Origin: Pseudomonadota bacterium
GTDB lineage: Bacteria > CALINM01
NCBI GenBank assembly: GCA_026418415.1
Contig: JAOABK010000012.1
Coordinates: 1 to 57,017 of the forward strand
Direction: 5' to 3'
Length of the DNA: 57,017 nt
Of this stretch, positions 1 to 57,017 are shown piece by piece (positions within the stretch are counted from its first letter, which is position 1; each line of letters begins with the position of its first letter). The notes under the pieces are model-generated. The model had not been told where the DNA came from. It saw only the letters and a list, made by a program, of their open reading frames with translations, and did no database searches. Made by a program: the position numbers and the translations under genes.

Positions 1-383
1 GAATTGGTACTGCAGAAGTCGAAAGTGCTCTTGTATCCCATAAATCAGTTGCAGAAGCAGCTGTTGTAGGCATGCCACACGAAATTAAAGGTCAGGGAAT
101 TTATGCTTATGTAATCTTAAAAGAAGGCTTTACTCCTTCAGAAGACCTAAGAAAAGAGCTTATTCAGCATGTAAGAAAAGAAATCGGACCTATAGCAACA
201 CCTGATATTATACATTTTGTTCCAAATTTACCAAAAACAAGAAGTGGTAAGATAATGAGAAGAATCTTAAGAAAGGTTGCTGAGAATGAGTTTGAAAATA
301 TTGGCGATACAACAACACTTGCAGATCCTACTGTTGTCCAGATCATAATTGATGGAAAAAAGAGCGGTAAATTTGGTTTATAA
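1..383 (+). CDS. acs: Acetyl-CoA synthetase (AMP-forming), C-terminal fragment
   Basis: Reading in frame from base 3, this is the C-terminal domain of an acyl-CoA/acetyl-CoA synthetase; the gene starts before the window. The mobile C-terminal domain of the ANL family is recognisable from [31 protein letters not shown] and the catalytic-lysine motif [15 protein letters not shown], the lysine that is acetylated to inhibit the enzyme in characterised Acs proteins. It activates acetate to acetyl-CoA with ATP and CoA. It converges on the Wood-Ljungdahl operon, so acetate activation and acetyl-CoA synthesis or cleavage are neighbours. Acetate rather than another short acid is inferred from the closeness of the C-terminal motifs. 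Confidence 0.88.
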
Positions 384-403
384 AAATATTTCAGAATAGA
401 AAC

Positions 404-433
404 AAAAAAGGCTACCTTTCGGTAGCCTTTTTT
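404..433. terminator. Bidirectional rho-independent terminator
   Basis: A perfect 7-bp stem (GGCTACC 410-416, GGTAGCC 421-427) with a TTTC loop is flanked by an A-run on the left and a T-run on the right. It can therefore stop transcription from both sides and sits between the convergent acs fragment and the end of the Wood-Ljungdahl operon. Confidence 0.9.
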
Positions 434-457
434 GTTATCACTCATTGATGTAATTTC

Positions 458-1477
458 TTAAAACCTCTTAAGTTTATCAACTAAAAATCTTAATAAACAA
501 AAAACTTTATTACTATCCTCAACATCTAATGTACCCATACCACATGAAGGGGTTAATACAATATTTTCACCAATTTCTTTTTTATTTGTTATAGATTTTA
601 ATTCTTCCAAAATATCTTTTGTCTTTAATAATAGCCTTTCCTCATCTATCTTATCAAGTTCATGTTTATCTGTTGGAATAATACCTAATGCAATTGACCC
701 ACCATTATCTACAAAACTTTTTATTTGTTCCTTGTATAATAAAAATTCGTCAATATAATTATAAGCATCAAAATTAATAATACCTATAGGAAGTTTTAAA
801 ACAAACTCCCAGTCTGAATTACCACAAATATGTATCCCAGTTATAAATGGTGTTTTTTCAATTGCTCTTAAAAGAATTTTTTCTGCGCTTTCAAGAGTTA
901 TATTTGTAACTGCGGAACCTATCTCTGAAAGAATTGGCTCATCAAAAAAGATAATTACATCACTCTCTGGAGAAATCCTCTTAAATTGATGGTATTGAAA
1001 CATCGCCTTTTCTTTTAGAAATATTGGAATTGCCTCAGAATAAATTTCATCTTTATATAATCTTGTTCCATCTTCGAATTTATGGGAAGTTAAAAAGGTA
1101 ATTGGACCAATTACTTGACCTTTTATATATACTGGAGATCTAATTTCTTTAAGCCTATCGATAAAGGCATGTAGGCCCACCGCCCTTTTATCTGTTATTA
1201 AAAATTCTTCAAAATTATTGTTAAAGGCGTACTCTAAGTATTTAGAAATTTCATCTGTTATACTTTCACTATTGTTGAAGATAATTTTCCCTTTTTTTTC
1301 ATACCATCCAGGGATATTTTCAAGATATTGAAGGTCCATGCCTTCTAAGCCAGAATATTTAGGTAGCTGAGGCCATGTTGGTGATTCAGGAAAAAATTGG
1401 AAGACTGCCTCTACCGCTTCTTCCGGATTGGTATGAGGCAGGCTCCCAATTAATAATGGTAAATATGGTATTTTCAA
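458..1477 (-). CDS. mesB: Core (folate-independent) methionine synthase, probable MesB
   Basis: 339 residues, about the size of one MetE catalytic domain, without the N-terminal folate-binding half. LLIGSLPHT near the N-terminus is typical of the MetE/uroporphyrinogen decarboxylase-like barrel. Zinc-ligand candidates are the H and C of HICGN and the C of TPSCGMG near the C-terminus. Core methionine synthases of the MesB family occur with the Wood-Ljungdahl pathway and are predicted to take the methyl group from the AcsCD corrinoid protein. Here it is the last gene of the acsCD operon, directly after acsE. The start is TTG, abutting the acsE stop codon, with no clear Shine-Dalgarno sequence, so translational coupling is likely. 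A UroD-like methyltransferase of other specificity is the alternative. Confidence 0.72.
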   Translation of the reverse strand: MKIPYLPLLIGSLPHTNPEEAVEAVFQFFPESPTWPQLPKYSGLEGMDLQYLENIPGWYEKKGKIIFNNSESITDEISKYLEYAFNNNFEEFLITDKRAVGLHAFIDRLKEIRSPVYIKGQVIGPITFLTSHKFEDGTRLYKDEIYSEAIPIFLKEKAMFQYHQFKRISPESDVIIFFDEPILSEIGSAVTNITLESAEKILLRAIEKTPFITGIHICGNSDWEFVLKLPIGIINFDAYNYIDEFLLYKEQIKSFVDNGGSIALGIIPTDKHELDKIDEERLLLKTKDILEELKSITNKKEIGENIVLTPSCGMGTLDVEDSNKVFCLLRFLVDKLKRF

Positions 1478-2377
1478 TTATAATTCTAACCAAGAATGGG
1501 AATATAAAACTTTACCTAATAAGACCCTTACACTTTTTGCATAATGCTGTTGCTTTTCTGTAAGGGTTGACATATCAGGCTCATATCCATCCATCATTTT
1601 AAAAACAAGGTCTTCTATATCCTGAAGCCCTCCACAAGCATAATCCATCAATTCTTTGTCATAAGAGTCAACTATTGCAGAATAGAGCCCCAATTTTTTA
1701 AGCATTATCAGGTAAGTTCTATTAAGCACCCTTCTTAACTCATCTGTAGGTGCTCCATTAGACACATTAGAAAGACCACAGGTTGTCTTTGCACCGGGAC
1801 AGATTTCCTGAACCTGAGGTAAAAATTCCTGAAATGCAAGAACCTGGTTTAAATCTACTGATATAGGTAGGACGATGGGATCAACCCAGAGTTTTTCATT
1901 GGGAATACCCCTTTCCGCAGCTGCTGTCATTATGCTAACCAAACACATTGCTCTTTCATTTGCATCGCGAGGAATTCCCTCATCAGAAAGAGTTAGAGCA
2001 ACAAAATCACACCCATACTTTTCAACTAATGGCAACTTAGTTGCTAAAGACTCCTGTCTTGCATCGATTGAGTTTATCACTGGAAGATTTTTCTTTGCGG
2101 CCTTTAAACCCGCCTCTAAAGCAACTGGGTTTGTTGTATCTAAGAACAAAGGTAAATCAGTTACTTCTTCTACTGTTTTAACAAGCCACTCCATCATCTC
2201 ATCGCCAGCTTTTCTTGCAGGACCTAAATTCAAATCAAGGTAATCCGCACCAGCCTCAGCTTCTTCAACAGCCATCTTTTGAATAGGTGCTTTATTCTTT
2301 TCTCTAATTGCAGGTCCAATGGTTTTGGACATTATATTTATGCTCTCAGCTATTGTAATTACTTTTTTATTTGACAT
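1478..2377 (-). CDS. acsE: Methyltetrahydrofolate:corrinoid/iron-sulfur protein methyltransferase
   Basis: 299 residues with a pterin-binding TIM barrel (dihydropteroate-synthase-like). Motifs include AESIN at the N-terminus, GADYLDLNLGPAR, LPLFLDTTNP, VINSID and the glycine/asparagine turn GLSNVSNG. It moves the methyl group between methyl-tetrahydrofolate and the cobalamin of AcsCD. It is some 35 residues longer than the Moorella enzyme as I recall it; the extra length is a C-terminal tail. It lies 18 bp after acsC in the operon, and mesB starts at its stop codon. Confidence 0.9.
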   Translation of the reverse strand: MSNKKVITIAESINIMSKTIGPAIREKNKAPIQKMAVEEAEAGADYLDLNLGPARKAGDEMMEWLVKTVEEVTDLPLFLDTTNPVALEAGLKAAKKNLPVINSIDARQESLATKLPLVEKYGCDFVALTLSDEGIPRDANERAMCLVSIMTAAAERGIPNEKLWVDPIVLPISVDLNQVLAFQEFLPQVQEICPGAKTTCGLSNVSNGAPTDELRRVLNRTYLIMLKKLGLYSAIVDSYDKELMDYACGGLQDIEDLVFKMMDGYEPDMSTLTEKQQHYAKSVRVLLGKVLYSHSWLEL

Positions 2378-2395
2378 GTTTCTTCCTCCCTCAAA

Positions 2396-3742
2396 TTATA
2401 GTTTCCACATCTTTAAGAATTTGGGTAAATCTGCTGCCTCTCTTGGACCTATTTGTACTTCCCAACCTTCTCCAAGCTCTTCCTGGAACTCCCCTGATAG
2501 CTGTGCAACATATCCAGGAATTATTATCTTTCTATGTTTCACTTTTTGAGTTATGTCTGTCTTTTTAACGTAAGCAGCCATAGCATCTGCTACAAACTTA
2601 CCTGCTGACCATGCTGTTAAAACTGATAAACCTTCAGTGTCCATTATCATAAGCCAGCATGGTACCCTACTTGCTTCAATTTCTGCAGAAACAATAAAGT
2701 AAGTTAGAGCAAAGTTAACTGTTATAATTACTGGTGAATTTTCATCTGGGTTATTGATTGGATAAATGCCCTGTTCAACAACCATTGGTCTTTGTGGGTC
2801 AGTGAAAACATTCATTCTTGATACTGTAATTGGCAATATCTTTGCAGGATCAGGATCTGAAATGACTACTATTCCAGCATACTGAGAAATTAAACCAGCA
2901 GCAATAACAGCTTCAAGCATTGGATCTTGCGTTATTTCATTTACTACAACAAAAGTTGGATATCCAACTTCTTTTATTTTTTGTTTAATAGAAGCTCTCC
3001 TCGCAAAAACATTATCTTTAACAGCATCTTTTATATTTTTTGCACTTGAATCAATAGCAATATCCTTTATACCAGCGGAAGCTAACTTAGCAGTAACTGA
3101 TGATACCTCATCAAGTCCATTTCCTTTAGCTACTACTGGAAGACCAGTTGCTGATGCTATCTTTGCAACCTCGTCTGCATTTGCAGATGTAGCTGCATAA
3201 AGTATTGGTCTTTTATCTTTATATTTCTCTGCAGATTCCTTTAGTGTTTCCAAATTATCGGTCATTATAATCATTGGTTTATCAATTGCCGATGCTTTTT
3301 CAAGAAGTGTCATGAATTTTGCTTTATCACCACTTTCATTTTTTAGAGCGACCATATCTACACATAGTTTTTTACCCACCCTTTCGAAGCAAATGCTTTT
3401 AATCCTTTCAAGTTTTGATGCCACTACATCATCTGATTCAGTATCCTTAATCATTACAGCAACTGGAGTAGGATTAAAGAATGTCTTTTCATGTCTGAAC
3501 ATTACTGTCTCGCCACCAACTTTAACTGCATTTGTTCCTGTTCCAATTGTAAATTCTCTAATTGGTGGAGCTGTAGCTTCAGAAAGCTTTGCCTTTGCAT
3601 CTTCTGAAACATATGGACAAAGGCTGATATCAGCTTTACCTGCGGCTAACTTCATAGCAAAAGCTAAACATGTAGGCTCACCGCATTCTTTACAGTTAGT
3701 TTGTGGTAACAATTTATATATCTGAATTCCTGTAAGTCCCAT
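2396..3742 (-). CDS. acsC: Corrinoid/iron-sulfur protein large (gamma) subunit
   Basis: 448 residues. The N-terminus carries the [4Fe-4S] motif CKECGEPTC followed by a fourth Cys in SLCPYVS, then a TIM-barrel domain and a C-terminal corrinoid-binding region. With AcsD it forms the protein that carries the methyl group between AcsE and the A-cluster of acetyl-CoA synthase. All four cluster cysteines are present and the length is normal, so it should be functional. It sits between acsB and acsE. Confidence 0.94.
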   Translation of the reverse strand: MGLTGIQIYKLLPQTNCKECGEPTCLAFAMKLAAGKADISLCPYVSEDAKAKLSEATAPPIREFTIGTGTNAVKVGGETVMFRHEKTFFNPTPVAVMIKDTESDDVVASKLERIKSICFERVGKKLCVDMVALKNESGDKAKFMTLLEKASAIDKPMIIMTDNLETLKESAEKYKDKRPILYAATSANADEVAKIASATGLPVVAKGNGLDEVSSVTAKLASAGIKDIAIDSSAKNIKDAVKDNVFARRASIKQKIKEVGYPTFVVVNEITQDPMLEAVIAAGLISQYAGIVVISDPDPAKILPITVSRMNVFTDPQRPMVVEQGIYPINNPDENSPVIITVNFALTYFIVSAEIEASRVPCWLMIMDTEGLSVLTAWSAGKFVADAMAAYVKKTDITQKVKHRKIIIPGYVAQLSGEFQEELGEGWEVQIGPREAADLPKFLKMWKL

Positions 3743-3766
3743 AAGATCTCTCCTTTTCTTAATTTT

Positions 3767-5959
3767 TTAAAATAGTGGTTCCATGCTTAATACTGGATGA
3801 TTTACTTTCTGTAAAAACTCCATTAACTCTTCTTCGGTTGTTGCTACAGTTTCATCGGCAATTTTATTATAAAAGTCTTCTAAACCAAGTTCCTGAGCAC
3901 GTTTTTCTAACCCTTCCTTCAAAAATTCCTTTAAAGCTTTGGGCATCCAAACTAACCTTTTTAAACCGCCTTCTGCAAGCAAGAACTTTTTACTTAAAAC
4001 ATATTGGCGAGACATCCCAACAAAGCCTGGGGTCTGTGCACCTCCACCGACCTGACCCGCTAATGTAGAAAATGCCATACCACAGGGAGTCATACCATTA
4101 TAATCACGATCAACTACCATAAATCCCTGAGTCATAGGAAGAACAACAGTTATAGCTTCGAAACAACCACAGGAAGTCATGGGATCTTCCATTATAGAAT
4201 AGGCATTAAAACGCTCAATAGCATTACCAGATTTTTCATATACGAATTGGTTAACTGTTCCCCACTGACCTTTCAGTGGATCTATTTCATCTGCCTTTGC
4301 TATTGGCTGGTTTGGACCTGTTGGATTAATTTCATAAGCTGCACGGCAGTCCAACCAGTTGTATGCACCGCAAAGTCCAGGTCTTTCTGGTGTTACAACA
4401 CAAACATGAGTAGGAGCAAAGGACTGACAGAGGGTGCAGGAATAGAATACATCAACACTCTCGTCTGTCATTCCTGCCATTCTTTCTTCTCTCTTCCTAT
4501 AAGTTTTGCGTGCAACTTCAAGAAGCTCTTTGACCTTTTCTGGATCTGTATAAATCTTGACCTGTATTTTATCAAGAATATTGCCAAAGTCATTGTGAAG
4601 TTTTGCATGTAATATCGTTCCTAAATGCTTCAATCTAAATCCACTATCAAAAGCCTTCTTAGTTATTCTCATCCATATAATATCTCTTTGTCCTATATGT
4701 AAAACACCTTCTGCCTGGTTTAATAGATGATGGAACTGCCTTTCAAGAATGGGTTCGAAGTCTTCTTGCATCTTTCTTCCAGCAACCTCAACCCATATAG
4801 CTATAGGAACTGTTGCTCCTTCAGGAATCTCATCTAAATCTGGACCAATAACTTCAAAATGACCGTCTTTTACCTCATCCATGTCTTTCATCTGGCAGAA
4901 TTCAAATCCGAAGGACTTTGGTCCACCTAACTCAACTCTCATGTTTTCTTTCTTAATCCTTTCTCCCTCATATGCTGGACCGTAAGAAACAGGTATATCA
5001 ATTTTTGTAACTGTTACCTTAAGACCTCTAACCTCAACTGCTCTGTCAACAATCTCGTCAAGAGGAACATTACTAACCACATGCTCATAAGTACAAATAC
5101 CAGTTGGCAATATTTGTGGAATATTTGTATGGGCAATTGCTGGGAATCCGTAGTTAATAGCACCTGCTGCAGCAGCGTATCTTTCTTCATCAACTTCATC
5201 AAGTGCAAGAACAAAAGCAAAGACCCTATTTTTATTGTAAAGAAGAATGTTTTTATAATCACCTGGCTTAATACCACCAAAAGCAAGAGCTGCTCTTGTA
5301 GCAAATCCTAATGAGAAAATATGAGCAGATACTGGTTCACCAAAAGGAACAAGACGGGTGCTCCAACCTAACTGCATACCACCTTGTTTTAATTGCTCAG
5401 CAAACTTACCACCTGCCATGAATACATATAATTGTTTATCAATCAACTGTCTTGCTAATTTTACTGCGGTTTCAACATCTGGAGCTTGACCAACAATTGC
5501 TGCAAAACCAGGGGCTGTGCCATCAACAAACTCTACACCCCTTTTTCTAAGAATAATGTCATCTGCTGCACCTAACCATAAATGGTCTTCATCACAGTCT
5601 TCAGCAACAAAATAGGGAATGGGATCTTCTAAGTATTTTAATGCTTCTTCAATTTCAAATAGGAACAATGTAGCCGCACCTGCATCAAGTGTGTGACCTA
5701 AGTAAGGTACCCATATCTTATCTTCTACATGAGGTGGAAGTAGACTTTTACATTTTTCTAATACTGGTTTCATATCACCTAAAGTTTTGACAGGATGTCC
5801 TAAAAGACCATAGATAACAGGTAAATAGTAACCGGTATTTGGCAATTCAACCTTTTTGTCTGGTCCAAACTTTTGTAAAGCCTCTTCATACTTTTTTGAG
5901 ACCCTATCAAATACCTTGTAGGCCCCTCTTATAGCTGATGATGCAATAATCTTTGACAT
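3767..5959 (-). CDS. acsB: CO-methylating acetyl-CoA synthase
   Basis: 730 residues, the full bacterial length, including the N-terminal CODH-contact domain that archaeal CdhC lacks. A-cluster ligands are visible: C508, C511, C520 and C530 bind the [4Fe-4S] cube, and C597-G-C599 binds the distal nickel, with C511 bridging. The numbering is offset by about two from the Moorella enzyme. It makes acetyl-CoA from CO, a methyl group and CoA, or cleaves it in acetate oxidisers. A separate acsA/cooS subunit must exist because this protein normally works as an alpha2beta2 complex; it is not in the window. Confidence 0.96.
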   Translation of the reverse strand: MSKIIASSAIRGAYKVFDRVSKKYEEALQKFGPDKKVELPNTGYYLPVIYGLLGHPVKTLGDMKPVLEKCKSLLPPHVEDKIWVPYLGHTLDAGAATLFLFEIEEALKYLEDPIPYFVAEDCDEDHLWLGAADDIILRKRGVEFVDGTAPGFAAIVGQAPDVETAVKLARQLIDKQLYVFMAGGKFAEQLKQGGMQLGWSTRLVPFGEPVSAHIFSLGFATRAALAFGGIKPGDYKNILLYNKNRVFAFVLALDEVDEERYAAAAGAINYGFPAIAHTNIPQILPTGICTYEHVVSNVPLDEIVDRAVEVRGLKVTVTKIDIPVSYGPAYEGERIKKENMRVELGGPKSFGFEFCQMKDMDEVKDGHFEVIGPDLDEIPEGATVPIAIWVEVAGRKMQEDFEPILERQFHHLLNQAEGVLHIGQRDIIWMRITKKAFDSGFRLKHLGTILHAKLHNDFGNILDKIQVKIYTDPEKVKELLEVARKTYRKREERMAGMTDESVDVFYSCTLCQSFAPTHVCVVTPERPGLCGAYNWLDCRAAYEINPTGPNQPIAKADEIDPLKGQWGTVNQFVYEKSGNAIERFNAYSIMEDPMTSCGCFEAITVVLPMTQGFMVVDRDYNGMTPCGMAFSTLAGQVGGGAQTPGFVGMSRQYVLSKKFLLAEGGLKRLVWMPKALKEFLKEGLEKRAQELGLEDFYNKIADETVATTEEELMEFLQKVNHPVLSMEPLF

Positions 5960-5980
5960 AAAAATCCCCCTTTATATTTA

Positions 5981-6916
5981 CTATTTAAAAAATTCGTTCA
6001 TGAAAGATCTTACAAGCTTAACTGACTCTGGATGCCTTAAAACCATTATGTCAGAGCCAGCAATAAGTAAATTAATAGCAGTTATTGCTTCCCATAAAAT
6101 CCCACGGGTTGCAAGATTTCCAAAAGAAGGCTCTTCAGATTCAGATATTTTCGCTTCTCTTGCTTTCCATGCTTCTTTACCAATCATATTTATAAAAGGT
6201 GATTTTAACTTATCATCACCCTGTGCTAATGCTGCAAGTCTAATTCTTTGCATTACAGAAAAGGTATATTCAATACCATATCCTAAACCACCTGTTGTTG
6301 GATCGATTACTATGGATTCAAGAGGAACACCTAAATTACCCAGTAAAATATTTAATTGTTTGGCTAAGTTAACATCAATAGGTGAGGCTGCTGCAACCTT
6401 ATGTTGATAACCTAATGAGGCGCCACCAACTGTTCTGTAGTTCTCATCATCTGCAGGCCCTAAAAGAATTACTTTTCCATGGCAAGCTTCACCAACAGCC
6501 TTCATAACTTCTCCATCTTTCTCACTATTAAGACTACCATAGACAATAAGAGGAATATTGATTGCATCAAGAACTGCTTTAGCAGTTTTCGCTGCTTCCT
6601 CTGCGGAACGATTCATACCATTTGGATCAGTGCTAACAAGGCTTAGACAAATCATATCAGCCTTAAATTCATTTTGGCATTTTAGCGCCCACTTAACTGG
6701 ATCATCATACACATCACCAACAGCATCAACTAAAGTTTGAGGCCACTCTTCTGGTTTTACATCTAAAACTTCCATTGCAATTTTTGGAGGATTTGGAACA
6801 GGACCATCAAAAGAGTAAATGCCTGTAAGTACTGACTGCCCCCCCACTTTCAGGTCAGAAATACTGACTTCTGTGATTGAATTGTTGTACTTCTCTACTG
6901 GTTCTTTAAAAGCCAT
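5981..6916 (-). CDS. acsD: Corrinoid/iron-sulfur protein small (delta) subunit
   Basis: 311-residue TIM-barrel protein of the CdhD/AcsD family, partner of AcsC. Recognisable stretches include DMICLSLVSTDPNG, the VYGSLNSEKDGEV region and DPTTGGLGYGIEYT. It contributes to corrinoid binding and docking of the methyltransferase. In this operon it lies upstream of acsB rather than next to acsC. Shine-Dalgarno GGAGAGGGG precedes the ATG. Confidence 0.92.
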   Translation of the reverse strand: MAFKEPVEKYNNSITEVSISDLKVGGQSVLTGIYSFDGPVPNPPKIAMEVLDVKPEEWPQTLVDAVGDVYDDPVKWALKCQNEFKADMICLSLVSTDPNGMNRSAEEAAKTAKAVLDAINIPLIVYGSLNSEKDGEVMKAVGEACHGKVILLGPADDENYRTVGGASLGYQHKVAAASPIDVNLAKQLNILLGNLGVPLESIVIDPTTGGLGYGIEYTFSVMQRIRLAALAQGDDKLKSPFINMIGKEAWKAREAKISESEEPSFGNLATRGILWEAITAINLLIAGSDIMVLRHPESVKLVRSFMNEFFK

Positions 6917-6934
6917 AACCCCTCTCCTTTCTGT

Positions 6935-7684
6935 TTATTTTTGTACCATATATTTATCAACAAATTCATCAATTATCTTAACTACTTTGTTATCATCGGG
7001 TAATTGAAGGGTGGGAATACCTCTTTCATCAAACTCTCTTATTGTATCATCGGCAGGTAAAATACAGGCGAGCTCTAAACCCGTCTTTTCTATCTCCCCC
7101 CTCGTATCTGGCGTTAATTCGCCAAAAACCCTATTTAAAATTACAACAATTTTATTAATTTTCAACTTTAATTCGTCGCAAAGATCTCTAATCCTTGCTG
7201 CAGTTATTACCCCCCTTAATGATGCATCTGTAACAATAACCATGAGGTCTGCGCCATGAGTAGTTCTTCTACTCATGTGTTCTAATCCAGCCTCATTATC
7301 AATTATTACATAATTATAATTATTTGCGAGAATGTCAACATATTTTTTACATAACACATTTGCATAACAATAACAACCTGGTCCTTCTGGTCTTCCCATA
7401 GCAATAAGATCAAAACCATCAGATTCTACAAGAGCCTGCTGTACTCTATAACCAATATATGCATCTTTGGTCATGCCAGGGGGGACCTGAAGCAACTCCT
7501 CTCTGATTTTACCTATTGTTTCAGTAATTTTAACTCCTAAAACCTCATTTAGATTGCAATTAGCATCTGCATCAACTGCAAGAATGGGAGATTTACCCTT
7601 TTTTAGAAGGCTTCTAATGATAAGCCCAGCTACCGTTGTCTTGCCTGTGCCACCTTTTCCAGCCATCGCTACAAAAAAAGCCAT
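6935..7684 (-). CDS. cooC: CODH/ACS nickel-insertion ATPase (CooC/AcsF family)
   Basis: 249-residue MinD/ParA-type P-loop ATPase. The deviant Walker A is GKGGTGKTT at residues 10-18, DADANCNLNE follows strand 2, and a CYC pair in GPGCYCYANVLC matches the metal-binding CxC motif of CooC. It matures the nickel sites of CO dehydrogenase or acetyl-CoA synthase. It lies 4 bp after acsV and 19 bp before acsD. Its presence implies a Ni-CODH elsewhere in the genome. Confidence 0.88.
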   Translation of the reverse strand: MAFFVAMAGKGGTGKTTVAGLIIRSLLKKGKSPILAVDADANCNLNEVLGVKITETIGKIREELLQVPPGMTKDAYIGYRVQQALVESDGFDLIAMGRPEGPGCYCYANVLCKKYVDILANNYNYVIIDNEAGLEHMSRRTTHGADLMVIVTDASLRGVITAARIRDLCDELKLKINKIVVILNRVFGELTPDTRGEIEKTGLELACILPADDTIREFDERGIPTLQLPDDNKVVKIIDEFVDKYMVQK

Positions 7685-7687
7685 AAT

Positions 7688-9619
7688 TTAACCTTTCTTA
7701 ATTTTTCCCATTACGCCGGGAAAATTATTTAAATTTGTATGGGGCAGAAAAAGTGATGCCACATACTCTTCCATAAAGCTTGAATAGTTACTTAACTCAA
7801 TATTGGTCATCATATTAGCACATTTCTCAGCCTCTAACAACTTATCTTTTGAAAAAGCCATTAACCTTGCTCCTGCAAGAGAACTATTACCCACATACAT
7901 AAATTTTTCAACAGGTATTTCTGGTAATAAACCTATAATAATTGCTTTCTCAATATTAATAAAACTTCCAAAACCCCCTGCAATTATAAACTTATCAATG
8001 TTTGTAAAATCAAGCCCTACGCTTTTTAATAAAACAGAACAACCTGCATATATTGCACCTTTTGTTCTTATTATATTATCGATATCCACTTCTGTAATTA
8101 CCAGATCAACTCCTATTTGTGTCTCTTCTTTCCAGGCGAGCACATACTCATATCCACTTTCTCCTTCTCTAACCCGCTTAGTACCTAAGTTTTTTAAGAA
8201 TTTACCATCGGGAGTAATTATACCTGCTTCGAAGAGTTCTGCAATCAATATAATCATTCCCGATCCGCATATTCCCTTAGGTTTTACTTTACCAATAGTA
8301 AAAATAGTGGGTTCAAGGGTTTCTCTATCAATAATTACATTTTCGATAGCCCCTCTTGTCGCTCGCATACCATATTTGACTCCCCCGCCTTCGAAGGCTG
8401 GACCAGCAGAACATGAAGCAGTTACCATCCAATCACTATTTCCCAAAACAATCTCACCATTTGTACCAACATCAATAAATAAAATTAACTCCTGAGTTTG
8501 ATGAATTCCACATGCCATCACACCTGCGACAATATCTCCGCCAACATAGCTTGCAATTAAGGGAGCAGGATATAAATAAACATGGTCAGCCACATCAAAA
8601 CCCAAATTTTTAGCTCTAATAAATGGGAAAAAGTTAACTGTTGGAACATAGGGATCTTCCCTTATATATTTTGGATTTAGACCCAATAAAAGATGGGTCA
8701 TTGTTGTATTTCCTGCAAAAACAATAATAGATATCTTTGATTTATCAATATTTGCCTCTTTAACGGTCTCATTAATTAGAGAATTTAATGATTTTATTAC
8801 TACTTCTTGTAATCTTTCTAACCCCCCCGGTTTAATTCCATAGAGAATTCTTGTAATTACATCTTCCCCATAACTTATTTGAGGGTTATAGTCTGAAGAT
8901 TCTGCTAAAACAGTTCTATTTTTTAAATCTAATAATTGAACGTAAAGAGTTGTGGTACCTACATCAATTGCGACACCATAAAAACTTTCCTCAGTATTAC
9001 CCTCCTCCACACCAATTATTTTTGGGATTTGTCCTTCCTTTTCAAGGATTAGAGCTGTCACTTTCCAATCTGCATTTCTTAATGTATTTGCAAGGTTTTT
9101 TAAACATTTAAAGTCAACTTCCAGATTTTCGTAGTCATATTGCTTCTTTAAACCAAGTATCAACCTTGATAAATCTGCAATATTGTTCTCTATTGTTGGC
9201 TTTGATAGTTCAACATATCTTTTAGTAACGACAGGGCTTGCTTCAAATATATCTTCTATCGTTATTTTTGATGCAGTTAAACCAAATGATTTTTCTTCTT
9301 TTACAGCTTCTTTTCTTTTTAGAACACTTCTATCTAATTTTGATTCAGCAGGTATAATAACAGTACAGTCTGATAATACTGTTGTTTGACAAGCAAGTCT
9401 ATATCCCATATTCCATTCTTCTTCAGTAAGTTTTTCAGATCGCTTACTTTCATATTTTCCCTTTTCTATAAAGACCTTACATTGACCACATGTACCAATT
9501 CCACCACATGAAGCATTGATATGTGCTCCTGCAGCATGAGCAGCTTTTAGAAGATTCGAACCAACCTCTACATTTGCTGACTTCTGATCAGGTAAAAAAT
9601 CAACATTAACTTTTTCCAT
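7688..9619 (-). CDS. acsV: Reductive activator of corrinoid/iron-sulfur protein (RACo)
   Basis: 643 residues. The N-terminal [2Fe-2S] ferredoxin domain has CGGIGTCGQC (about 38-47) and a distal Cys in LACQTT. After a linker comes a C-terminal ASKHA-type ATPase domain (DUF4445) with YGVAIDVGTTTL, FIDVGTNGE and AGGFG. It uses ATP to re-reduce inactive Co(II) corrinoid to Co(I) on AcsCD. It is the first gene of the Wood-Ljungdahl operon. No Shine-Dalgarno sequence precedes the ATG, and a TATAAT hexamer lies 7 nt upstream, suggesting a leaderless mRNA. Confidence 0.9.
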   Translation of the reverse strand: MEKVNVDFLPDQKSANVEVGSNLLKAAHAAGAHINASCGGIGTCGQCKVFIEKGKYESKRSEKLTEEEWNMGYRLACQTTVLSDCTVIIPAESKLDRSVLKRKEAVKEEKSFGLTASKITIEDIFEASPVVTKRYVELSKPTIENNIADLSRLILGLKKQYDYENLEVDFKCLKNLANTLRNADWKVTALILEKEGQIPKIIGVEEGNTEESFYGVAIDVGTTTLYVQLLDLKNRTVLAESSDYNPQISYGEDVITRILYGIKPGGLERLQEVVIKSLNSLINETVKEANIDKSKISIIVFAGNTTMTHLLLGLNPKYIREDPYVPTVNFFPFIRAKNLGFDVADHVYLYPAPLIASYVGGDIVAGVMACGIHQTQELILFIDVGTNGEIVLGNSDWMVTASCSAGPAFEGGGVKYGMRATRGAIENVIIDRETLEPTIFTIGKVKPKGICGSGMIILIAELFEAGIITPDGKFLKNLGTKRVREGESGYEYVLAWKEETQIGVDLVITEVDIDNIIRTKGAIYAGCSVLLKSVGLDFTNIDKFIIAGGFGSFINIEKAIIIGLLPEIPVEKFMYVGNSSLAGARLMAFSKDKLLEAEKCANMMTNIELSNYSSFMEEYVASLFLPHTNLNNFPGVMGKIKKG

Positions 9620-9626
9620 ATCATAA

Positions 9627-9632
9627 ATTATA
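9627..9632 (-). promoter_or_regulatory. Candidate -10 box of the Wood-Ljungdahl operon
   Basis: On the minus strand a perfect TATAAT lies 7 nt before the acsV ATG, with no ribosome-binding site between. The surrounding 100 bp is extremely AT-rich and has no good -35 at normal spacing, so an activator or another sigma factor may be needed. Confidence 0.4.
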
Positions 9633-9710
9633 TATATAAAATCACATATATTTTATATTACAAAAACAGACATAAAAAATATACTTTTGATTTAATAAAA
9701 ATTCAATGAT

Positions 9711-9754
9711 AAAAGTCAGTTTCTATCCTCTAAAAAAGAAAGGAAACTGACTTT
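9711..9754 (-). terminator. Hairpin at the end of the complex I operon
   Basis: A 12-bp perfect stem (AAAGTCAGTTTC 9712-9723, GAAACTGACTTT 9743-9754) has a 19-nt loop that contains the nuoN stop codon. In the minus direction it is followed by TTTTAT, a weak U-tract. It probably ends most nuo transcripts or separates them from the acs operon. Confidence 0.55.
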
Positions 9755-11178
9755 ATCGTTAAATCAAAGAGTTTTCCTGGTAGTACACCAATATTCAAAA
9801 CACCAATTGCTGAAATCAAGATCGCAACAACTTGCGGAGCTGAAATATTTATATTTGAAATAGGTTCTTCAGCATCCTTGAAATACATATAAACAAGTAC
9901 TCTCAAATAGTAATAAGCTGATATAGCAGAGTTTAATACACCAATAATGGCAAGAGAGACATAGCCAGACTGGATTGCTCCTGTAAAAATATAAAATTTG
10001 CCTGCAAAACCAGATGTGGGAGGTACTCCAGCCAAGGAAAACATAAAAATTACCATCATAAATCCAAGGAAAGGATGTTTAAAACCCTTTCCTGAAAGAT
10101 GGTTCAATTCGGTGCTATGAGTTTCTTTTTCAAAAAATGAAATTATTGCAAATGCTCCGATATTCATAAGAGCATAGGATATTAAATAGAAAATTACTGC
10201 TCCCAATCCAATTTGGTTTAGAGATGTAAAACCGACTAATAAATACCCAGCATGGGCAATACTTGAATAGGCTAACATTCTTTTAACACTTTTTTGCGCA
10301 AGGGCTGAAAGATTACCAAGTGTCATTGTAAAAACAGCTAAATATGCAATTATACCTGCATAATCAACAACTACCCCTCTTAATCCCAACAAATATACCC
10401 TGAAGAGCATCGAAAATGCTGCTGCTTTAACAGCAGTCGCCATAAAGGCTGTAACTGTCGTTGGAGCGCCTTCGTATACATCAGGAGTCCACATATGAAA
10501 TGGTACCGCTGCAATTTTGAAAACTATTCCTGAAAAAACAAGAGCTGATCCCATTAGCAACGGCAGGCTCTTACCATCCATAAAATATTTTGTGAAATGC
10601 TGGAGCATATAAGCAAAATTAGTTGTGCCAAAAGCACCATAAAGAAAGGCAACCCCAAGGAGAAAGATCGCTGTAGAAAAGGATCCTAAAAGAAAATATT
10701 TCATCGCTGATTCAATAGACCTTTCACTTTGTTTGAAAAGCCCCGCTAAAACATAAATTGATAGAGACATCATCTCAAGCCCTAAAAATAAAATAAGAAA
10801 ATCAAGAGCTGATACCATAAAGGACATACCTGCTATTGCAAATAAAATCAAAGCATAGTATTCACCAGTATGCTTTATCTTTCCTTCAATATAATTATCT
10901 GATAAAAGGCATACTAAAAATCCTGAGACAAAGAAAATAGCATTAAAAATACCCACAAGTTCATCAAACAATATAATGTTTGAAAAACCTAATTTTCTAC
11001 TACCAAAGAGATATATATTTACCATAAAGGCCAAGGCAATTCCTAAAGCAGATATCTGTCCCAAATAACCACTCTTGGAAACCTTGGTATAACCACCTAT
11101 CAACATTAATAAAAAACCAAAACAGATCAAAACCAGTTGAGGCGCTATACTCCAAAAGTTTATATTAAGCTCTCCCAT
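9730..11178 (-). CDS. nuoN: Complex I membrane subunit N (second cluster)
   Basis: 482 residues, almost wholly hydrophobic with about 14 membrane segments, of the antiporter-like NuoN/L/M family. The conserved lysine regions (for example TATAMKAAAF-like TAVKAAAFSML and KRMLAYSSIAHAGY) are present. It forms one proton channel of the membrane arm. It is the last gene of the second nuo cluster and begins one base after nuoM. It is distinct from the NuoN at 24082-25497 and of similar length. Confidence 0.95.
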   Translation of the reverse strand: MGELNINFWSIAPQLVLICFGFLLMLIGGYTKVSKSGYLGQISALGIALAFMVNIYLFGSRKLGFSNIILFDELVGIFNAIFFVSGFLVCLLSDNYIEGKIKHTGEYYALILFAIAGMSFMVSALDFLILFLGLEMMSLSIYVLAGLFKQSERSIESAMKYFLLGSFSTAIFLLGVAFLYGAFGTTNFAYMLQHFTKYFMDGKSLPLLMGSALVFSGIVFKIAAVPFHMWTPDVYEGAPTTVTAFMATAVKAAAFSMLFRVYLLGLRGVVVDYAGIIAYLAVFTMTLGNLSALAQKSVKRMLAYSSIAHAGYLLVGFTSLNQIGLGAVIFYLISYALMNIGAFAIISFFEKETHSTELNHLSGKGFKHPFLGFMMVIFMFSLAGVPPTSGFAGKFYIFTGAIQSGYVSLAIIGVLNSAISAYYYLRVLVYMYFKDAEEPISNINISAPQVVAILISAIGVLNIGVLPGKLFDLTIKSVSFLF

Positions 11179-12723
11179 TTATTTTCCCCCTTTGACCTGC
11201 TCATTTACTATATTTTTATTTTCAATGCTCATTGTTACATGTTTATTATACCTATTTAAAAACTCATTAACGGAAAGATGCATTTTCCTTAAAAAATAAT
11301 TTGGATATAATCCCATAACAAAAAACATAATTACAATAGGAACCATAGTCATAATTTCTCTTAAATTCAGATCCTTTATTTTCTTATTTTCTTCATGAAC
11401 AATGGGCCCATACATTACCCTTTGAAACATCCATAACATATATGCAGCAGAAAGAATAACACTGGTAACACCTAAAACAGCCCACAATGTATTAGCTTTA
11501 AATGCACCTGCAAAAATTAAAAACTCACCTATAAAACCATTCAATCCTGGTAGACCAATAGATGACAGTGTAACAACCATAAAAAATGCTGCAAACACTG
11601 GTATTTGCTTGGTTAATCCTCCAAAGTCAGCTATCAATCTTGTATGTCTTCTTTCATAGAGCATACCAATCATTATAAAGAGAGCACCTGTACTTAATCC
11701 ATGATTAAGCATCTGGTAAATACCACCCTCTATTCCCTCTCTATTAAGACTAAAAAGACCAAGCATTACTGCACCTAAATGACTAACAGATGAATAAGCA
11801 ACAAGCTTTTTTACGTCAGGTTGCATCATCGCAACAAGTGCACCATATATTATTCCTATAATAGAAAGGGCAACAAAAAAGGGTATAGATGCCTGTGTGG
11901 CATTTGGGAATAAACCCATAGCAAATCTTATAAATCCATAAGTTCCCATTTTCAACAAAACACCTGCAAGAATAACACTACCAGCGGTAGGTGCTTCCAC
12001 ATGAGCATCAGGCAACCATGTATGTAGTGGAAACATTGGAACTTTAATTGCAAAAGATAGTGCAAATGCAGCAAAGAGCCAGATCTGTACTTCATAGGGT
12101 GGTATATTTTCATAAAGCTTTAATAAGTTAAATGTGTAGTCTCCAGTCTTACTACCCACATAGAAGTAGAGAACTAAAATTGCAACAAGCATCAAAACAC
12201 TACCAAAAAGAGTATAAAGAACAAACTTTATCGCTGCGTATATCCTTCTTTGCCCACCCCAAACCCCTATAATAAAGTACATGGGGATTAGCATAAGCTC
12301 CCAGAAAACATAAAATAAAAACAAATCGAGCGCAACAAAGGCTCCAAGCATTCCTGTTTCAAGAACAAGCATACAGATTAAAAATTCTCTAACATTCTTA
12401 TGAATATAGGTCCAGGAACAAAGAATACATATTGGCACTAAAAAGGTTGTTAGAACAAATAGCAACAGTGAAATGCCATCTATCCCAACAAAATAACTTA
12501 TCCCTAATCTTTCTATCCATACATACATCTCGGTAAACTGAAATCCCGGTGTATTTTCATTAAAATAGAAAAGTACTGGTAATGATATGATAAAATCAAT
12601 TAGTGCTATTACAAATGCCACACCTTTTAATACCCGCTCGTTTTCCTTGTTTATCATGAAAAGAATCAAAACACCCAGTAATGGGAAAAATGTCACAATA
12701 CTTATAATTGGAATACCCTGCAT
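11179..12723 (-). CDS. nuoM: Complex I membrane subunit M (second cluster)
   Basis: 514 residues. Family motifs include the conserved Glu in FWELMLIPMYFIIG, PMFPLHTWLPDAHVEAPTAGS and KKLVAYSSVSHLG. It is a proton-pumping antiporter-like subunit between NuoL and NuoN. Its 3' end provides the GGGGG-rich ribosome-binding site for nuoN. Length is normal for the family. Confidence 0.95.
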   Translation of the reverse strand: MQGIPIISIVTFFPLLGVLILFMINKENERVLKGVAFVIALIDFIISLPVLFYFNENTPGFQFTEMYVWIERLGISYFVGIDGISLLLFVLTTFLVPICILCSWTYIHKNVREFLICMLVLETGMLGAFVALDLFLFYVFWELMLIPMYFIIGVWGGQRRIYAAIKFVLYTLFGSVLMLVAILVLYFYVGSKTGDYTFNLLKLYENIPPYEVQIWLFAAFALSFAIKVPMFPLHTWLPDAHVEAPTAGSVILAGVLLKMGTYGFIRFAMGLFPNATQASIPFFVALSIIGIIYGALVAMMQPDVKKLVAYSSVSHLGAVMLGLFSLNREGIEGGIYQMLNHGLSTGALFIMIGMLYERRHTRLIADFGGLTKQIPVFAAFFMVVTLSSIGLPGLNGFIGEFLIFAGAFKANTLWAVLGVTSVILSAAYMLWMFQRVMYGPIVHEENKKIKDLNLREIMTMVPIVIMFFVMGLYPNYFLRKMHLSVNEFLNRYNKHVTMSIENKNIVNEQVKGGK

Positions 12724-12735
12724 GTCATACCCCTC

Positions 12736-14652
12736 TTAAAAAATAAATATACTTATAATTAAAACAACTCCCAATAGTATACCAACCGCATAGTTTTGAG
12801 TAGAACCTGTTTGAATTTTTGCAAATATACCACCAAAATATTGGACAATTGCACCTACTCCATTTACTATGCCATCTATAACAAGCACATCAAATTTCTG
12901 CCATAGTAGCGTGCCCAATCCCTTACATCCCTTGACAAAAATAAACTCATAAATCTCATCAACATAGTACTTATTATAAAGCAAGGTATAAATACCCTTC
13001 ATTTTCTCTGCTAAGGAAACTGGCAATTGGGGATTCTTTATATAGAATGTATAGGCAATAAAAAAACCTACCACCGCTATTCCAACAGAAATCGCCATTA
13101 AACCATATTCAAGGGCATGAGAATAATGATGGGGTTGCGTAGTTCCAACCTTTTTAATAACAGGTTCAAGGAAATGATGGAAATGATTACTTCCACCTAA
13201 TGCTTCTGGAACTCCCACATATCCGCCAATTACTGAAAGCACAGCAAGAATCATTAATGGAATTATCATTGAATTAGGAGATTCATGGATATGGTGCTTT
13301 GTGTGCTCATCCATTCTTTCCTTCCCAAAGAAGGTTAGAAAAGTAAGCCTAAACATATAAAAAGACGTCATTCCAGCTGCAACAGTTCCAATCAACCAGA
13401 GTAACGGATGACCATGGGGGCTTGAAAAAGCCTGCCATAGAATTTCATCTTTACTAAAAAATCCTGATAGCCCTGGTGTTCCAGCAATTGCCAAAGTACC
13501 TATTAGGAATACAATAAAGGTTTTGGGTATATATTTTCTTAGTCCACCCATATTCATTATATCCTGTTCGCCACCCATAGCATGTATTACACTACCAGCA
13601 CCAAGAAAGAGTAAGGCTTTAAAAAAAGCATGGGTCATAAGATGGAAAATGCCAGCAGAATATGCAGCAACCCCGACACCTAAGAACATATAGCCCAACT
13701 GACTTATTGTTGAATAGGCAAGAACCTTTTTAATATCCCTTTGAACAAGCCCCATAGATGCAGCAAATATTGCTGTTAATGCGCCTATTGTTGCTACAAC
13801 TCCCAAACTAAAAGGTGCAAGGGAATATAAAACATTACATCTTGCAATCATATATACACCTGCGGTAACCATTGTAGCTGCATGGATTAATGCAGATACA
13901 GGTGTTGGACCCGCCATAGCATCTGGTAACCATACATAAAGTGGTATTTGAGCAGATTTTCCCGTAGCACCAACAAATAATAAAAGTGTTATAGCGGTAG
14001 CAAGAGTACCCCCATAGGGTAATAGAGTTGTTGCTTTGTCAAAGACCTCTAAATATCTTAAACTACCAAAAGTAACAATTATTAGAAAAATTCCAAGAAT
14101 AAAGCCAAAATCACCAACTCTGTTAACTACAAAAGCTTTTTTACCAGCATCTGCATTAGCATGGTCATCATACCAGAAGCCAATTAACAAATAGGAACAT
14201 AAACCAACACCTTCCCAACCAACAAACATCATAAGGAAATTATTTCCCATTACAAGTAGTAGCATTGCAAAAACAAAGAGGTTTAAATATGTAAAAAACC
14301 TCCAGTATGATTCATCTTCATGCATATAACCAGTTGAATAAATATGTATTAAAAAGCCAACGCCAGTTACAACAAGAAGCATTACTGCACTAAGTGGGTC
14401 AAGCAGAAAACCAACATCTACAGAAATACCCCCTGAATATATCCAGGAATACAGTATTACTTCTACAACCCTCTGATCAGGTGGTAAAGATAATAATTGG
14501 AAAAAAGCTTTCAAGGATAAAACAAAAGACACACCTATTGCAGTAATTGCAATATCATGTACAACCCTTTTAGAAAACTTATATCCCAGAAGCCCATTTA
14601 TTAGAGCACCTAAGGCTGGAAAAAGAGGAATACAAATTAAATAGTTAAACAT
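12736..14652 (-). CDS. nuoL: Complex I membrane subunit L (second cluster)
   Basis: 638 residues, with the antiporter core followed by the long lateral-helix extension typical of NuoL. Motifs seen are WEGVGLCSYLLIGFWY, PLYVWLPDAMAGPTPVSALIHAATMVTAG and KKVLAYSTISQLGYM. It caps the membrane arm distally. A short histidine-rich stretch (DEHTKHHIHESP) lies in the loop before the C-terminal helices. Confidence 0.95.
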   Translation of the reverse strand: MFNYLICIPLFPALGALINGLLGYKFSKRVVHDIAITAIGVSFVLSLKAFFQLLSLPPDQRVVEVILYSWIYSGGISVDVGFLLDPLSAVMLLVVTGVGFLIHIYSTGYMHEDESYWRFFTYLNLFVFAMLLLVMGNNFLMMFVGWEGVGLCSYLLIGFWYDDHANADAGKKAFVVNRVGDFGFILGIFLIIVTFGSLRYLEVFDKATTLLPYGGTLATAITLLLFVGATGKSAQIPLYVWLPDAMAGPTPVSALIHAATMVTAGVYMIARCNVLYSLAPFSLGVVATIGALTAIFAASMGLVQRDIKKVLAYSTISQLGYMFLGVGVAAYSAGIFHLMTHAFFKALLFLGAGSVIHAMGGEQDIMNMGGLRKYIPKTFIVFLIGTLAIAGTPGLSGFFSKDEILWQAFSSPHGHPLLWLIGTVAAGMTSFYMFRLTFLTFFGKERMDEHTKHHIHESPNSMIIPLMILAVLSVIGGYVGVPEALGGSNHFHHFLEPVIKKVGTTQPHHYSHALEYGLMAISVGIAVVGFFIAYTFYIKNPQLPVSLAEKMKGIYTLLYNKYYVDEIYEFIFVKGCKGLGTLLWQKFDVLVIDGIVNGVGAIVQYFGGIFAKIQTGSTQNYAVGILLGVVLIISIFIF

Positions 14653-14662
14653 ACGCTCACCC

Positions 14663-14980
14663 TTACCCCTTTAAAATATTTAATTTATCCATGTCTACTG
14701 TGCCTTTTAATCTAAAGAGCATAATAATGATCGCAAGCCCAATAGATACTTCCGCTGCTGCAACAGCCATAATGAAAAATACATACATTAAACCTAAGCT
14801 CGTTTTTAAAAAATGGGAGTAGGCAACGAAAAGCAAATTTACAGAATTTAGCATCAATTCAATGGACATAAAACAAATCAAAAGATTTCTGCGAATTATA
14901 AAACCAAGAACACCTATACAGAATAAAATACAGCTCAAAATTACATAGTAATTTATCGTTATTTCCATTTCTCCCCCCAT
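14663..14980 (-). CDS. nuoK: Complex I membrane subunit K (second cluster)
   Basis: 105 residues, three membrane helices. The conserved glutamates of the E-channel are visible in LLICFMSIELMLNSVNL and MAVAAAEVSIGLAI. The start overlaps the nuoJ stop (TAATG). A second ATG four codons in is preceded by a G-rich stretch and could be the true start. Confidence 0.93.
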   Translation of the reverse strand: MGGEMEITINYYVILSCILFCIGVLGFIIRRNLLICFMSIELMLNSVNLLFVAYSHFLKTSLGLMYVFFIMAVAAAEVSIGLAIIIMLFRLKGTVDMDKLNILKG

Positions 14981-15492
14981 TACTCCTTTTTCTTTCCTAA
15001 GACAACAGCACCGATTATACCCACTATAAGCACTATAGATACTACTTCAAAGGGAAGCAGATAATCACTAAAAAGAGCGTGTCCTATTATTTTTGTATTA
15101 TCCAATCCTTTTGTATCTATAAAAAATCTCTCAATTCCTGGAACATTTGCAGTAACATTGAAACCTGCAACCACCAACTGTAAGAAAAAAAGCCCAGTTA
15201 GGATTGCACCAGCAATTCTGCCTGAAGTTGCTTCAATCTTATATTTTTTTACCTCTCCCAAATTTAATAACATTATTACAAAAACAAATAGTACCATTAT
15301 TGCACCTGCATAGACAATTAACTGGATAACAGCGATAAATTCTGCATTAAGTAGTAAATAGTTCACAGCAAGGGCAACCATAACTACAATAAGTGACACT
15401 GCACTATAAACTGGGTTTTTTTGCAAAACCGTTGATAAGGCAGCAATTACAGCAACTATACCAACTATGATTGTAATATAACTCGTAATCAT
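14980..15492 (-). CDS. nuoJ: Complex I membrane subunit J (second cluster)
   Basis: 170 residues with five predicted membrane helices. The conserved FIAVIQLIVYAGAIMVLFVFVIML region around the pi-bulge helix is clear, followed by the C-terminal helix EVVSIVLIVGIIGAVVLGKK. The start overlaps the nuoI stop by 4 bp (ATGA). It is part of the proton translocation path near the quinone site. Confidence 0.94.
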   Translation of the reverse strand: MITSYITIIVGIVAVIAALSTVLQKNPVYSAVSLIVVMVALAVNYLLLNAEFIAVIQLIVYAGAIMVLFVFVIMLLNLGEVKKYKIEATSGRIAGAILTGLFFLQLVVAGFNVTANVPGIERFFIDTKGLDNTKIIGHALFSDYLLPFEVVSIVLIVGIIGAVVLGKKKE

Positions 15493-15905
15493 ATCTTTAC
15501 CTCATCCCCTCTTTTTAACAGGGTATCCCTGTCAAGTATAAGTTCTTCTTTCTTATAAGCTGCGTTTTCATATTGAGGTGTAAGAACTATTGCATTTACT
15601 GGACAAACTTCCTGGCATAGTCCACAGAAAATACATCTCCATCCGTCAAGTATATAAGTTTTAGGATACCTCATTCCATCTTCCAATTCGCCTATTTCTA
15701 TTTTTATGGCCTTAGCTGGACAAATTGCCTCGCAAAGACCACAGGCAACACATTTAATACTCCCATCTGGCTTTCTACCTATAATATGAAGCCCCCTATA
15801 CCTTGGAAAGGATCCAACTTTTTCTTCAGGGTAGTGAACTGTTATAGGTTTACTAAAAAAATACTTTAAGGTTATCCAAAGACCTTTAACTAACGGCTTA
15901 ATCAT
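15489..15905 (-). CDS. nuoI: Complex I subunit I, two [4Fe-4S] clusters (second cluster)
   Basis: About 138 residues. Two ferredoxin motifs, CVACGLCEAICP and CIFCGLCQEVCP, bind clusters N6a and N6b and carry electrons toward NuoB. I start at the ATG that follows GGTGGG. An in-frame GTG at 15917 has no ribosome-binding site but would add four residues. It lies between nuoH and nuoJ as usual. Confidence 0.93.
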   Translation of the reverse strand: MIKPLVKGLWITLKYFFSKPITVHYPEEKVGSFPRYRGLHIIGRKPDGSIKCVACGLCEAICPAKAIKIEIGELEDGMRYPKTYILDGWRCIFCGLCQEVCPVNAIVLTPQYENAAYKKEELILDRDTLLKRGDEVKI

Positions 15906-15917
15906 AGTTTCACCCAC

Positions 15918-16916
15918 CTAATTTAATAACATCATAACCAAACCGGTTACAAAAATATTTGCAAGTGCTATTGGTACCATAACTTTCCAACCCAATTTCA
16001 TAAGCTGATCGAACCGAACCCTTGGATAGGTTGCTCTAACCCAGATAAAGAAAAATATTAGAATAAATACCTTTATCATAAACCATACAAGGGGTGGTAA
16101 AAAGGGGCCATGCCAACCACCAAGAAATAGCGTTGTAGCTAAACTTGCTACTGTAATCATATTTGCATATTCTGCCATGAAGAACATTGCAAATTTCATG
16201 CTACTATAATCTGCATGGAATCCTGCAACAAGCTCTGATTCTGCTTCTGGCATATCAAAGGGGGTTCTATTTAGTTCTGCAATTCCACATATAAGATACA
16301 TAATAAATGCAACTGGTTGGTATACTACATTCCATACATTTTTTTGAGCATTAACAATTTCTACAAGATTAAGCGAACCAGATATCATTATTACACCAAT
16401 AACTGATAAAGTAAGGGCAAGCTCATAGCTTATCATTTGTGCTGAACCACGTAATGCACCCATAAGAGCATACTTATTATTTGCAGACCAACCGCCAAAA
16501 ACTACACCATAAGATCCAAGTCCAGCTAAAGCAAATATATACAATATCCCAACATTTAACTCTGCAATTCTCATTGGCTCAGGATTTTTTAGTAAACCAA
16601 AAAAAGTTGTATAATCTCCAAAGGGAATAACAGCAAAGGTCATAAGGGCCGGAATTATACTAAGTGTTGGAGCAAGAATAAACAAAAACTTATTTGCATT
16701 CCTTGGAATTATATCTTCTTTAAAGAAAAGTTTTATACCATCTGCTATGGGTTGAAGTAATCCATGCCATCCCGCATACATAGGCCCTACTCTTATCTGT
16801 ATATGACCTATTACCTTTCTCTCAATCCATGTAAGATAGGCAACACAAAGCATAACACAAGCAAAAACTACAACAACCTTAACAAAGGTAAATATAACAA
16901 GTGACCAATCAATCAT
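15918..16916 (-). CDS. nuoH: Complex I membrane subunit H (second cluster)
   Basis: 332 residues, eight or more membrane helices. Signature stretches are [41 protein letters not shown] and VRATYPRVRFDQLMKLGWK. It forms the quinone-access chamber. The start overlaps the stop of the formate dehydrogenase gene by 4 bp (ATGA), so translation of the two is coupled and the FDH belongs to this operon. Confidence 0.95.
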   Translation of the reverse strand: MIDWSLVIFTFVKVVVVFACVMLCVAYLTWIERKVIGHIQIRVGPMYAGWHGLLQPIADGIKLFFKEDIIPRNANKFLFILAPTLSIIPALMTFAVIPFGDYTTFFGLLKNPEPMRIAELNVGILYIFALAGLGSYGVVFGGWSANNKYALMGALRGSAQMISYELALTLSVIGVIMISGSLNLVEIVNAQKNVWNVVYQPVAFIMYLICGIAELNRTPFDMPEAESELVAGFHADYSSMKFAMFFMAEYANMITVASLATTLFLGGWHGPFLPPLVWFMIKVFILIFFFIWVRATYPRVRFDQLMKLGWKVMVPIALANIFVTGLVMMLLN

Positions 16917-19597
16917 ACTGTTGTCCCCTTAACATGCTTTTTTATTCTAACAGCAGACACTTTTAATTCGGGTATTTTAGACACAGGATCAAGAATTGTA
17001 TTTGTTAGCTTATTTACCGCTGCTTCTGAAAAATGGAAATGCTTAAATACAACACCTTTTGGTACTCTATCTGAAAACTTTGCTTTAACAATTACATGAC
17101 CTCTTCTGCTCTCCACGACAACCCATTCTCCATCTCCAATACCTAAATTATTCGCATCTTCTGGATTAATTTCAACCATGCTTTCTTGACAATAATAATT
17201 AAGTACTCTCGCCTTTCTTGTCATTGTCGACGAGTGGTAATGATAATAATTTCTACCAGTGGTTAGAACAAAGGGATATTCATTATCTGCAGACTCTGCA
17301 GGTGGTCTATATTCAACAGGAACTATAAGCCCTTTACCTCTTGCAATTTTACCTACATGTAAAATTGGTGTACCAGGATGATTTTCATCTGGGCAAGGCC
17401 ATTGAATGCCTTTCAAGCCCAATCTCTTATAAGTAATACCAGCATATTGGGGAGTAACCTTTCTAATTTCTTCAAAAATCTCTTCAGCATTTTTGTAATT
17501 CATTGGATAACCCATTTTTGTAGAAAGTTCACTGATAATTTTCCAGTCCTGCTTTGCTTCACCTGGCTCATTAACAGCTTTCCTAACAAGTTGTACCCTT
17601 CTTTCCGTATTTACAAATGTCCCATCTTTTTCTGCAAAAGATGCCGACGGTAAAACCACATGAGCCAATTTTGCAGTTTCTGTAAGAAAAATATCCTGTA
17701 CTATGAGCAATTCCAGATTTTTCAATGCCTCTTCTACATGGGTTATATCTGGATCGGTAACCATGGGATTTTCACCCATTATATACATTGCTTTTAATTT
17801 TCCCTCATATGCAGCATTAGTCATCTCAACGATCGTAAGACCTGGTTTGTCTGAAAGTTCTACATTCCAGAATGCTTCAAATTTAGCTTTATTTTCAGGA
17901 AGATGCACTTTCTGATAACCAGGATATACATCTGGTAGCCCTCCCATATCACAGGCTCCCTGAACATTGTTCTGCCCTCTCAATGGATTAACTCCAGATC
18001 CAGGTTTACCAATATGACCACATAACAATGCAAGATTCGATATAGCTTTTACATTATCAGTGCCTTTCGAATGTTGGGTAATTCCCATGCAATAAAGAAT
18101 TGCTGCATTTTTTGCCTTTGCATATATTCTTGCTACTTCTCTAAGCTTATCTGCTGGTATTCCACAAATTTGTTCAACATATTCCGGGGTATATTTATCA
18201 ATAATCTTCTTTAACTCCTCAAATCCCTCTGTCTGTTCTTCTACAAACTTTTTGTTATATAAACCTTCTGAAATAATCACATTTGCCATTCCATTCAGCC
18301 ATGCAACATCATGCCCCGGTTTTGGTGAAAGCCACATTATTGCTTCTTCTGTAAGATCTATCTTTCTTGGATCAACAACAATTAGTTTTACTCCTTTATA
18401 ACGAGACAAATGTCTCAACCACATTCCAATAACAGGATGGGTCTCTGTTGTGTTGCTTCCAGTAACAATGATAACCTCAGCTTCTTTTAAATCTTCTACT
18501 GAGTTTGTCATTGCGCCTGAGCCCAATGTAGTAGCCAGACCGGCTACAGTAGAGCTGTGTCAGAGCCGGGCACAGTGGTCTACATTATTTGTTCCTATTA
18601 CTGCTCTTATGAATTTTTGAAAGAGATAGTTATCTTCATTTGTACATCTTGCTGATGCAAGACCTGCAATGCTATCAGAACCATATTTGTTTTTTATCTC
18701 AGTAAGTTTTGAAGCAACAAAAGATAAAGCTTCATCCCAAGTTGTCTCGACAAGCTCATTGCCCTTTCTAATTAAAGGTTTTGTTAATCTTTCTGGACTG
18801 TTTACAAACTCATAACCAAACCTTCCTTTAGCACATAAAACACCTTTATTCATTCCCGCATTTACATCTGTTGTTACCTTAATTATCTTATTGTCTAAAA
18901 CATTTAATTCTAAGCTACATCCTACACCACAATAGGCACATACTGTAGGAACTCTTTTTATCTGCCATATCCTTCCTTTAGTTGGACTCACCGTTTCAGT
19001 TAATGCACCAACAGGACATGCAGATAAGCATTCTCCACAAGCAATACACCGGTCTGGATTAACTGGTTCTACCCTTGCATCAAAACCATTTCCCACAATA
19101 TCAAGTACATTTCTTCCCACCACTTCTCTGCATGTTCTAATACACCTGCTACACATAACACATCTATTAGGATGGTATTTTATAGCGGGTGTAGAATATT
19201 CTTTATATTCTTTTAGTGGAGCCTTTATTGTATAAGGCTGAACGTCCACATTATATTCATAAACGAGATCCTGTAATAAACATTCCCCTCCTTTATCACA
19301 TATAGGACAATCAAGGGGATGATTAATTAAAAGAAATCTTAGTATATCTTTACGCATGTTTCTAATTTTTTCAGTGTTAGTCCTAATCACCATACCATCA
19401 ACAGCAGGGGTATTACATGCAGTGACAGGATTTTCATATCCCTCAACTTCAACAACACACATCCTACAAGATCCAATGGGAAGCAATTTTTCCATAAAAC
19501 AGAGAGTAGGTATATGAATACCCTCTTTCTTTGCTATTTCAAGAATTGTCAACCCATGATCGGCAGTTATGTTTTTACCATCTATAACTATTTGCAT
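16913..19597 (-). CDS. fdhA: Selenocysteine formate dehydrogenase alpha subunit with NuoG-like N-terminus
   Basis: One 894-residue reading frame interrupted only by UGA at 18560-18562 (residue 346). Across it the frame reads CARLUHSSTVAGLATTLGSG, the classic active-site context of selenocysteine formate dehydrogenases; the same frame continues to 16913. Domains: [2Fe-2S] (C33, C44, C47, C61); His-Cys3 cluster (H93, C97, C100, C106); two ferredoxin clusters (C146-C156 and C184-C194); Mo/W bis-MGD domain opened by CAYCGVGC (C220, C223, C227, C255). It oxidises formate or reduces CO2. It takes the NuoG slot in a nuo operon, downstream of the SfrB-like gene and overlapping nuoH. Without UGA readthrough it would look like a truncated NuoG plus a headless oxidoreductase. 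Confidence 0.95.
18531..18547 (-). promoter_or_regulatory. Bacterial SECIS element
   Basis: In the mRNA sense, 12 nt after the UGA, there is a perfect hairpin: stem GUAGCC/GGCUAC with loop GGUCU. The GGUCU apical loop is the SelB-binding loop known from the E. coli fdhF SECIS, and the distance from the UGA is similar. This marks the UGA as selenocysteine rather than stop. Confidence 0.95.
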
Positions 19598-19611
19598 ACC
19601 CTTCTCTCTCC

Positions 19612-21528
19612 TTATTGTTTATCGTAGGCAAATGTTACTACTCTATAACAACGAAGGCATCTACTTGCCTCGTATATTGCTTCTTCTTTTGTAAATCCCT
19701 TTGTATATTCATTAAAATTAGTTTTTCTAACCTCGGGAGGATCATGTTTTATATGAGCCCTTTTTAAACCTCCAGGTACCCTCTTTTTCTCTTTAATATC
19801 GAAGGGTTTTAACTCAGCTATGACTTTTTCTAAAAGCTGTTCATCATAGACCTCTAACTTGCCCTTTGTAAGGTAATCATTAATTTTCATTGCAGCGAGC
19901 CTTCCATGAGCACAAGCTCTAATTAAAACATCGGCGCCAATTACACAGTCTCCACCTGCGAAAACACCAACTCTTGTACTCATAAAATTTTCATCCACAA
20001 GGATTGTCTGTTTTTTAGTGATTTCAACACCATTTATAGCGGTAACACAACAACTAATATCAGCTTCCTGACCTATCGCTGGAACTAAAACATCAGTTTC
20101 TATAATAAACTCCGAACCAGGTACCGGTACTGGACTTCTTCTGCCAGAAGCATCTGGTTCACCCAACTGCATCTTTATGCATTCAAGTCCTACAACTTTA
20201 CCATCCTTACTAATCACCCTTTTGGGTGCTGTTAACATATGAAATTTAACACCCTCCTCTTCTGCTTCCATGACTTCAACAAAATCAGCAGGCATCTCAG
20301 CTTTTGAACGCCTGTAAACTATATTTACATCTTCAAATCCCATCCTAAGAGCACTTCTTACACAATCCATTGCCACATTTCCGCCACCAACAACTACGAT
20401 TTTCTTACCCTTGGGGATTTCCTGCCCTGTATTTATATACCTTAAAAAGTAAACACCAGGTATATAGCCTTGTAAATTTTGATCCTCTCCTTCAATGTCT
20501 AATTTTTTATGGCAATGACATCCTAAACCCACAAAGACCGCTCTATATCCATCATTTTCTAAATCCTCAACAGTAAAATCAATACCAAAGGTTTTGTTAT
20601 AAACAATCTTCACTCCCAATTTCTCTATTTCACTAACTTCACCTCTTAAAATCTCTCTTGGAAGTCTATAATCTGGAATACCCACCGCTGCCATACCACC
20701 TGGTTCCGAAAGGGTTTCAAAAATTGTCACATCATATCCCTCTTTAGCTAAAAAGAATGAAGCGGTAAGGCCTGCAGGACCTGCACCAATGATTGCTACT
20801 TTTATATTTTTCTTTGGTTTACATTCAAATTTTGGCCAGTAATCTCTTTCTAATGCAAAATCTGCCACAAACCTTTTTAAATGTTTTATTTGTATAGGCT
20901 CATCAAGTAGGGTCCTTCTACAATTAAACTCACAGGGTCTTACGCAAACCCTACCTACAACACCTGGCAACGGTAATTTTTCACATATGGTTTCAAGTGA
21001 GTCTTCATATCTTCCAAATTTTATGTTTTCAACATATTTTGGTATATCAAGATGAATTGGACAGGCCTGCATACAGGGAGCAGTCATTGCAGATTTATAT
21101 TCGAATGCTTTAGCTGTCCCCCTTTTACCATTGATATAATCTAAAAATACATCTTTGTGCTGTTCAATAATATATTTAAAAACCCTTGGTGAACTCTGAC
21201 CAATCTCACACATCGAAGATAAAGAGATATTTTCTGATAGTAAAACAATATTATCTAAGTCATCACTCTTTCCTTCACCTTTATAAATTCCTTCAAAAAT
21301 ATCTCTAATAACCCTTGTACCAACCCTGCAGGGAATACATTGTCCACAGGAATAGTTCTGAATTGCTCTCGAATATTCTAAACACAACTCAATTAGGTCT
21401 ATTGAAGGATCAAATACCTCTATCCCATCCCAACCTATCACTGCTTTAACATTTTTTTCACCATACTTTAATGGTTTAGGATTTTCATCGTATTTGTTAT
21501 TCCAAAAAGCAAATGTCTTGTCTATCAT
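19612..21528 (-). CDS. SfrB-like NuoF/GltD hybrid: NAD(P)H oxidoreductase subunit
   Basis: 638 residues. Residues about 50-130 match only the C-terminal [4Fe-4S] domain of NuoF (C61, C64, C67 in SCGQCIPC, and C107); the NuoF FMN/NADH domain is missing. Then comes a GltD-type region: iron-sulfur cysteines at about 152-156 and 195-203, an FAD fold with IIGAGPAGL at 246, an NAD(P) fold with VVVGGGNVAMD at 378, and GDCV near the C-terminus. This layout resembles SfrB, the NADPH-oxidising partner of SfrA in Geobacter. Placed between nuoD and fdhA, it would pass electrons between NAD(P)H and the FDH/complex I iron-sulfur chain. Cofactor preference (NADPH or NADH) cannot be told by eye. Confidence 0.85.
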   Translation of the reverse strand: MIDKTFAFWNNKYDENPKPLKYGEKNVKAVIGWDGIEVFDPSIDLIELCLEYSRAIQNYSCGQCIPCRVGTRVIRDIFEGIYKGEGKSDDLDNIVLLSENISLSSMCEIGQSSPRVFKYIIEQHKDVFLDYINGKRGTAKAFEYKSAMTAPCMQACPIHLDIPKYVENIKFGRYEDSLETICEKLPLPGVVGRVCVRPCEFNCRRTLLDEPIQIKHLKRFVADFALERDYWPKFECKPKKNIKVAIIGAGPAGLTASFFLAKEGYDVTIFETLSEPGGMAAVGIPDYRLPREILRGEVSEIEKLGVKIVYNKTFGIDFTVEDLENDGYRAVFVGLGCHCHKKLDIEGEDQNLQGYIPGVYFLRYINTGQEIPKGKKIVVVGGGNVAMDCVRSALRMGFEDVNIVYRRSKAEMPADFVEVMEAEEEGVKFHMLTAPKRVISKDGKVVGLECIKMQLGEPDASGRRSPVPVPGSEFIIETDVLVPAIGQEADISCCVTAINGVEITKKQTILVDENFMSTRVGVFAGGDCVIGADVLIRACAHGRLAAMKINDYLTKGKLEVYDEQLLEKVIAELKPFDIKEKKRVPGGLKRAHIKHDPPEVRKTNFNEYTKGFTKEEAIYEASRCLRCYRVVTFAYDKQ

Positions 21529-21543
21529 CTTTTAACCCCTATT

Positions 21544-22719
21544 TTAACGGTCGATTTCTCCAAGAACTATATCTATACTACCAATGACTGCAACCACATC
21601 AGCAATCATAGACCCTTTAACAATCTCTGGCAAAGCAGAAAGATTTACAAAACATGATGATTTTATTCTAAATCTGTATGGCATTGATGAACCATCACTA
21701 ACTATGTAAAATCCTAACTCTCCTTTGGCATTCTCTACTGAAGCATAAACTTCACCTTTTGGAACTGTAAAACCTCCACAACCAATTTTAAATTGATGTA
21801 TCAAAGCTTCGATGTTTTTAAGCACTAAATCCTTGTCAGGAAAAACAATTTCTGGAACATGGGCTTTAATAGGTCCTTCAGGTAATCTTTTTATGGCCTG
21901 CTTTAAAATCCTATTACTCTGTCTTAACTCTTCCATTCTCACAAGATATCTATCATAGTTATCACCTTTAGAACCCACCGGTACATCAAACTCATACTCT
22001 TCGTAACCACAATAAGGTTGAGCTTTCCTATAATCAAACTTAACGCCAGATCCCCTCAATGCTGGTCCAGTTAATCCCCAACTTATCGCATCCTCAGCTG
22101 AAATAATACCTATATCCTTTGTTCTTGCTAACCAAATTGGATTTTTTGATAACAATTTATCATACTCATCTACATGGGCATCAAAGGTATCTACAAACTC
22201 CTTTAATTTATCCATAAAACCTTCTGGTAAATCTGCAAGAAGTCCACCTATCCTTATGTATGAAGGGGTTAATCTTTGCCCCGATACCATCTCCCACATA
22301 TCAAGAATCTTTTCCCTTTCACGGAAGCAATAGAAATAAAGAGTCATTGCACCAATGTCAAGGGCATGAGTTGCAAGCCAGATTAAATGCGCAGCGATTC
22401 GAGAGAGTTCTGACATTATTACTCTTATAACCTTAGCTCTTTCTGGTACTTCAATATTCATAAGCTTTTCAACAGCAAGACAATAGGCAAGATTATTAAT
22501 CATCGCTGAGGTGTAGTCTAATCTGTCTGTATAAACAATATTCTGTATATAAGTCTTTGATTCACCTAACTTTTCTACACCTCTGTGTAGATGCCCAATT
22601 ACAGGTATTGCGCGATGGATAACTTCGCCTTCAAGCTCAAGTATGACCTTGAGAACCCCATGTGTTGCGGGGTGCTGAGGTCCCATATTAAGGGTCATGT
22701 ATTTTTTCTGTTCACTCAT
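21544..22719 (-). CDS. nuoD: Complex I subunit D (second cluster)
   Basis: 391 residues of the 49-kDa/NiFe-hydrogenase large-subunit-like family. The quinone-site loop NMGPQHPATHGVLK and the Tyr in TDRLDYTS are kept. There are no CxxC pairs for nickel, so it is a complex I subunit and not a hydrogenase. A separate gene from nuoC. It is followed 15 bp later by the SfrB-like gene where nuoE/nuoF would normally be. Confidence 0.94.
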   Translation of the reverse strand: MSEQKKYMTLNMGPQHPATHGVLKVILELEGEVIHRAIPVIGHLHRGVEKLGESKTYIQNIVYTDRLDYTSAMINNLAYCLAVEKLMNIEVPERAKVIRVIMSELSRIAAHLIWLATHALDIGAMTLYFYCFREREKILDMWEMVSGQRLTPSYIRIGGLLADLPEGFMDKLKEFVDTFDAHVDEYDKLLSKNPIWLARTKDIGIISAEDAISWGLTGPALRGSGVKFDYRKAQPYCGYEEYEFDVPVGSKGDNYDRYLVRMEELRQSNRILKQAIKRLPEGPIKAHVPEIVFPDKDLVLKNIEALIHQFKIGCGGFTVPKGEVYASVENAKGELGFYIVSDGSSMPYRFRIKSSCFVNLSALPEIVKGSMIADVVAVIGSIDIVLGEIDR

Positions 22720-22722
22720 TTT

Positions 22723-23181
22723 TTAAGACTCCTCAATTCCCTGAAGTGGGAAATCCTTTCTTAATGGATAATATTTAAAATCTTCTGTCATTAAAATCCT
22801 TCTTAAATCTGGATGATTTTTAAAATTAATTCCAAACATATCAAAGACTTCTCTTTCAAGCCATTCAGCCCCCTTCCACAACGATGTAACGCTTTCAACA
22901 CTATCCCCTTCTTCAACCCTTGATTTAACTCTTATCCTTATATTATTTGCTATAGAAAAAATGTGATAAACAAGCTCAAATCTTGGCTTTTGCTCGGGAT
23001 AATCCACTGCTGTAATATCTGCAATCATATTAAATTTCAAACGTTCATCTTCTTTCAATAATTTCAAAAAACTAAACAAACTTTCTTTAGGTACTAAAAC
23101 AGTTACACAATCTATTCCTTCATAGGCATCGATTTTGAATTCGCAATTTTTTAATATATTTATCAGTTCTAAGCGTTCCAT
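22723..23181 (-). CDS. nuoC: Complex I subunit C (second cluster)
   Basis: 152 residues of the 30-kDa subunit family. The C-terminal signature is EREVFDMFGINFKNHPDLRRILM followed by YYPLRKDFP. It is an iron-sulfur-free structural subunit of the quinone module. It lies between nuoB (8 bp gap) and nuoD (3 bp gap). Confidence 0.93.
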   Translation of the reverse strand: MERLELINILKNCEFKIDAYEGIDCVTVLVPKESLFSFLKLLKEDERLKFNMIADITAVDYPEQKPRFELVYHIFSIANNIRIRVKSRVEEGDSVESVTSLWKGAEWLEREVFDMFGINFKNHPDLRRILMTEDFKYYPLRKDFPLQGIEES

Positions 23182-23189
23182 AAATTCTC

Positions 23190-23663
23190 CTAAACCCTAT
23201 CTTTTAATGACTCTTTCACTATTTTTTCTCTTAACATCACTATAGCTCTTAATAATGCCTCTGGCTTAGGTGGACAACCAGCAACATAGACATCGACAGG
23301 GATAATCTTATCAACACCTTGTACTACATTATAGGTATTAAAAAGCCCCCCAGAACATGCACAGGCGCCATAAGCTATTACCCACTTTGGTTCTGGCATT
23401 TGGTTATAAAGTTTTATTACATAGGGTGCCATTTTTTTTGTCAAAGTTCCCGGAACAATTAAAAGATCTGATTGTCTTGGAGAACCACGGAAAACCTCTG
23501 CACCAAATCTTGCTATATCATGCCTTGCTGATGCTGCTACCATCATCTCCAAAGCACAACAAGCAAGCCCGAAGGTCATGGGCCATAGTGAATTTTTCCT
23601 AGCCCAGTTAACTACCTTGTCTAATGATGTAGTAATTATACCTAAATGACTTTCTATTCCCAT
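23190..23663 (-). CDS. nuoB: Complex I subunit B, cluster N2 (second cluster)
   Basis: 157 residues. All N2 ligands are seen: the tandem CC in [10 protein letters not shown], Cys in YGACACSGG and Cys in [11 protein letters not shown]. It hands electrons to quinone. The start lies inside the nuoA 3' end (10-bp overlap), a coupling also seen in the first cluster. Confidence 0.95.
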
Positions 23664-24010
23664 TCTAATGCTCCTTTTGCCCAGACATATATAAAGCCAA
23701 ATAATAAAATTAATAAAAATACCATCATCTCTATGAAACCAAACCAGCCAAGTTTTTTGAATAAGACAGCCCAGGGATACATAAATGCTGCTTCTATGTC
23801 AAATATTATAAAAAGCATTGCTATTATGTAGTATCTTACAGGATAACGATCTCTTGCATCACCAATAGGCACATTACCACATTCATAGGGCGCTAACTTA
23901 TCTTCATTTGGTTTTTTCTGACCAATTAGTGATGAGACAATTACTGAACCACACGCAAAGGCAATCGCTATGATACCTATTATTAATATAGGCAAGTAAC
24001 TTTGTAGCAT
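23654..24010 (-). CDS. nuoA: Complex I membrane subunit A (second cluster)
   Basis: 118 residues, three membrane helices. The conserved loop [20 protein letters not shown] and the helix [13 protein letters not shown] are present. First gene of the second cluster, with a strong GGGGGGAG ribosome-binding site. It is 71 bp after the end of the first cluster, enough for its own promoter. Confidence 0.95.
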
Positions 24011-24044
24011 CTATTTCTCCCCCCTCAACAATAAAACTTTTTAA

Positions 24045-24073
24045 CTTTTATCCATTTTTTTATTGCTTGTCAA
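24045..24073 (-). promoter_or_regulatory. Candidate promoter of the second nuo cluster
   Basis: On the minus strand a consensus -35 TTGACA (24068-24073) is followed after 17 bp by TAAAAG (24045-24050), in the 71-bp gap between the two nuo clusters. No terminator was seen in the gap, so readthrough from the first cluster is also likely. Confidence 0.45.
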
Positions 24074-24081
24074 GTGTTTTC

Positions 24082-25497
24082 TTAACCCACAAGGTATCTA
24101 ATCGCCTTTTCAGCCCAATTTAATAATGGCGCGGGATAAAAACCCATAACAATAATAAATACAATCGAAAAATAGCTATAAACTCTTACTGGAACAGTAA
24201 CCTTCATCTTTTCTTTTTCATCTGGCATAAACAAATATGCCTGCCTTGCAACTAATAAATAGTAATAAACTGAGATAACACTATTTAAAAAGGCTATCAA
24301 AACAAGTGTTAAATAACCTTTATTAATTGCTGATGAGAATATAAACCACTTCCCAGTAAAACCAACAAAGGGCGGAACACCTCCAAGGGAGAGCAAGGCA
24401 AGTAATAATGATAAAGACAATAAAGGTGCTCTTTGACTAAGCCCCTTTAAAGCTGTTAGCTCTGTTGAACCCTTTTCTTTCTCAACCTGATCAATTACAA
24501 GAAATACTGTAAAATTCATTACAAGATAGGCTGTTACATAAAATAGAGTTGATGACATACCACTTTTATTAAACATTACCAAACCAACAAGCATATAACC
24601 CGCTTGGGCAATACTTGAATAGGCAAGTAGTCTTTTTAACTCTTTTTGTTGAACCGCAACAAGATTTCCAAATGTCATAGTTAATATAGAAATTAAAATT
24701 AAGATCTTCTCCTGATCTGCAAATATTGGGAAAAAGTATACAAAAATCCTTAGAAGAACTGCTACACCAGCCACCTTTGATACAGTTGCTATATAGGCAG
24801 TAACATTAGTGCTTGCCCCCTGATATACATCGGGTGCCCAAAAGCTAAAGGGTAGTATCGCAAGCTTAAAGAAAAAGGCTGTAAGAAAAAAGATAAAGCC
24901 AATATATAAAATTACATCTTTCATCATAAACATTGAACCAATACGCATCGCCTGAAGGCTTGTATCTCCAAAATAGCTGAAAATGATAGAATAACCATAT
25001 AATGTTAAAGCAGAAGCAACAGCTCCAATAAATAAATATTTAATGCCTGCTTCTGCACTTATCTTTTTATTCTTTAAAAATCCCACAAGAACAAACATCG
25101 TATATGATGAGAGCTCGAGTGATAAGAATAGGGTTATAAACTCCAAGGCGCTTGATAACATCATCATGCCTAAATTTGAACTAAAGAGAAAAAATAGAAA
25201 CTCTCCATAATTTTTCTTTATAGTATTTTCAATTCTCTTATCAGCCATAAAAATTATAAAGAAAAGACCAACCGCAAGGATAAATTTTATTGACTGAGAA
25301 AAGAAGTCAATCTTATAAGTTCCATAAAAGAATAGACCATTTAAATTTATTGTAAAAAGTATAATTAGAATGTTAATGATGGAAAAAAACATTCCAGTTT
25401 TATGAAGCGTTTCCATAGAAATCTTTTTAAATGCTGACAAAAGAAAAAAAACAGCCATTAAAAAGGTTAATATCTCAGGAAGTATATAGATAATCAC
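24082..25497 (-). CDS. nuoN: Complex I membrane subunit N (first cluster)
   Basis: 471 residues, about 14 membrane segments. Motifs include AILPFSFWAPDVYQGASTNVTAY, KRLLAYSSIAQAGYM and GGVPPFVGFTGKW. Antiporter-like proton channel subunit and last gene of the first (E/F/G-less) cluster. It clearly belongs to the same family as the NuoN at 9730-11178 but is diverged from it, so the two clusters are not a recent duplication. Confidence 0.94.
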   Translation of the reverse strand: MIIYILPEILTFLMAVFFLLSAFKKISMETLHKTGMFFSIINILIILFTINLNGLFFYGTYKIDFFSQSIKFILAVGLFFIIFMADKRIENTIKKNYGEFLFFLFSSNLGMMMLSSALEFITLFLSLELSSYTMFVLVGFLKNKKISAEAGIKYLFIGAVASALTLYGYSIIFSYFGDTSLQAMRIGSMFMMKDVILYIGFIFFLTAFFFKLAILPFSFWAPDVYQGASTNVTAYIATVSKVAGVAVLLRIFVYFFPIFADQEKILILISILTMTFGNLVAVQQKELKRLLAYSSIAQAGYMLVGLVMFNKSGMSSTLFYVTAYLVMNFTVFLVIDQVEKEKGSTELTALKGLSQRAPLLSLSLLLALLSLGGVPPFVGFTGKWFIFSSAINKGYLTLVLIAFLNSVISVYYYLLVARQAYLFMPDEKEKMKVTVPVRVYSYFSIVFIIVMGFYPAPLLNWAEKAIRYLVG

Positions 25498-25507
25498 ATT
25501 CCCCTCC

Positions 25508-26980
25508 CTACATCAAAGCTAATTTTGCAATTATATTCTTAGTCTCCATCTGCATCAGATCCAAAACCAATCTTGGATACATACCAAAGACAAACAGAGC
25601 AATAACAAGAATTATAAGTGGAACAACCTCAAAATTTGTAGCATCTTTCATATCTTTCCACCTTGGGTTTGTTTCTCCAAAATAGGTTCTTTGAATACAA
25701 CGTATTATATAAAAAGCAGTAACTACAACTGAAATAACTGCAATAATGCCGTAAATTGGATACTTGCTGACTCCAGCTATGAATACCATAAGCTCTGCTA
25801 CAAAAGGAGCAAAACCAGGAAGACCTAACCCTGCCATACCCGCTATAGCAAAAAAGAAGGCTGCTCTTGGCATAACATTAGCAATACCACCTAACTCACT
25901 AATCATTCTTGTATGTGTTTTGTTATACATTACACCTATCGAAGAGAAGTAAAGAGCGGTCACAAGACCGTGGGCAAACATCTGAAAAGCAGCGCCATTT
26001 ATCCCTGTTAATGTCATCGTTGAAATACCAAAAAGTACCATACCCATATGAGAAACACTGGAAAAACCTACCATAAATTTCATGTCATCCTGTGCAATAG
26101 CAGTAAAAGCACCATATACAATATTGCACATGGAAAGAGCCATCATTAGAAGTGCCCAGTCATGGAGTCCCGATGGAAGTAGAGGAATTGCAATTCTCAA
26201 TAACCCATATCCACCCAATTTCATTAGTACCCCTGCATGAAGCATACTGACCGCAGTTGGTGCACAGGCATGACCTTCAGGTGACCATGTGTGCATTGGA
26301 AAGGAAGGAACAATACTACCGAAACCTATAAAAAATAAAAGAAATAATATTTTTTGGACTTCTTTTGGATACTGAGCTAATCTTTTTAACTCCATTAAAT
26401 TGAAGGTATTAAGACCAGCTGCTTTATATAAGTAGAGTATTCCGCCCATTACAAAAGCACTACCAAAAAATAACATTAATGTTAATTTAAAGGCAGCATA
26501 TTCCCTATTTTTACCAGATCCCCAGATTGCAATAAGTAAATACATTGGAAGAACTGCAACCTCATAGAAAATCGCAAAGAAAAATAAGTCTTGAGTCATA
26601 AAGACACCAAAAACACCAGTGGCAAGAAAGATTAACAGTGCATAAAACTCCTTTGTTCTATCCTCAATATACCATGAAGCTAATACGCCAGTGAAAATAG
26701 CAATAGCATTTAAAAAAACAAGAGGTATACTCAATCCATCAACTGCAAGGATATAATTAATCCCCCATTGGGGTATCCAGGGTATAAACTCCATAAACTG
26801 ATAACCACCAGCCTGTCTGTCATATGCAATCATCAAAAATATAGCCAGCAGTAAGGTTATCCCTGTAGAAATTACAGAAATGACCCTTATTGCTGTTTTT
26901 TGTTCGGGTTTGCAAAATAATATGAGTAATACGCCTAATGTTGGGACAATTAAAATTGATGATAAAATCGGGAAGTTCAA
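25508..26980 (-). CDS. nuoM: Complex I membrane subunit M (first cluster)
   Basis: 490 residues. In the motif around PSFPMHTWSPEGHACAPTAVSMLHAGVLMKLGGYG, the usual LPDAHVEAP is replaced by SPEGHACAP, as seen in some second-copy or ferredoxin-linked NuoM proteins. The conserved Glu in IFYEVAVLPMYLLIAIWG is kept. Antiporter-like proton channel subunit. It starts 13 bp after nuoL ends. Confidence 0.94.
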   Translation of the reverse strand: MNFPILSSILIVPTLGVLLILFCKPEQKTAIRVISVISTGITLLLAIFLMIAYDRQAGGYQFMEFIPWIPQWGINYILAVDGLSIPLVFLNAIAIFTGVLASWYIEDRTKEFYALLIFLATGVFGVFMTQDLFFFAIFYEVAVLPMYLLIAIWGSGKNREYAAFKLTLMLFFGSAFVMGGILYLYKAAGLNTFNLMELKRLAQYPKEVQKILFLLFFIGFGSIVPSFPMHTWSPEGHACAPTAVSMLHAGVLMKLGGYGLLRIAIPLLPSGLHDWALLMMALSMCNIVYGAFTAIAQDDMKFMVGFSSVSHMGMVLFGISTMTLTGINGAAFQMFAHGLVTALYFSSIGVMYNKTHTRMISELGGIANVMPRAAFFFAIAGMAGLGLPGFAPFVAELMVFIAGVSKYPIYGIIAVISVVVTAFYIIRCIQRTYFGETNPRWKDMKDATNFEVVPLIILVIALFVFGMYPRLVLDLMQMETKNIIAKLALM

Positions 26981-26993
26981 GGCTATCCTCCTT

Positions 26994-28880
26994 CTAAATT
27001 AACTGCCATAAAAAGACTAAAATAAATAAAATCACTAATGATGTACCTAAATACCTTTGGAGCAAACCATTCATTAATGATGAAATAAATCTTCCAGAAA
27101 ATATAACAATATTACCACTACCGTTTACACCTGTATCATTTATTACCTTTCTGTCAATCCAGTTAAGAATTGATGCAAAGGGGTATACTAACCCTCTAAC
27201 GAGAATGAAATAAAAGTCATCAACGTAGTATTTATTTACGAGAAGTGCTTTAAGCCATCCAATCTTTTCTGCAAATCCTTCTCTATATCCTGTTTTTCCA
27301 GCAAACTGAACATATGCAAAACTTATTCCTGCAAGAAATACCACGAAGGATTTAATCATAACAGACCAATGAAGATGTTCTACTTCATGCTTATTCAATA
27401 AAAATTTATCAAAATAGCCATTCATTAATGGTGTATCCACAAAGCCAAAAAGGACAGAAAAAACAGCAAGAATTATTAAAGGTATTGTCATATTTGCTGG
27501 AGAATCATGGCCATGTCCATGATGATCTCCCTCGTGGCCATGTGAATGACTATGTTCCTTCTCAGGGGATAGAAGCACAAATATCATACGGAAAGAATAA
27601 TAGGTTGTTAGAAAACTAATTAACAATGTAATATACATAAATGTATGTTTACCATTCATTTCAAAAGCTACAAGAATAGCATCTTTACTAAAGAACCCTG
27701 CAAAGGGCGGGCATCCTGCGAGAGCAAGAGAACCTATTATTAGTGTAGTTATGGTGATTTTCATTTTTCTAACTCCACCTTTTTCAGCCATTTCCCACAT
27801 GTCATTTGTATGAAAGTGATGTATTAAACTACCTGCACAGAGAAATAGAAGGGCTTTAAAAAAAGCGTGAGAGAACAAATGAAACACTCCAGCTTTATAA
27901 CCTCCAGCACCCAAAGCAGCAACCATTAGCCCTAACTGACTGATAGTAGAGTAGGCCATTATCTTTTTTACATCATTTTGTACTAAAGCTATTGTTGCAG
28001 CTACAAAAGAAGTAAGAATACCAACTGCTGCAATAAATTCCATTGCAAAGGGTGATGCACTAAAGAACCCAAATGCCCTTGCAATAAGATAGATTCCAGC
28101 AGCAACCATTGTTGCGGCATGAATTAATGCAGAAACAGGGGTTGGACCTTCCATTGCATCAGGAAGCCAGGCATGTAAGGGGAATTGAGCACTCTTTCCC
28201 ATAATGCCCATAAATATAAAAAGTGCTGTCATTGTTATTAATTTGGGAGAAACCCCCATGTTTGTACCAAGTTTATTTAGCACGTGAAAATCTACATTCC
28301 CAACAACTACCAATAATATCAAAAGTCCTACAAAGAATCCAAAATCACCAAATCTTGTCATTACAAAGGCTTTTCTTGCAGCTTGTGCTGCTTCAGGTTT
28401 ATAGTACCAAAAGCCAATTAAAAGAAAGGACGCTGCGCCGACTAACTCCCATCCGAAAAAGGCCTGAAGCAATGTTGGCGAAACAACAAAAACAAGCATT
28501 GCCCAGGAAAACAATGATAGCCATGCATAATATCGAGAAAGCCCTGCTTCTCCTTCCATATACCCCCATGAATATATATGCACAAGCAAGCTAACAATAC
28601 AAACAACCATAATCATACCTATGCTAAGGGAATCAACAAGGATCCCAAATTTTAAACTAAAATAATCTGTAATTAACCATTCAAAATAGTGAACTTGAGG
28701 AGTAAGCCCATATAGATTCTTAAAATAAAGTATTGTTGCAAGTATCGTAGAAATTGAAATGGCTAATATTGCTACTAACGCTGATAACTTTTTATATGAT
28801 CGAGTAATCGCTCCTATCAAAAGTAATGAAATGAAGGGACATAGAACAATCCATGTAGCTAATTTTATATTTTCACTCAT
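26994..28880 (-). CDS. nuoL: Complex I membrane subunit L (first cluster)
   Basis: 628 residues. Core motifs are WELVGAASFLLIGFWYY, PLHAWLPDAMEGPTPVSALIHAATMVAAG and KKIMAYSTISQLGLM, followed by the lateral helix and C-terminal helix. A loop near residues 430-460 is strongly histidine-rich (EHSHSHGHEGDHHGHGHD), more than in the second-cluster NuoL. It may bind metal or simply be a flexible loop. Confidence 0.95.
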   Translation of the reverse strand: MSENIKLATWIVLCPFISLLLIGAITRSYKKLSALVAILAISISTILATILYFKNLYGLTPQVHYFEWLITDYFSLKFGILVDSLSIGMIMVVCIVSLLVHIYSWGYMEGEAGLSRYYAWLSLFSWAMLVFVVSPTLLQAFFGWELVGAASFLLIGFWYYKPEAAQAARKAFVMTRFGDFGFFVGLLILLVVVGNVDFHVLNKLGTNMGVSPKLITMTALFIFMGIMGKSAQFPLHAWLPDAMEGPTPVSALIHAATMVAAGIYLIARAFGFFSASPFAMEFIAAVGILTSFVAATIALVQNDVKKIMAYSTISQLGLMVAALGAGGYKAGVFHLFSHAFFKALLFLCAGSLIHHFHTNDMWEMAEKGGVRKMKITITTLIIGSLALAGCPPFAGFFSKDAILVAFEMNGKHTFMYITLLISFLTTYYSFRMIFVLLSPEKEHSHSHGHEGDHHGHGHDSPANMTIPLIILAVFSVLFGFVDTPLMNGYFDKFLLNKHEVEHLHWSVMIKSFVVFLAGISFAYVQFAGKTGYREGFAEKIGWLKALLVNKYYVDDFYFILVRGLVYPFASILNWIDRKVINDTGVNGSGNIVIFSGRFISSLMNGLLQRYLGTSLVILFILVFLWQLI

Positions 28881-28882
28881 AA

Positions 28883-29194
28883 CTACCCCTTTAACTCTGT
28901 TAGTTTTTCAGCATCAATTTCTTTATAGTGTCTAAAAATTAGAAAAATCAATCCAAGAGCGATTGTAGTTTCTGCAGCAGCAAGGGCAACTATAAATATG
29001 GCAAGGATCTGACCCATGGCACTACCATTTACTGAAAACTTATTTAAGGCTAATAGATTAATAGAAACACCATTTAAAACTAACTCTATACAAATAAGCA
29101 TAATAATGAGATTTCTTCTTACAAGAATACCTATAAGACCTAAACTAATTAGAATCAAACTTAATAAAAGATAGGGGAAGAGAGAGCCAGCCAT
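28883..29194 (-). CDS. nuoK: Complex I membrane subunit K (first cluster)
   Basis: 103 residues, three helices. Channel glutamates are seen in IIMLICIELVLNGVSINLL and VALAAAETTIALGL. It abuts nuoJ and is 2 bp from nuoL, a compact operon arrangement. Confidence 0.93.
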   Translation of the reverse strand: MAGSLFPYLLLSLILISLGLIGILVRRNLIIMLICIELVLNGVSINLLALNKFSVNGSAMGQILAIFIVALAAAETTIALGLIFLIFRHYKEIDAEKLTELKG

Positions 29195-29686
29195 TTAATC
29201 CTCCTTCTTAGCAAGAACTATTGCACCTAATATAGCAACTAGAAGTATTACTGAGATTATTTCAAAGGGAACTGCATACTTTGTTGCAAGCACTGTTCCA
29301 ACTTCATTAATGTTTGCATTAACGACATTACCAAACTTGCTTCCAGCATATTTTTGATAAAAAAGTATAAAAAACAGTCCAAAAAATGTGAGAGCTGTAA
29401 CTATTCCAATTAATACTTTAAAGGGATTCAATTTCTTAGGTTTTACAGTTACTGGTGGCGATAGCATAATAACAAAAATTATTGCCACTGATATAGCACC
29501 AACATAAACAAGAACCTGTAAAGCTGCCAAAAATTCATAGCCTAAAAATATATACATACCAGCAACGGAAAAGATTGAAATTGCCATAGAAAAGGCATTA
29601 TATATTGGTTTCTGCAAAAAAACCGCAAGTGCAGCAAAAACAACAATAACCAGCCAGAATATTATAAAAATTACATCACTAAACAT
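29195..29686 (-). CDS. nuoJ: Complex I membrane subunit J (first cluster)
   Basis: 163 residues, five helices. The conserved region is EFLAALQVLVYVGAISVAIIF, with C-terminal helix EIISVILLVAILGAIVLAKK. Its start overlaps the nuoI end by 8 bp. Confidence 0.93.
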   Translation of the reverse strand: MFSDVIFIIFWLVIVVFAALAVFLQKPIYNAFSMAISIFSVAGMYIFLGYEFLAALQVLVYVGAISVAIIFVIMLSPPVTVKPKKLNPFKVLIGIVTALTFFGLFFILFYQKYAGSKFGNVVNANINEVGTVLATKYAVPFEIISVILLVAILGAIVLAKKED

Positions 29687-30122
29687 TTTTTTCTCCTATT
29701 TTATCAAGACGTAAAATTAGGTTATCTTTAATTCTTTCTGCAACTTCATAAACATTTGAGTGTTCTATTGCATCAACTGGACAACTATCAACACAAAGGC
29801 CACAGTATATACATCTGCCTAAGTCTACATAAAACTCCTTTAATTCTTTTTTCTTTGAGCCTTCTGGTGTTTCTGTCTTTAAGGTAATAGCAAAGGCTGG
29901 GCAAATTTTCTCACAATTGGTACAGGCGATGCATTTAAACTTTCCAGTTTCTGGATCGATCTTTAATCTTATAGATCCCCTATATCTTTCGGCTATTTTT
30001 TTCCTAACATGGGGATACTGAAGGGTAACAGGTTTTTTGAAAAAATAGGTAAGAGATTTTGCCATCCCTTTGACTACAGTTTTGATGCCTATACCAACTT
30101 TCTCGAAATAGGATGCCTTCAT
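29679..30122 (-). CDS. nuoI: Complex I subunit I, two [4Fe-4S] clusters (first cluster)
   Basis: 147 residues with CIACTNCEKICP and CIYCGLCVDSCP, binding clusters N6a and N6b. Since this cluster has no NuoE/F/G, these clusters are the likely entry point for electrons, for example from a soluble ferredoxin. That is inference from gene content. Confidence 0.93.
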   Translation of the reverse strand: MKASYFEKVGIGIKTVVKGMAKSLTYFFKKPVTLQYPHVRKKIAERYRGSIRLKIDPETGKFKCIACTNCEKICPAFAITLKTETPEGSKKKELKEFYVDLGRCIYCGLCVDSCPVDAIEHSNVYEVAERIKDNLILRLDKIGEKNV

Positions 30123-30132
30123 TTTCTACCTC

Positions 30133-31104
30133 TTATAAAATTTTCAATATAAATGTTGTGACCAACAAATTTACTAACGCAAGGGGAGTCAAAAACTTCC
30201 AGCAAAAATTCATAAGCTGGTCTGGTCTTAATCTTGGAAAAGTCCATCTAACCCATATAATAATAAAGACAATTGCATAGGTCTTTATGAAAAACCATAC
30301 CACTGGTGGTAAGATTGGCCCATTCCATCCCCCAAGAAATAGCGTTGTTGCCATTGCAGATACAAGAAACATATTGGTATACTCTGCCATGAAGAAAACT
30401 GCAAATCTCATTCCTGAATATTCTGTATGGAAGCCTGCTACAAGTTCCGATTCTGCTTCAGGTATATCAAAGGGAGTCCTGTTTAATTCAGCTATTGCTG
30501 AAATGAGATAGATGATGAAGGGTATAAATTGAGGCACAATAAACCAAATATTTGACTGGGCTTTTACAATTTCTGAAAGCTTTAAAGATTGCGTAATAAT
30601 AACTATGTTTAGAATGCTTAAAATTATTGGTATTTCATAAGCTATAGACTGGGCAATTGAGCGCACCGCACCCATTAAAGAGTATTTGTTATTTGATGCC
30701 CATCCCGCCATAAATATACCGATTGTTGCTATACAGGAAATGCTAAAAAAATACAAAAGACCAATATTTAAATCCTGTACTTGAAGTTTATCTGAAAAGG
30801 GAATTACAACGAACATTAATAATGAAGGAAAGAAAACCATATAAGGTGCTAATCCAAACAGCTTCTTGTCAACACCTTGGGGAGTAATTATTTCCTTACA
30901 AATCAGCTTTAGACCATCTGCAGCACTCTGTAACAATCCATGAGGGCCAACTTCCATAGGTCCTAACCTTAGTTGAATGTGACCAGAAATCTTTCTCTCA
31001 AGCCATACAGCAATAAGAGCATTAAAAGTAAAAACTATCATTACACCAGCAACACTCAAAATTACTCTACCTAAGAAAGTATTTAAAAGGCTTGCAAATT
31101 CCAC
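30133..31104 (-). CDS. nuoH: Complex I membrane subunit H (first cluster)
   Basis: 323 residues. Signature stretches are [40 protein letters not shown] and [19 protein letters not shown]. It forms the quinone chamber with NuoD and NuoB. Only 9 bp separate it from nuoD, where other operons carry nuoE, nuoF and nuoG. Confidence 0.95.
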
Positions 31105-31113
31105 AAAACCCTC

Positions 31114-32220
31114 CTATCTATCTATTTCGGGCACCACTATATCAATACTACCAAGTATTGCAACAACGTCAGATATTTTATTGCCGGGCAAAAGCTTATC
31201 AATAATACTAAGATTCGCAAAGGAAGGAACTCTAAGTTTAAATCTATATGGCTTTGTAGAACCATCGCTCAAGAGATAAACGCCGAGCAGTCCTCTTGCA
31301 CTTTCAACAGCAAAATAGTATTCACCTTCTGGAAGCTTTACGACCTTAGGAGCCTTTTCAGCATATGGTCCTTCTGGAAGCATCCCTAATGCCTGTTCAA
31401 CAATCTTTGCTGACTGAATAATCTCCTTCATCCTTACTCTATATCTATCGTAACAATCGCCCTTAGTTCCCAGCGGTATTTCAAAATTTAACCTATCATA
31501 AACAGAATAGGGTTCTGTTTTCCTTGTATCTATCATTACTCCAGATCCTCTTGCTACAGGACCTGTTAATCCATAACTTTGAACTTCTTCTTTTGAAATA
31601 AACCCTAAATCCTTAACCCTCTCAAGAAAAACAATACTTTCTATCAACTCTTCAACATCAGCCATTCTTTGATAAATCATCTTTAAATAGTCATCAAGCA
31701 TTTTTAAAAACTCTGGAGTAATATCATCATGAACACCACCGATCTTAAAATAATTGTTAGTCATCCTTTGACCTGTAACTTCTTCAAACATATCCATGAT
31801 TTTTTCTCTTGCATCAAAGACCCAAAGAAAGGGTGTAAAGGCACCTAAATCAAGAAGAAAAGCACCAACCCAGACAAAGTGCGAAGCCATCCTGTTTAAT
31901 TCTCCCATAATAACCCTTATAAACTCTGCTCTTTCTGGTGGTACTATACCCAGTGCCCTTTCCATTGCACCTACATAAGCCCATTCATATAGCATTGATG
32001 AAACATAGTCAAACCTGTCCATGACTGGCATCATCTGAACATATGTTTTGCTTTCAGCCATCTTCTCAACACCGCGATGAGCATAACCAAGAACTGTTTC
32101 AGAAGAAACAACTCTCTCTCCCTCTAATCTTAGGACAATACGCAAAACACCATGGGTTGATGGGTGTTGGGGCCCCATGTTAACATAAAAATCTTGCCTT
32201 ATATCTTTTATTTCTTCCAT
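31114..32220 (-). CDS. nuoD: Complex I subunit D (first cluster)
   Basis: 368 residues. The quinone-site loop VNMGPQHPSTHGVLR and the Tyr in MDRFDYVSSM are present; no nickel-binding CxxC pairs. It is a little shorter than the second-cluster copy. It lies between nuoC (3 bp) and nuoH. Confidence 0.94.
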   Translation of the reverse strand: MEEIKDIRQDFYVNMGPQHPSTHGVLRIVLRLEGERVVSSETVLGYAHRGVEKMAESKTYVQMMPVMDRFDYVSSMLYEWAYVGAMERALGIVPPERAEFIRVIMGELNRMASHFVWVGAFLLDLGAFTPFLWVFDAREKIMDMFEEVTGQRMTNNYFKIGGVHDDITPEFLKMLDDYLKMIYQRMADVEELIESIVFLERVKDLGFISKEEVQSYGLTGPVARGSGVMIDTRKTEPYSVYDRLNFEIPLGTKGDCYDRYRVRMKEIIQSAKIVEQALGMLPEGPYAEKAPKVVKLPEGEYYFAVESARGLLGVYLLSDGSTKPYRFKLRVPSFANLSIIDKLLPGNKISDVVAILGSIDIVVPEIDR

Positions 32221-32223
32221 TTA

Positions 32224-32652
32224 TCAATCCTCTTCTTTCCAGGATTTTAATAGTGGATATCCCTGTAAACCCTCAGGTGTTAGTAACCTTTTAAGACAGG
32301 GATGCCCTTTGAAGGTATTTCCTAATAAATCATAAATCTCTGACTCACACCAGATGCCTGCTGAAAAGATATCTGAAATCGTATCGACTTCTTCAAAATA
32401 TGCTACATCAACATAAATTCCTGTTCTATGAACTTTATCTGTGAGGTTAAAAATATAAACTAACCTGACCCCTTCACCCTTATCATATCCCACAATAGTT
32501 TCTAAGTAGTATCCATCTTCTTTAAATCTTTTAGCTACTTCCCTGATTTCTGATTTATCTTTAAGCAAAAAGGCGTGACAAAAACCACTTTTTACATATT
32601 CTTTTTCAACCTTTTCAATATTTAAATTTTCCAAAATAGCAACTACTCCCAT
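32224..32652 (-). CDS. nuoC: Complex I subunit C (first cluster)
   Basis: 142 residues. The C-terminal signature is CESEIYDLLGNTFKGHPCLKRLLTPEG, followed by YPLLKSW. The N-terminal half is divergent. Placed between nuoB and nuoD as in the second cluster. Confidence 0.9.
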   Translation of the reverse strand: MGVVAILENLNIEKVEKEYVKSGFCHAFLLKDKSEIREVAKRFKEDGYYLETIVGYDKGEGVRLVYIFNLTDKVHRTGIYVDVAYFEEVDTISDIFSAGIWCESEIYDLLGNTFKGHPCLKRLLTPEGLQGYPLLKSWKEED

Positions 32653-32655
32653 GGG

Positions 32656-33141
32656 TTATTTCCCCTCTTTGATTTTTTTCTGTAGCTCAAGAAGTCCATA
32701 AATGAGAGCTTCTGGCCTTGGTGGACATCCTGGAACATAAACATCAACAGGCAAAAAAGTATCAACTCCCTTAACCACACCATAGGCATCTTTGATAAAA
32801 ACTCCCCCTGAAATAGCACAAGCTCCAAGTGCTATTACATACTTAGGTGCAGGCATCTGCTCATATAATGTCTTTACTCTTGATGCCATTTTTTTGGTAA
32901 CTGTACCTGCTACAATCATTAAATCAGCTTGGCGTGGGGAAGGTCTAAAAACTCCAGCTCCAAACCTATCCAAATCAAACCTTGCAGCGCCTGCTGCCAT
33001 CATTTCTATTGCACAACAGGCAAGACCAAAGGTTGCTGGCCAAAGAGAATTTTTCCTCGCCCAGTTCAAAAGGTCTTCTAAAACTGCAAATTTAATACCA
33101 GGAACATAAGGTACATCTATCTTTTCGGGAAGCTTTACCAT
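32656..33141 (-). CDS. nuoB: Complex I subunit B, cluster N2 (first cluster)
   Basis: 161 residues. N2 ligands: CC in [10 protein letters not shown], Cys in LGACAISGG, Cys in [11 protein letters not shown]. The start overlaps the nuoA end by 7 bp. All ligands are kept, so electron transfer to quinone should be intact. Confidence 0.95.
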
Positions 33142-33491
33142 TCAAAAACTCCTTTTGCCCATGCATAGGCTAAAGCTAATGCTAAAATTGCAAGAAAAAG
33201 GAAAACTTCAAACCAGAATATAAGCCCCTGAAGGTTCTTGTATACCATTGCCCAGGGGATTAAGAAAAAAACTTCCACATCAAAGGCTACAAAAAGAAGG
33301 GCAACTAAATAATATCTAACATTAAATTGAATCCAGGCATCACCTATTGGTTCTTCACCGCATTCATATGTAGTGAGCTTTTTTTCTCCAATTGCTTTTG
33401 GACTTAAGATTCGAGGGACTATTGTTACTATTGTTACAAAGATGATACTTAAAATACTAAATAAAAAGACATAGGCATAACTTTCCAGCAC
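33135..33491 (-). CDS. nuoA: Complex I membrane subunit A (first cluster)
   Basis: About 118 residues, three helices, with [20 protein letters not shown] and [13 protein letters not shown] start at the GTG at 33491, which follows a GGGGGG run at 33496-33501. A longer frame opens at a TTG at 33566, but that TTG falls in a consensus -35 box and the extra 25 residues do not look like NuoA. First gene of the tandem nuo region, divergent from hemL. Confidence 0.88.
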
Positions 33492-33533
33492 ACTTCCCCC
33501 CAAAATAAATGAATTTAAAGCTAAACCATAAGC

Positions 33534-33563
33534 GTAATAACATATAAAATTTTGAGTTGTCAA
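33534..33563 (-). promoter_or_regulatory. Candidate promoter of the first nuo cluster
   Basis: Minus strand: TTGACA at 33558-33563 and TATTAC at 33534-33539, 18 bp apart, upstream of the chosen nuoA start. The leader would be about 35 nt. Confidence 0.5.
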
Positions 33564-33608
33564 CAAAAAAATTATTTTAATGAAATTTTTCTAAAGTTTT
33601 AAAAACAC

Positions 33609-33637
33609 TTGCCAAAAATTCAAAATCAAAATATAAA
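33609..33637 (+). promoter_or_regulatory. Candidate promoter of hemL and the atp genes
   Basis: TTGCCA at 33609-33614 and TATAAA at 33632-33637, 17 bp apart. The hemL ATG follows after a short leader with an AGGGAG ribosome-binding site at about 33655. Confidence 0.6.
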
Positions 33638-33665
33638 TAATGAAAAAAGTATTAGGGAGATTATA

Positions 33666-34949
33666 ATGGCAAAGGAACTATCTAAAAGATTATTTGAACG
33701 AGCAATTAAAATTTTGCCCGGAGGAGTTGATAGTCCAGTAAGGGCTTTCAAAGCTGTCGGCGGTATTCCCCTTTTTACAAAAAAGGCGGAAGGAGCTTAC
33801 CTTTTTGATGTGGACAACAACAAATATATTGATTACGTAGGATCATGGGGACCAATGATTTTGGGACATAATCACCCTGAAGTTGTTGCCGCAATTGAAA
33901 ATGCTTTAAAAGATGGAACAAGTTTTGGTACATCCTCAGAAAGAGAGATAATTCTTGCTGAACTTGTTTTAGAGGCTTTTCCATCCATTGAAATGGTAAG
34001 ATTTGTAAATTCTGGAACAGAAGCAACCATGTCAGCGATTAGAGTAGCAAGGGGTTATACCAAAAAAAATAAGATAATTAAATTTAATGGATGCTACCAT
34101 GGTCATGCAGATGGCTTACTGGTAAAAGCAGGTTCTGGTGCAGAAACATTTGGCATACCAGATAGTTTAGGGGTTCCAGAGGACTATGCAAAAAACACCC
34201 TTGTTGCAGAGTTCAATGATATCGAATCAGTAAAATCACTATTTGAAAGGTATCCAGATGACATAGCCTGTGTCATTTTAGAACCTGTTGTTGGAAACAT
34301 GGGAGTTTTAATCCCAAAAGACGGATTTCTCAAGAACCTTAGGGAATTAACAAAAAAATATGGAGCTTTACTGATTTTTGATGAAGTAATGACAGGATTT
34401 AGGCTATCTTACGGTGGAGCTCAAGCAATTTTTAACATAGATCCAGACCTAACCTGCTTAGGTAAAATTATTGGCGGTGGTTTGCCAGTTGGTGCATATG
34501 GTGGGAAAAGAGAGATAATGGAATTGGTTGCACCATCCGGTCCAGTTTATCAAGCAGGAACACTATCAGGAAATCCTCTCGCAATGTCAGCAGGTATTGC
34601 AACTCTTAAAGCTTTAAAGGCGAATCGTGTATATGAGAAGATAAACACTTACACTAAAAATCTATGTGAATCTATAAATAATATTTTTGAAGGAAAAATA
34701 CCAGTAAAAATTAATCTTTTTGGCTCTATGTTTACTATTTTCTTTACCAATACTGAAGTATACGACTATAACACTGCAAAAACATCAAATACACAGCTCT
34801 TTGGGAAGTTTTTCAACCTTATGCTTGAAAATGGTGTTTTTTTACCACCCTCACAGTTTGAAGCTGCTTTTGTTTCCTATGCCCATGGTGATATGGAATT
34901 AAATAAAACATTGGAGGCTGTTGAAAAAGCAGTTAAACAACTAACATGA
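33666..34949 (+). CDS. hemL: Glutamate-1-semialdehyde 2,1-aminomutase
   Basis: 427 residues from the ATG preceded by AGGGAG; an upstream TTG in frame lies in the promoter. It is a class III PLP aminotransferase with the GSA-aminomutase signature [12 protein letters not shown] at the N-terminus, [24 protein letters not shown] and the PLP lysine in [15 protein letters not shown]. It makes 5-aminolevulinate for heme and corrinoids, both needed here (multiheme cytochrome, AcsCD). Its stop overlaps the atpZ start (ATGA). Confidence 0.96.
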
Positions 34950-35188
34950 AAAACTTCAATAGAGGTAAAAATTTTAGAAAATATCTTCAACTTAGTTCTA
35001 TTGGCATTGAAATGGGTGTGGCAACAATGATTGGTCTTGGCATAGGGTGGAGTTTAGACAAATATATATTTAGAGAAAAGTATTATCCATGGTTAACTCT
35101 CATATTCCTTTTTTTTGGATTTATAGCGGGAATCAAAAACGCCTTACAGCTGATAAAAAGTTTAGATAAGAAGGAAGAGGATGAATAG
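34946..35188 (+). CDS. atpZ: AtpZ/AtpI-type ATP synthase accessory protein (ATPase gene 1 family)
   Basis: 80 residues with two membrane helices ([18 protein letters not shown] and [18 protein letters not shown]), matching the small AtpZ-like family encoded ahead of F-ATPase membrane genes. Possible role in Mg2+/Ca2+ transport or c-ring assembly. It overlaps hemL by 4 bp and the next gene by 8 bp. Confidence 0.8.
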
Positions 35189-35561
35189 TAACGGATTAAA
35201 AGAAACAAATAAACTTTTTTTAAAAATGTTTATTATATCGGGAATAATATTTTTAATCATCCTGGTATTTGCTTTTTCACTAAAAAATATTTTAAGTTTT
35301 CTTGCTGGTGCTTTAATATCATTTATTAATATATATTGGTTGCAAAAAATTATTTTCAAATTAACCACAGAAGGCAAAGTATCCGCAAAAAACGGAATAA
35401 GTATGGGGCTTAAAGTTCTATTTGTTTTTGGTAGTATTACAATTTTAATTTTAAAAGCTCCAATAAATCTCTTGATTTTTCTTTTTGGATTGAGTATATT
35501 ACCCGTTGTTATTTTTTTAGATAGCTTTGCCATGATAATTAAACACTTGGGAGGGAAATAA
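35181..35561 (+). CDS. atpI: ATP synthase I-like membrane protein
   Basis: 126 residues, four predicted membrane helices, weak similarity to the ATP synthase protein I family. Assigned mainly from length, topology and position between atpZ and atpB. AtpI assists c-ring assembly in other bacteria. Sequence conservation in this family is low. Confidence 0.65.
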   Translation: MNSNGLKETNKLFLKMFIISGIIFLIILVFAFSLKNILSFLAGALISFINIYWLQKIIFKLTTEGKVSAKNGISMGLKVLFVFGSITILILKAPINLLIFLFGLSILPVVIFLDSFAMIIKHLGGK

Positions 35562-35562
35562 A

Positions 35563-36273
35563 ATGGCTGCAGGTGGACATGAAGCTTTTACCTGGGTATC
35601 AGCGATTCCAGGCCTAAAGAATATTCCTTACGGTCATGTATCTAATGCTATACTCATAGTTGCCATTATTATTTTAATTGCTATTCTTGGCACTCGCAGG
35701 ATAGCCTTAACTGAAGAAGGTGCAGTACCAGATGATAAGCTCACTTTTAAAAATTTCTGTGAGCTACTTCTTGAGGGTATTCTCAAAATAATGGAAGACT
35801 CTATGGGGCATCATGCAAGAAAGTTTTTATATCTTATTGGTAGTGCAGCAATTTTTATTCTTTTTTCTAATATATCTGGACTAATTCCTGGATTTAATCC
35901 CCCAACAGATAATATAAACACAACAGCAGCATGTGCAATTACAGTTTTCATCCTATACAATTACCATGGGCTTAAAGAAAATGGAATGGCCTATTTAAAA
36001 CATTTTGTTGGACCTTTCTGGTGGCTTGCCCCTCTAATGATCCCCATAGAAATTATTGGACATTTAGCAAGACCTCTATCATTATCACTCAGGCTTTTTG
36101 GAAATATTATGGGTGATCATTTGGTTACAGCAATCTTTTTCTCACTTGTGCCACTTTTTGTACCCGTTCCAATAATGGTTCTGGGCTTGTTTGTTTGCTT
36201 CGTCCAGACCTTTGTCTTTTGCTTGCTTTCAATGGCCTACATCTCTGGTGCCATCGCCCACGATGAGCATTAA
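35563..36273 (+). CDS. atpB: ATP synthase F0 subunit a
   Basis: 236 residues, five or six membrane helices. The essential stator arginine is R177 in RPLSLSLRLFGNIMGDH, preceded by PIEIIGHLARP; SNISGLIPGF is also typical. It makes the ion half-channels facing the c-ring. GGAGGG precedes the ATG. The F1 genes and subunit b are not in the window, so the ATP synthase genes are split between loci. Confidence 0.95.
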   Translation: MAAGGHEAFTWVSAIPGLKNIPYGHVSNAILIVAIIILIAILGTRRIALTEEGAVPDDKLTFKNFCELLLEGILKIMEDSMGHHARKFLYLIGSAAIFILFSNISGLIPGFNPPTDNINTTAACAITVFILYNYHGLKENGMAYLKHFVGPFWWLAPLMIPIEIIGHLARPLSLSLRLFGNIMGDHLVTAIFFSLVPLFVPVPIMVLGLFVCFVQTFVFCLLSMAYISGAIAHDEH

Positions 36274-36306
36274 GAGAAAATATAAAAAAAGAAAGGAGGA
36301 GTTACA

Positions 36307-36642
36307 GTGAAAAAGGTATTCTTAACAGTCTTCGCTTTGCTCGCAACAGCTGTTGTAGCTATGGCAGCTGATAATGCACCAGCAGCTGCAACAACAGCCG
36401 CTTCAGCAGCAAGTGACTTCAAGACATGGATCCCTCTTGCAGCTGGTTTTGGTCTTGCAATTTCAGCAGGGCTTGGAGCACTCAGTCAGGCAAAAGGTCT
36501 TTCAACTGCTCTCGACGGCATTGCAAGAAATCCCGCTGCATCTGGTAAGATTGTAACACCAATGATCATCGGTCTTGCGATGATTGAGTCACTTGTCATC
36601 TACTCACTCGTTATCTCATTAATGCTCGTACTAAAACTCTAA
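36307..36642 (+). CDS. atpE: ATP synthase F0 subunit c with N-terminal signal peptide
   Basis: 111 residues. Residues 1-20 form a typical signal peptide (cleavage expected after VAMA), followed by an Ala-rich linker and the two-helix hairpin with loop ARNPAA. The ion-binding glutamate is E94 in AMIESLVIY. The position that is Gln in Na+-binding rings appears to be Ala (A58 in GLGALS), which favours H+ (inference). Strong AAGGAGG ribosome-binding site. Confidence 0.94.
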   Translation: MKKVFLTVFALLATAVVAMAADNAPAAATTAASAASDFKTWIPLAAGFGLAISAGLGALSQAKGLSTALDGIARNPAASGKIVTPMIIGLAMIESLVIYSLVISLMLVLKL

Positions 36643-36656
36643 TAATCTTATTTTTA

Positions 36657-36680
36657 AAAGGGGGCAAAAAGCCCCCTTTC
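36657..36680 (+). terminator. Hairpin after atpE
   Basis: Stem AAAGGGGGC/GCCCCCTTT with an AAAAA loop, followed by TTTC. It looks like a terminator for the atp transcript, but the next ATG is only 6 nt downstream, so it may also be an attenuator or processing site. Confidence 0.75.
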
Positions 36681-36685
36681 TAATA

Positions 36686-37396
36686 ATGAAAGTAAAAATT
36701 TTTTTTCTAATATTGCTCTTTTTAATTATCTTTTTTGCATCTAATTACTCAAAAATCTACTCCTTCACTTGTCTAAATTGTCATAATCCAAATAAGTATT
36801 ATGAGCCTAAAGAAAGATCCTTTCATTCTGGTCTTGAATGTACATCCTGCCATACTACTGAAGGATTATCTTATTGGGTGAAATTAATATTGCCAGCAAT
36901 TTTCCAAAGAGCTAAATACTATACCAGGCATCATAAAGTTGAGATATCGAATTGCATTAAATGTCATAAAATTGAAAACCTAACCACAAAAAATAGTTTA
37001 ACTTTTTCTTTTTCCCATAAAAAACATTTTGATGTTAACTTCTTTGGTGACAATCTTTTATGCCAAAACTGCCATCTTGATGTAGCTCATGCATATAACT
37101 ACAAAACTTCTAAATACATTTGCTTTTTATGCCATAAAATAACAACACCTTCCAATCCAGAAAATTGTTTCTATTGTCACATAAATTTGAAAAAGAAGGA
37201 AAATCATCCCAATAAAAATTGCGATAACTGTCACATAATTGAACCATCTGACTCACGAGTTAACATGGAAAACTGTTTAATCTGCCACAAAAACCTAAAA
37301 TTTCAAAATAATTTAAAGTCTTTACACAACATACACAAAAAAACTGGCTCTGTAACATGCTTTTCCTGTCACAATAAAACAATACATAGAAAGTGA
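36686..37396 (+). CDS. Nine-heme c-type cytochrome, exported
   Basis: 236 residues. An N-terminal hydrophobic signal or anchor (residues about 3-24) is followed by nine CxxCH heme motifs: CLNCH, CTSCH, CIKCH, CQNCH, CFLCH, CFYCH, CDNCH, CLICH and CFSCH. It should be periplasmic or anchored to the membrane and carry electrons between the quinone pool and terminal reductases, or outward. I do not recognise a named family. There is no visible ribosome-binding site: a terminator-like hairpin ends 6 nt before the ATG. It sits between atpE and rex. Confidence 0.88.
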   Translation: MKVKIFFLILLFLIIFFASNYSKIYSFTCLNCHNPNKYYEPKERSFHSGLECTSCHTTEGLSYWVKLILPAIFQRAKYYTRHHKVEISNCIKCHKIENLTTKNSLTFSFSHKKHFDVNFFGDNLLCQNCHLDVAHAYNYKTSKYICFLCHKITTPSNPENCFYCHINLKKKENHPNKNCDNCHIIEPSDSRVNMENCLICHKNLKFQNNLKSLHNIHKKTGSVTCFSCHNKTIHRK

Positions 37397-37410
37397 TTTC
37401 TATCTTTTAC

Positions 37411-37443
37411 TTGCTTTTAGACAATCTATTGATATAATATCAA
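37411..37443 (+). promoter_or_regulatory. rex promoter overlapping a perfect dyad
   Basis: TTGCTT (37411-37416), a 16-bp spacer and TATAAT (37433-37438). The -10 lies within TTGATATAATATCAA (37429-37443), a palindrome with 7-bp arms around one central base. A repressor bound there would block the promoter. The ATG comes 9 nt after the -10, implying an almost leaderless mRNA. Confidence 0.6.
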
Positions 37444-37447
37444 AACA

Positions 37448-38092
37448 ATGAGAAACTACAAATTTCCCAAAATACCAGAGGCAACTATTAAACGTCTATC
37501 TATTTATCATAGAGTCTTAAATGAACTTATGCGTGAAGGTGTTGAAGTTATCTCTTCTCATAGACTTTCTGAACTAACAGGTCTTAATGCACCCCAGATA
37601 AGAAAAGATTTAACTTATTTTGGAGAGTTTGGTGTTAGAGGCGTAGGATATTTTGTCACGCATTTGCATGATAGTATTAGAGAAATTCTTGGAATAAATA
37701 AAAAATGGAACATAATCTTGATCGGTGTTGGCAAATTAGGACAGGCACTTTTGTCATATGAAAACTTTGAAAGACAGGGATACAATATTATTGCTGCTTT
37801 TGATACAGACCCAACAAAAATTGGCAAGAAGTTTGGCATAAAAAAAATAACAGTTATGCCCCTTTACAGAATGAAAAAAATAGCAAAAGATAATAATGTA
37901 AAAATAGCAATTATAGCAACTCCCTCAGAATCTGCACAGAATGTCTTAAATGTAATTGAAGAGGCTGGAATAGAAGGCGTAATAAACTTTGCTCCTGTAA
38001 AATTAACACCTACAAAGAAAAATACAAAAATATCCTATGTAGATTTAGTCACAGAATTTGATAAAATGGCTTTCAAAATCACAAGCAGTTAA
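37448..38092 (+). CDS. rex: Redox-sensing transcriptional repressor Rex
   Basis: 214 residues. The N-terminal winged helix (LSELTGLNAPQIRKDLTYFGEFGVRGVGY) is followed by a Rossmann domain with GVGKLGQALL and a C-terminal swapped helix (LVTEFDKMAF). Rex represses respiratory and fermentation genes and leaves DNA when NADH/NAD+ rises. Placed among atp, cytochrome and nuo genes, it is a likely regulator of them. Its own promoter carries a dyad, so autoregulation is possible. Confidence 0.95.
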   Translation: MRNYKFPKIPEATIKRLSIYHRVLNELMREGVEVISSHRLSELTGLNAPQIRKDLTYFGEFGVRGVGYFVTHLHDSIREILGINKKWNIILIGVGKLGQALLSYENFERQGYNIIAAFDTDPTKIGKKFGIKKITVMPLYRMKKIAKDNNVKIAIIATPSESAQNVLNVIEEAGIEGVINFAPVKLTPTKKNTKISYVDLVTEFDKMAFKITSS

Positions 38093-38110
38093 TTAATCAC
38101 AGGATAAAAT

Positions 38111-38896
38111 ATGGATACTATCAAAGAAGGCTCATACCTTCTTATTTCATCTAAAAAATCAGATACCTATCTTGTTAAGGTTACAGAAAATGGCGATTTT
38201 TCTACTCATGAAGGTAAAATTTTATTTAAAGATCTAATTGGAAAACCTTATGGATGCAAAGTAAAAACTCATTTAGGTGCTGAATATATAATTTTGAAAC
38301 CAACAATAACAGATTTTTTAAAATTCATAAAAAGAAAAACACAGGTTCTTTATCCTAAAGATTTAGGATTTATAATTCTAAAACTGAACCTCCACTCAGG
38401 ACTTAGAATGATAGAATGTGGATCAGGTAGTGGTTCTGCAACCACAGCATTTGCCTTTGCACTATATCCAGAGGGTAAACTCTATTCTTACGAAGCAAGG
38501 CCTGAGTTTATTAATCTTGCAAAAGAAAATGTTAAAAGAACTGGCTTAGAACAAATTGTAGAATTTAAAAACAGAGATATCGAAGAAGGCTTTGATGAAA
38601 AAGAAGTGGATGCCCTATTTCTTGATGTTAAATATCCAGAAAAGTTTATATATCATGCATACAATGCCCTAAAACCAAGTGGAAACATGTGTGTATTTGT
38701 TCCAACAGCAAACCAGGTAAGTGATGTATTAAAAGAACTTGAAAACTATCCCTTCGCATTAACTGAGGTTTTAGAAATTATGCTTAGAACCTATAAAACC
38801 GTACCAGAAAGATTAAGGCCTGATGATACAATGATTGCTCATACTGGTTATTTAATTTTCACCAGAAAAATTGAGGAGCAAAAAAATGGAGAATAA
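38111..38896 (+). CDS. trmI: tRNA (adenine-58-N1)-methyltransferase
   Basis: 261 residues. Small N-terminal beta domain, then a Rossmann methyltransferase domain with SAM motif MIECGSGSGSATTAFA and acidic LYSYEARPEF; LFLDVKYPEKF is the catalytic-site region. TrmI methylates A58 in the T-loop of tRNA, and is common in thermophiles and actinobacteria. It lies 18 bp after rex and overlaps glmU by 11 bp. Confidence 0.88.
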   Translation: MDTIKEGSYLLISSKKSDTYLVKVTENGDFSTHEGKILFKDLIGKPYGCKVKTHLGAEYIILKPTITDFLKFIKRKTQVLYPKDLGFIILKLNLHSGLRMIECGSGSGSATTAFAFALYPEGKLYSYEARPEFINLAKENVKRTGLEQIVEFKNRDIEEGFDEKEVDALFLDVKYPEKFIYHAYNALKPSGNMCVFVPTANQVSDVLKELENYPFALTEVLEIMLRTYKTVPERLRPDDTMIAHTGYLIFTRKIEEQKNGE

Positions 38897-40274
38897 CAAC
38901 ATTTCAATCATCATACTTGCTGCTGGAAAGGGCAAGAGAATGGCCTCCGATTTACCAAAAGTTCTCCACCCCCTATTGGGTAAACCAATGATTTATTATG
39001 TAGTTGAAACCGCCTTGCACCTAAAACCTCTTCAAATAATCCCGGTCCTATCTTATAAAAAAGAGGAAGTGGAAAAAGCATTAACAGAAAATTTCGGCTA
39101 TATCTTTGACTTCGCTTACCAGAAAGAACCCGAAGGAACAGCTGATGCAGTTAAAACTGCTCTAAAGCATATAAATGACAGATCAGAAAAAGTACTTATT
39201 CTTTCTGGGGATGTACCACTTATTAAAGCTGATCTTTTATACAAGATCCTTCAAAATCATATAGCTGAGTTAACTATTGTCACAACCCATATTGAAAACC
39301 CATCTGGTTATGGAAGAGTTGTTAGAGATACAGAAGGACGGGTAATTAAAATAGTCGAAGAAAAAGATGCCGACAACAATGAAAAATTAATAAAGGAAAT
39401 TAATACTGGGATATACTGCTTTTCAAGGCAATTTCTTGAAAAATATATTCCAAAAATCACAAAGAACAAAATAACTGGTGAATATTATTTAACTGATATT
39501 ATATCTTTAGCAGTCAGAGATAATATTAAAATAAATTCATTTTTAGTCGAGGAGGGAGAAAGCCTAATTGGCATAAACAATAGAATTGAATTATATAAGG
39601 CTTCCTTAAAACTTAAAAAAGAACTGATAGAAAAACTAATGATAGAGGGAGTCACATTTATCGATCCGACAAATGTTTATATTGAATCTACAGTTATCAT
39701 AGAAAGGGATTCAGTAATTCATCCGAATGCTTTTCTTGCTGGAAACACACATATTGGGGCTAATACTGTAATTGAACAAGGTGCAGTAATAATTGATAGT
39801 AAAATCGGAAGCAAGGTAAAAATAAAGCCTTATACAGTGATTGAACAGTCAGAAATACACGATGAAGCGGTAATTGGTCCCTTTGCCCATTTAAGACCTG
39901 AAAGTGTAATACATAGTAAAGCAAAGATTGGCAACTTTGTAGAAACAAAAAAATCAACAATTAAATCTGGTGCAAAGGCAAACCATTTAGCTTATATAGG
40001 TGATGCACTTGTGGAAGAAAATGTAAACATAGGCGCAGGTGCAATTACCTGTAATTATGACGGGGAAAAAAAGCATTTCACTCATATAAAAAAGGGAGCC
40101 TTTATAGGCACAAACACATCTTTAGTTGCTCCGATTGTTATCGGTGAGAATGCTGTTACAGGCGCAGGTTCAGTTATAACGAAGGATATCCCTGATGGTG
40201 CATTAGGTGTTGAAAGGGCAGAAATGAAGATTATTTTAAACTGGCATAAAATAAAAAAGAGACTGAAAAAATAA
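38886..40274 (+). CDS. glmU: Bifunctional UDP-GlcNAc pyrophosphorylase/GlcN-1-P acetyltransferase
   Basis: 462 residues from the ATG following GAGGAG; an in-frame upstream start at 38871 is less likely. The N-terminal nucleotidyltransferase has IILAAGKGKRMASDLPKVLHP; the C-terminal left-handed beta-helix has hexapeptide repeats (IGANTVIEQGAVI, IGNFVETKKS, NIGAGAITCNYDGEKKH). It makes UDP-GlcNAc for peptidoglycan and LPS. It is followed by glmS, which supplies the same pathway. Confidence 0.97.
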   Translation: MENNNISIIILAAGKGKRMASDLPKVLHPLLGKPMIYYVVETALHLKPLQIIPVLSYKKEEVEKALTENFGYIFDFAYQKEPEGTADAVKTALKHINDRSEKVLILSGDVPLIKADLLYKILQNHIAELTIVTTHIENPSGYGRVVRDTEGRVIKIVEEKDADNNEKLIKEINTGIYCFSRQFLEKYIPKITKNKITGEYYLTDIISLAVRDNIKINSFLVEEGESLIGINNRIELYKASLKLKKELIEKLMIEGVTFIDPTNVYIESTVIIERDSVIHPNAFLAGNTHIGANTVIEQGAVIIDSKIGSKVKIKPYTVIEQSEIHDEAVIGPFAHLRPESVIHSKAKIGNFVETKKSTIKSGAKANHLAYIGDALVEENVNIGAGAITCNYDGEKKHFTHIKKGAFIGTNTSLVAPIVIGENAVTGAGSVITKDIPDGALGVERAEMKIILNWHKIKKRLKK

Positions 40275-40287
40275 AAGGAGTAATTTA

Positions 40288-42111
40288 ATGTGTGGCATTG
40301 TTGGATATACGGGAAGCAAAAAAGCATCACCTATTATTATCGAGGGTTTGAGAAGACTTGAATATAGAGGATATGACTCAGCGGGAATAGCTACTCAAGA
40401 AAAAGAGGGGATTAAAATTATACGTTCCGTAGGAAAACTAAATAATTTAATAGAAAAACTGTCCCAGACTACATTACTTGGTAATACTGGCATCGGACAT
40501 ACAAGATGGGCAACTCATGGAAAACCTTCTGAGGTAAATGCCCATCCCCATAAAGCAGGAAAGTTTGTAGTGGTTCATAACGGAATTATAGAGAACTACT
40601 TATCAATTAAAAACAAATTGGTCAAAAGGGGTTGTAATTTTGAGTCTGAAACAGATACAGAAGTAATAGCCCATCTTTTGTGGAGCTATTATGAGAAGTC
40701 ACAAAACACAAAAGAGGCAATTTTAAAAACAGTCAAAGAATTAAGAGGATCCTTTGCAATCGCAATCTTGAATGAAGATGAAAAAGAAAGTATATACCTT
40801 GTAAGGTATGAAAGCCCGCTTGTAATAGGTGTTGGGGAAAATGAAAACTATTTTGCCTCAGATATACCAGCATTACTTGTACATACGAATAATATTATTT
40901 TTTTAAAAGATGGTGATATTATTAAATTAACCCCTGAAGGCTATGAAGCCTTTGACTTTAATGGGAAAAAAATCATACGACTACCTGAAAAGATAAATCT
41001 TTCTCTATCCCAAGCTGAAAAGGGTGGTTATCCACACTTTATGCTTAAAGAGATTCATGAGCAACCTGAAGCATTTATCAATACAGTTAGAACAAGGATT
41101 AAACCAGACACAAAAGAAGTTGTTTTTGATGAAATCCCCAGAGATATTTTCAAAAAGGTTGAAAGTATTCACATAATAGCCTGTGGAACTTCTTATCATG
41201 CTGGTTTGATCGGGAGATTTTTCTTAGAAGAAATAGCGGGTTTACCTACACTTGTTGAAATCGCTTCAGAGTTCAGATATAAAAAGAACTTTTTTAACAG
41301 CAAAACTCTTTACATTTTCATTTCTCAATCTGGATCAACTGCTGATACTCTTGCTGCTTTAAAGCTTACAAAGAACAACAAAGTTTCAACACTCGCAATA
41401 TGTAATGTTTTAGGTAGCAGTATTTCAACAGAAGCTGATTATACAATATACACACATGCTGGACCAGAGATAGGAGTAGCATCAACAAAAGCCTTTTCCA
41501 CACAGATTGCTGTTCTTTTTTTACTTTCTCTACAGTTTGGGTTCTACAAAAAAGCTATCAATATAAATCAGCTTAGCGCCTTCATCGATTCCCTACTAAA
41601 AATTCCAAAGGCTATGGAAAAATGTCTTAAAGATTCTTCAAAAATCAAGCAACTGGCTCAAAAGTACTACCATTACAACAACTTTTTGTATTTAGGCAGG
41701 GGATTAAATTACCCTCTTGCTTTAGAAGGAGCATTAAAACTTAAAGAAATATCCTACATCCATGCTGAGGCTTACTCTGCAGGGGAAATGAAGCATGGAC
41801 CAATAGCTCTGATTGATGAAAATATGCCTGTTTTGGTTATAAATACAAAGTCTAATCAACATGAGAAAACTATAAGCAATATTCAAGAAGTACTCGCAAG
41901 AAATGGAAAGGTAATTGCTTTAATATCAGAAAAGGATAAAGTAACTCCAAAGTATACAAAGGACATCATAGAAGTTCCTCAAATAAATAATTATCTTGAT
42001 TGTCTTTTATCAATAATTCCTTTACAACTTTTTGCATATTATTGCGCTGTTTTAAAAGGCACCGACGTAGACCAACCAAGAAACTTAGCAAAGAGTGTAA
42101 CAGTTGAATAG
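40288..42111 (+). CDS. glmS: Glutamine-fructose-6-phosphate aminotransferase
   Basis: 607 residues. MCGIVGY gives the N-terminal catalytic Cys of the class II glutaminase domain, with HTRWATHG and HNGIIENY. Two SIS domains follow (CGTSYHAG, SQSGSTADTL, EISYIHAEAYSAGEMKHGP), and the C-terminus ends DVDQPRNLAKSVTVE. AAAGGAG precedes the ATG. No glmS-ribozyme-sized leader exists: the gap to glmU is 13 bp. Confidence 0.97.
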   Translation: MCGIVGYTGSKKASPIIIEGLRRLEYRGYDSAGIATQEKEGIKIIRSVGKLNNLIEKLSQTTLLGNTGIGHTRWATHGKPSEVNAHPHKAGKFVVVHNGIIENYLSIKNKLVKRGCNFESETDTEVIAHLLWSYYEKSQNTKEAILKTVKELRGSFAIAILNEDEKESIYLVRYESPLVIGVGENENYFASDIPALLVHTNNIIFLKDGDIIKLTPEGYEAFDFNGKKIIRLPEKINLSLSQAEKGGYPHFMLKEIHEQPEAFINTVRTRIKPDTKEVVFDEIPRDIFKKVESIHIIACGTSYHAGLIGRFFLEEIAGLPTLVEIASEFRYKKNFFNSKTLYIFISQSGSTADTLAALKLTKNNKVSTLAICNVLGSSISTEADYTIYTHAGPEIGVASTKAFSTQIAVLFLLSLQFGFYKKAININQLSAFIDSLLKIPKAMEKCLKDSSKIKQLAQKYYHYNNFLYLGRGLNYPLALEGALKLKEISYIHAEAYSAGEMKHGPIALIDENMPVLVINTKSNQHEKTISNIQEVLARNGKVIALISEKDKVTPKYTKDIIEVPQINNYLDCLLSIIPLQLFAYYCAVLKGTDVDQPRNLAKSVTVE

Positions 42112-42123
42112 GGGCTTACAATC

Positions 42124-42945
42124 ATGAATTTAGATATTGAATACCTTAAAGAAGTTGTAAATAAAGCAGGAAAAATACTCATAGAATTTTATAAAAAAAA
42201 TATAACAATAAATTATAAAGGCCCTCGTGACTTAGTCACAGAGGCAGATACCACAGTGGAAAAATTTTTAAAAGAGAACTTAAAAAAACAATTTCCCGAT
42301 GTACCATTTATTGGAGAAGAAGAAGGGCTAAAGGAGCAATTTGATACCTGCTTTATAGTTGATCCCCTTGATGGCACTACAAATTTTGCTCACCACTATC
42401 CAGCTTATTGCGTTTCTTTAGGTTATATAGAATCAAAGGATATAAAATTTGGTGTAGTTTACGATCCCTTACGGAAAGAAATGTTCTGGGCTAAAAAGGG
42501 GAAAGGTGCATACCTTAACAAACACAAAATTACTGTATCAAAACAAAGAGAACTAAAGAAATCTCTACTTGCTACTGGTTTCCCCTATTCAGACTTGGTT
42601 ATGCCAAGGATATTAAATTACTTCAATCATATTATACCTCACTGCCAGGGTATAAGGCGCGGAGGGTCTGCTGCCCTAGATCTATCTTATACTGCCTGTG
42701 CAAGATTTGATGGTTTTTTTGAATTGGGACTTAAACCATGGGATGTATCAGCGGGAATACTATTAGTTAGAGAAGCTGGAGGGGTAGTGACAAATCTAGA
42801 GGGAAATGAAAGTACTCCTTTTGATGGTGAATATGTTGCAACAAATGGATATATCCATCAAGAAATCCTTGAGATTATAAAAAAATCTGAAATCAACTTC
42901 CCTCTTTTTAGTGAGTATTTTAAAAAGGTGTTAAATGACAATTAA
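42124..42945 (+). CDS. suhB: Inositol monophosphatase family phosphatase
   Basis: 273 residues. Metal-site motifs GEEE, DPLDGTTNF and WDVSAGILLVREAGG are all present. Substrate could be inositol phosphate, fructose-1,6-bisphosphate or a similar sugar phosphate. It overlaps radC by 11 bp and follows glmS by 12 bp. Confidence 0.88.
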   Translation: MNLDIEYLKEVVNKAGKILIEFYKKNITINYKGPRDLVTEADTTVEKFLKENLKKQFPDVPFIGEEEGLKEQFDTCFIVDPLDGTTNFAHHYPAYCVSLGYIESKDIKFGVVYDPLRKEMFWAKKGKGAYLNKHKITVSKQRELKKSLLATGFPYSDLVMPRILNYFNHIIPHCQGIRRGGSAALDLSYTACARFDGFFELGLKPWDVSAGILLVREAGGVVTNLEGNESTPFDGEYVATNGYIHQEILEIIKKSEINFPLFSEYFKKVLNDN

Positions 42946-43609
42946 AAATTTATCAAAAGAAGATAGACCAAGGGAAAAACTTCTCTATAAAGGTCCTGAA
43001 TCATTATCAGATTCAGAACTCATCGCTATATTACTACGCACAGGAGTAAAAGGAAAAAGCGCAATTCAATTAGGAGAAGAACTTCTTAAAACCTTTGGTG
43101 GACTTAAATCCCTTTTTTCAGCACCCTTTTCTGAGATTACAAAGATTAAAGGCATTGACAAAGCAAAATCGACCAGCCTATTTTCAGCTATTGAGCTTTC
43201 AAGACGTGTAATTAAATACTCCAGCAATGCTAATAACCCCATATTGGGACCTAAAGATGTATTTGATAGAATTAAATCTGAATTTATCAACACAAATAAG
43301 GAAATTTTCATTGCCCTATATCTTAATTCAAAAAATATTGTAATACTTGAGGAAAAACTTGGAAGTGGAACTTTCTCATCCTGTTTGTGCCACCCCCAAG
43401 AATTTTTGAGAGGTTTTTTTAAAACTGGATCATCAAGATTGATACTTGTCCACAACCATCCATCTGGCGACTTAAAACCGAGCAAACAGGACATTAATTT
43501 TACAAAGGAACTTTCAACTCATCTTGAATATTTTGGCTTTGAACTTCTTGACCATATCATAATCTCTGGTGAAAAATTTTGTAGTTTAAAAGAATCTGGA
43601 AATATCTAA
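42935..43609 (+). CDS. radC: RadC/JAB-domain DNA repair-associated protein
   Basis: 224 residues. N-terminal helix-hairpin-helix region (SDSELIAILLRTGVKGKSA, ITKIKGIDKAK) and C-terminal JAMM metalloprotease-like motif HNHPSGDLKPSKQD. Exact function in the RadC family is not settled. Preceded by GGTG and overlapping the previous gene. Confidence 0.9.
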   Translation: MTIKNLSKEDRPREKLLYKGPESLSDSELIAILLRTGVKGKSAIQLGEELLKTFGGLKSLFSAPFSEITKIKGIDKAKSTSLFSAIELSRRVIKYSSNANNPILGPKDVFDRIKSEFINTNKEIFIALYLNSKNIVILEEKLGSGTFSSCLCHPQEFLRGFFKTGSSRLILVHNHPSGDLKPSKQDINFTKELSTHLEYFGFELLDHIIISGEKFCSLKESGNI

Positions 43610-43634
43610 TAATTTAAAAGATTACTGGTCGGTC

Positions 43635-43663
43635 TTTTCATTTCTTGACAAAATGTTTATAAT
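43635..43663 (+). promoter_or_regulatory. Candidate promoter of clpS-clpA-aat
   Basis: TATAAT at 43658-43663 with TTTTCA at 43635-43640, 17 bp apart. The clpS ATG comes 6 nt after the -10 and has no Shine-Dalgarno sequence, so the transcript may start at the ATG itself. A TTGACA at 43645 is wrongly spaced. Confidence 0.45.
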
Positions 43664-43669
43664 ATAATT

Positions 43670-43984
43670 ATGAGTAATAAAAGGTTTTACATAAAAGAAA
43701 GTACTCTAAAAGATGTAAAAGAAGAGGTAATTACACCCCCATTATTCAAGGTTTATTTATTAAACGACGATTATACCACTATGGATTTTGTAGTTTATAT
43801 ACTTGAGCATATTTTTCATAAACCAAAGTTAGAGGCAACCCAAATTATGTTACACGTTCATCATAATGGGAAAGGTCTTGCGGGTATATATCCAAAAGAT
43901 ATTGCAGAAACTAAAGTCACACAGGTGCATCAACTTGCAAGAAATGCAGGTTTTCCTCTTATGTGTGAAATAGAGAGGGAATAA
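43670..43984 (+). CDS. clpS: ATP-dependent Clp protease adaptor
   Basis: 104 residues. Core motifs are YLLNDDYTTMDFVVYIL, MLHVHHNGKGLAGIYPKDIAETK and PLMCEIE. ClpS binds N-degrons (Leu, Phe, Trp, Tyr) and passes them to ClpA. Encoded directly ahead of clpA and aat, which completes an N-end-rule unit. Confidence 0.95.
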   Translation: MSNKRFYIKESTLKDVKEEVITPPLFKVYLLNDDYTTMDFVVYILEHIFHKPKLEATQIMLHVHHNGKGLAGIYPKDIAETKVTQVHQLARNAGFPLMCEIERE

Positions 43985-43985
43985 A

Positions 43986-46214
43986 ATGCTTAGCAAAGAT
44001 TTAGAAATACTTCTCGATGCAACAATCAGAGAAGCAAAATCAAAAAGGTTAGAATATGTAACTGTTGAACATATTCTTTATGCCATTCTTTTTGATGAAT
44101 ATGGGATGGAGATTATAACAGCTTGTGGAGGTAGGGTTGATTTTCTAAAAAAGGCCTTGGAGAGATATTTTGATCAATACATCCCCCATCTACCATCGGA
44201 AAAAACTAATGCGCCTGCAATAACAGTTGGATTTCAAAGGGTATTACAAAGAACAATAACACACGCACAATCAAGTGAAAAGAAAATAGCTGATGCGGGA
44301 GATTTACTTGCAGCATTAATGTTAGAAAAAGATACAGTTGCGGTTCAGTTATTAGAAGACGAAGGTATAACGAGGATAGACGTTCTAAATTACATAAGTC
44401 ATGGTATTAGAAAGGATTTTAATTTTAATACTGACTCAAAAACAAGAAAAACAGATACATCAACTTCAAGTCCCCTTGAACAATTTACTGTAAATCTAAT
44501 AGATAAGGCAAGGCAAAATAAAATTGATCCTTTAATAGGTAGAGAAAAAGAATTAGAAAGATTAATTCATGCCCTTGCAAGAAGGCAAAAAAATAATGTT
44601 GTTCTTGTTGGAGAACCAGGGGTTGGAAAAACCGCTATTGTTGAAGGTTTAGCATTAAAAATATATCATGGAGAAGTACCTGAAATCCTTTTGGGGACAA
44701 CAATTCTATCCCTTGATATGGGTGCACTAATTGCAGGGACCCAGTATAGAGGAGACTTTGAAGCAAGACTAAAGTCTCTTTTAAAAGAAATTCAGAAAAT
44801 GCCCAAAGTAATACTTTTTATAGACGAGATTCACACAATTGTCGGTGCAGGTGCTACAAGTGGAAGTTCAATGGATGCTTCAAATATTTTAAAACCTGCA
44901 TTGATTCAACATAACCTAAGATGTATAGGTGCTACCACATATGAAGAATATAGAAAATATTTCGAAAAAGACAGAGCACTATCAAGACGTTTTCAAAAAA
45001 TAGACATAAATGAACCTACAATTGAAGATACAATTAGTATAATAAAGGGCCTCATAGGTCATTATGAAAAATTCCACAATGTTAAGTACACAGATTCAGC
45101 AATAAAATCCGCAGTTGAACTATCAGCAAAATACATAAATGATAGATTCTTGCCTGATAAAGCAATTGATATTATTGATGAAGCTGGAGCATTTGTAAAA
45201 CTAAACACCCCTCAAAATAAAAAAAGAATTGTAACTGAACGAGTAGTAAAAGATATATTATCAAAAATTGCCAATATCCCCTCCCAAAATGTTCAGACCT
45301 CTGAGATTGACCAACTAAAACAGTTAGATTCAGAGCTCAAAAAGGTAATTTTTGGTCAAGATGAAGCAATAAAAGCTATAGTCAAGGCAATAAAAAGATC
45401 ACGAGCCGGCTTGGGAAATCCAAATAAACCAATAGGGTCTTTCCTTTTTACAGGTCCTACAGGTGTTGGAAAAACAGAGTTAGCAAGGAGCCTTGCAAGG
45501 ATACTGGGGATAAATTTTATAAGAATAGACATGAGCGAATACATGGAAAAGCATTCTGTTTCCCGATTAATTGGTGCACCACCAGGTTATGTTGGTTTTG
45601 ATCAGGGAGGACTTCTAACTGAATCAATTCGCAAGCATCCCCATTCAGTCTTATTAATTGATGAGATTGAGAAAGCCCATCCCGATGTTTTTAATATCCT
45701 TCTTCAGGTTATGGATTATGGGACATTAACAGATAACTATGGCAAAAAAGCTGATTTTAGAAATGTTCTAATAATAATGACATCAAACATAACAGCACGG
45801 GAATCTGAAAGTTCTTCCATTGGATTTTTAGAGTCTCCTGTTGAAAAAAGAGGGGCACAATCTCAGATATTGCAGAAATTTTTCTCTCCCGAATTCAGGA
45901 ATAGGTTAGATGGGATTATAAATTTTTCTCATCTAACTGAGCCAGTCATATTAAAGATTGTGGAAAAGTTTATTGATGAACTACAAAATGCACTTATAAA
46001 CAAAAGAATATATTTAAATATCACTGAAAACGCAAAAAAATGGTGTGCAAAAAGAGGGTACGATCCAAAATACGGGGCAAGACCACTTAAAAGACTTATT
46101 GAATCAAGTATTTCAGACCCAATAACAGATATGATATTCGAAGGGAAAGTCAAAAGAGGGGATATAATAACCATAGATTTAAAGGAAGAAGAACTATTTT
46201 TCAAAATAAATTAA
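43986..46214 (+). CDS. clpA: ATP-dependent Clp protease ATP-binding subunit ClpA
   Basis: 742 residues: N-domain (about 1-150), AAA module 1 with Walker A GEPGVGKTAIVEG, AAA module 2 with GPTGVGKTELARS and the ClpP-contact loop containing IGF (SSSIGFLESP). There is no ClpB-type middle coiled coil. It unfolds substrates for ClpP. It starts 1 bp after the clpS stop, and aat starts 1 bp after its own. Confidence 0.96.
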   Translation: MLSKDLEILLDATIREAKSKRLEYVTVEHILYAILFDEYGMEIITACGGRVDFLKKALERYFDQYIPHLPSEKTNAPAITVGFQRVLQRTITHAQSSEKKIADAGDLLAALMLEKDTVAVQLLEDEGITRIDVLNYISHGIRKDFNFNTDSKTRKTDTSTSSPLEQFTVNLIDKARQNKIDPLIGREKELERLIHALARRQKNNVVLVGEPGVGKTAIVEGLALKIYHGEVPEILLGTTILSLDMGALIAGTQYRGDFEARLKSLLKEIQKMPKVILFIDEIHTIVGAGATSGSSMDASNILKPALIQHNLRCIGATTYEEYRKYFEKDRALSRRFQKIDINEPTIEDTISIIKGLIGHYEKFHNVKYTDSAIKSAVELSAKYINDRFLPDKAIDIIDEAGAFVKLNTPQNKKRIVTERVVKDILSKIANIPSQNVQTSEIDQLKQLDSELKKVIFGQDEAIKAIVKAIKRSRAGLGNPNKPIGSFLFTGPTGVGKTELARSLARILGINFIRIDMSEYMEKHSVSRLIGAPPGYVGFDQGGLLTESIRKHPHSVLLIDEIEKAHPDVFNILLQVMDYGTLTDNYGKKADFRNVLIIMTSNITARESESSSIGFLESPVEKRGAQSQILQKFFSPEFRNRLDGIINFSHLTEPVILKIVEKFIDELQNALINKRIYLNITENAKKWCAKRGYDPKYGARPLKRLIESSISDPITDMIFEGKVKRGDIITIDLKEEELFFKIN

Positions 46215-46215
46215 G

Positions 46216-46881
46216 ATGCCCGTTTACCTCCTTTCTAACTCCCTAAATTTTCCACCACCCTATTTAGCAGAAAGGGATGGACTACTTGCAATTGGTGGTG
46301 ACCTTTCTGTTGAAAGGTTACTACTTGCCTATTCGATGGGGATATTTCCATGGTATTCTAAGAGGACCCCAATTCTATGGTGGTCTCCAGATCCTCGATT
46401 TGTAATTTTTATAGATAAATTTCACATACCAAAAAGACTTGCAAGATTATACAAATCGGGAAAATTCAAATACACTATAAATAAGTGTTTTAAAAGAGTG
46501 GTAGAACTTTGTGCAGAGGTACATGAAAAAAATGATGGAAGTACATGGATTACCGAGGAGATGATCTCCGCATATTACAACCTCCATAAAAAGGGCTATG
46601 CCCACTCAATAGAAACATGGGAGAATGATAATTTAGTTGGAGGTCTTTATGGTGTTTCTATTGGTGCTATATTTTCTGGAGAATCTATGTTCAGTTTAGT
46701 AAGCAATGCTTCAAAGCTTGCTTTGGTTTTTTTATGGGAACACCTAAAAAATAGGGGATTTAAATTAATAGACTGTCAGGTTAAGTCAGAACATCTCAAA
46801 CAATTTGGTGCAGAATCATTATCAAGAAACAAGTTTTTAAGCTTACTAAAAATATATTCAAACCTTCAAACAAACTTTTAA
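46216..46881 (+). CDS. aat: Leucyl/phenylalanyl-tRNA-protein transferase
   Basis: 221 residues. Family motifs include FPPPYLAERDGLLAIGGDL, MGIFPWYSKRTPILWWSPDPR, HSIETWENDNLVGGLYGVSIGAIFSGESMFS and LIDCQVKSEHLKQFGAE. It adds Leu or Phe to proteins with N-terminal Arg or Lys, making substrates for ClpS-ClpA. Confidence 0.96.
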   Translation: MPVYLLSNSLNFPPPYLAERDGLLAIGGDLSVERLLLAYSMGIFPWYSKRTPILWWSPDPRFVIFIDKFHIPKRLARLYKSGKFKYTINKCFKRVVELCAEVHEKNDGSTWITEEMISAYYNLHKKGYAHSIETWENDNLVGGLYGVSIGAIFSGESMFSLVSNASKLALVFLWEHLKNRGFKLIDCQVKSEHLKQFGAESLSRNKFLSLLKIYSNLQTNF

Positions 46882-46920
46882 GCAAAGCCTTATTTTTCAA
46901 TACACTGTAATCGTAAAGCA

Positions 46921-46948
46921 TTGACATTTTTAAAAATAATGATATAAT
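46921..46948 (+). promoter_or_regulatory. Consensus promoter of degQ
   Basis: TTGACA at 46921-46926 and TATAAT at 46943-46948, 16 bp apart: both boxes match the housekeeping consensus. The ribosome-binding site GGGAGGAGG is at about 46968-46976 and the ATG at 46982. Confidence 0.85.
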
Positions 46949-46981
46949 ATTTTAGAAATTTTAGTTTGGGAGGAGGCACTG

Positions 46982-48292
46982 ATGAGAAAGGGTGTAGGTG
47001 TGGTGTTTTTTTTGTTCTTATTTCTACAAAATCTCTTTGCTTATACTCCTGAAAGCTTTTCAAAGTTAGTAAAAGAAGTAGAAAAAAGTGTTGTAAATAT
47101 AAGCACAACCCAAATTATTAAGGTCCAAAGACCTTTACCTTTTGATTTTTTTAGGGAATTTTTTGGTGACGACCCTTTCTTTTTTAACAAACCACAGAAT
47201 TTTCAAAGACAGAGTTTAGGTTCTGGCGTAATAATTTCAGAAGATGGTTATATCCTTACAAATAACCATGTAATCAAAGATGCCAATATCATTAAAGTAA
47301 AGCTTTATGGCAGCAAGGAAGAATATGATGCAAAAGTAATCGGCAAAGACTCTAAAATAGATATAGCCTTATTAAAAATTGATGCAAAAAAACCTTTACC
47401 CTATGCCCCATTGGGAGATTCAGACTCTTTAGAAGTGGGTGATTGGGTAATCGCGATAGGTAATCCCTTTGGTCTTTCCCATACAGTTACAAAAGGCATA
47501 GTTAGTGCAAAGGGTAGAGTAATTGGCTCTGGGCCTTATGATGATTTTATACAAACAGATGCACCTATAAATTTTGGTAATTCTGGCGGACCACTTTTTA
47601 ACCTCAAAGGTGAAATCGTGGGTATTAATACCGCTATAATTTCAGGTGGTCAGGGAATTGGTTTTGCTGTACCAATCAATATGGTAAAGGCTATTCTACC
47701 TCAATTAAAGGAAGGAAGAATTGTCAGAGCCTGGCTTGGGGTCAGGTTTAAGCCCATAACTAAAGAAATCATGGAAAGTTTTGGTTTAGAAAATACAGAC
47801 GGTGCTCTTATTGAAGAGGTTGTCAAAAATAGCCCCGCAGAAAAGTTTGGTCTACAAGAAGGTGACATTATAATAGAAATAGATGGGAAGAAAATCGAAG
47901 ATGCATATCAACTTCCAAGAATTATTGCATCGTACCAACCAGAACAAAAAATAGAAGTAGTTTATATAAGGGACAAGAAAAAGAATAAAACTAAAATAAC
48001 CCTTGGCAAAACTGGTGATACAGAAGAAGTTTCTCCTATCTTAGAAAAGATAGGGATAAAAGTAGCTGAAACAAAAGATGGTGTAGTGGTAGAAGAGGTA
48101 CAGCCTTTCTCATTGGCCCAAACTGCAAATATATCACAAGGTGATTATATAGTTAGAATTAACAACCAGAAGGTCGAAAACCTTGAAACTTTAACAAAGA
48201 TATTGTCAAATTTACAGAGTAACTCAGCAGTTACTATGCAACTACGAACAAAAGGAGGTAGTTCTAAGTTTGTAAGCTTCAGGATGCCCTGA
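46982..48292 (+). CDS. degQ: Periplasmic serine protease DegQ/HtrA with two PDZ domains
   Basis: 436 residues. Signal peptide 1-20, trypsin-like domain with catalytic H96 (TNNHV), D127 (DIALL) and S201 (GNSGGP), then PDZ1 (about 245-335) and PDZ2 (about 345-436). It degrades or holds misfolded envelope proteins. It has its own strong promoter, and hsp20 follows 2 bp after the stop, so this is a protein-quality-control operon. Confidence 0.95.
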   Translation: MRKGVGVVFFLFLFLQNLFAYTPESFSKLVKEVEKSVVNISTTQIIKVQRPLPFDFFREFFGDDPFFFNKPQNFQRQSLGSGVIISEDGYILTNNHVIKDANIIKVKLYGSKEEYDAKVIGKDSKIDIALLKIDAKKPLPYAPLGDSDSLEVGDWVIAIGNPFGLSHTVTKGIVSAKGRVIGSGPYDDFIQTDAPINFGNSGGPLFNLKGEIVGINTAIISGGQGIGFAVPINMVKAILPQLKEGRIVRAWLGVRFKPITKEIMESFGLENTDGALIEEVVKNSPAEKFGLQEGDIIIEIDGKKIEDAYQLPRIIASYQPEQKIEVVYIRDKKKNKTKITLGKTGDTEEVSPILEKIGIKVAETKDGVVVEEVQPFSLAQTANISQGDYIVRINNQKVENLETLTKILSNLQSNSAVTMQLRTKGGSSKFVSFRMP

Positions 48293-48294
48293 TT

Positions 48295-48681
48295 ATGATA
48301 GAAGATAACTATATAATTATTACAAATAGCGAATCTATAACATTTAATAAGATTAACACCTTTTCACCACCGTTGGATATTTATGAGTGTTCCCATGGCG
48401 TTAACATAGACATTGAAATTCCTGGTTTAGAAAAAGAGGATATAAAAATTTCTATAGTTCACAATAAATTATTCATAAAAGGAGAAAAGCGATTCAAAAA
48501 AGAATATCAAAAACAAAAATATTATCTATTAGAACGTCCTTATGGCATATTTAATAGAGTTTTTGAGCTTCCGGAAAATACTGACATCGAAAACATTAAA
48601 GCAAAAATAAAAGATGGTGTGTTAAGCATCTCAATTCCCTACAAAAAAAGTAAAATGAAGAACGTGACAATAAATGAGTAA
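48295..48681 (+). CDS. hsp20: Small heat shock protein, Hsp20 family
   Basis: 128 residues with an alpha-crystallin domain: VNIDIEIPGLEKEDIKISI, LFIKGEKR and the C-terminal AKIKDGVLSISIPYKK. The GVL motif is typical. The N-terminal arm is short. Probably co-translated with degQ. Confidence 0.93.
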   Translation: MIEDNYIIITNSESITFNKINTFSPPLDIYECSHGVNIDIEIPGLEKEDIKISIVHNKLFIKGEKRFKKEYQKQKYYLLERPYGIFNRVFELPENTDIENIKAKIKDGVLSISIPYKKSKMKNVTINE

Positions 48682-48689
48682 AATAATTC

Positions 48690-48719
48690 TTGACCAAAAA
48701 TGGTGTATTAATTTAAAAT
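48690..48719 (+). promoter_or_regulatory. Candidate promoter of carD operon
   Basis: TTGACC at 48690-48695 and TAAAAT at 48714-48719, 18 bp apart, with a GGGGAGG ribosome-binding site before the carD ATG. Confidence 0.55.
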
Positions 48720-48761
48720 TAGATTTTATTAATTGGGGAAAATTTAAGGGGAGGTGCTTTT

Positions 48762-49244
48762 ATGTTTTCACAGGGAGATAAAGCTTTTTATCCAAACCAT
48801 GGAGTTGGAGTAATTGAAAAGATAACAAAAAATGGGGATGAGCACTTCTATGTAATCAAGATTCTTGATTCTGGCATGACTGTAATGGTTCCCGTATCAA
48901 AAGCCAAGGATGTGGGATTGAGACCAATTATTGGAAAGGATCTATCTGAAAAGGTCTTCGAAAATTTGAAGAAATCCATCGAAACGAAAAACTTTAATTA
49001 TCGTCATCAGCCTTGGAACAGAAGACAAAGAGATTACATGGCGAAATTAAAGACCGGTTCTATCTTTGATACTGTAGAAATTTTTAAAGAATTAACTATT
49101 TTACAAAAGCAAAAGCCCCTATCATTCGGAGAAAAAAAATTATACGACCATGTAAAAAAGCTTCTTGTAAAAGAGCTTGCCTGTTGTAATGACTGTAGTG
49201 AAGATGCTATTTGCTCAAAAATTAATTCACTCCTTTCAAGCTGA
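48762..49244 (+). CDS. carD: CarD family transcriptional regulator
   Basis: 160 residues. The N-terminal RNA-polymerase-interacting Tudor-like domain has GDKAFYPNHGVGVIEKI and MTVMVPVSKAKDVGLRP, followed by a helical DNA-binding domain. The C-terminus has Cys-rich CCNDCSEDAIC, which may bind metal. CarD stabilises open promoter complexes. The order carD - PIN/TRAM - ispD - ispF - cysS is a recurrent bacterial gene string. Confidence 0.93.
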   Translation: MFSQGDKAFYPNHGVGVIEKITKNGDEHFYVIKILDSGMTVMVPVSKAKDVGLRPIIGKDLSEKVFENLKKSIETKNFNYRHQPWNRRQRDYMAKLKTGSIFDTVEIFKELTILQKQKPLSFGEKKLYDHVKKLLVKELACCNDCSEDAICSKINSLLSS

Positions 49245-49253
49245 GGACTCATA

Positions 49254-50240
49254 GTGTATGTTGTTAAAACTCTCATAGTTCTATTTAGTACCATAAGTGG
49301 TTACATTTTTTTTAAAAGCATCCATTTAGAAGGTTATAGCCCTTTAATGGGTGTTTTTTTAGGGTTCATCTTAGGTGTTGTAACCATCATCCTTAGGGAT
49401 GTAATTGCCAAACTTCAGATAAAGTATCTTATTGCTGGATTCATCGGATTTGGTATTGCTATATCCCCTCTTTATTTTTTTACTGCCTATTTAAACAATC
49501 CTGCATTTAGTGTAGAAATTCTTGGTTATACACTGGGGCTTAGATTTATTCTTGCAATCCTTCTCGGATACATTGGAATCTCAGTTGCTATTGAGAAGGT
49601 TAGAAATATAAATATTCCTTTTCTCGATGACAAAAAAAAGGAAGAAAAACCTCGAATTCCAAAAATCCTTGACACAAGTGTTCTAATCGATGGGAGAATA
49701 TCAGATATAGTCGAAAGCGGTTTTTTAGAAGGGCCTTATGTAATACCCCAGTTTGTTATTAAAGAACTGCAAACCCTTGCAGACTCACAGGATCCTACAA
49801 AGAGAAATAAAGGGAGAAGAGGGCTTGATGTTATAAGTAAGCTTCAAAAAATAAGTAATGACATAGAACTTTTGGATATTGACTTCTTCAGGATCAAAGA
49901 AGTTGACCTTAAATTGATAGCATTAGCAAAAAAATTGAATGGTAAAATTGTAAGCATTGACTACAATTTATCTAAAGTTGCTGAACTTCAGGGAATAAAC
50001 TGCCTTAACCTCAACATACTTGCAAATGCACTAAAACCATCGTTAGTTGCAGGAGAAACATTATCCGTTTTTGTTTTAAAGGAAGGCAAAGAAACGGGTC
50101 AGGGGGTAGCCTATTTAGATGATGGAACAATGATTGTAATAGAAGATGGGAAAAAATTCATTGGACAAAAAGTGGATGTAGAGGTCAAAAGCGTTTTACA
50201 AACAAGTTCAGGTCGTATAATCTTTACCCATGTCATATAA
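49254..50240 (+). CDS. PIN/TRAM domain membrane protein (putative ribonuclease)
   Basis: 328 residues. Four membrane helices fill residues 1-115, then a PIN nuclease domain (ILDTSVLIDGRISDI, VIPQFVIKELQ, IVSIDYNLSKVA) and a C-terminal TRAM domain (VAYLDDGTMIVIEDG). The start is GTG. Same architecture as YacL of Bacillus. RNA or DNA target unknown. Confidence 0.9.
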   Translation: MYVVKTLIVLFSTISGYIFFKSIHLEGYSPLMGVFLGFILGVVTIILRDVIAKLQIKYLIAGFIGFGIAISPLYFFTAYLNNPAFSVEILGYTLGLRFILAILLGYIGISVAIEKVRNINIPFLDDKKKEEKPRIPKILDTSVLIDGRISDIVESGFLEGPYVIPQFVIKELQTLADSQDPTKRNKGRRGLDVISKLQKISNDIELLDIDFFRIKEVDLKLIALAKKLNGKIVSIDYNLSKVAELQGINCLNLNILANALKPSLVAGETLSVFVLKEGKETGQGVAYLDDGTMIVIEDGKKFIGQKVDVEVKSVLQTSSGRIIFTHVI

Positions 50241-50925
50241 AAGCTATTACATTATCTTACTTGCTTCAGGGGTTGGCAAAAGGGCAGGCTTAAAAAATGA
50301 TACCCCAAAACAACTATGGTTAGTTAATAATAAACCAATTCTTTGGTATTCCCTTAATACTTTTAGGAAAATCTTTAAAGATGAGCAAATTATTATAACC
50401 TACTCAAGGGAGTATGAAAAAAAGTTTCTCCACTTCTTTAAAAAATACAACGTAAAATCCAAAGTGGTTTATGGAGGAGAAAGAAGACAGGATTCTGTTA
50501 AAAACGCCTTTTCTCTGATCGAGAATGAAAAAGGGATTGTTATAATTCACGATTCTGCAAGGCCAATTATCAATCTTCCCCTTGTAAAAAAAGTTATAGA
50601 AGGCACTGAAAAATATGGAGCATGCATACCTATTATTCCTGTTAGCGATACTGTTAAAGTTATAGAAAATGGTTTTGTACAAAAGACCATAGACAGAAGT
50701 AAATTGGGGCTTGTCCAAACCCCTCAAGGCTTCTCAATTGAGCTTTTAAAAAAGGCTTTCGAAAATGCTGATTTCAGTAAAGAATACACTGACGAAGCAT
50801 CGTTAATAGAACAATTAGGTAAACAAGTATACACCATTCAAGGAGAAAAATTTAATTTAAAGCTTACTTTTAAAGAAGATTTAACTATAATAAAAACATT
50901 GTTGAGGCAATATTATGAATTTTAG
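50230..50925 (+). CDS. ispD: 2-C-methyl-D-erythritol 4-phosphate cytidylyltransferase
   Basis: 231 residues. Nucleotidyltransferase motif LLASGVGKRAG..TPKQLW, YGGERRQDSVKNAF and IIHDSARP. MEP isoprenoid pathway. Overlaps the PIN/TRAM gene by 11 bp and ispF by 11 bp. Confidence 0.95.
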   Translation: MSYKSYYIILLASGVGKRAGLKNDTPKQLWLVNNKPILWYSLNTFRKIFKDEQIIITYSREYEKKFLHFFKKYNVKSKVVYGGERRQDSVKNAFSLIENEKGIVIIHDSARPIINLPLVKKVIEGTEKYGACIPIIPVSDTVKVIENGFVQKTIDRSKLGLVQTPQGFSIELLKKAFENADFSKEYTDEASLIEQLGKQVYTIQGEKFNLKLTFKEDLTIIKTLLRQYYEF

Positions 50926-51418
50926 AACTGGTATTGGTATAGATTTTCACAGATTTGGTGAAGGCAGGAAACTAATTCTCGGTGGAGTAGAAATTGATTA
51001 TCCGTTGGGATTAATTGGACATTCCGATGCAGACTGCCTTATCCATGCCATAGTAGATTCAATACTTGGAGCCATGGGATTAGGTGACATTGGCACTTAT
51101 TTCCCCGATACAGAGGCTCGCTATAAGGATGCAGATAGCAAAGAATTTCTGTGTAAAGCACTGGACCTTCTCATTGAAAGAGACTATAAAGTAGAGAATA
51201 TTGACTCAATTGTAATCTGTGAAAAACCAAAAATTATGCCATACACACAGAAGATGAAAGAGAAATTATCAGAAATTCTAAATATCAACCCTTCTCAGAT
51301 TGGGATTAAAGCAACTACTACTGAACAGATGGGGTTTATAGGAAGAAAAGAAGGGATAGCTTGCTTGGCGGTATGTCTCCTTTCAAAAAATATTTGCAAA
51401 TCCTATGAAGAGGAATAG
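50915..51418 (+). CDS. ispF: 2-C-methyl-D-erythritol 2,4-cyclodiphosphate synthase
   Basis: 167 residues. Metal-site and family motifs: IGIDFHRFGEGR, LGGVEIDYPLGLIGHSDADCLIHAI, LGDIGTYFPD and KATTTEQMGFIGRKEG. Next MEP-pathway step after IspD; makes precursors of menaquinone side chain and lipids. Confidence 0.96.
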   Translation: MNFRTGIGIDFHRFGEGRKLILGGVEIDYPLGLIGHSDADCLIHAIVDSILGAMGLGDIGTYFPDTEARYKDADSKEFLCKALDLLIERDYKVENIDSIVICEKPKIMPYTQKMKEKLSEILNINPSQIGIKATTTEQMGFIGRKEGIACLAVCLLSKNICKSYEEE

Positions 51419-51420
51419 AT

Positions 51421-52890
51421 ATGCTAAATGTGGAAATTTTTAATACCCAAACTGGAAAAAAGGAAGCCCTAAAAACAATCGAGCCCAATACAGTAAAAAT
51501 GTATGTTTGTGGCATAACTGCCTATGATTTATCACATGTTGGTCATGCCCGTTCACAAGTGGTTTTTGATGTAATACAAAGATTTCTTAAATATAGGGCT
51601 GGATATAGTGTGGTCTATGTGAGAAATTATACAGATATAGATGACAAAATAATAAATAAAGCTCACAAAGAAAATGTCCCTTTTAATGTAATTTCAGAAA
51701 GATATATTAAAGAGTTTGATAAAGATATGGAACTTTTAGGTATTGAAAAGCCCACATATACACCAAGAGCCACAGAATTTATAAAAGAAATGATAGAAAT
51801 GGTTAGGGTATTAATTGAGAAGGGACATGCATACGAAATTGATGGAGACGTCTATTTTTCTGTTGATAGCTTTAAAGAATATGGCAAACTTTCAAAAAAA
51901 CCTCTTGATGAGCTTATGAGTGGTGCAAGGGTAGAAATAGATGAAAGAAAGAAAAATCCTTTAGATTTTGCCCTCTGGAAAAGGAAAAGATATGATTACG
52001 AACCCTCCTGGCAGAGTCCATGGGGAGAGGGAAGACCTGGTTGGCATTTAGAGTGTTCAGTTATGTCGAGTAAACTATTAGGAGATTCCTTTGACATACA
52101 TGGTGGAGGCCTTGATCTTATATTTCCCCATCATGAAAATGAAATAGCCCAGAGCGAAGCCTATTCAGGAAAACCCTTTGTTAGATACTGGGTACACAAT
52201 GGTTTTGTTAACATTAACAAAGAAAAGATGTCCAAATCCCTTGGTAATATACTGACTATAAGAGAGATATGCTCCCATTATCATCCAGAGGCATTAAAAT
52301 TATTCATGTTATCCCATCACTATAGAAGCCCAATGGATTTCAGTTATGAGAAATTGGATGAAGCATATACAAGTTTAAAAAGACTTTATTTATCCATAAA
52401 AAACTGGAAAATCAAGGCAAAAGAATCTTTTGATGAATCCTTTATTGATGAAAAAACAAAAGGTGAGTTGGATAATTTAGAGCAATCTTTTGATAATAGC
52501 ATGTGTGATGATTTTAACACAGCACAGGCTTTAGCAGTCTTTCATGACTATTGTAAGGTTCTTAATAAATTCTATCAAAATCACATTAGGGACAACGACA
52601 ATAAAACCATTGCCACACTAAGCTATGGATACAAGAAATTTTTAGAATTAGCAAAGGTTTTTGGTATACTTCAGGAATCTGCTGAAGATTTTTTTTCGAA
52701 AGAATTAGATAAAACCTTAAAAGAACATAACATAACCATAGAATTTATTGAAAATAAAATTAATGAGAGAAATCAAGCTCGTGCTCAAAAGGACTACATA
52801 AAGGCTGATGAAATTAGAAATCAATTAATGAAATTAGGTATAGAGTTGGAAGACACAAAAGAAGGCACAAGATATAGAATTAAGGTCTAA
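51421..52890 (+). CDS. cysS: Cysteinyl-tRNA synthetase
   Basis: 489 residues. Class I motifs HVGHAR (HIGH) and KMSKSLGN, with YVCGITAYD zinc-site Cys and [10 protein letters not shown]. The last 4 bp overlap the end of the convergent cas6 gene, with no terminator visible between the two operons. Confidence 0.97.
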
Positions 52891-53834
52891 CCATACCTAT
52901 TTATTATCTCATATTTACCGAGTCCAAAACTTGTATTCTTCCCAACATGTAATAGTTCCCCTGCTTCAAGGAGTGGCAAAAAGGGCTTGATATTTCCATA
53001 ATAAATAACTTTTCCAATAACCCCTCCCAAACTCATTTTTGTATCCTGTCTTGAGGAATATCTTTGCCAGTCAAACCATCTAAGATTTGATTCCTTTACT
53101 TTAACTTCTTTTGCCTTTTCAAGAATTTGTCGGTGATCCCAGCCAGCTTCTACTCCTTCACAATGAAAAAAATTAAGCAAGTTAAGCCTTAACATAATAT
53201 TTTTCATGAGGATGTAAAAATCAATATTGCTCACAAGCTTTCTTTCATGCTTTATCCTAACAGGAGTAAGCAATTCAAGCTCTATTGAGCTTACATCGTT
53301 ATTACTAAAATCGAAAACTTCTTTTATTTCAATAAATTTCTTTTCTGGAGGTAAGATATGCTTTTTTTTGTTGTCATACAAGATTTTGTTATCCTGCTCT
53401 ACCCTTTTTAGTATAAATTTGCCCCTGCCCCTTCCGATCCCAACCTCACCACATACATCAAAGGTATAGATAAAATATGGTAGATAATCAATTGCCTTTC
53501 CAATAATAATTAGTGAAAAAGTGATTTCTTCTCCAGCTCTATAGATCCTACCATTATGAAGAGGTGGTTCTATTACAAAAGGATGGGGTATACTTTTATA
53601 TTTATGCATATTCAAAATAGCCGTTTCACCAGAAGGGCTTGTCTCAAAAACATAGGCATAAATACAGCTACTTTTTAGAATACATTCATGACAATCCATC
53701 CTTTTTAATGTACATACTACCTTCCTAAAGGCATTACCAAAAACCCCACGAAAGGTTGATCCCTTAAAATAGGGTAAATTAAGCTCATGAATAGGTTCAA
53801 TTACAAAATTTGTCTTAATATACTGTATTCTCAT
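52887..53834 (-). CDS. cas6: CRISPR pre-crRNA endoribonuclease Cas6
   Basis: 315-residue RAMP protein. The N-terminal region has a zinc-finger-like Cys set (C41, C48, C51, C57 in CHECILKSSC) followed by YVFET, as in the large Cas6 family linked to type III loci. A GIGRGRG loop sits mid-protein, and the C-terminal glycine-rich loop is VGKNTSFGLGKYEI. It cleaves repeat RNA into crRNAs. ATGA overlap with the cas2 upstream. No CRISPR array is in the window. Confidence 0.85.
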   Translation of the reverse strand: MRIQYIKTNFVIEPIHELNLPYFKGSTFRGVFGNAFRKVVCTLKRMDCHECILKSSCIYAYVFETSPSGETAILNMHKYKSIPHPFVIEPPLHNGRIYRAGEEITFSLIIIGKAIDYLPYFIYTFDVCGEVGIGRGRGKFILKRVEQDNKILYDNKKKHILPPEKKFIEIKEVFDFSNNDVSSIELELLTPVRIKHERKLVSNIDFYILMKNIMLRLNLLNFFHCEGVEAGWDHRQILEKAKEVKVKESNLRWFDWQRYSSRQDTKMSLGGVIGKVIYYGNIKPFLPLLEAGELLHVGKNTSFGLGKYEIINRYG

Positions 53835-54109
53835 TTTAAGAAAACGTTCACCCCCTCTGGTATTCTATCACCCTGCCCCATAACAATAACCTTTGGTTCT
53901 GAAGGCAAGGGATAAATTCTTATATCATCTTCATACTCATCAATCAACTCCTTTAATTTGGATTTAATTACGTTAAGCTCATCCCAATCAAGGATACCAT
54001 AAAATACAGAATATTGAATATGCAAAGAGCTTCCCCTAAGAAACTTATAAATTTTGTTTAATCTTTTTTCATCACGGATGTCATAGCAGATTAAATACTT
54101 TGCCTTCAT
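53831..54109 (-). CDS. cas2: Second Cas2 (paired with the degenerate Cas1-like protein)
   Basis: 92 residues, ferredoxin-like Cas2 fold: YLICYDIRDEKRLNKIYKFL (with the usual Asp), IQYSVFYGILD and DDIRIYPL. It seems intact and differs clearly from the Cas2 at 55865-56158. It overlaps both neighbours by 4 bp (ATGA), showing that the five cas genes are translated as one unit. Confidence 0.88.
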   Translation of the reverse strand: MKAKYLICYDIRDEKRLNKIYKFLRGSSLHIQYSVFYGILDWDELNVIKSKLKELIDEYEDDIRIYPLPSEPKVIVMGQGDRIPEGVNVFLK

Positions 54110-54918
54110 GATTCCTTTCCATAAATAATCATCAAAACTTTTCTTAAAAATCTATCTATGACCTTTGTTATAACTGGTTTTCTTTGTTCAAAAATTGATG
54201 TTAAAAGTTTAAAGCCCCTTTCATTTAAAGTTTTATACCCCTTCCATAAACAATCTTGCTTATAACTAAAAAATTTAAGAGACAAGACATCAGTAATAGG
54301 ATCCAAAGCTGACATTAGGTCCTTAACAAAACCCATCATTTGTTTATCATTAATTATACCCTCATTTGGATCTAATTCGTACTCAATACACTTAGAACTA
54401 ATTAATCCAAAAAATAAATCCCTAAAACATTTTTTAACAATAAAAAATCTCTTTCTCCCCTTACCGCAAAAGTTCATTATATAGTATTCATAATCAACGG
54501 TATTGCAATTTCTTTGTTTAAAGGCAATACTCAAATTTCTGTCAATTACCTTTAATGCTAAAGCTTGAATTTCCTTTCTTTTTGTCATTAGAAAAGCATG
54601 AAACTCCTTTTTTATAACTTCTTTCTTTAATGTTAACCTTTGAGCTAAATCGAGAAAATATCCACCATCATAATAGGGTATTATATGAATAGTTCCTTTC
54701 ATGCCAGGCATAGATACGACAACAGCCTTCTTCATAATAGCAAAGTCTAAAAGGATATCCTTATTAACAAATGCAAAAGGGAAATTTATATATACAAAAT
54801 CAACAAGTTCATAGGGTATTCTGATTGGAGAGCGCCTATTATGACTAACAAGTAAAGATGGTCCATCTCTTTTTAAAGAGTAATTTTGCGTTTTATAAAG
54901 ATACAAGGTCTTCTTCAT
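54106..54918 (-). CDS. Divergent Cas1-like protein, probably catalytically inactive
   Basis: 270 residues. Recognisable as Cas1 from its place and from ELDPNEGIIN...FVKDLMSALDP, which aligns with LDPTVGFYHS...ACDFVEPF of its neighbour. Compared with that Cas1, the metal-ligand His becomes N190, the second acidic residue becomes S203, and about 35 residues around the first catalytic Glu are missing. Only D200 of the usual metal ligands seems kept. The N-terminal beta domain (YLYKTQNYSLKRDGPSLLV) and basic surface remain. The frame is open and coupled to both neighbours, so it is not simply decaying. A role as a structural or DNA-guiding partner in an integrase with the adjacent Cas1/Cas2 is inference. 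Confidence 0.7.
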   Translation of the reverse strand: MKKTLYLYKTQNYSLKRDGPSLLVSHNRRSPIRIPYELVDFVYINFPFAFVNKDILLDFAIMKKAVVVSMPGMKGTIHIIPYYDGGYFLDLAQRLTLKKEVIKKEFHAFLMTKRKEIQALALKVIDRNLSIAFKQRNCNTVDYEYYIMNFCGKGRKRFFIVKKCFRDLFFGLISSKCIEYELDPNEGIINDKQMMGFVKDLMSALDPITDVLSLKFFSYKQDCLWKGYKTLNERGFKLLTSIFEQRKPVITKVIDRFLRKVLMIIYGKES

Positions 54919-55852
54919 TACATATACTCCTGATAAAATCTCTTACAAAGTCCCTTGTCTTACTTCTCAAATTACTTCTCCATTCTTCACAAAGGGGATA
55001 AAACTTTGCTCTACCAGCCTTTTTCAAATAACAACCAGAGCCTTCCTCTTCATAAGTAAAATCCTCTTGGGTAAATTGTCTTGTTCTAAAAAGCTCCCAG
55101 ACAAACCTATCTGCCTCTATTCTGAAGGGTTCAACAAAATCACAAGCTAAAGATTCTCTTCCATACTCAAAGGAGTGATAAAATCCAACAGTAGGATCAA
55201 GTCCATTCAACTCAATTTCCCTAACCATCTCAAAATGAAGGATTGTATAGCATAAAGATAGCATTGCATTTACTGGATCCTGAGGTGGTCTTTTATTTCT
55301 TCCTTCAAAATTTAGAGATGGTGGAAAAATCTTAGTAAAGGCAGAAAAATAAGCAGATGCACTACTACCTTCATAACCTCTTAAAGACTCTATATCTGGC
55401 TTTCTTTCAAAAATATTTTTTTCTATCCCCTCCATTACCTTTATTGTCGAAATAAATTCGCTTCTCAGATCTTGTCGCAATTCTATAAGATCTTTTAAAA
55501 AATTTATTTGGTTTCTGATTTTATGGGTTACTATATTTAATGCAAACTCCCTTGCAAATGATGTTTTCGATTTTTCATACTGTCTGATTCTAATAATCGC
55601 ATTATTATGAAGACTCCCATGGAGCATGCCACAAAAACGAAGGTTTTTCCCTGACAAAAAAATTACACTTATATTTTCGCTTGCAAGCTTGCTTAAAACA
55701 TTAGCCTCAAGCGTAATATTACCAACAATCACAACTCTCTTTAATGGAGTAATAGGAACAGATCCTTCCTTTTTTCCATTAACATAAAAAGCAAGGGTAT
55801 TTCCATCAAGCTTTACATATAAGTCCTTTCTGTCAATAAAAAGTGTACCCAT
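54893..55852 (-). CDS. cas1: CRISPR integrase Cas1 (canonical)
   Basis: 319 residues. Catalytic residues E161 (RGYEGSSASAYF), H226 (GFYHS) and D238/E241 (CDFVEPF), plus RPPQDPVNAMLSLCY, are all intact. It integrates spacers with Cas2. GGAGGAA precedes the ATG. Its 3' end overlaps the degenerate Cas1-like gene by 26 bp. Confidence 0.95.
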   Translation of the reverse strand: MGTLFIDRKDLYVKLDGNTLAFYVNGKKEGSVPITPLKRVVIVGNITLEANVLSKLASENISVIFLSGKNLRFCGMLHGSLHNNAIIRIRQYEKSKTSFAREFALNIVTHKIRNQINFLKDLIELRQDLRSEFISTIKVMEGIEKNIFERKPDIESLRGYEGSSASAYFSAFTKIFPPSLNFEGRNKRPPQDPVNAMLSLCYTILHFEMVREIELNGLDPTVGFYHSFEYGRESLACDFVEPFRIEADRFVWELFRTRQFTQEDFTYEEEGSGCYLKKAGRAKFYPLCEEWRSNLRSKTRDFVRDFIRSICNEEDLVSL

Positions 55853-55864
55853 TGTGTTCCTCCT

Positions 55865-56158
55865 TTAACCAATATAGAAAAAATCTGGATCTTGCGGTTG
55901 TATAGCTATACCAAGAGTATGAGTTTTGCTCCTGCCATCAAGTGTAAAAATATGAATCCTATCCTCAAAGGGATGAATTATTCTCTTTAGCCCCTCTGTA
56001 ACCCTTTCCAATTCTTCATCAGTAAGAAAACACTCATAAACGGATCTCTGACCACCTGTACTGAAGTTCTTAATAAAGTACCTCACTTTAGCTAACCTCT
56101 TCTCATTAGAAATATCGTATGCAACTATATAAAGCGTTCTTGTCATAGCACCTATCAT
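55865..56158 (-). CDS. cas2: CRISPR integrase subunit Cas2 (canonical)
   Basis: 97 residues from the ATG at 56158; an internal ATG at 56146 (MTRTLYIVAYDIS) is an equally plausible start. The Cas2 core is IVAYDISNEKRLAKVRYFI, QRSVYECFL and DRIHIF. Its start overlaps the stop of a small upstream ORF (ATGA), so translation may depend on it. Followed 12 bp later by cas1. Confidence 0.92.
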   Translation of the reverse strand: MIGAMTRTLYIVAYDISNEKRLAKVRYFIKNFSTGGQRSVYECFLTDEELERVTEGLKRIIHPFEDRIHIFTLDGRSKTHTLGIAIQPQDPDFFYIG

Positions 56159-56214
56159 TCTTTTATAATAAGAAATAAGCTTATAATTATTATAAACATT
56201 AAAAACTCTAGCAT
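56155..56214 (-). CDS. Small hydrophobic ORF (19 aa) heading the cas operon
   Basis: Reads MLEFLMFIIIISLFLIIKE, a single membrane-helix-like peptide. It has the best ribosome-binding site in the area (AAGGAGG at 56221-56227, 7 nt from the ATG), and its TGA overlaps the cas2 ATG. It could be a leader peptide that controls cas2 translation, or a small membrane protein. Too short for similarity evidence. Confidence 0.5.
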   Translation of the reverse strand: MLEFLMFIIIISLFLIIKE

Positions 56215-56237
56215 CTTTGCCCTCCTTACTTATTTTT

Positions 56238-56324
56238 GGTTAGGGTTAAGGAGTGTTTAATAGTAAATATTAATTTTAGACATGACAAGCTGATCCCTTC
56301 TCCCTTTTCACCTTAACCCTTACC
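56238..56324. repeat. 14-bp inverted repeat flanking the cas promoter
   Basis: GGTTAGGGTTAAGG at 56238-56251 and CCTTAACCCTTACC at 56311-56324 are inverted copies with one mismatch, 59 bp apart. They flank the putative cas promoter. They may be operator half-sites or the ends of a tiny inserted element. Confidence 0.6.
56260..56288 (-). promoter_or_regulatory. Candidate promoter of the cas operon
   Basis: Minus strand: TTGTCA at 56283-56288, 17-bp spacer, TACTAT at 56260-56265. The expected start of transcription is just before the downstream arm of the 14-bp inverted repeat. Confidence 0.5.
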
Positions 56325-56336
56325 AATCAATCTTGC

Positions 56337-56639
56337 TTAATGTTGCTTATACCTTTTCAAGTCGTGATTCTTAAAACCTGTTATTACAATCTTTTCATCT
56401 CCATAGGGCTGGACGATAATGTTAAGTCCTTCCGCACTTCTTAGGTCAATTCCAAGCTTGCGCGCCTTTTTAACCTCTTTCTTGCCTACAAAATAAATCT
56501 CTGCCCCATTTGAATAAAATTTCCTTCCGTGAATAACAACAAGATTGAAGAGTTCATCATTAATCCGTCTTGCTGAAAACCTTTTGAGAGAGTGGTCAGT
56601 AAAAATAAATTTTTTGTTCCTGATAATTTTTTCTGCCAT
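56337..56639 (-). CDS. Small DUF4258/RelE-like protein
   Basis: 100 residues from the ATG preceded by AAGGAGGA; a longer frame upstream to 56708 runs through the operator-like repeats and is unlikely. The pattern FTDHSLKRFSARRI, a Gly-Arg strand, KKARKLGIDL and C-terminal EKIVITGFKNHDLKR resembles DUF4258/BrnT-type small proteins, some of which are toxins. No antitoxin gene is seen next to it in the window. It lies between a csx3-like gene and the cas operon, so a CRISPR link is possible but unproven. Confidence 0.55.
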   Translation of the reverse strand: MAEKIIRNKKFIFTDHSLKRFSARRINDELFNLVVIHGRKFYSNGAEIYFVGKKEVKKARKLGIDLRSAEGLNIIVQPYGDEKIVITGFKNHDLKRYKQH

Positions 56640-56681
56640 TGTTCTATCCTCCTTTTTATCTTTTAATTCAAGGATAGAACA
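56640..56681 (-). promoter_or_regulatory. Perfect 11-bp inverted repeat over the ribosome-binding site
   Basis: TGTTCTATCCT (56640-56650) and AGGATAGAACA (56671-56681) form a perfect dyad with a 20-nt loop directly before the DUF4258-like ATG. The lower arm includes part of the Shine-Dalgarno sequence, so the mRNA hairpin could hide it. Confidence 0.65.
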
Positions 56682-56719
56682 GTTTTGAAAAAATAATAAT
56701 AAAATCAATGTTTTGAAAA
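56682..56719. repeat. Two GTTTTGAAAA direct repeats, operator-like
   Basis: GTTTTGAAAA at 56682-56691 and 56710-56719, 28 bp centre to centre, each nearly palindromic. Further upstream AGGAAATGTTTCCT (about 56726-56739) forms another dyad. These probably contain the promoter and operator of the DUF4258-like gene. Confidence 0.4.
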
Positions 56720-56771
56720 CGTTTAGGAAATGTTTCCTTTAAGATTAGCTTACAAAATCTTGATTTAAATT

Positions 56772-57017
56772 TTAGAAGGGAGAATGATCAAAAATAGTAA
56801 GATCCCCTGTCACAGGAGAGCGATATATTAGTTTCATAGCTTTACCGTGTAAACAATGGGCAAGCTTTAGGTAGAGCCAGATAGGCCCCTGCCCGGTAAT
56901 TACAATCTCATTACCTTCCCCTGCTATTTGAAGTGCCTTTTTACAGTATTTATCTAAATCAGCAAGTTTGGCGGTAGAGTCTTCAGTCTCTTTGTATAAG
57001 TCTTCAACGTTTAAAAT
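56772..57017 (-). CDS. csx3: Csx3-like CRISPR ring nuclease, C-terminal fragment
   Basis: 81 codons read to a TAA at 56772-56774; the start lies beyond the window. EIVITGQGPIWLYLKLAHCLHGKAM is the Csx3 signature (xTGxGPIWLYxxLxHxxH), followed by a C-terminal strand ending DHSPF. Csx3 (Crn3) degrades cyclic tetra-adenylate in type III CRISPR defence. From memory, characterised Csx3 has Asp nine residues after the second His; here that position is Arg, so activity may differ. It implies that a type III effector module lies upstream. Confidence 0.8.
   Translation of the reverse strand: MLNVEDLYKETEDSTAKLADLDKYCKKALQIAGEGNEIVITGQGPIWLYLKLAHCLHGKAMKLIYRSPVTGDLTIFDHSPF

Follow-up and report, generated by a model that had tools for sequence, protein, structure and literature searches.

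Gene content of the locus

The window, i.e., the whole stretch of 57,017 nucleotides that was analysed, contains an operon of 13 genes (24010-9730, all 13 open reading frames on the minus strand) in which nuoA-B-C-D are followed by an SfrB-like gene, a gene for a selenocysteine (Sec) formate dehydrogenase (fdhA), and nuoH-N. The spacing between the operon genes ranges from -10 to +15 bp. The sequence-only reading had described 11 core nuo genes around two genes inserted at the nuoE/F/G site, with fdhA overlapping nuoH by 4 bp; coordinates, order, and domains were confirmed, and the overlap is exactly 4 bp. The individual features are listed below, together with the two operons that flank this one.

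24082..33566, minus strand: second nuo operon A2-B2-C2-D2-H2-I2-J2-K2-L2-M2-N2, headless, 11 genes, directly upstream
23654..24010, minus strand: nuoA (complex I chain 3), first gene of the operon (PF00507, 1.4e-40)
23190..23663, minus strand: nuoB, N2 cluster motif LACCALE / ACACSGG / GCPPKPE (PF01058, 4.7e-28; motif check)
22723..23181, minus strand: nuoC (PF00329, 2.9e-47)
21544..22719, minus strand: nuoD, quinone-site His/Tyr motifs GPQHPATHG and RLDY (PF00346, 3.3e-120; TIGR01962, 572 bits; motifs)
19612..21528, minus strand: sfrB-like gene, in the place of nuoE/nuoF (PF10589 at residues 49-128, PF14691, PF07992; motifs; model)
16913..19597, minus strand: fdhA, Sec formate dehydrogenase alpha, in the place of nuoG (TIGR01591, 922 bits; TIGR01973 NuoG, 448 bits; residues)
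18560..18562, minus strand: in-frame TGA read as selenocysteine, fdhA codon 346 (downstream fold; SelA in the genome)
15918..16916, minus strand: nuoH, conserved acidic loop of 21 residues (PF00146, 9.6e-131)
15489..15917, minus strand: nuoI, two CxxCxxCxxxCP motifs for N6a and N6b (domain match and motif check)
14980..15492, minus strand: nuoJ (gene order and homology to the J genes of relatives)
14663..14980, minus strand: nuoK (sequence and comparison with relatives)
12736..14652, minus strand: nuoL, TM5 Glu and TM7 Lys motifs (sequence; motif check)
11179..12723, minus strand: nuoM, Glu and Lys channel motifs (sequence; motif check)
9730..11178, minus strand: nuoN, Lys channel motif, last gene of the operon (sequence; motif check)
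1478..9619, minus strand: CODH/ACS operon acsV-cooC-acsD-acsB-acsC-acsE, 110 bp downstream of nuoN

The complex I subunits NuoA, B, C, D, H, I, J, K, L, M, and N are all 11 encoded in this one unit, and according to the motif check the ligands of the N2 and N6 clusters, the quinone-site His/Tyr, and the channel Lys/Glu are all retained. The CxxC nickel ligands, two of which are expected of a NiFe large subunit, are absent from the inspected NuoD sequence, and a formate hydrogenlyase was rejected on these grounds. A promoter scan gave a result below chance and a terminator scan one just slightly above chance.

The complete second nuo operon beside the first had been missed in the sequence-only reading, and the CODH/ACS operon directly downstream had gone unmentioned. 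The second operon, which is also found in the siblings G001 and G002, shows that a complex I lacking E/F/G genes is in use in this lineage. SfrB and the operon-type FdhA are both absent from these siblings.

The source genome (92% complete) was assembled from a metagenome; it comprises 161 contigs and has an estimated contamination of 4.8%. Across the whole genome no match to PF01512 (NuoF) or PF01257 (NuoE) was found, with positive controls, and separate NuoE/F elsewhere were rejected on that basis. The presence of such genes elsewhere had been named as the first of two grounds for abandoning a joint complex, and this ground therefore falls away. The operon FdhA is the only formate dehydrogenase detected in the genome; just one further PF00384 gene is present, which is not a formate dehydrogenase and adjoins NrfD and cytochrome genes. 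The genome also encodes FTHFS, SelA (at C95), a menaquinone gene of the MqnA/D family, and an NrfD/CCG-type membrane complex with c-type cytochromes.

The FdhA and SfrB-like proteins

The fdhA gene is open through one in-frame TGA in the motif DHCARL-U-HSSTVAGL, and the 60 nt that follow this codon have a predicted fold of -20 kcal/mol (z -2.0). FdhA scores well above the cut-off of the Fdh-alpha model TIGR01591 (666 bits), and its molybdopterin domains are preceded by Fer2_4, NADH-G_4Fe-4S_3, and Fer4 domains. The residues of a formate active site are present, namely the Sec-His pair in DHCARL-U-H and the active-site Arg in RGQNNVQG, and the cluster ligands in FdhA, NuoI, and NuoB are all conserved. 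The claim of a NuoG-like N-terminus joined to a Sec active site is borne out by the domains, the TIGR01591 score, and the in-frame TGA motif. Such an N-terminus is not unusual in itself, as FdsA (PDB 6tg9) also has one. In a tree, four nuo-linked FdhA split from four FdhA found outside nuo operons (SH-aLRT 87). On the question of whether nuo-linked FdhA are more NuoG-like than stand-alone ones, TIGR01973 scores (443-453 for the nuo-linked and 347-432 for the stand-alone proteins) are non-diagnostic, with G285 reaching 432. A comparison of the two groups revealed no convincing nuo-specific residues in the N-terminal region. The structure prediction for FdhA, made from eight sequences, is weak (pLDDT 67) and was set aside.

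The SfrB-like protein consists of NADH_4Fe-4S (residues 49-128), Fer4_20, and Pyr_redox_2 domains, i.e., the [4Fe-4S] (N3) domain of NuoF fused to a GltD-type FAD/NADP(H) module. Domain and motif searches found neither the Complex1_51K FMN domain nor the NuoF motifs GRGGAGFP and ESEPGT. Its predicted model (pLDDT 90) has the GltD subunits of NfnABC/StnABC as best fold matches. All four N3 cysteines are present in every nuo-linked SfrB examined, whereas the third is replaced by Gly in three stand-alone SfrAB lineages. That only the iron-sulfur domain of NuoF is kept and a GltD-type module gained agrees with the original description; the specificity given there as NAD(P)H does not hold up as well, because the motifs favour NADP(H), which the module most likely binds instead of NAD(H).

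Recurrence of the arrangement and related systems

A search of other genomes for the order nuoD-sfrB-fdhA-nuoH found it in three further ones that are unrelated to the source, and the arrangement is thus not unique to the source window. The identical order A-B-C-D-sfrB-fdhA(Sec)-H-...-N occurs in L001 (a Myxococcota-classed 'Deltaproteobacteria' MAG) and in G237 (98% complete, with a single NuoD), and, up to the ends of its contigs, in G099; G237 and G099 are two genomes of another small phylum. These genomes share about 50% identity in SfrB and 58-62% in FdhA. With three other genomes sharing it, the order is not a product of chance.

SfrB is also linked to nuo genes in the company of a NuoG without formate site, namely at the same position in G013, G161, and G300, at the front of the nuo operon in G336, and together with nuo J-N in G026 and G173 (in G026, A-B-C-D-H-I are located elsewhere). 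G013 (100% complete) and G300 (99%) have a single NuoD each and no PF01512 NuoF, and SfrB must therefore be the NAD(P)H module that replaces NuoE/F there. In G267, G385, G285, and G340, an FdhA-SfrB pair whose formate site is genuine is located away from nuo genes. Since such stand-alone pairs exist, the pair can probably function without the membrane arm.

Several known systems share parts of this composition. The operon resembles respiratory complex I (NDH-1, NuoA-N) in its 11 Q-module and membrane-arm subunits, N2/N6 clusters, and quinone-site and channel residues, but it is devoid of NuoE and NuoF (FMN, NADH) and has SfrB and a predicted catalytically competent formate dehydrogenase in the E/F/G place. 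The headless 11-subunit complex I (Moorella, Fpo, and NDH-1L type) likewise has no NuoEFG, yet the present operon itself encodes two candidate input subunits. Formate hydrogenlyases (Hyc/Hyf, Fdh-Ech) also couple a formate dehydrogenase to a complex-I-related membrane arm; they reduce protons at a NiFe site, whereas the operon has quinone-site motifs and genuine complex I NuoA-D and H-N. FdsABG and HylCBA-FdhA have an FdhA with NuoG-like N-terminal clusters (match to 6tg9, E 1.9e-233), but FdsB/FdsG (the NuoF/NuoE homologues of this soluble type of NAD-dependent enzyme; PF01512/PF01257) are missing here, and SfrB and the nuo membrane arm are found instead. SfrAB of Geobacter sulfurreducens, a soluble NADPH oxidoreductase (PMC7483475), similarly pairs an SfrB-type protein (NuoF [4Fe-4S] and GltD module but no FMN domain) with an adjacent alpha subunit that is NuoG/FDH-like. 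The alpha protein of the operon differs in having a full formate active site, which SfrA lacks as judged from the SfrA-like proteins examined and not from the Geobacter protein itself. In addition, its gene and that of SfrB are embedded in a nuo operon and do not form a stand-alone two-gene locus. In the StnABC/NfnABC transhydrogenases, a GltD-type NADP(H) subunit feeds a NuoF/NuoG-like iron-sulfur scaffold, but these enzymes are soluble and electron bifurcating, with an FMN-containing NuoF and without formate dehydrogenase or membrane arm. No description of the nuo-sfrB-fdhA composition was found in the literature searched, a scope that lay outside subscription journals and preprints.

A putative formate/NADPH:menaquinone oxidoreductase

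Synteny and the parallel cases in which SfrB must serve complex I strongly suggest a joint membrane complex of these parts. We consider it probable that the 13 genes encode a single membrane enzyme, with FdhA in the NuoG position and SfrB in the NuoE/NuoF position, acting as a reversible formate/NADPH:menaquinone oxidoreductase; its physical assembly, donor specificity, proton pumping, and direction are what we infer from the sequences. Electrons from formate would pass from the Mo/W-bis-MGD with selenocysteine to the proximal [4Fe-4S] of FdhA (N7 position), on to the two [4Fe-4S] of its ferredoxin-like domain and N5, and then through N6a/N6b (NuoI) and N2 (NuoB) to menaquinone. Those from NADPH would enter at the FAD of SfrB and reach N1b of FdhA through its two [4Fe-4S] and the NuoF-type N3. 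Quinone reduction would power the intact proton channels in NuoH/L/M/N, and the same enzyme could also swap electrons between formate and NADP(H). Its role here would be that of the formate dehydrogenase for the Wood-Ljungdahl methyl branch.

The chief alternative is a soluble enzyme of FdhA and SfrB, i.e., an NADP-dependent formate dehydrogenase whose genes are only transcribed together with those of a headless 11-subunit complex I that is fed by ferredoxin or another donor. The stand-alone pairs with a full formate site (G267, G385) and the headless 11-gene nuo operons next door and in the siblings speak for it, as does the ferredoxin proposed as donor for the headless nuo operon in Moorella (PMC13040438). 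The missing nuo-specific signature in the FdhA N-terminal region, the failure of the NuoG-model scores to separate the groups, and the siblings without SfrB and operon-type FdhA also count against a single complex. Even so, the soluble enzyme appears unlikely. In three separate lineages the two genes occupy the canonical E/F/G site, flanked by nuoD and nuoH; NuoF is missing altogether from near-complete genomes that have SfrB and NuoG at this position; and SfrB-type proteins are tied to nuo genes in five different operon layouts. A misassembled or chimeric genome that placed unrelated genes together might be suspected from the 161 contigs, the estimated contamination, and the absence of the operon from the siblings. 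This explanation was rejected as having next to no probability, on the order repeated in L001, G237, and G099 and on the even GC (35-37%) and GC3 (21-29%) over the acs and both nuo operons; the second nuo operon, moreover, keeps the same own neighbour as in G001.

A further alternative concerns reversibility and not assembly. The assembled complex might work oxidatively only, with the Wood-Ljungdahl pathway reversed and formate derived from C1 oxidation. The step from formate to menaquinone is strongly downhill (about -430 to about -75 mV), and the menaquinone gene and the NrfD/CCG-type complex with its cytochromes fit this direction. As the sole formate dehydrogenase found in a genome with FTHFS and CODH/ACS, however, the enzyme must make formate if the organism fixes CO2 by the Wood-Ljungdahl pathway, and exclusively oxidative operation is a real but somewhat doubtful option. 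Flavin-based bifurcation, in which the GltD-type FAD of SfrB would split NADPH electrons between menaquinone (via NuoI/NuoB) and CO2 (at the formate dehydrogenase site), is very improbable. Formate formation from CO2 would then be paid for by the oxidation of NADPH with menaquinone as acceptor, and the membrane arm would adjust the balance via the proton gradient; if true, the enzyme would be a complex I that bifurcates electrons.

Why the NuoG subunit of complex I looks like a formate dehydrogenase whose cofactor has been lost is an old question. Judging from the sequence, several phyla have a genuine complex I with an apparently competent formate dehydrogenase in the NuoG slot. Together with the close variants whose NuoG has lost the formate site, they provide a natural series for studying the loss or gain of that site. 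If the proposed oxidoreductase is real, formate, NADPH, and menaquinone would be coupled to a proton gradient in one enzyme that drives or harvests the Wood-Ljungdahl methyl branch. FdhA and SfrB might also serve as the input module of certain complex I operons described as 'headless'. Desulfurivibrio dismutans AMeS2 has a nuo cluster without NuoEFG whose donor was reported as unknown (PMC12142623). The tag range of that cluster, RS03515-RS03575, corresponds to 13 genes if numbered in fives.

Architecture of the nuo1 operon

The 13 genes of nuo1 are all encoded on the minus strand with a spacing of -10 to +15 bp, and the window sequence places each of them, as well as the 4-bp overlap of fdhA with nuoH, where the sequence-only reading had put them. 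That reading was largely right: gene order, domains, and formate site are borne out, and the order recurs in other genomes. It missed nuo2, a second nuo operon in tandem with nuo1.

24010-9730, minus strand: nuo1, nuoA-B-C-D-sfrB-fdhA-nuoH to N
33566-24082, minus strand: nuo2, full 11-gene nuo operon ending 71 bp upstream of nuo1
starting 110 bp downstream of nuo1: acsV-cooC-acsD-acsB-acsC-acsE

The fdhA gene is a single reading frame with one TGA interruption at codon 346 (DHCARL-U-HSSTVAGL). DHCARL-U-H and RGQNNVQGACDMG, which is located downstream, are, as known for FdhF, the Sec-His pair and the active-site arginine of formate dehydrogenases (FDHs), bearing out the Sec active site claimed earlier. 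FdhA reaches 922 bits against a curated FDH alpha model (cut-off 666) and 448 bits against the NuoG model (cut-off 470). There is modest support for a SECIS element, as folding of the 60 nt starting just before the TGA ranks above most shuffles (z -2.0; 7/200 shuffles), and SelA is encoded in the genome.

SfrB (638 aa) combines the [4Fe-4S] domain of NuoF with two [4Fe-4S] motifs of GltD type. It also has an FAD site (GAGPAGL) and a second nucleotide site of the NADP type (GGGNVAMD...VYRRSKAEMPA). Domain and motif analysis detected no FMN domain, so the proposed make-up (NuoF iron-sulfur domain kept, GltD-type module gained, FMN domain gone) holds. Its predicted structure (pLDDT 90) is closest to the GltD-type subunits in NfnABC and StnABC.

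SfrB-containing operons in other genomes

The layouts were surveyed in 386 genomes spread across the domain and by a GTDB scan; the suggested nuoD-(NuoF/GltD)-fdhA-nuoH search returned at least L001, G237, and, to the limit of its contigs, G099.

Layouts found (lower bounds, read from the top-scoring loci per search)
(a) A-B-C-D-sfrB-fdhA(Sec)-H to N: at least the window, L001 (titled Deltaproteobacteria, classed Myxococcota), and G237 and G099 (both sampled members of another phylum)
(b) order of (a) with a 694-710 aa NuoG without formate site: at least G013, G161, G300 (one family; L040, L074, L075; the G161 locus examined ends in nuoI)
(c) sfrB-NuoG/SfrA-type-A-B-C-D-H-I-J-K-L: at least G336
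(d) sfrB-NuoG/SfrA-type-J-K-L-M-N: at least G026, G173 (L039, L086, L144)
(e) 1024-aa NuoF-GltD fusion ahead of A-B-C-D: at least G023 (L045 3212-6283)
(f) stand-alone sfrB-fdhA or sfrB-sfrA pairs: e.g., G267, G385 (true FDH); G037, G316 (SfrA type)

The strongest argument that SfrB would be a complex I subunit when located inside a nuo operon comes from G013 and G300. These genomes are 99-100% complete and encode one NuoD each and no PF01512 (NuoF) protein, which leaves SfrB as the only candidate for NAD(P)H entry. Layout (b) operons probably encode an NADPH-driven complex I. In G316 and G037, a headless nuo operon (without NuoE/F/G; L139, L140) is separate from the sfrAB pair, and SfrAB might dock to it in trans.

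The Sec/Cys-His pair and arginine are present in 4/4 layout (a) proteins and in FdhA of G267, G385, G285, and G340, and absent from all layout (b), (c), (d), and SfrA-type proteins examined. Ligands of N1b, N5, and the ferredoxin-like clusters are kept in the FdhA/NuoG-type proteins examined, with one N5 exception (G340). All four N3 cysteines occur in every nuo-linked SfrB examined, and the third is Gly in stand-alone SfrB of G037, G310, and G113; albeit in small numbers, this fits an N3-N1b path in use in the nuo-linked form.

Short SfrB proteins form a single group (SH-aLRT 99), in which the window protein is nearest to L001, G099, and G237 (exact fork unsupported, 36). In the tree of full-length FDH-type FdhA, a branch with SH-aLRT 87 separates the four nuo-linked proteins from the others. 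NuoD1 of nuo1 sits, without firm placement, with NuoD of complex I from the same broad group. A single origin of the formate-linked form followed by transfer is plausible, not proven.

In G026, complex I is split, with A-B-C-D-H-I on a separate contig from the layout (d) operon. The G023 fusion joins a complete NuoF to a GltD module and immediately precedes nuoA-B-C-D and a NuoG-like gene; comparable fusions of 1020-1080 aa are common in other genomes.

A proposed formate-linked complex I

From the FDH site, the series of cluster ligands continues without a gap through FdhA, NuoI (two CxxCxxCxxxCP motifs), and NuoB (N2) to the quinone site of NuoD, where electrons taking this route would reduce menaquinone. 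NuoH retains its acidic loop, and NuoL/M/N their Lys/Glu motifs. In FdhA, the ferredoxin-like domain has its two four-cysteine motifs, and clusters there could bridge the molybdopterin site to the main chain, on the pattern of complex I and FdsA. General redox potentials indicate that electron flow from formate to menaquinone could support pumping, whereas a large proton motive force would be required to drive it backwards. We infer that nuo1 encodes a reversible formate/NADPH:menaquinone oxidoreductase, its assembly, pumping, donor, and direction included.

NuoE and NuoF encoded elsewhere would argue against this reading; searches of the genome (92% complete, hence short of proof) for PF01512 and PF01257 (NuoE) were negative while positive controls matched. 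Its FdhA is the sole formate dehydrogenase found, and the only other PF00384 (molybdopterin domain) protein found, of 610 aa, clusters with NrfD, a ferredoxin-type protein, a CCG/Nar-gamma protein, and c-type cytochromes. That cluster (L047 11815-18449, G000:C79; CCG/Nar-gamma as a fusion) is likely a quinone-linked membrane complex. The genome also encodes a menaquinone biosynthesis protein of PF02621 and a partial FTHFS, located where a contig ends.

The closest published systems are the following. SfrAB is a soluble NADPH enzyme, as cited in PMC7483475 and PMC9888536. In Moorella, a headless complex I is proposed to be fed by ferredoxin (PMC13040438); Dehalococcoidia have an 11-subunit Nuo whose N-module is absent (PMC4959651), and AMeS2 is reported to have a nuo cluster with an unknown donor (PMC12142623). 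The literature searched, with partial coverage, held no description of nuo-sfrB-fdhA. The arrangement is real and conserved. It would represent a complex I variant not described in those papers, one of possibly several with an SfrB-type subunit.

The tandem operon and its surroundings

Gene content of the window shows no E/F/G genes in nuo2. Its NuoD2 is 88% identical to the sole NuoD of sibling G001, by which nuo2 is taken as the older complex I of the lineage; both loci also share an aminotransferase-like neighbor. The phylum comparison comprised three genomes, i.e., this genome and two siblings (91% and 84% complete). SfrB and nuo1-type FdhA are missing in both siblings, whose contigs end within nuo2, so that the site corresponding to nuo1 lies beyond. 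Therefore, either this species acquired nuo1 or the siblings lost it.

Two further loci were observed in the window.

34946-37396, divergent from nuo2: ATP synthase subunits (AtpI-like, a, c), then a multihaem c-type cytochrome
52887-55852: CRISPR genes cas6 and cas1 on either side of unassigned proteins

Follow-up and report, generated by a model that had tools for sequence, protein, structure and literature searches.

A predicted selenocysteine formate dehydrogenase takes the place of the electron-input subunit in a complex I operon

A gene that looks broken in the window (the whole 57,017-nucleotide stretch of DNA analysed here) reads as one intact selenocysteine (Sec) formate dehydrogenase (FDH), and this predicted enzyme takes the place of the electron-input subunit ("nuoG") in a complex I operon (Table 1). 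The cell probably feeds electrons from formate into complex I by this route, or runs the reaction backwards from CO2 to formate. The Sec reading of the in-frame UGA is strongly supported by homologues, by a conserved RNA stem and by the decoding genes of the host. The initial annotation had recognised the protein as a Sec formate dehydrogenase, an interpretation that the profile score, the FdhF-type residues and the Sec machinery support; it had missed the complex I operon around the gene.

Table 1. Features of the window around the formate dehydrogenase gene
Feature	Coordinates	Strand	Basis or remark
Acetyl-CoA synthase, corrinoid protein, pterin-binding methyltransferase and AcsV genes (Wood-Ljungdahl pathway)	458..9619	minus	
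nuoN	9730..11178	minus	position and similarity to related operons
nuoM	11179..12723	minus	position and similarity to related operons
nuoL	12736..14652	minus	position and similarity to related operons
nuoK	14663..14980	minus	position and similarity to related operons
nuoJ	14980..15492	minus	position and similarity to related operons
nuoI	15489..15917	minus	NCBIfam profile
nuoH	15918..16916	minus	position and related operons; 4-nt ATGA overlap with the FDH gene
fdhA/nuoG-type gene, predicted 894-aa Sec formate dehydrogenase with NuoG-like N-terminal Fe-S domain	16913..19597	minus	
UGA with bSECIS-like element	18531..18562	minus	6-bp apical stem GUAGCC/GGCUAC, GGUCU loop; 12 nt after UGA
In-frame UGA (Sec346)	18560..18562	minus	
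FgltD, NuoF C-terminal N3 [4Fe-4S] domain fused to GltD/NfnB-like FAD/NAD(P)H module	19612..21528	minus	
nuoD	21544..22719	minus	NCBIfam profile
nuoC	22723..23181	minus	NCBIfam profile
nuoB	23190..23663	minus	NCBIfam profile
nuoA	23654..24010	minus	operon position and matches in related nuo operons

Evidence for selenocysteine at the in-frame UGA

When TGA is translated as U, the frame is open over 894 codons, the only in-frame stops being the TGA at codon 346 and the terminal TGA at codon 895, and the gene carries no other frame damage. The initial annotation had described a frame broken by this UGA only, in the context CARLUHSSTVAGLA; translation reproduces both the frame and the residues (CARL-U-HSSTVAGLA) and places the gene on the minus strand, a detail not given before. 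It had further anticipated that automatic annotation would split the gene, and an ORF finder indeed yields pieces of 345 aa and 537 aa. Recoding of TGA throughout the genome was dismissed, since the FDH gene uses TGA as its own stop codon, within the overlap with nuoH.

The perfect GUAGCC-GGUCU-GGCUAC hairpin reported earlier downstream of the UGA was found exactly there. Its GGUCU loop starts 18 nt after the UGA, at the same distance as in E. coli fdhF, and of the 60 perfect stems of 6 bp closing a 5-nt loop that the two strands of the window contain, only the hairpin at the Sec site has a GGTCT loop. Folding of the UGA and 42 nt as RNA gave −14.8 kcal/mol with a z-score of just −2.06, so that folding energy alone is modest evidence. 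An Rfam search of the whole window at the gathering threshold returned neither a SECIS nor any other RNA, and the SECIS call therefore draws on homologues and on the comparison with E. coli fdhF.

A scan of 84,980 species genomes gave 80 loci encoding relatives. In 85 full homologous copies, the residue column of the UGA holds TGA in 55, spread over several phyla, a Cys codon in 29 and Glu in one (L090). The six-pair apical stem is complete in 49 of the 55 Sec copies, whereas none of the 29 Cys copies retains it. In 22 sequences, the stem scores 0.451 for covariation, whereas shuffles average 0.183 and none of 500 reaches the observed value; the score drops to 0.165 or less when the stem partners are slid. 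Constraint from the V-A-G-L-A codons was considered as a cause of the hairpin and ruled out: several Cys copies encode the same peptide without keeping all six pairs, and protein coding thus fails to account for the stem.

The initial annotation had proposed a genome search for selA, selB, selC and selD and had named absence of selB and selC as evidence against its reading. All four genes are present, selA, selB and selD each above the NCBIfam cut-off in profile searches and the tRNA-Sec gene selC above the Rfam cut-off. The genome combines an aligned UGA, a bSECIS stem-loop directly after it and the complete Sec gene set, three features by which bacterial selenoproteins are recognised. The selD gene of this genome (L018, G000:C95:51038-51943) itself contains one in-frame TGA, and SelD is therefore probably also a selenoprotein.

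Assignment of the protein as a formate dehydrogenase

Residues 218–885 match the Fdh-alpha profile TIGR01591 with 922 bits (cut-off 666), which exceeds by 474 bits the score against the NuoG equivalog TIGR01973; the latter, at 448 bits, falls below the cut-off of 470 that marks a canonical NuoG. The N-terminal 200 residues comprise Fer2, NADH-G_4Fe-4S_3 and ferredoxin domains and supply ligand sets for a [2Fe-2S] cluster and an N5-type cluster together with eight ferredoxin-type Cys. The protein is 46% identical to E. coli FdhF, and the alignment matches Sec140, His141, Lys44, Arg333 and each of the four cluster Cys. Its closest solved match over the full length is the FDH alpha subunit of Rhodobacter capsulatus (6tg9, residues 3–885), and that of the catalytic part is HDCR FdhF (7qv7); these matches settle the predicted fold. 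The genome also contains fdhD, and in this genome of 92% completeness the gene is the only FDH-alpha above the cut-off.

Organization of the complex I operon

The operon runs nuoA-B-C-D-FgltD-G-H-I-J-K-L-M-N with intergenic gaps of −10 to +15 nt, G being the Sec FDH gene, and holds a complete 11-subunit complex I core (nuoABCDHIJKLMN). NuoB, C, D and I pass their NCBIfam family cut-offs, and A, H and J-N were assigned by position and similarity. FgltD consists of PF10589 (the NuoF C-terminal N3 domain), Fer4_20 and Pyr_redox_2 (GltD/NfnB type), and its GltD part matches 8oh5; the domain search returned no FMN-binding 51-kDa (51K) NuoF domain. A complete or FMN-type NuoF was not found in the genome (92% complete), where the sole match is the N3 domain of FgltD, and the operon contains no NuoE; the pairing of NuoE with an FMN-binding NuoF that defines the canonical 14-subunit NADH:quinone complex I was thus not observed.

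The Wood-Ljungdahl gene block begins 110 nt after nuoN on the same strand; its last ORF (458-1477) has no family match. An FTHFS gene is present elsewhere in the genome. A sulfate-reducer reading of the host was considered and is unsupported, because dsrA is absent from the genome.

Further features of the window include a second complex I cluster (24082-33566, minus strand), nuoA-D then H-N without nuoEFG, which lies 71 nt upstream of the FDH-containing one. Genes for Cas6, Cas2, a 270-aa protein, Cas1 and a second Cas2 stand in a row at 52887-56158 (minus strand), and no CRISPR array was found beside them in 52500-57017.

Linkage to complex I genes among homologues

Among the genomes searched, the phylum is represented by three, and the other two, both of the same family, lack the Sec FDH gene; one of them gives a weak partial match to FgltD. 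Conservation was therefore tested in other phyla. The order nuoD-FgltD-G-nuoH recurs at three loci (L024, L025 and L027) and is partly visible at L076 and L086, where the sequence ends within G; L036 and L038 show G-nuoH. At L064, G precedes nuoA and FgltD lies between nuoD and nuoH. At five further loci (L033, from the cultured Desulfoferrobacter suflitae, and L035, L037, L066 and L079) G follows nuoN; at loci of this L033 type, neither the nuoD–nuoH interval nor the 10 kb downstream showed an FgltD. FgltD therefore does not accompany the FDH everywhere.

All nuo-linked copies fall within one clade of 19 rows, mostly from deltaproteobacterial genomes (SH-aLRT 96 in a quick tree built without bootstraps), on which the nuo label needs two changes, and 14 of 14 encode Sec. 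Within the clade, L023 holds the single copy that has full flanks but no nuo genes; it encodes Sec and is 67% identical, and no nuo genes lie within 10 kb of it. There (L023:8073-12667) the Sec FDH gene directly follows apparent etfB and etfA, named by inspection of the sequence, and may encode an Etf-linked FDH. At the neighbouring pair L032 and L074, FgltD and FDH occur without nuo genes nearby. Outside the nuo-linked clade, the FDH genes mostly adjoin NuoE and full NuoF. Among other loci, L090:2824-5511 encodes the homologue with Glu in place of Sec, which has NuoE, NuoF and a fragment of nuoH for neighbours; this homologue may be a former FDH turned NuoG. L026:1399-6864 carries tandem Sec FDH copies with 56% and 49% identity to the protein of the window.

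A proposed route between formate and quinone

Our proposal starts from features read directly in the DNA, namely the Sec codon, SECIS, Sec machinery, catalytic residues, cluster ligands, operon structure and clade-wide linkage. SelB-dependent reading of UGA346 as Sec would yield a single cytoplasmic Mo/W-bisPGD formate dehydrogenase that replaces NuoG, binds the NuoI/B/CD core as NuoG does and assembles with it as one complex. Formate would be oxidised at the Sec site, and electrons would pass from the FDH [4Fe-4S] cluster via two ferredoxin-type [4Fe-4S] clusters and the NuoG-type clusters to NuoI, NuoB and quinone, driving proton pumping by NuoLMN. Through the GltD-like FAD module on the remnant NuoF N3 domain, this chain could also trade electrons with NAD(P)H. 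Working backwards on the proton-motive force, the complex may reduce CO2 to formate for the Wood-Ljungdahl methyl branch, a supply suggested by the finding of no other FDH in the genome. We consider it likely that the cytoplasmic Sec FDH is the electron-input module of complex I, coupling formate to quinone with proton pumping or working in reverse. We lean, by a smaller measure, towards a distinct complex I subtype of anaerobes with a Sec FDH input, here joined by a GltD-type NAD(P)H branch, which would combine proton-motive-force-driven CO2 reduction or proton-pumping formate respiration in one enzyme. Several observations weigh against an input-module role in complex I: gene linkage is no proof of assembly; the L023 gene beside etfBA demonstrates that an FDH copy can lie apart from nuo genes; FgltD is inconstant, not being found at the L033-type loci; both same-family relatives lack the gene; and the genome, at 92% completeness and 4.8% contamination, leaves room for a second FDH or a NuoEF that went unseen.

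That the UGA is a true stop, or an assembly or point error leaving two truncated proteins or a pseudogene, would fit the split made by the ORF finder and the weak z-score of the fold, but it is already contradicted and deserves almost no credence, given the shared TGA column across phyla with Cys as its alternative, the six-pair stem complete in Sec copies only, the full Sec machinery and the otherwise undamaged frame. Canonical NuoG carries a Mo-free version of the molybdopterin fold, and the domain could likewise be a structural relic here, with electrons entering only from NAD(P)H via FgltD, which does offer an alternative input. The catalytic Sec, His, Lys and Arg and the cluster ligands known from active FDH are all retained; this, together with the margin of the Fdh-alpha over the NuoG profile and the conservation of Sec in every nuo-linked copy, makes such a relic highly improbable.

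A weightier alternative, though still an unlikely one, is a soluble Sec FDH that forms an NAD(P)-linked enzyme with FgltD and whose gene just happens to stand in one operon with those of a complex I devoid of an input module. L032 and L074 carry the pair and L023 the FDH alone away from nuo genes, and 11-subunit forms of complex I that lack an N module are known (PMC5736913; PMC11238625), one such cluster standing directly upstream in the window. Against this, FgltD and FDH sit exactly between nuoD and nuoH in the window and at L024, L025 and L027, an interval that is the usual site of nuoEFG, with almost no spacing; the NuoG-type clusters are kept in the N-terminal domain; and nuo linkage tracks one clade.

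Were the FDH to serve complex I as its input module, the opening reaction of the Wood-Ljungdahl pathway would be coupled directly to both the proton gradient and the quinone pool. Going by textbook values, with formate/CO2 at about −430 mV and menaquinone at about −80 mV, electrons passing from formate to menaquinone could sustain more proton pumping than those passed to it from NADH. Such a role would also lend support to a picture of complex I in which one core accepts interchangeable input modules.

Comparison with known systems

Sec formate dehydrogenases with NuoG-like N-termini are a well-known kind of enzyme, yet one that simple gene callers split. While the predicted Sec enzyme itself appears ordinary, the formate-linked complex I would be a variant: neither a nuo-linked FDH nor an FDH-type NuoG with an N3-GltD fusion was found described in the open-access papers searched, which is weak evidence of novelty because the search covered such papers only.

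The NAD-dependent FDH of R. capsulatus (FdsA/FdhA) aligns over residues 3-885 and shares the NuoG-like Fe-S N-terminus and FDH core, but it has Cys where the window protein has Sec, and the window gene lies in a nuo operon, in a genome where no full NuoF-type partner was found. E. coli FdhF (FDH-H) resembles it in sequence, active-site residues and loop distance from the UGA, but lacks the NuoG-like N-terminus and belongs to formate hydrogenlyase rather than complex I. Canonical NuoG shares the N-terminal [2Fe-2S], N5-type and ferredoxin domains and the operon position, whereas the window protein scores below the NuoG cut-off and has an FDH domain that is catalytically complete by its residues. 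Sec FDHs of the HylCBA-FdhA type, which include many of the homologues, are of the same family but stand beside NuoE and full NuoF, not nuoABCDHIJKLMN.

Nuo-Bfu of Geobacter is a complex I with a non-canonical input module in place of NuoEFG (PMC9304861); its input is an NADH/ferredoxin BfuABC module, in contrast to the FDH and N3-GltD fusion of the window. StnC of the Stn transhydrogenase likewise joins a GltD-like module to NuoG-type Fe-S parts, but it has no formate activity and is part of a soluble trimer (PMC7483475, PMC10482914); unlike in StnC, the GltD module of the window is fused to a NuoF N3 domain. A genome of the candidate phylum MBNT15 carries 14-gene and 11-gene nuo clusters back to back (PMC9386147), a cluster layout like that of the window.

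Follow-up and report, generated by a model that had tools for sequence, protein, structure and literature searches.

A predicted catalytically dead Cas1 paralogue conserved beside an active-type Cas1 in a dual-Cas2 adaptation module

Introduction

In the solved Cas1–Cas2 integrases, four Cas1 subunits form two dimers; within each, integration falls to one protomer, and its partner only shapes and walls the DNA channel. To our knowledge, the characterised integrases are all built from one Cas1 polypeptide, though only one active site per dimer works. What, then, would a separate gene for a Cas1 without catalytic residues do in an operon that also encodes an active Cas1? The question is raised by a locus in the window, i.e. 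the whole 57,017-nt stretch of DNA analysed here, which the earlier note had read as two Cas1–Cas2 sets with one Cas1 lacking catalytic residues. In a literature search, mostly outside subscription papers, no account was found of an active Cas1 accompanied by a dead one.

Layout of the adaptation operon

The features are listed below, with identities to the counterparts in MAG SKW305 (G002), which belongs to a second genus of the same family.

56772-57017, minus strand: csx3-like, 5′ end lost at the contig end; the intact G002 copy matches PADLOC Csx3
56337-56639, minus strand: small ORF of unknown family, flanking gene; likely ATG at 56639, listed from a TTG at 56708; a 94% identical protein at the same position in G002
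55865-56158, minus strand: cas2a, 97 aa, or 93 aa with the second ATG as start; Pfam Cas2 E 2.2e-16; 83% identity
54893-55852, minus strand: cas1, active-type, 319 aa with E161, H226, D238 and E241; Pfam Cas1 E 4.2e-79; 61% identity
54106-54918, minus strand: cas1L, predicted catalytically dead Cas1 paralogue, 270 aa with N190, D200 and S203 at active-site positions; 46% identity
53831-54109, minus strand: cas2b, 92 aa; Pfam Cas2 E 9.2e-20; 72% identity
52887-53834, minus strand: cas6, 315 aa; Pfam CRISPR_Cas6 E 8.6e-17; PADLOC Cas6 E 1.4e-106; 54% identity

The operon (52887-56158, minus strand) reads cas2a-cas1-cas1L-cas2b-cas6 with successive intergenic gaps of +12, -26, -4 and -4 bp, and the ORF coordinates thus bear out the earlier gene order and the 4-26 bp overlaps among the last four genes. 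Strong Pfam, NCBIfam and PADLOC scores were obtained for the Cas2, Cas1, Cas2 and Cas6 of the cassette, and the YDI aspartate is present in both Cas2a and Cas2b, in keeping with the intact look noted earlier for the Cas2 next to the second Cas1. The small ORF at 56337-56639 gave no family match, and in G002 csx3, followed by CARF-PDDEXK and Csx1-type CARF-HEPN genes, lies beside the cassette.

No array was detected within the window or on the G002 contig C100, and neither an array nor a type III effector was found linked to the cas1L cassette; a csm operon with its own cas6 is located on contig C85, and a 36-nt-repeat array at three contig ends (G000 repeat: GTCGCAATCCCTTCTAAATGAGGTCTAAATTCCTAC). 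A casposase or Cas1-solo identity was rejected, as cas1L sits between cas1 and cas2b; no PolB-like ORF occurs among the ORFs listed between 40 and 57 kb of the window.

Cas1L as a Cas1 homologue

The 270-aa Cas1L of the window had no Pfam, NCBIfam or PADLOC match, and its G002 orthologue scored 24.7 bits against Pfam PF01867 (Cas1; cut-off 22.3). By hhalign, Cas1L matched a profile of 14 Cas1 over its full length (probability 91, E 1.2e-6), while against the active Cas1 alone no significant alignment was obtained, and a PDB sequence search with the two-row Cas1L profile found no Cas1. AlphaFold2 models of both orthologues, of modest confidence (pLDDT 59 and 53; pTM 0.66 and 0.41), retrieved only Cas1 and casposase chains at the top ranks of Foldseek, and the window model aligned with 4xtk by VIA over residues 2-270 (Z 14.8). 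The predicted fold comprises the N-terminal beta domain and C-terminal helical domain of Cas1 with no added domain, and the best-conserved part, the first 45 residues (~65%), falls within the beta domain, through which Cas1 dimerises. Fold and profile together argue against a non-Cas1 protein, and Cas1L is judged, from models and sequence, to be a Cas1 homologue that retains the Cas1 fold, as the earlier note had supposed. Its branch is too long for a phylogenetic tree to place its origin.

Compared with canonical Cas1 (PF01867), Cas1L shares the full-length fold, the cas2 and cas6 neighbourhood, the N-terminal motif, the LDPxxG motif and the equivalent of D238, but it is shorter (270 versus 319 aa, the 49-residue difference noted before), is encoded beside an active Cas1 and lacks the catalytic E, H and E. 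It is also more basic, with a pI of 9.5-9.7 versus 8.1-8.5 for its active partner.

Loss of the catalytic triad

In the active Cas1, the catalytic positions are E161, H226 and E241, plus D238; among the 14 Cas1, E161 is nearly invariant and the other three are invariant. The profile alignment placed N190 of Cas1L at H226, D200 at D238 (kept) and S203 at E241, and the segment of E161 is deleted or replaced and holds no Glu, which confirms the missing first-Glu region and the Asn-for-His and Ser-for-Glu exchanges read earlier from the letters. The G002 orthologue likewise has Asn at the His position, with Cys at that of E241. Cas1L is thus predicted from its sequence to be catalytically dead. 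A re-built active site performing another catalysis, e.g. trimming, could be imagined from the identity of N190-D191, D200, D206 and D210 in both orthologues; we consider it very unlikely, given that the pattern comes from two sequences, D200 and D210 are conserved in active Cas1 too, and the first Glu ligand is missing.

Conservation and selection on cas1L

The second genus (MAG SKW305) carries the same five genes in the same order, with identical overlaps of 26 bp between cas1 and cas1L and 4 bp between cas1L and cas2b, and an AGGAG ribosome-binding site precedes the cas1L ATG in both genera. This recurrence of the arrangement is more than chance. The two cas1L genes share 46% amino acid identity, with no stops and one net in-frame indel, at saturated synonymous sites (pS 0.80, pN 0.34, pN/pS 0.42), while the CysS proteins of the two genera are only 65% identical. 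Since cas1L has stayed intact at 46% identity despite that saturation, with order and overlaps recurring, the gene is maintained rather than decaying. It is therefore kept in frame by purifying selection and conserved together with the active Cas1, in line with the coupling of a dead to an active Cas1 proposed earlier, and the homologue found is intact and syntenic rather than sporadic and decaying.

A pseudogene was rejected on this conservation. That Cas1L is a decaying duplicate on its way out accords with its being the fastest-evolving gene of the cassette (46% versus 54-83%) and with its absence from G001, a genome of the same genus as the window; with the gene intact in two genera so far apart, the overlaps conserved, and a parallel cyanobacterial clade of dead Cas1 (below) at omega 0.07-0.14, the idea is already largely refuted and scarcely credible.

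Beyond the window and SKW305, no Cas1L was found in the other sampled genomes, genome contigs, IMG/VR, phages or plasmids; a weak profile match in G299 falls in an unrelated gene. A contaminant contig was also considered after a ClpA search gave only ClpB-level matches in relatives, and was ruled out by the cassette-adjacent CysS, which among 386 genomes is closest to that of G002.

An older dual-Cas2 module

Do the five genes then amount to two Cas1–Cas2 sets? Cas2a groups (98/96) with the first Cas2 of Sphaerotilus, Aeromonas and Allochromatium and with G361, Cas2b groups (92/94, long branches) with the second Cas2 of dual-Cas2 modules, and the window Cas1 clades (100/99) with its counterparts from plasmid modules that encode two Cas2. 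On Sphaerotilus pSna507_unt13, Aeromonas pMC64A and Allochromatium pALVIN01, both Cas2 groups occur with a single Cas1, i.e. these modules share the Cas1 clade and the two Cas2 groups with the window but are without Cas1L. The earlier reading of two sets did not hold, and a second independent set is ruled out, because the Cas2a/Cas2b pair accompanies one related Cas1 on plasmids elsewhere; for the same reason cas2b is not the left-over partner of cas1L. By this comparison of sequences, Cas1L is an addition to an older dual-Cas2 adaptation module.

A dedicated non-catalytic protomer

The best explanation, to which we give a probability of about 0.5, is that, in a type III-associated adaptation module, Cas1L fills the non-catalytic place of a mixed Cas1 dimer as a dedicated subunit, given that in ordinary Cas1 dimers just one of the active sites is in use anyway. 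Such a module would comprise one active Cas1, the dead Cas1L and two diverged Cas2 paralogues. Cas1 and Cas1L would heterodimerise via the N-terminal beta domain of each; joining of the 3′ end of the prespacer to the repeat would be the task of the active Cas1, and Cas1L would hold repeat or prespacer DNA. Two Cas1–Cas1L dimers would be mounted on a core of Cas2, perhaps a heterodimer of Cas2a and Cas2b. The catalysing protomer would thereby be fixed and Cas1L freed to specialise, being more basic and faster-evolving than its partner; any effect on spacer orientation is one that we infer. Against this reading stand the restriction of Cas1L to two genomes, its absence from G001 and from plasmid modules with two Cas2 and a Cas1 of the same clade, the modest confidence of the models, and the finding of no array next to the module.

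Non-catalytic Cas1b domains have been described (PMC8102632), and a non-catalytic Cas1 contacts the repeat (PMC6895254). The position proposed for Cas1L, and its lack of catalysis, are those of the non-catalytic Cas1b in the E. coli, P. aeruginosa I-F and Cas6-RT-Cas1 integrases, in which, however, both protomers come from a single polypeptide, whereas Cas1L would be a separate gene.

Two other arrangements were weighed. If Cas2a carried a Cas1 homodimer and Cas2b a dimer of Cas1L, or if one half contained Cas1L, the two-fold symmetry of the integrase would be broken and one spacer orientation obtained, which would be useful to those type III systems whose crRNA has to be antisense to transcripts. 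A symmetry problem has been stated for Cas1-2/3 (PMC12259127), and about half of the new spacers of Thermus type III take a useless orientation (PMC7515739); the two old Cas2 paralogues and the 4-bp overlap coupling cas1L to cas2b in both genera would also fit. We nevertheless regard this asymmetric form as unlikely: the dual-Cas2 arrangement occurs without Cas1L, no array is linked to the module by spacers, and, since full integration needs two active sites, a Cas1L-only half would be limited to one joining out of two.

Alternatively, Cas1L may stay outside the integrase hexamer as a DNA- or repeat-binding accessory or an inhibitor, acting in prespacer capture or regulation of adaptation. A basic protein devoid of catalysis and, judging from the coupling, tightly co-expressed could play this part; the whole Cas1 fold is kept, however, including the C-terminal helices, no domain has been added, and the position between cas1 and cas2b suggests stoichiometric assembly, so such a role seems quite improbable.

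Dead Cas1 genes elsewhere

Cas1 homologues whose active site is degraded have been described before; they were considered probably vestigial and are not tied to CRISPR loci, in contrast to Cas1L, which lies inside an adaptation operon with an active Cas1 and Cas2. A second clade of dead Cas1 was found in cyanobacteria, in which six standalone Cas1 genes with cas2 have all lost E161, and five of them E241 as well, with D238 kept. In Anabaena, Allocoleopsis, N. edaphicum and Nostoc UHCC 0870, the standalone dead Cas1 shares its plasmid with an RT-Cas1 whose triad is intact. Like Cas1L, the dead Cas1 of Nostocales and Allocoleopsis plasmids adjoins cas2 and is under purifying selection (dN/dS of 0.07-0.14 among the five from Nostocales), with any RT-Cas1 on the same plasmid intact; unlike Cas1L, it derives from the RT-Cas1 branch, is full length and recognised by Pfam, and had a separate origin. 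Its recurrence suggests that Cas1L is more than a curiosity of one MAG lineage, and that in unrelated cyanobacteria, too, one half of the Cas1 machinery has been turned purely structural.

It is tempting, although doubtful, to generalise that the Cas1 dimer of CRISPR integrases has more than once been divided between a catalytic and a dedicated non-catalytic gene product, giving intrinsically asymmetric hetero-oligomers (with two types of Cas2 as well in this locus), and that the dead subunit decides which prespacer end is joined first and hence the orientation of type III spacers. Should the idle subunit indeed have become a gene of its own, the catalytic and structural roles could be altered separately, and the means by which a symmetric integrase gives spacers their correct orientation would become directly testable. 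The family that carries cas1L is rare and consists of hot-spring bacteria.

Organization of the cassette

The cassette occupies this stretch of the window:
56158 to 52887, minus strand, five genes in the order cas2a, cas1, cas1L, cas2b and cas6

A spacing of 12 bp separates cas2a from cas1, and the following junctions overlap by 26 bp (cas1/cas1L), 4 bp (cas1L/cas2b) and 4 bp (cas2b/cas6), matching the order and overlaps recorded in the earlier note. Family searches identified cas2a, cas1, cas2b and cas6 unambiguously, and the same searches returned no family assignment for the window Cas1L (270 residues).

Cas1L is a Cas1 homologue without the active site

The AlphaFold2 model of the window Cas1L, built from an alignment of only two orthologues, comprised an N-terminal β-rich domain followed by a helical domain at modest confidence (pLDDT 59, pTM 0.66). 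All top Foldseek ranks against the PDB were Cas1 structures, the best being TM1797 (4xtk, E 1.6e-5), and VIA-align gave a Z of 14.8 across model residues 2–270. The orthologue from G002, a second genus of the same family, was predicted alone at lower confidence (pLDDT 53, pTM 0.41); Cas1 chains made up 50 of the 50 Foldseek matches listed for it, and its sequence cleared the Pfam Cas1 cut-off (24.7 versus 22.3 bits). Concordantly, a two-row Cas1L profile aligned at full length with a profile of 14 Cas1 (E 1.2e-6, probability 91). Predicted structures and profiles thus agree in assigning both orthologues a Cas1 fold, as presupposed for the 270-residue protein, and identify Cas1L as a Cas1 homologue.

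The operon's active Cas1 (319 residues) carries E161, H226, D238 and E241, the first nearly and the other three fully invariant across 14 Cas1. In every alignment H226 corresponded to Asn190 of Cas1L, an Asn common to both orthologues, and D238 to Asp200, while the E241 equivalent was Ser203 in the window and Cys in G002; the E161-bearing segment was shortened, with no replacing Glu. Judged from these alignments, Cas1L lacks the Cas1 active site, and the losses first noticed from the sequence alone (the E161 region, His to Asn, Glu to Ser) were confirmed.

Cas1L is conserved between two genera

Among 98 relatives, cas1L was detected in one, G002 (isolate SKW305, contig JAOAGA010000044.1), with identical five-gene order, preserved 26-bp cas1/cas1L and 4-bp cas1L/cas2b overlaps, and AGGAG preceding the ATG. 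The two Cas1L share 46% identity over 268 codons with zero stops and one net in-frame indel, and synonymous differences are saturated (pS 0.80, pN 0.34). The other cassette products are 83% (Cas2a), 72% (Cas2b), 61% (Cas1) and 54% (Cas6) identical, and CysS, adjoining the cassette, 65%. These identities are compatible with long common descent, despite unlike flanking genes in the two genomes and the absence of cas1L from G001, a congener of the window genome. Wider searches found no third copy beyond these two, which constitute the Cas1L sample. We consider it about 90% probable that Cas1L is a dead Cas1 that has been maintained; the intact syntenic G002 copy upholds the proposal of one kept in frame and paired with an active Cas1.

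Two Cas2 types accompany a single Cas1 on plasmids

Two diverged Cas2 paralogues with one Cas1 occur in type III-linked or plasmid modules:
L033:7693-9400
L034:4640-6240
L035:4304-6023

The order is cas2-cas1-cas2 on Sphaerotilus and Aeromonas plasmids and cas2-cas2-cas1 on an Allochromatium plasmid. Their Cas1 and the window Cas1 formed one clade (support 100/99), their first Cas2 joined Cas2a (98/96), and their second joined Cas2b on long branches (92/94). These modules thus resemble the window in Cas1 clade and both Cas2 groups, but have one Cas1 only. Since single-Cas1 plasmids carry both Cas2 groups, the two Cas2 types predate Cas1L and are independent of it; Cas1L was added to a module that already carried two Cas2. 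The earlier note had read the operon as two Cas1-Cas2 sets; Cas1L as half of a second set was ruled out, because both Cas2 types accompany one related Cas1 on the three plasmids. An open-access literature search found no paper on the two-Cas2 design.

A cas2a-cas1 pair of the window kind was also seen in a distant genome (G361 contig C145, L030:1172-2226), where Cas1 is cut off past residue 221 or so and the next two genes resemble a toxin-antitoxin pair.

A possible role in a mixed integrase

In solved integrases, a Cas2 dimer carries four Cas1 as two dimers, and of the two Cas1 in a dimer only one joins DNA. A gene dedicated to the second, non-joining position would require the fold, the dimer surface and the DNA contacts, and the triad would be dispensable. 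Inactive Cas1 subunits form the repeat-channel walls (PMC12259127), non-catalytic Cas1b domains have been named (PMC8102632), and repeat contact by non-catalytic Cas1 has been discussed (PMC6895254). A Cas1/Cas1L heterodimer is favoured because Cas1L has the fold, a basic charge, a best-conserved stretch in its first 45 residues and no catalytic residues; by analogy, we put the chances of such a mixed dimer at about even. More speculatively, Cas2a and Cas2b could also heterodimerize, and the resulting asymmetry could fix spacer orientation. Such control would matter to type III immunity, since about half of Thermus type III spacers are acquired in a useless direction (PMC7515739).

A separate dead Cas1 in cyanobacteria

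Comparison of Cas1 sequences also revealed six degenerate standalone Cas1 genes on cyanobacterial plasmids, each next to cas2:
L139:8201-9253
L141:7887-8930
L146:4427-5473
L142:1213-2253
L143:1694-2665
L037:806-1807

The hosts are Allocoleopsis, Anabaena cylindrica, Nostoc edaphicum, Nostoc TCL26-01 and Nostoc UHCC 0870, the last with two copies, one adjoining a reverse transcriptase-Cas1 fusion (RT-Cas1) and the other elsewhere on the same plasmid. RT-Cas1 likewise shares the plasmid in Allocoleopsis, Anabaena and N. edaphicum; in TCL26-01 only an unannotated Cas1-like match was seen nearby. All six genes encode Ser or Gly in place of E161 and five encode Ala in place of E241, with D238 retained, and the full triad is retained in 7/7 co-aligned Cas1 domains of the RT-Cas1 branch. 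The six form a single clade inside that branch (support 100/99), and omega was 0.07–0.14 among the five Nostocales copies versus 0.04–0.10 for active RT-Cas1 domains. Retention of a dead Cas1 near an active one thus has at least two origins.

Genomic setting and a recently exchanged flank

On contig C85 the window genome also carries a csm operon that includes a separate cas6, and on contig C120 a further RT-PrimPol, Cas1, Cas2 and array. Array scans covered about one-third of this genome; an array with the 36-nt repeat GTCGCAATCCCTTCTAAATGAGGTCTAAATTCCTAC lies at three contig ends. No array adjoins the cassette in either the window or G002, so the cassette would have to serve an array in trans or one missing from the assembly. 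Contig C120 (L006:1-5803; 5.8 kb) has near-identical 173-bp ends, as of a circular element or an assembly artefact, and its 966-residue fusion protein, encoded with the CRISPR array, Cas1 and Cas2, looks like an RT-TPR-primase/polymerase.

Beyond the G002 cassette lie a small ORF, csx3 and two CARF genes. Some 99 bases next to this cassette read N (L005:8283-8381, L007:6533-6631). The small ORF and csx3 flank lies at:
window 56337-57017
L005:11815-12504

The two genomes share the small ORF at 94% identity (dS 0.20), and the csx3 translations are nearly identical by eye. Divergence breaks sharply at the adjacent cas genes (46–83%, dS saturated), implying that this flank was exchanged recently, far later than the cas genes diverged.
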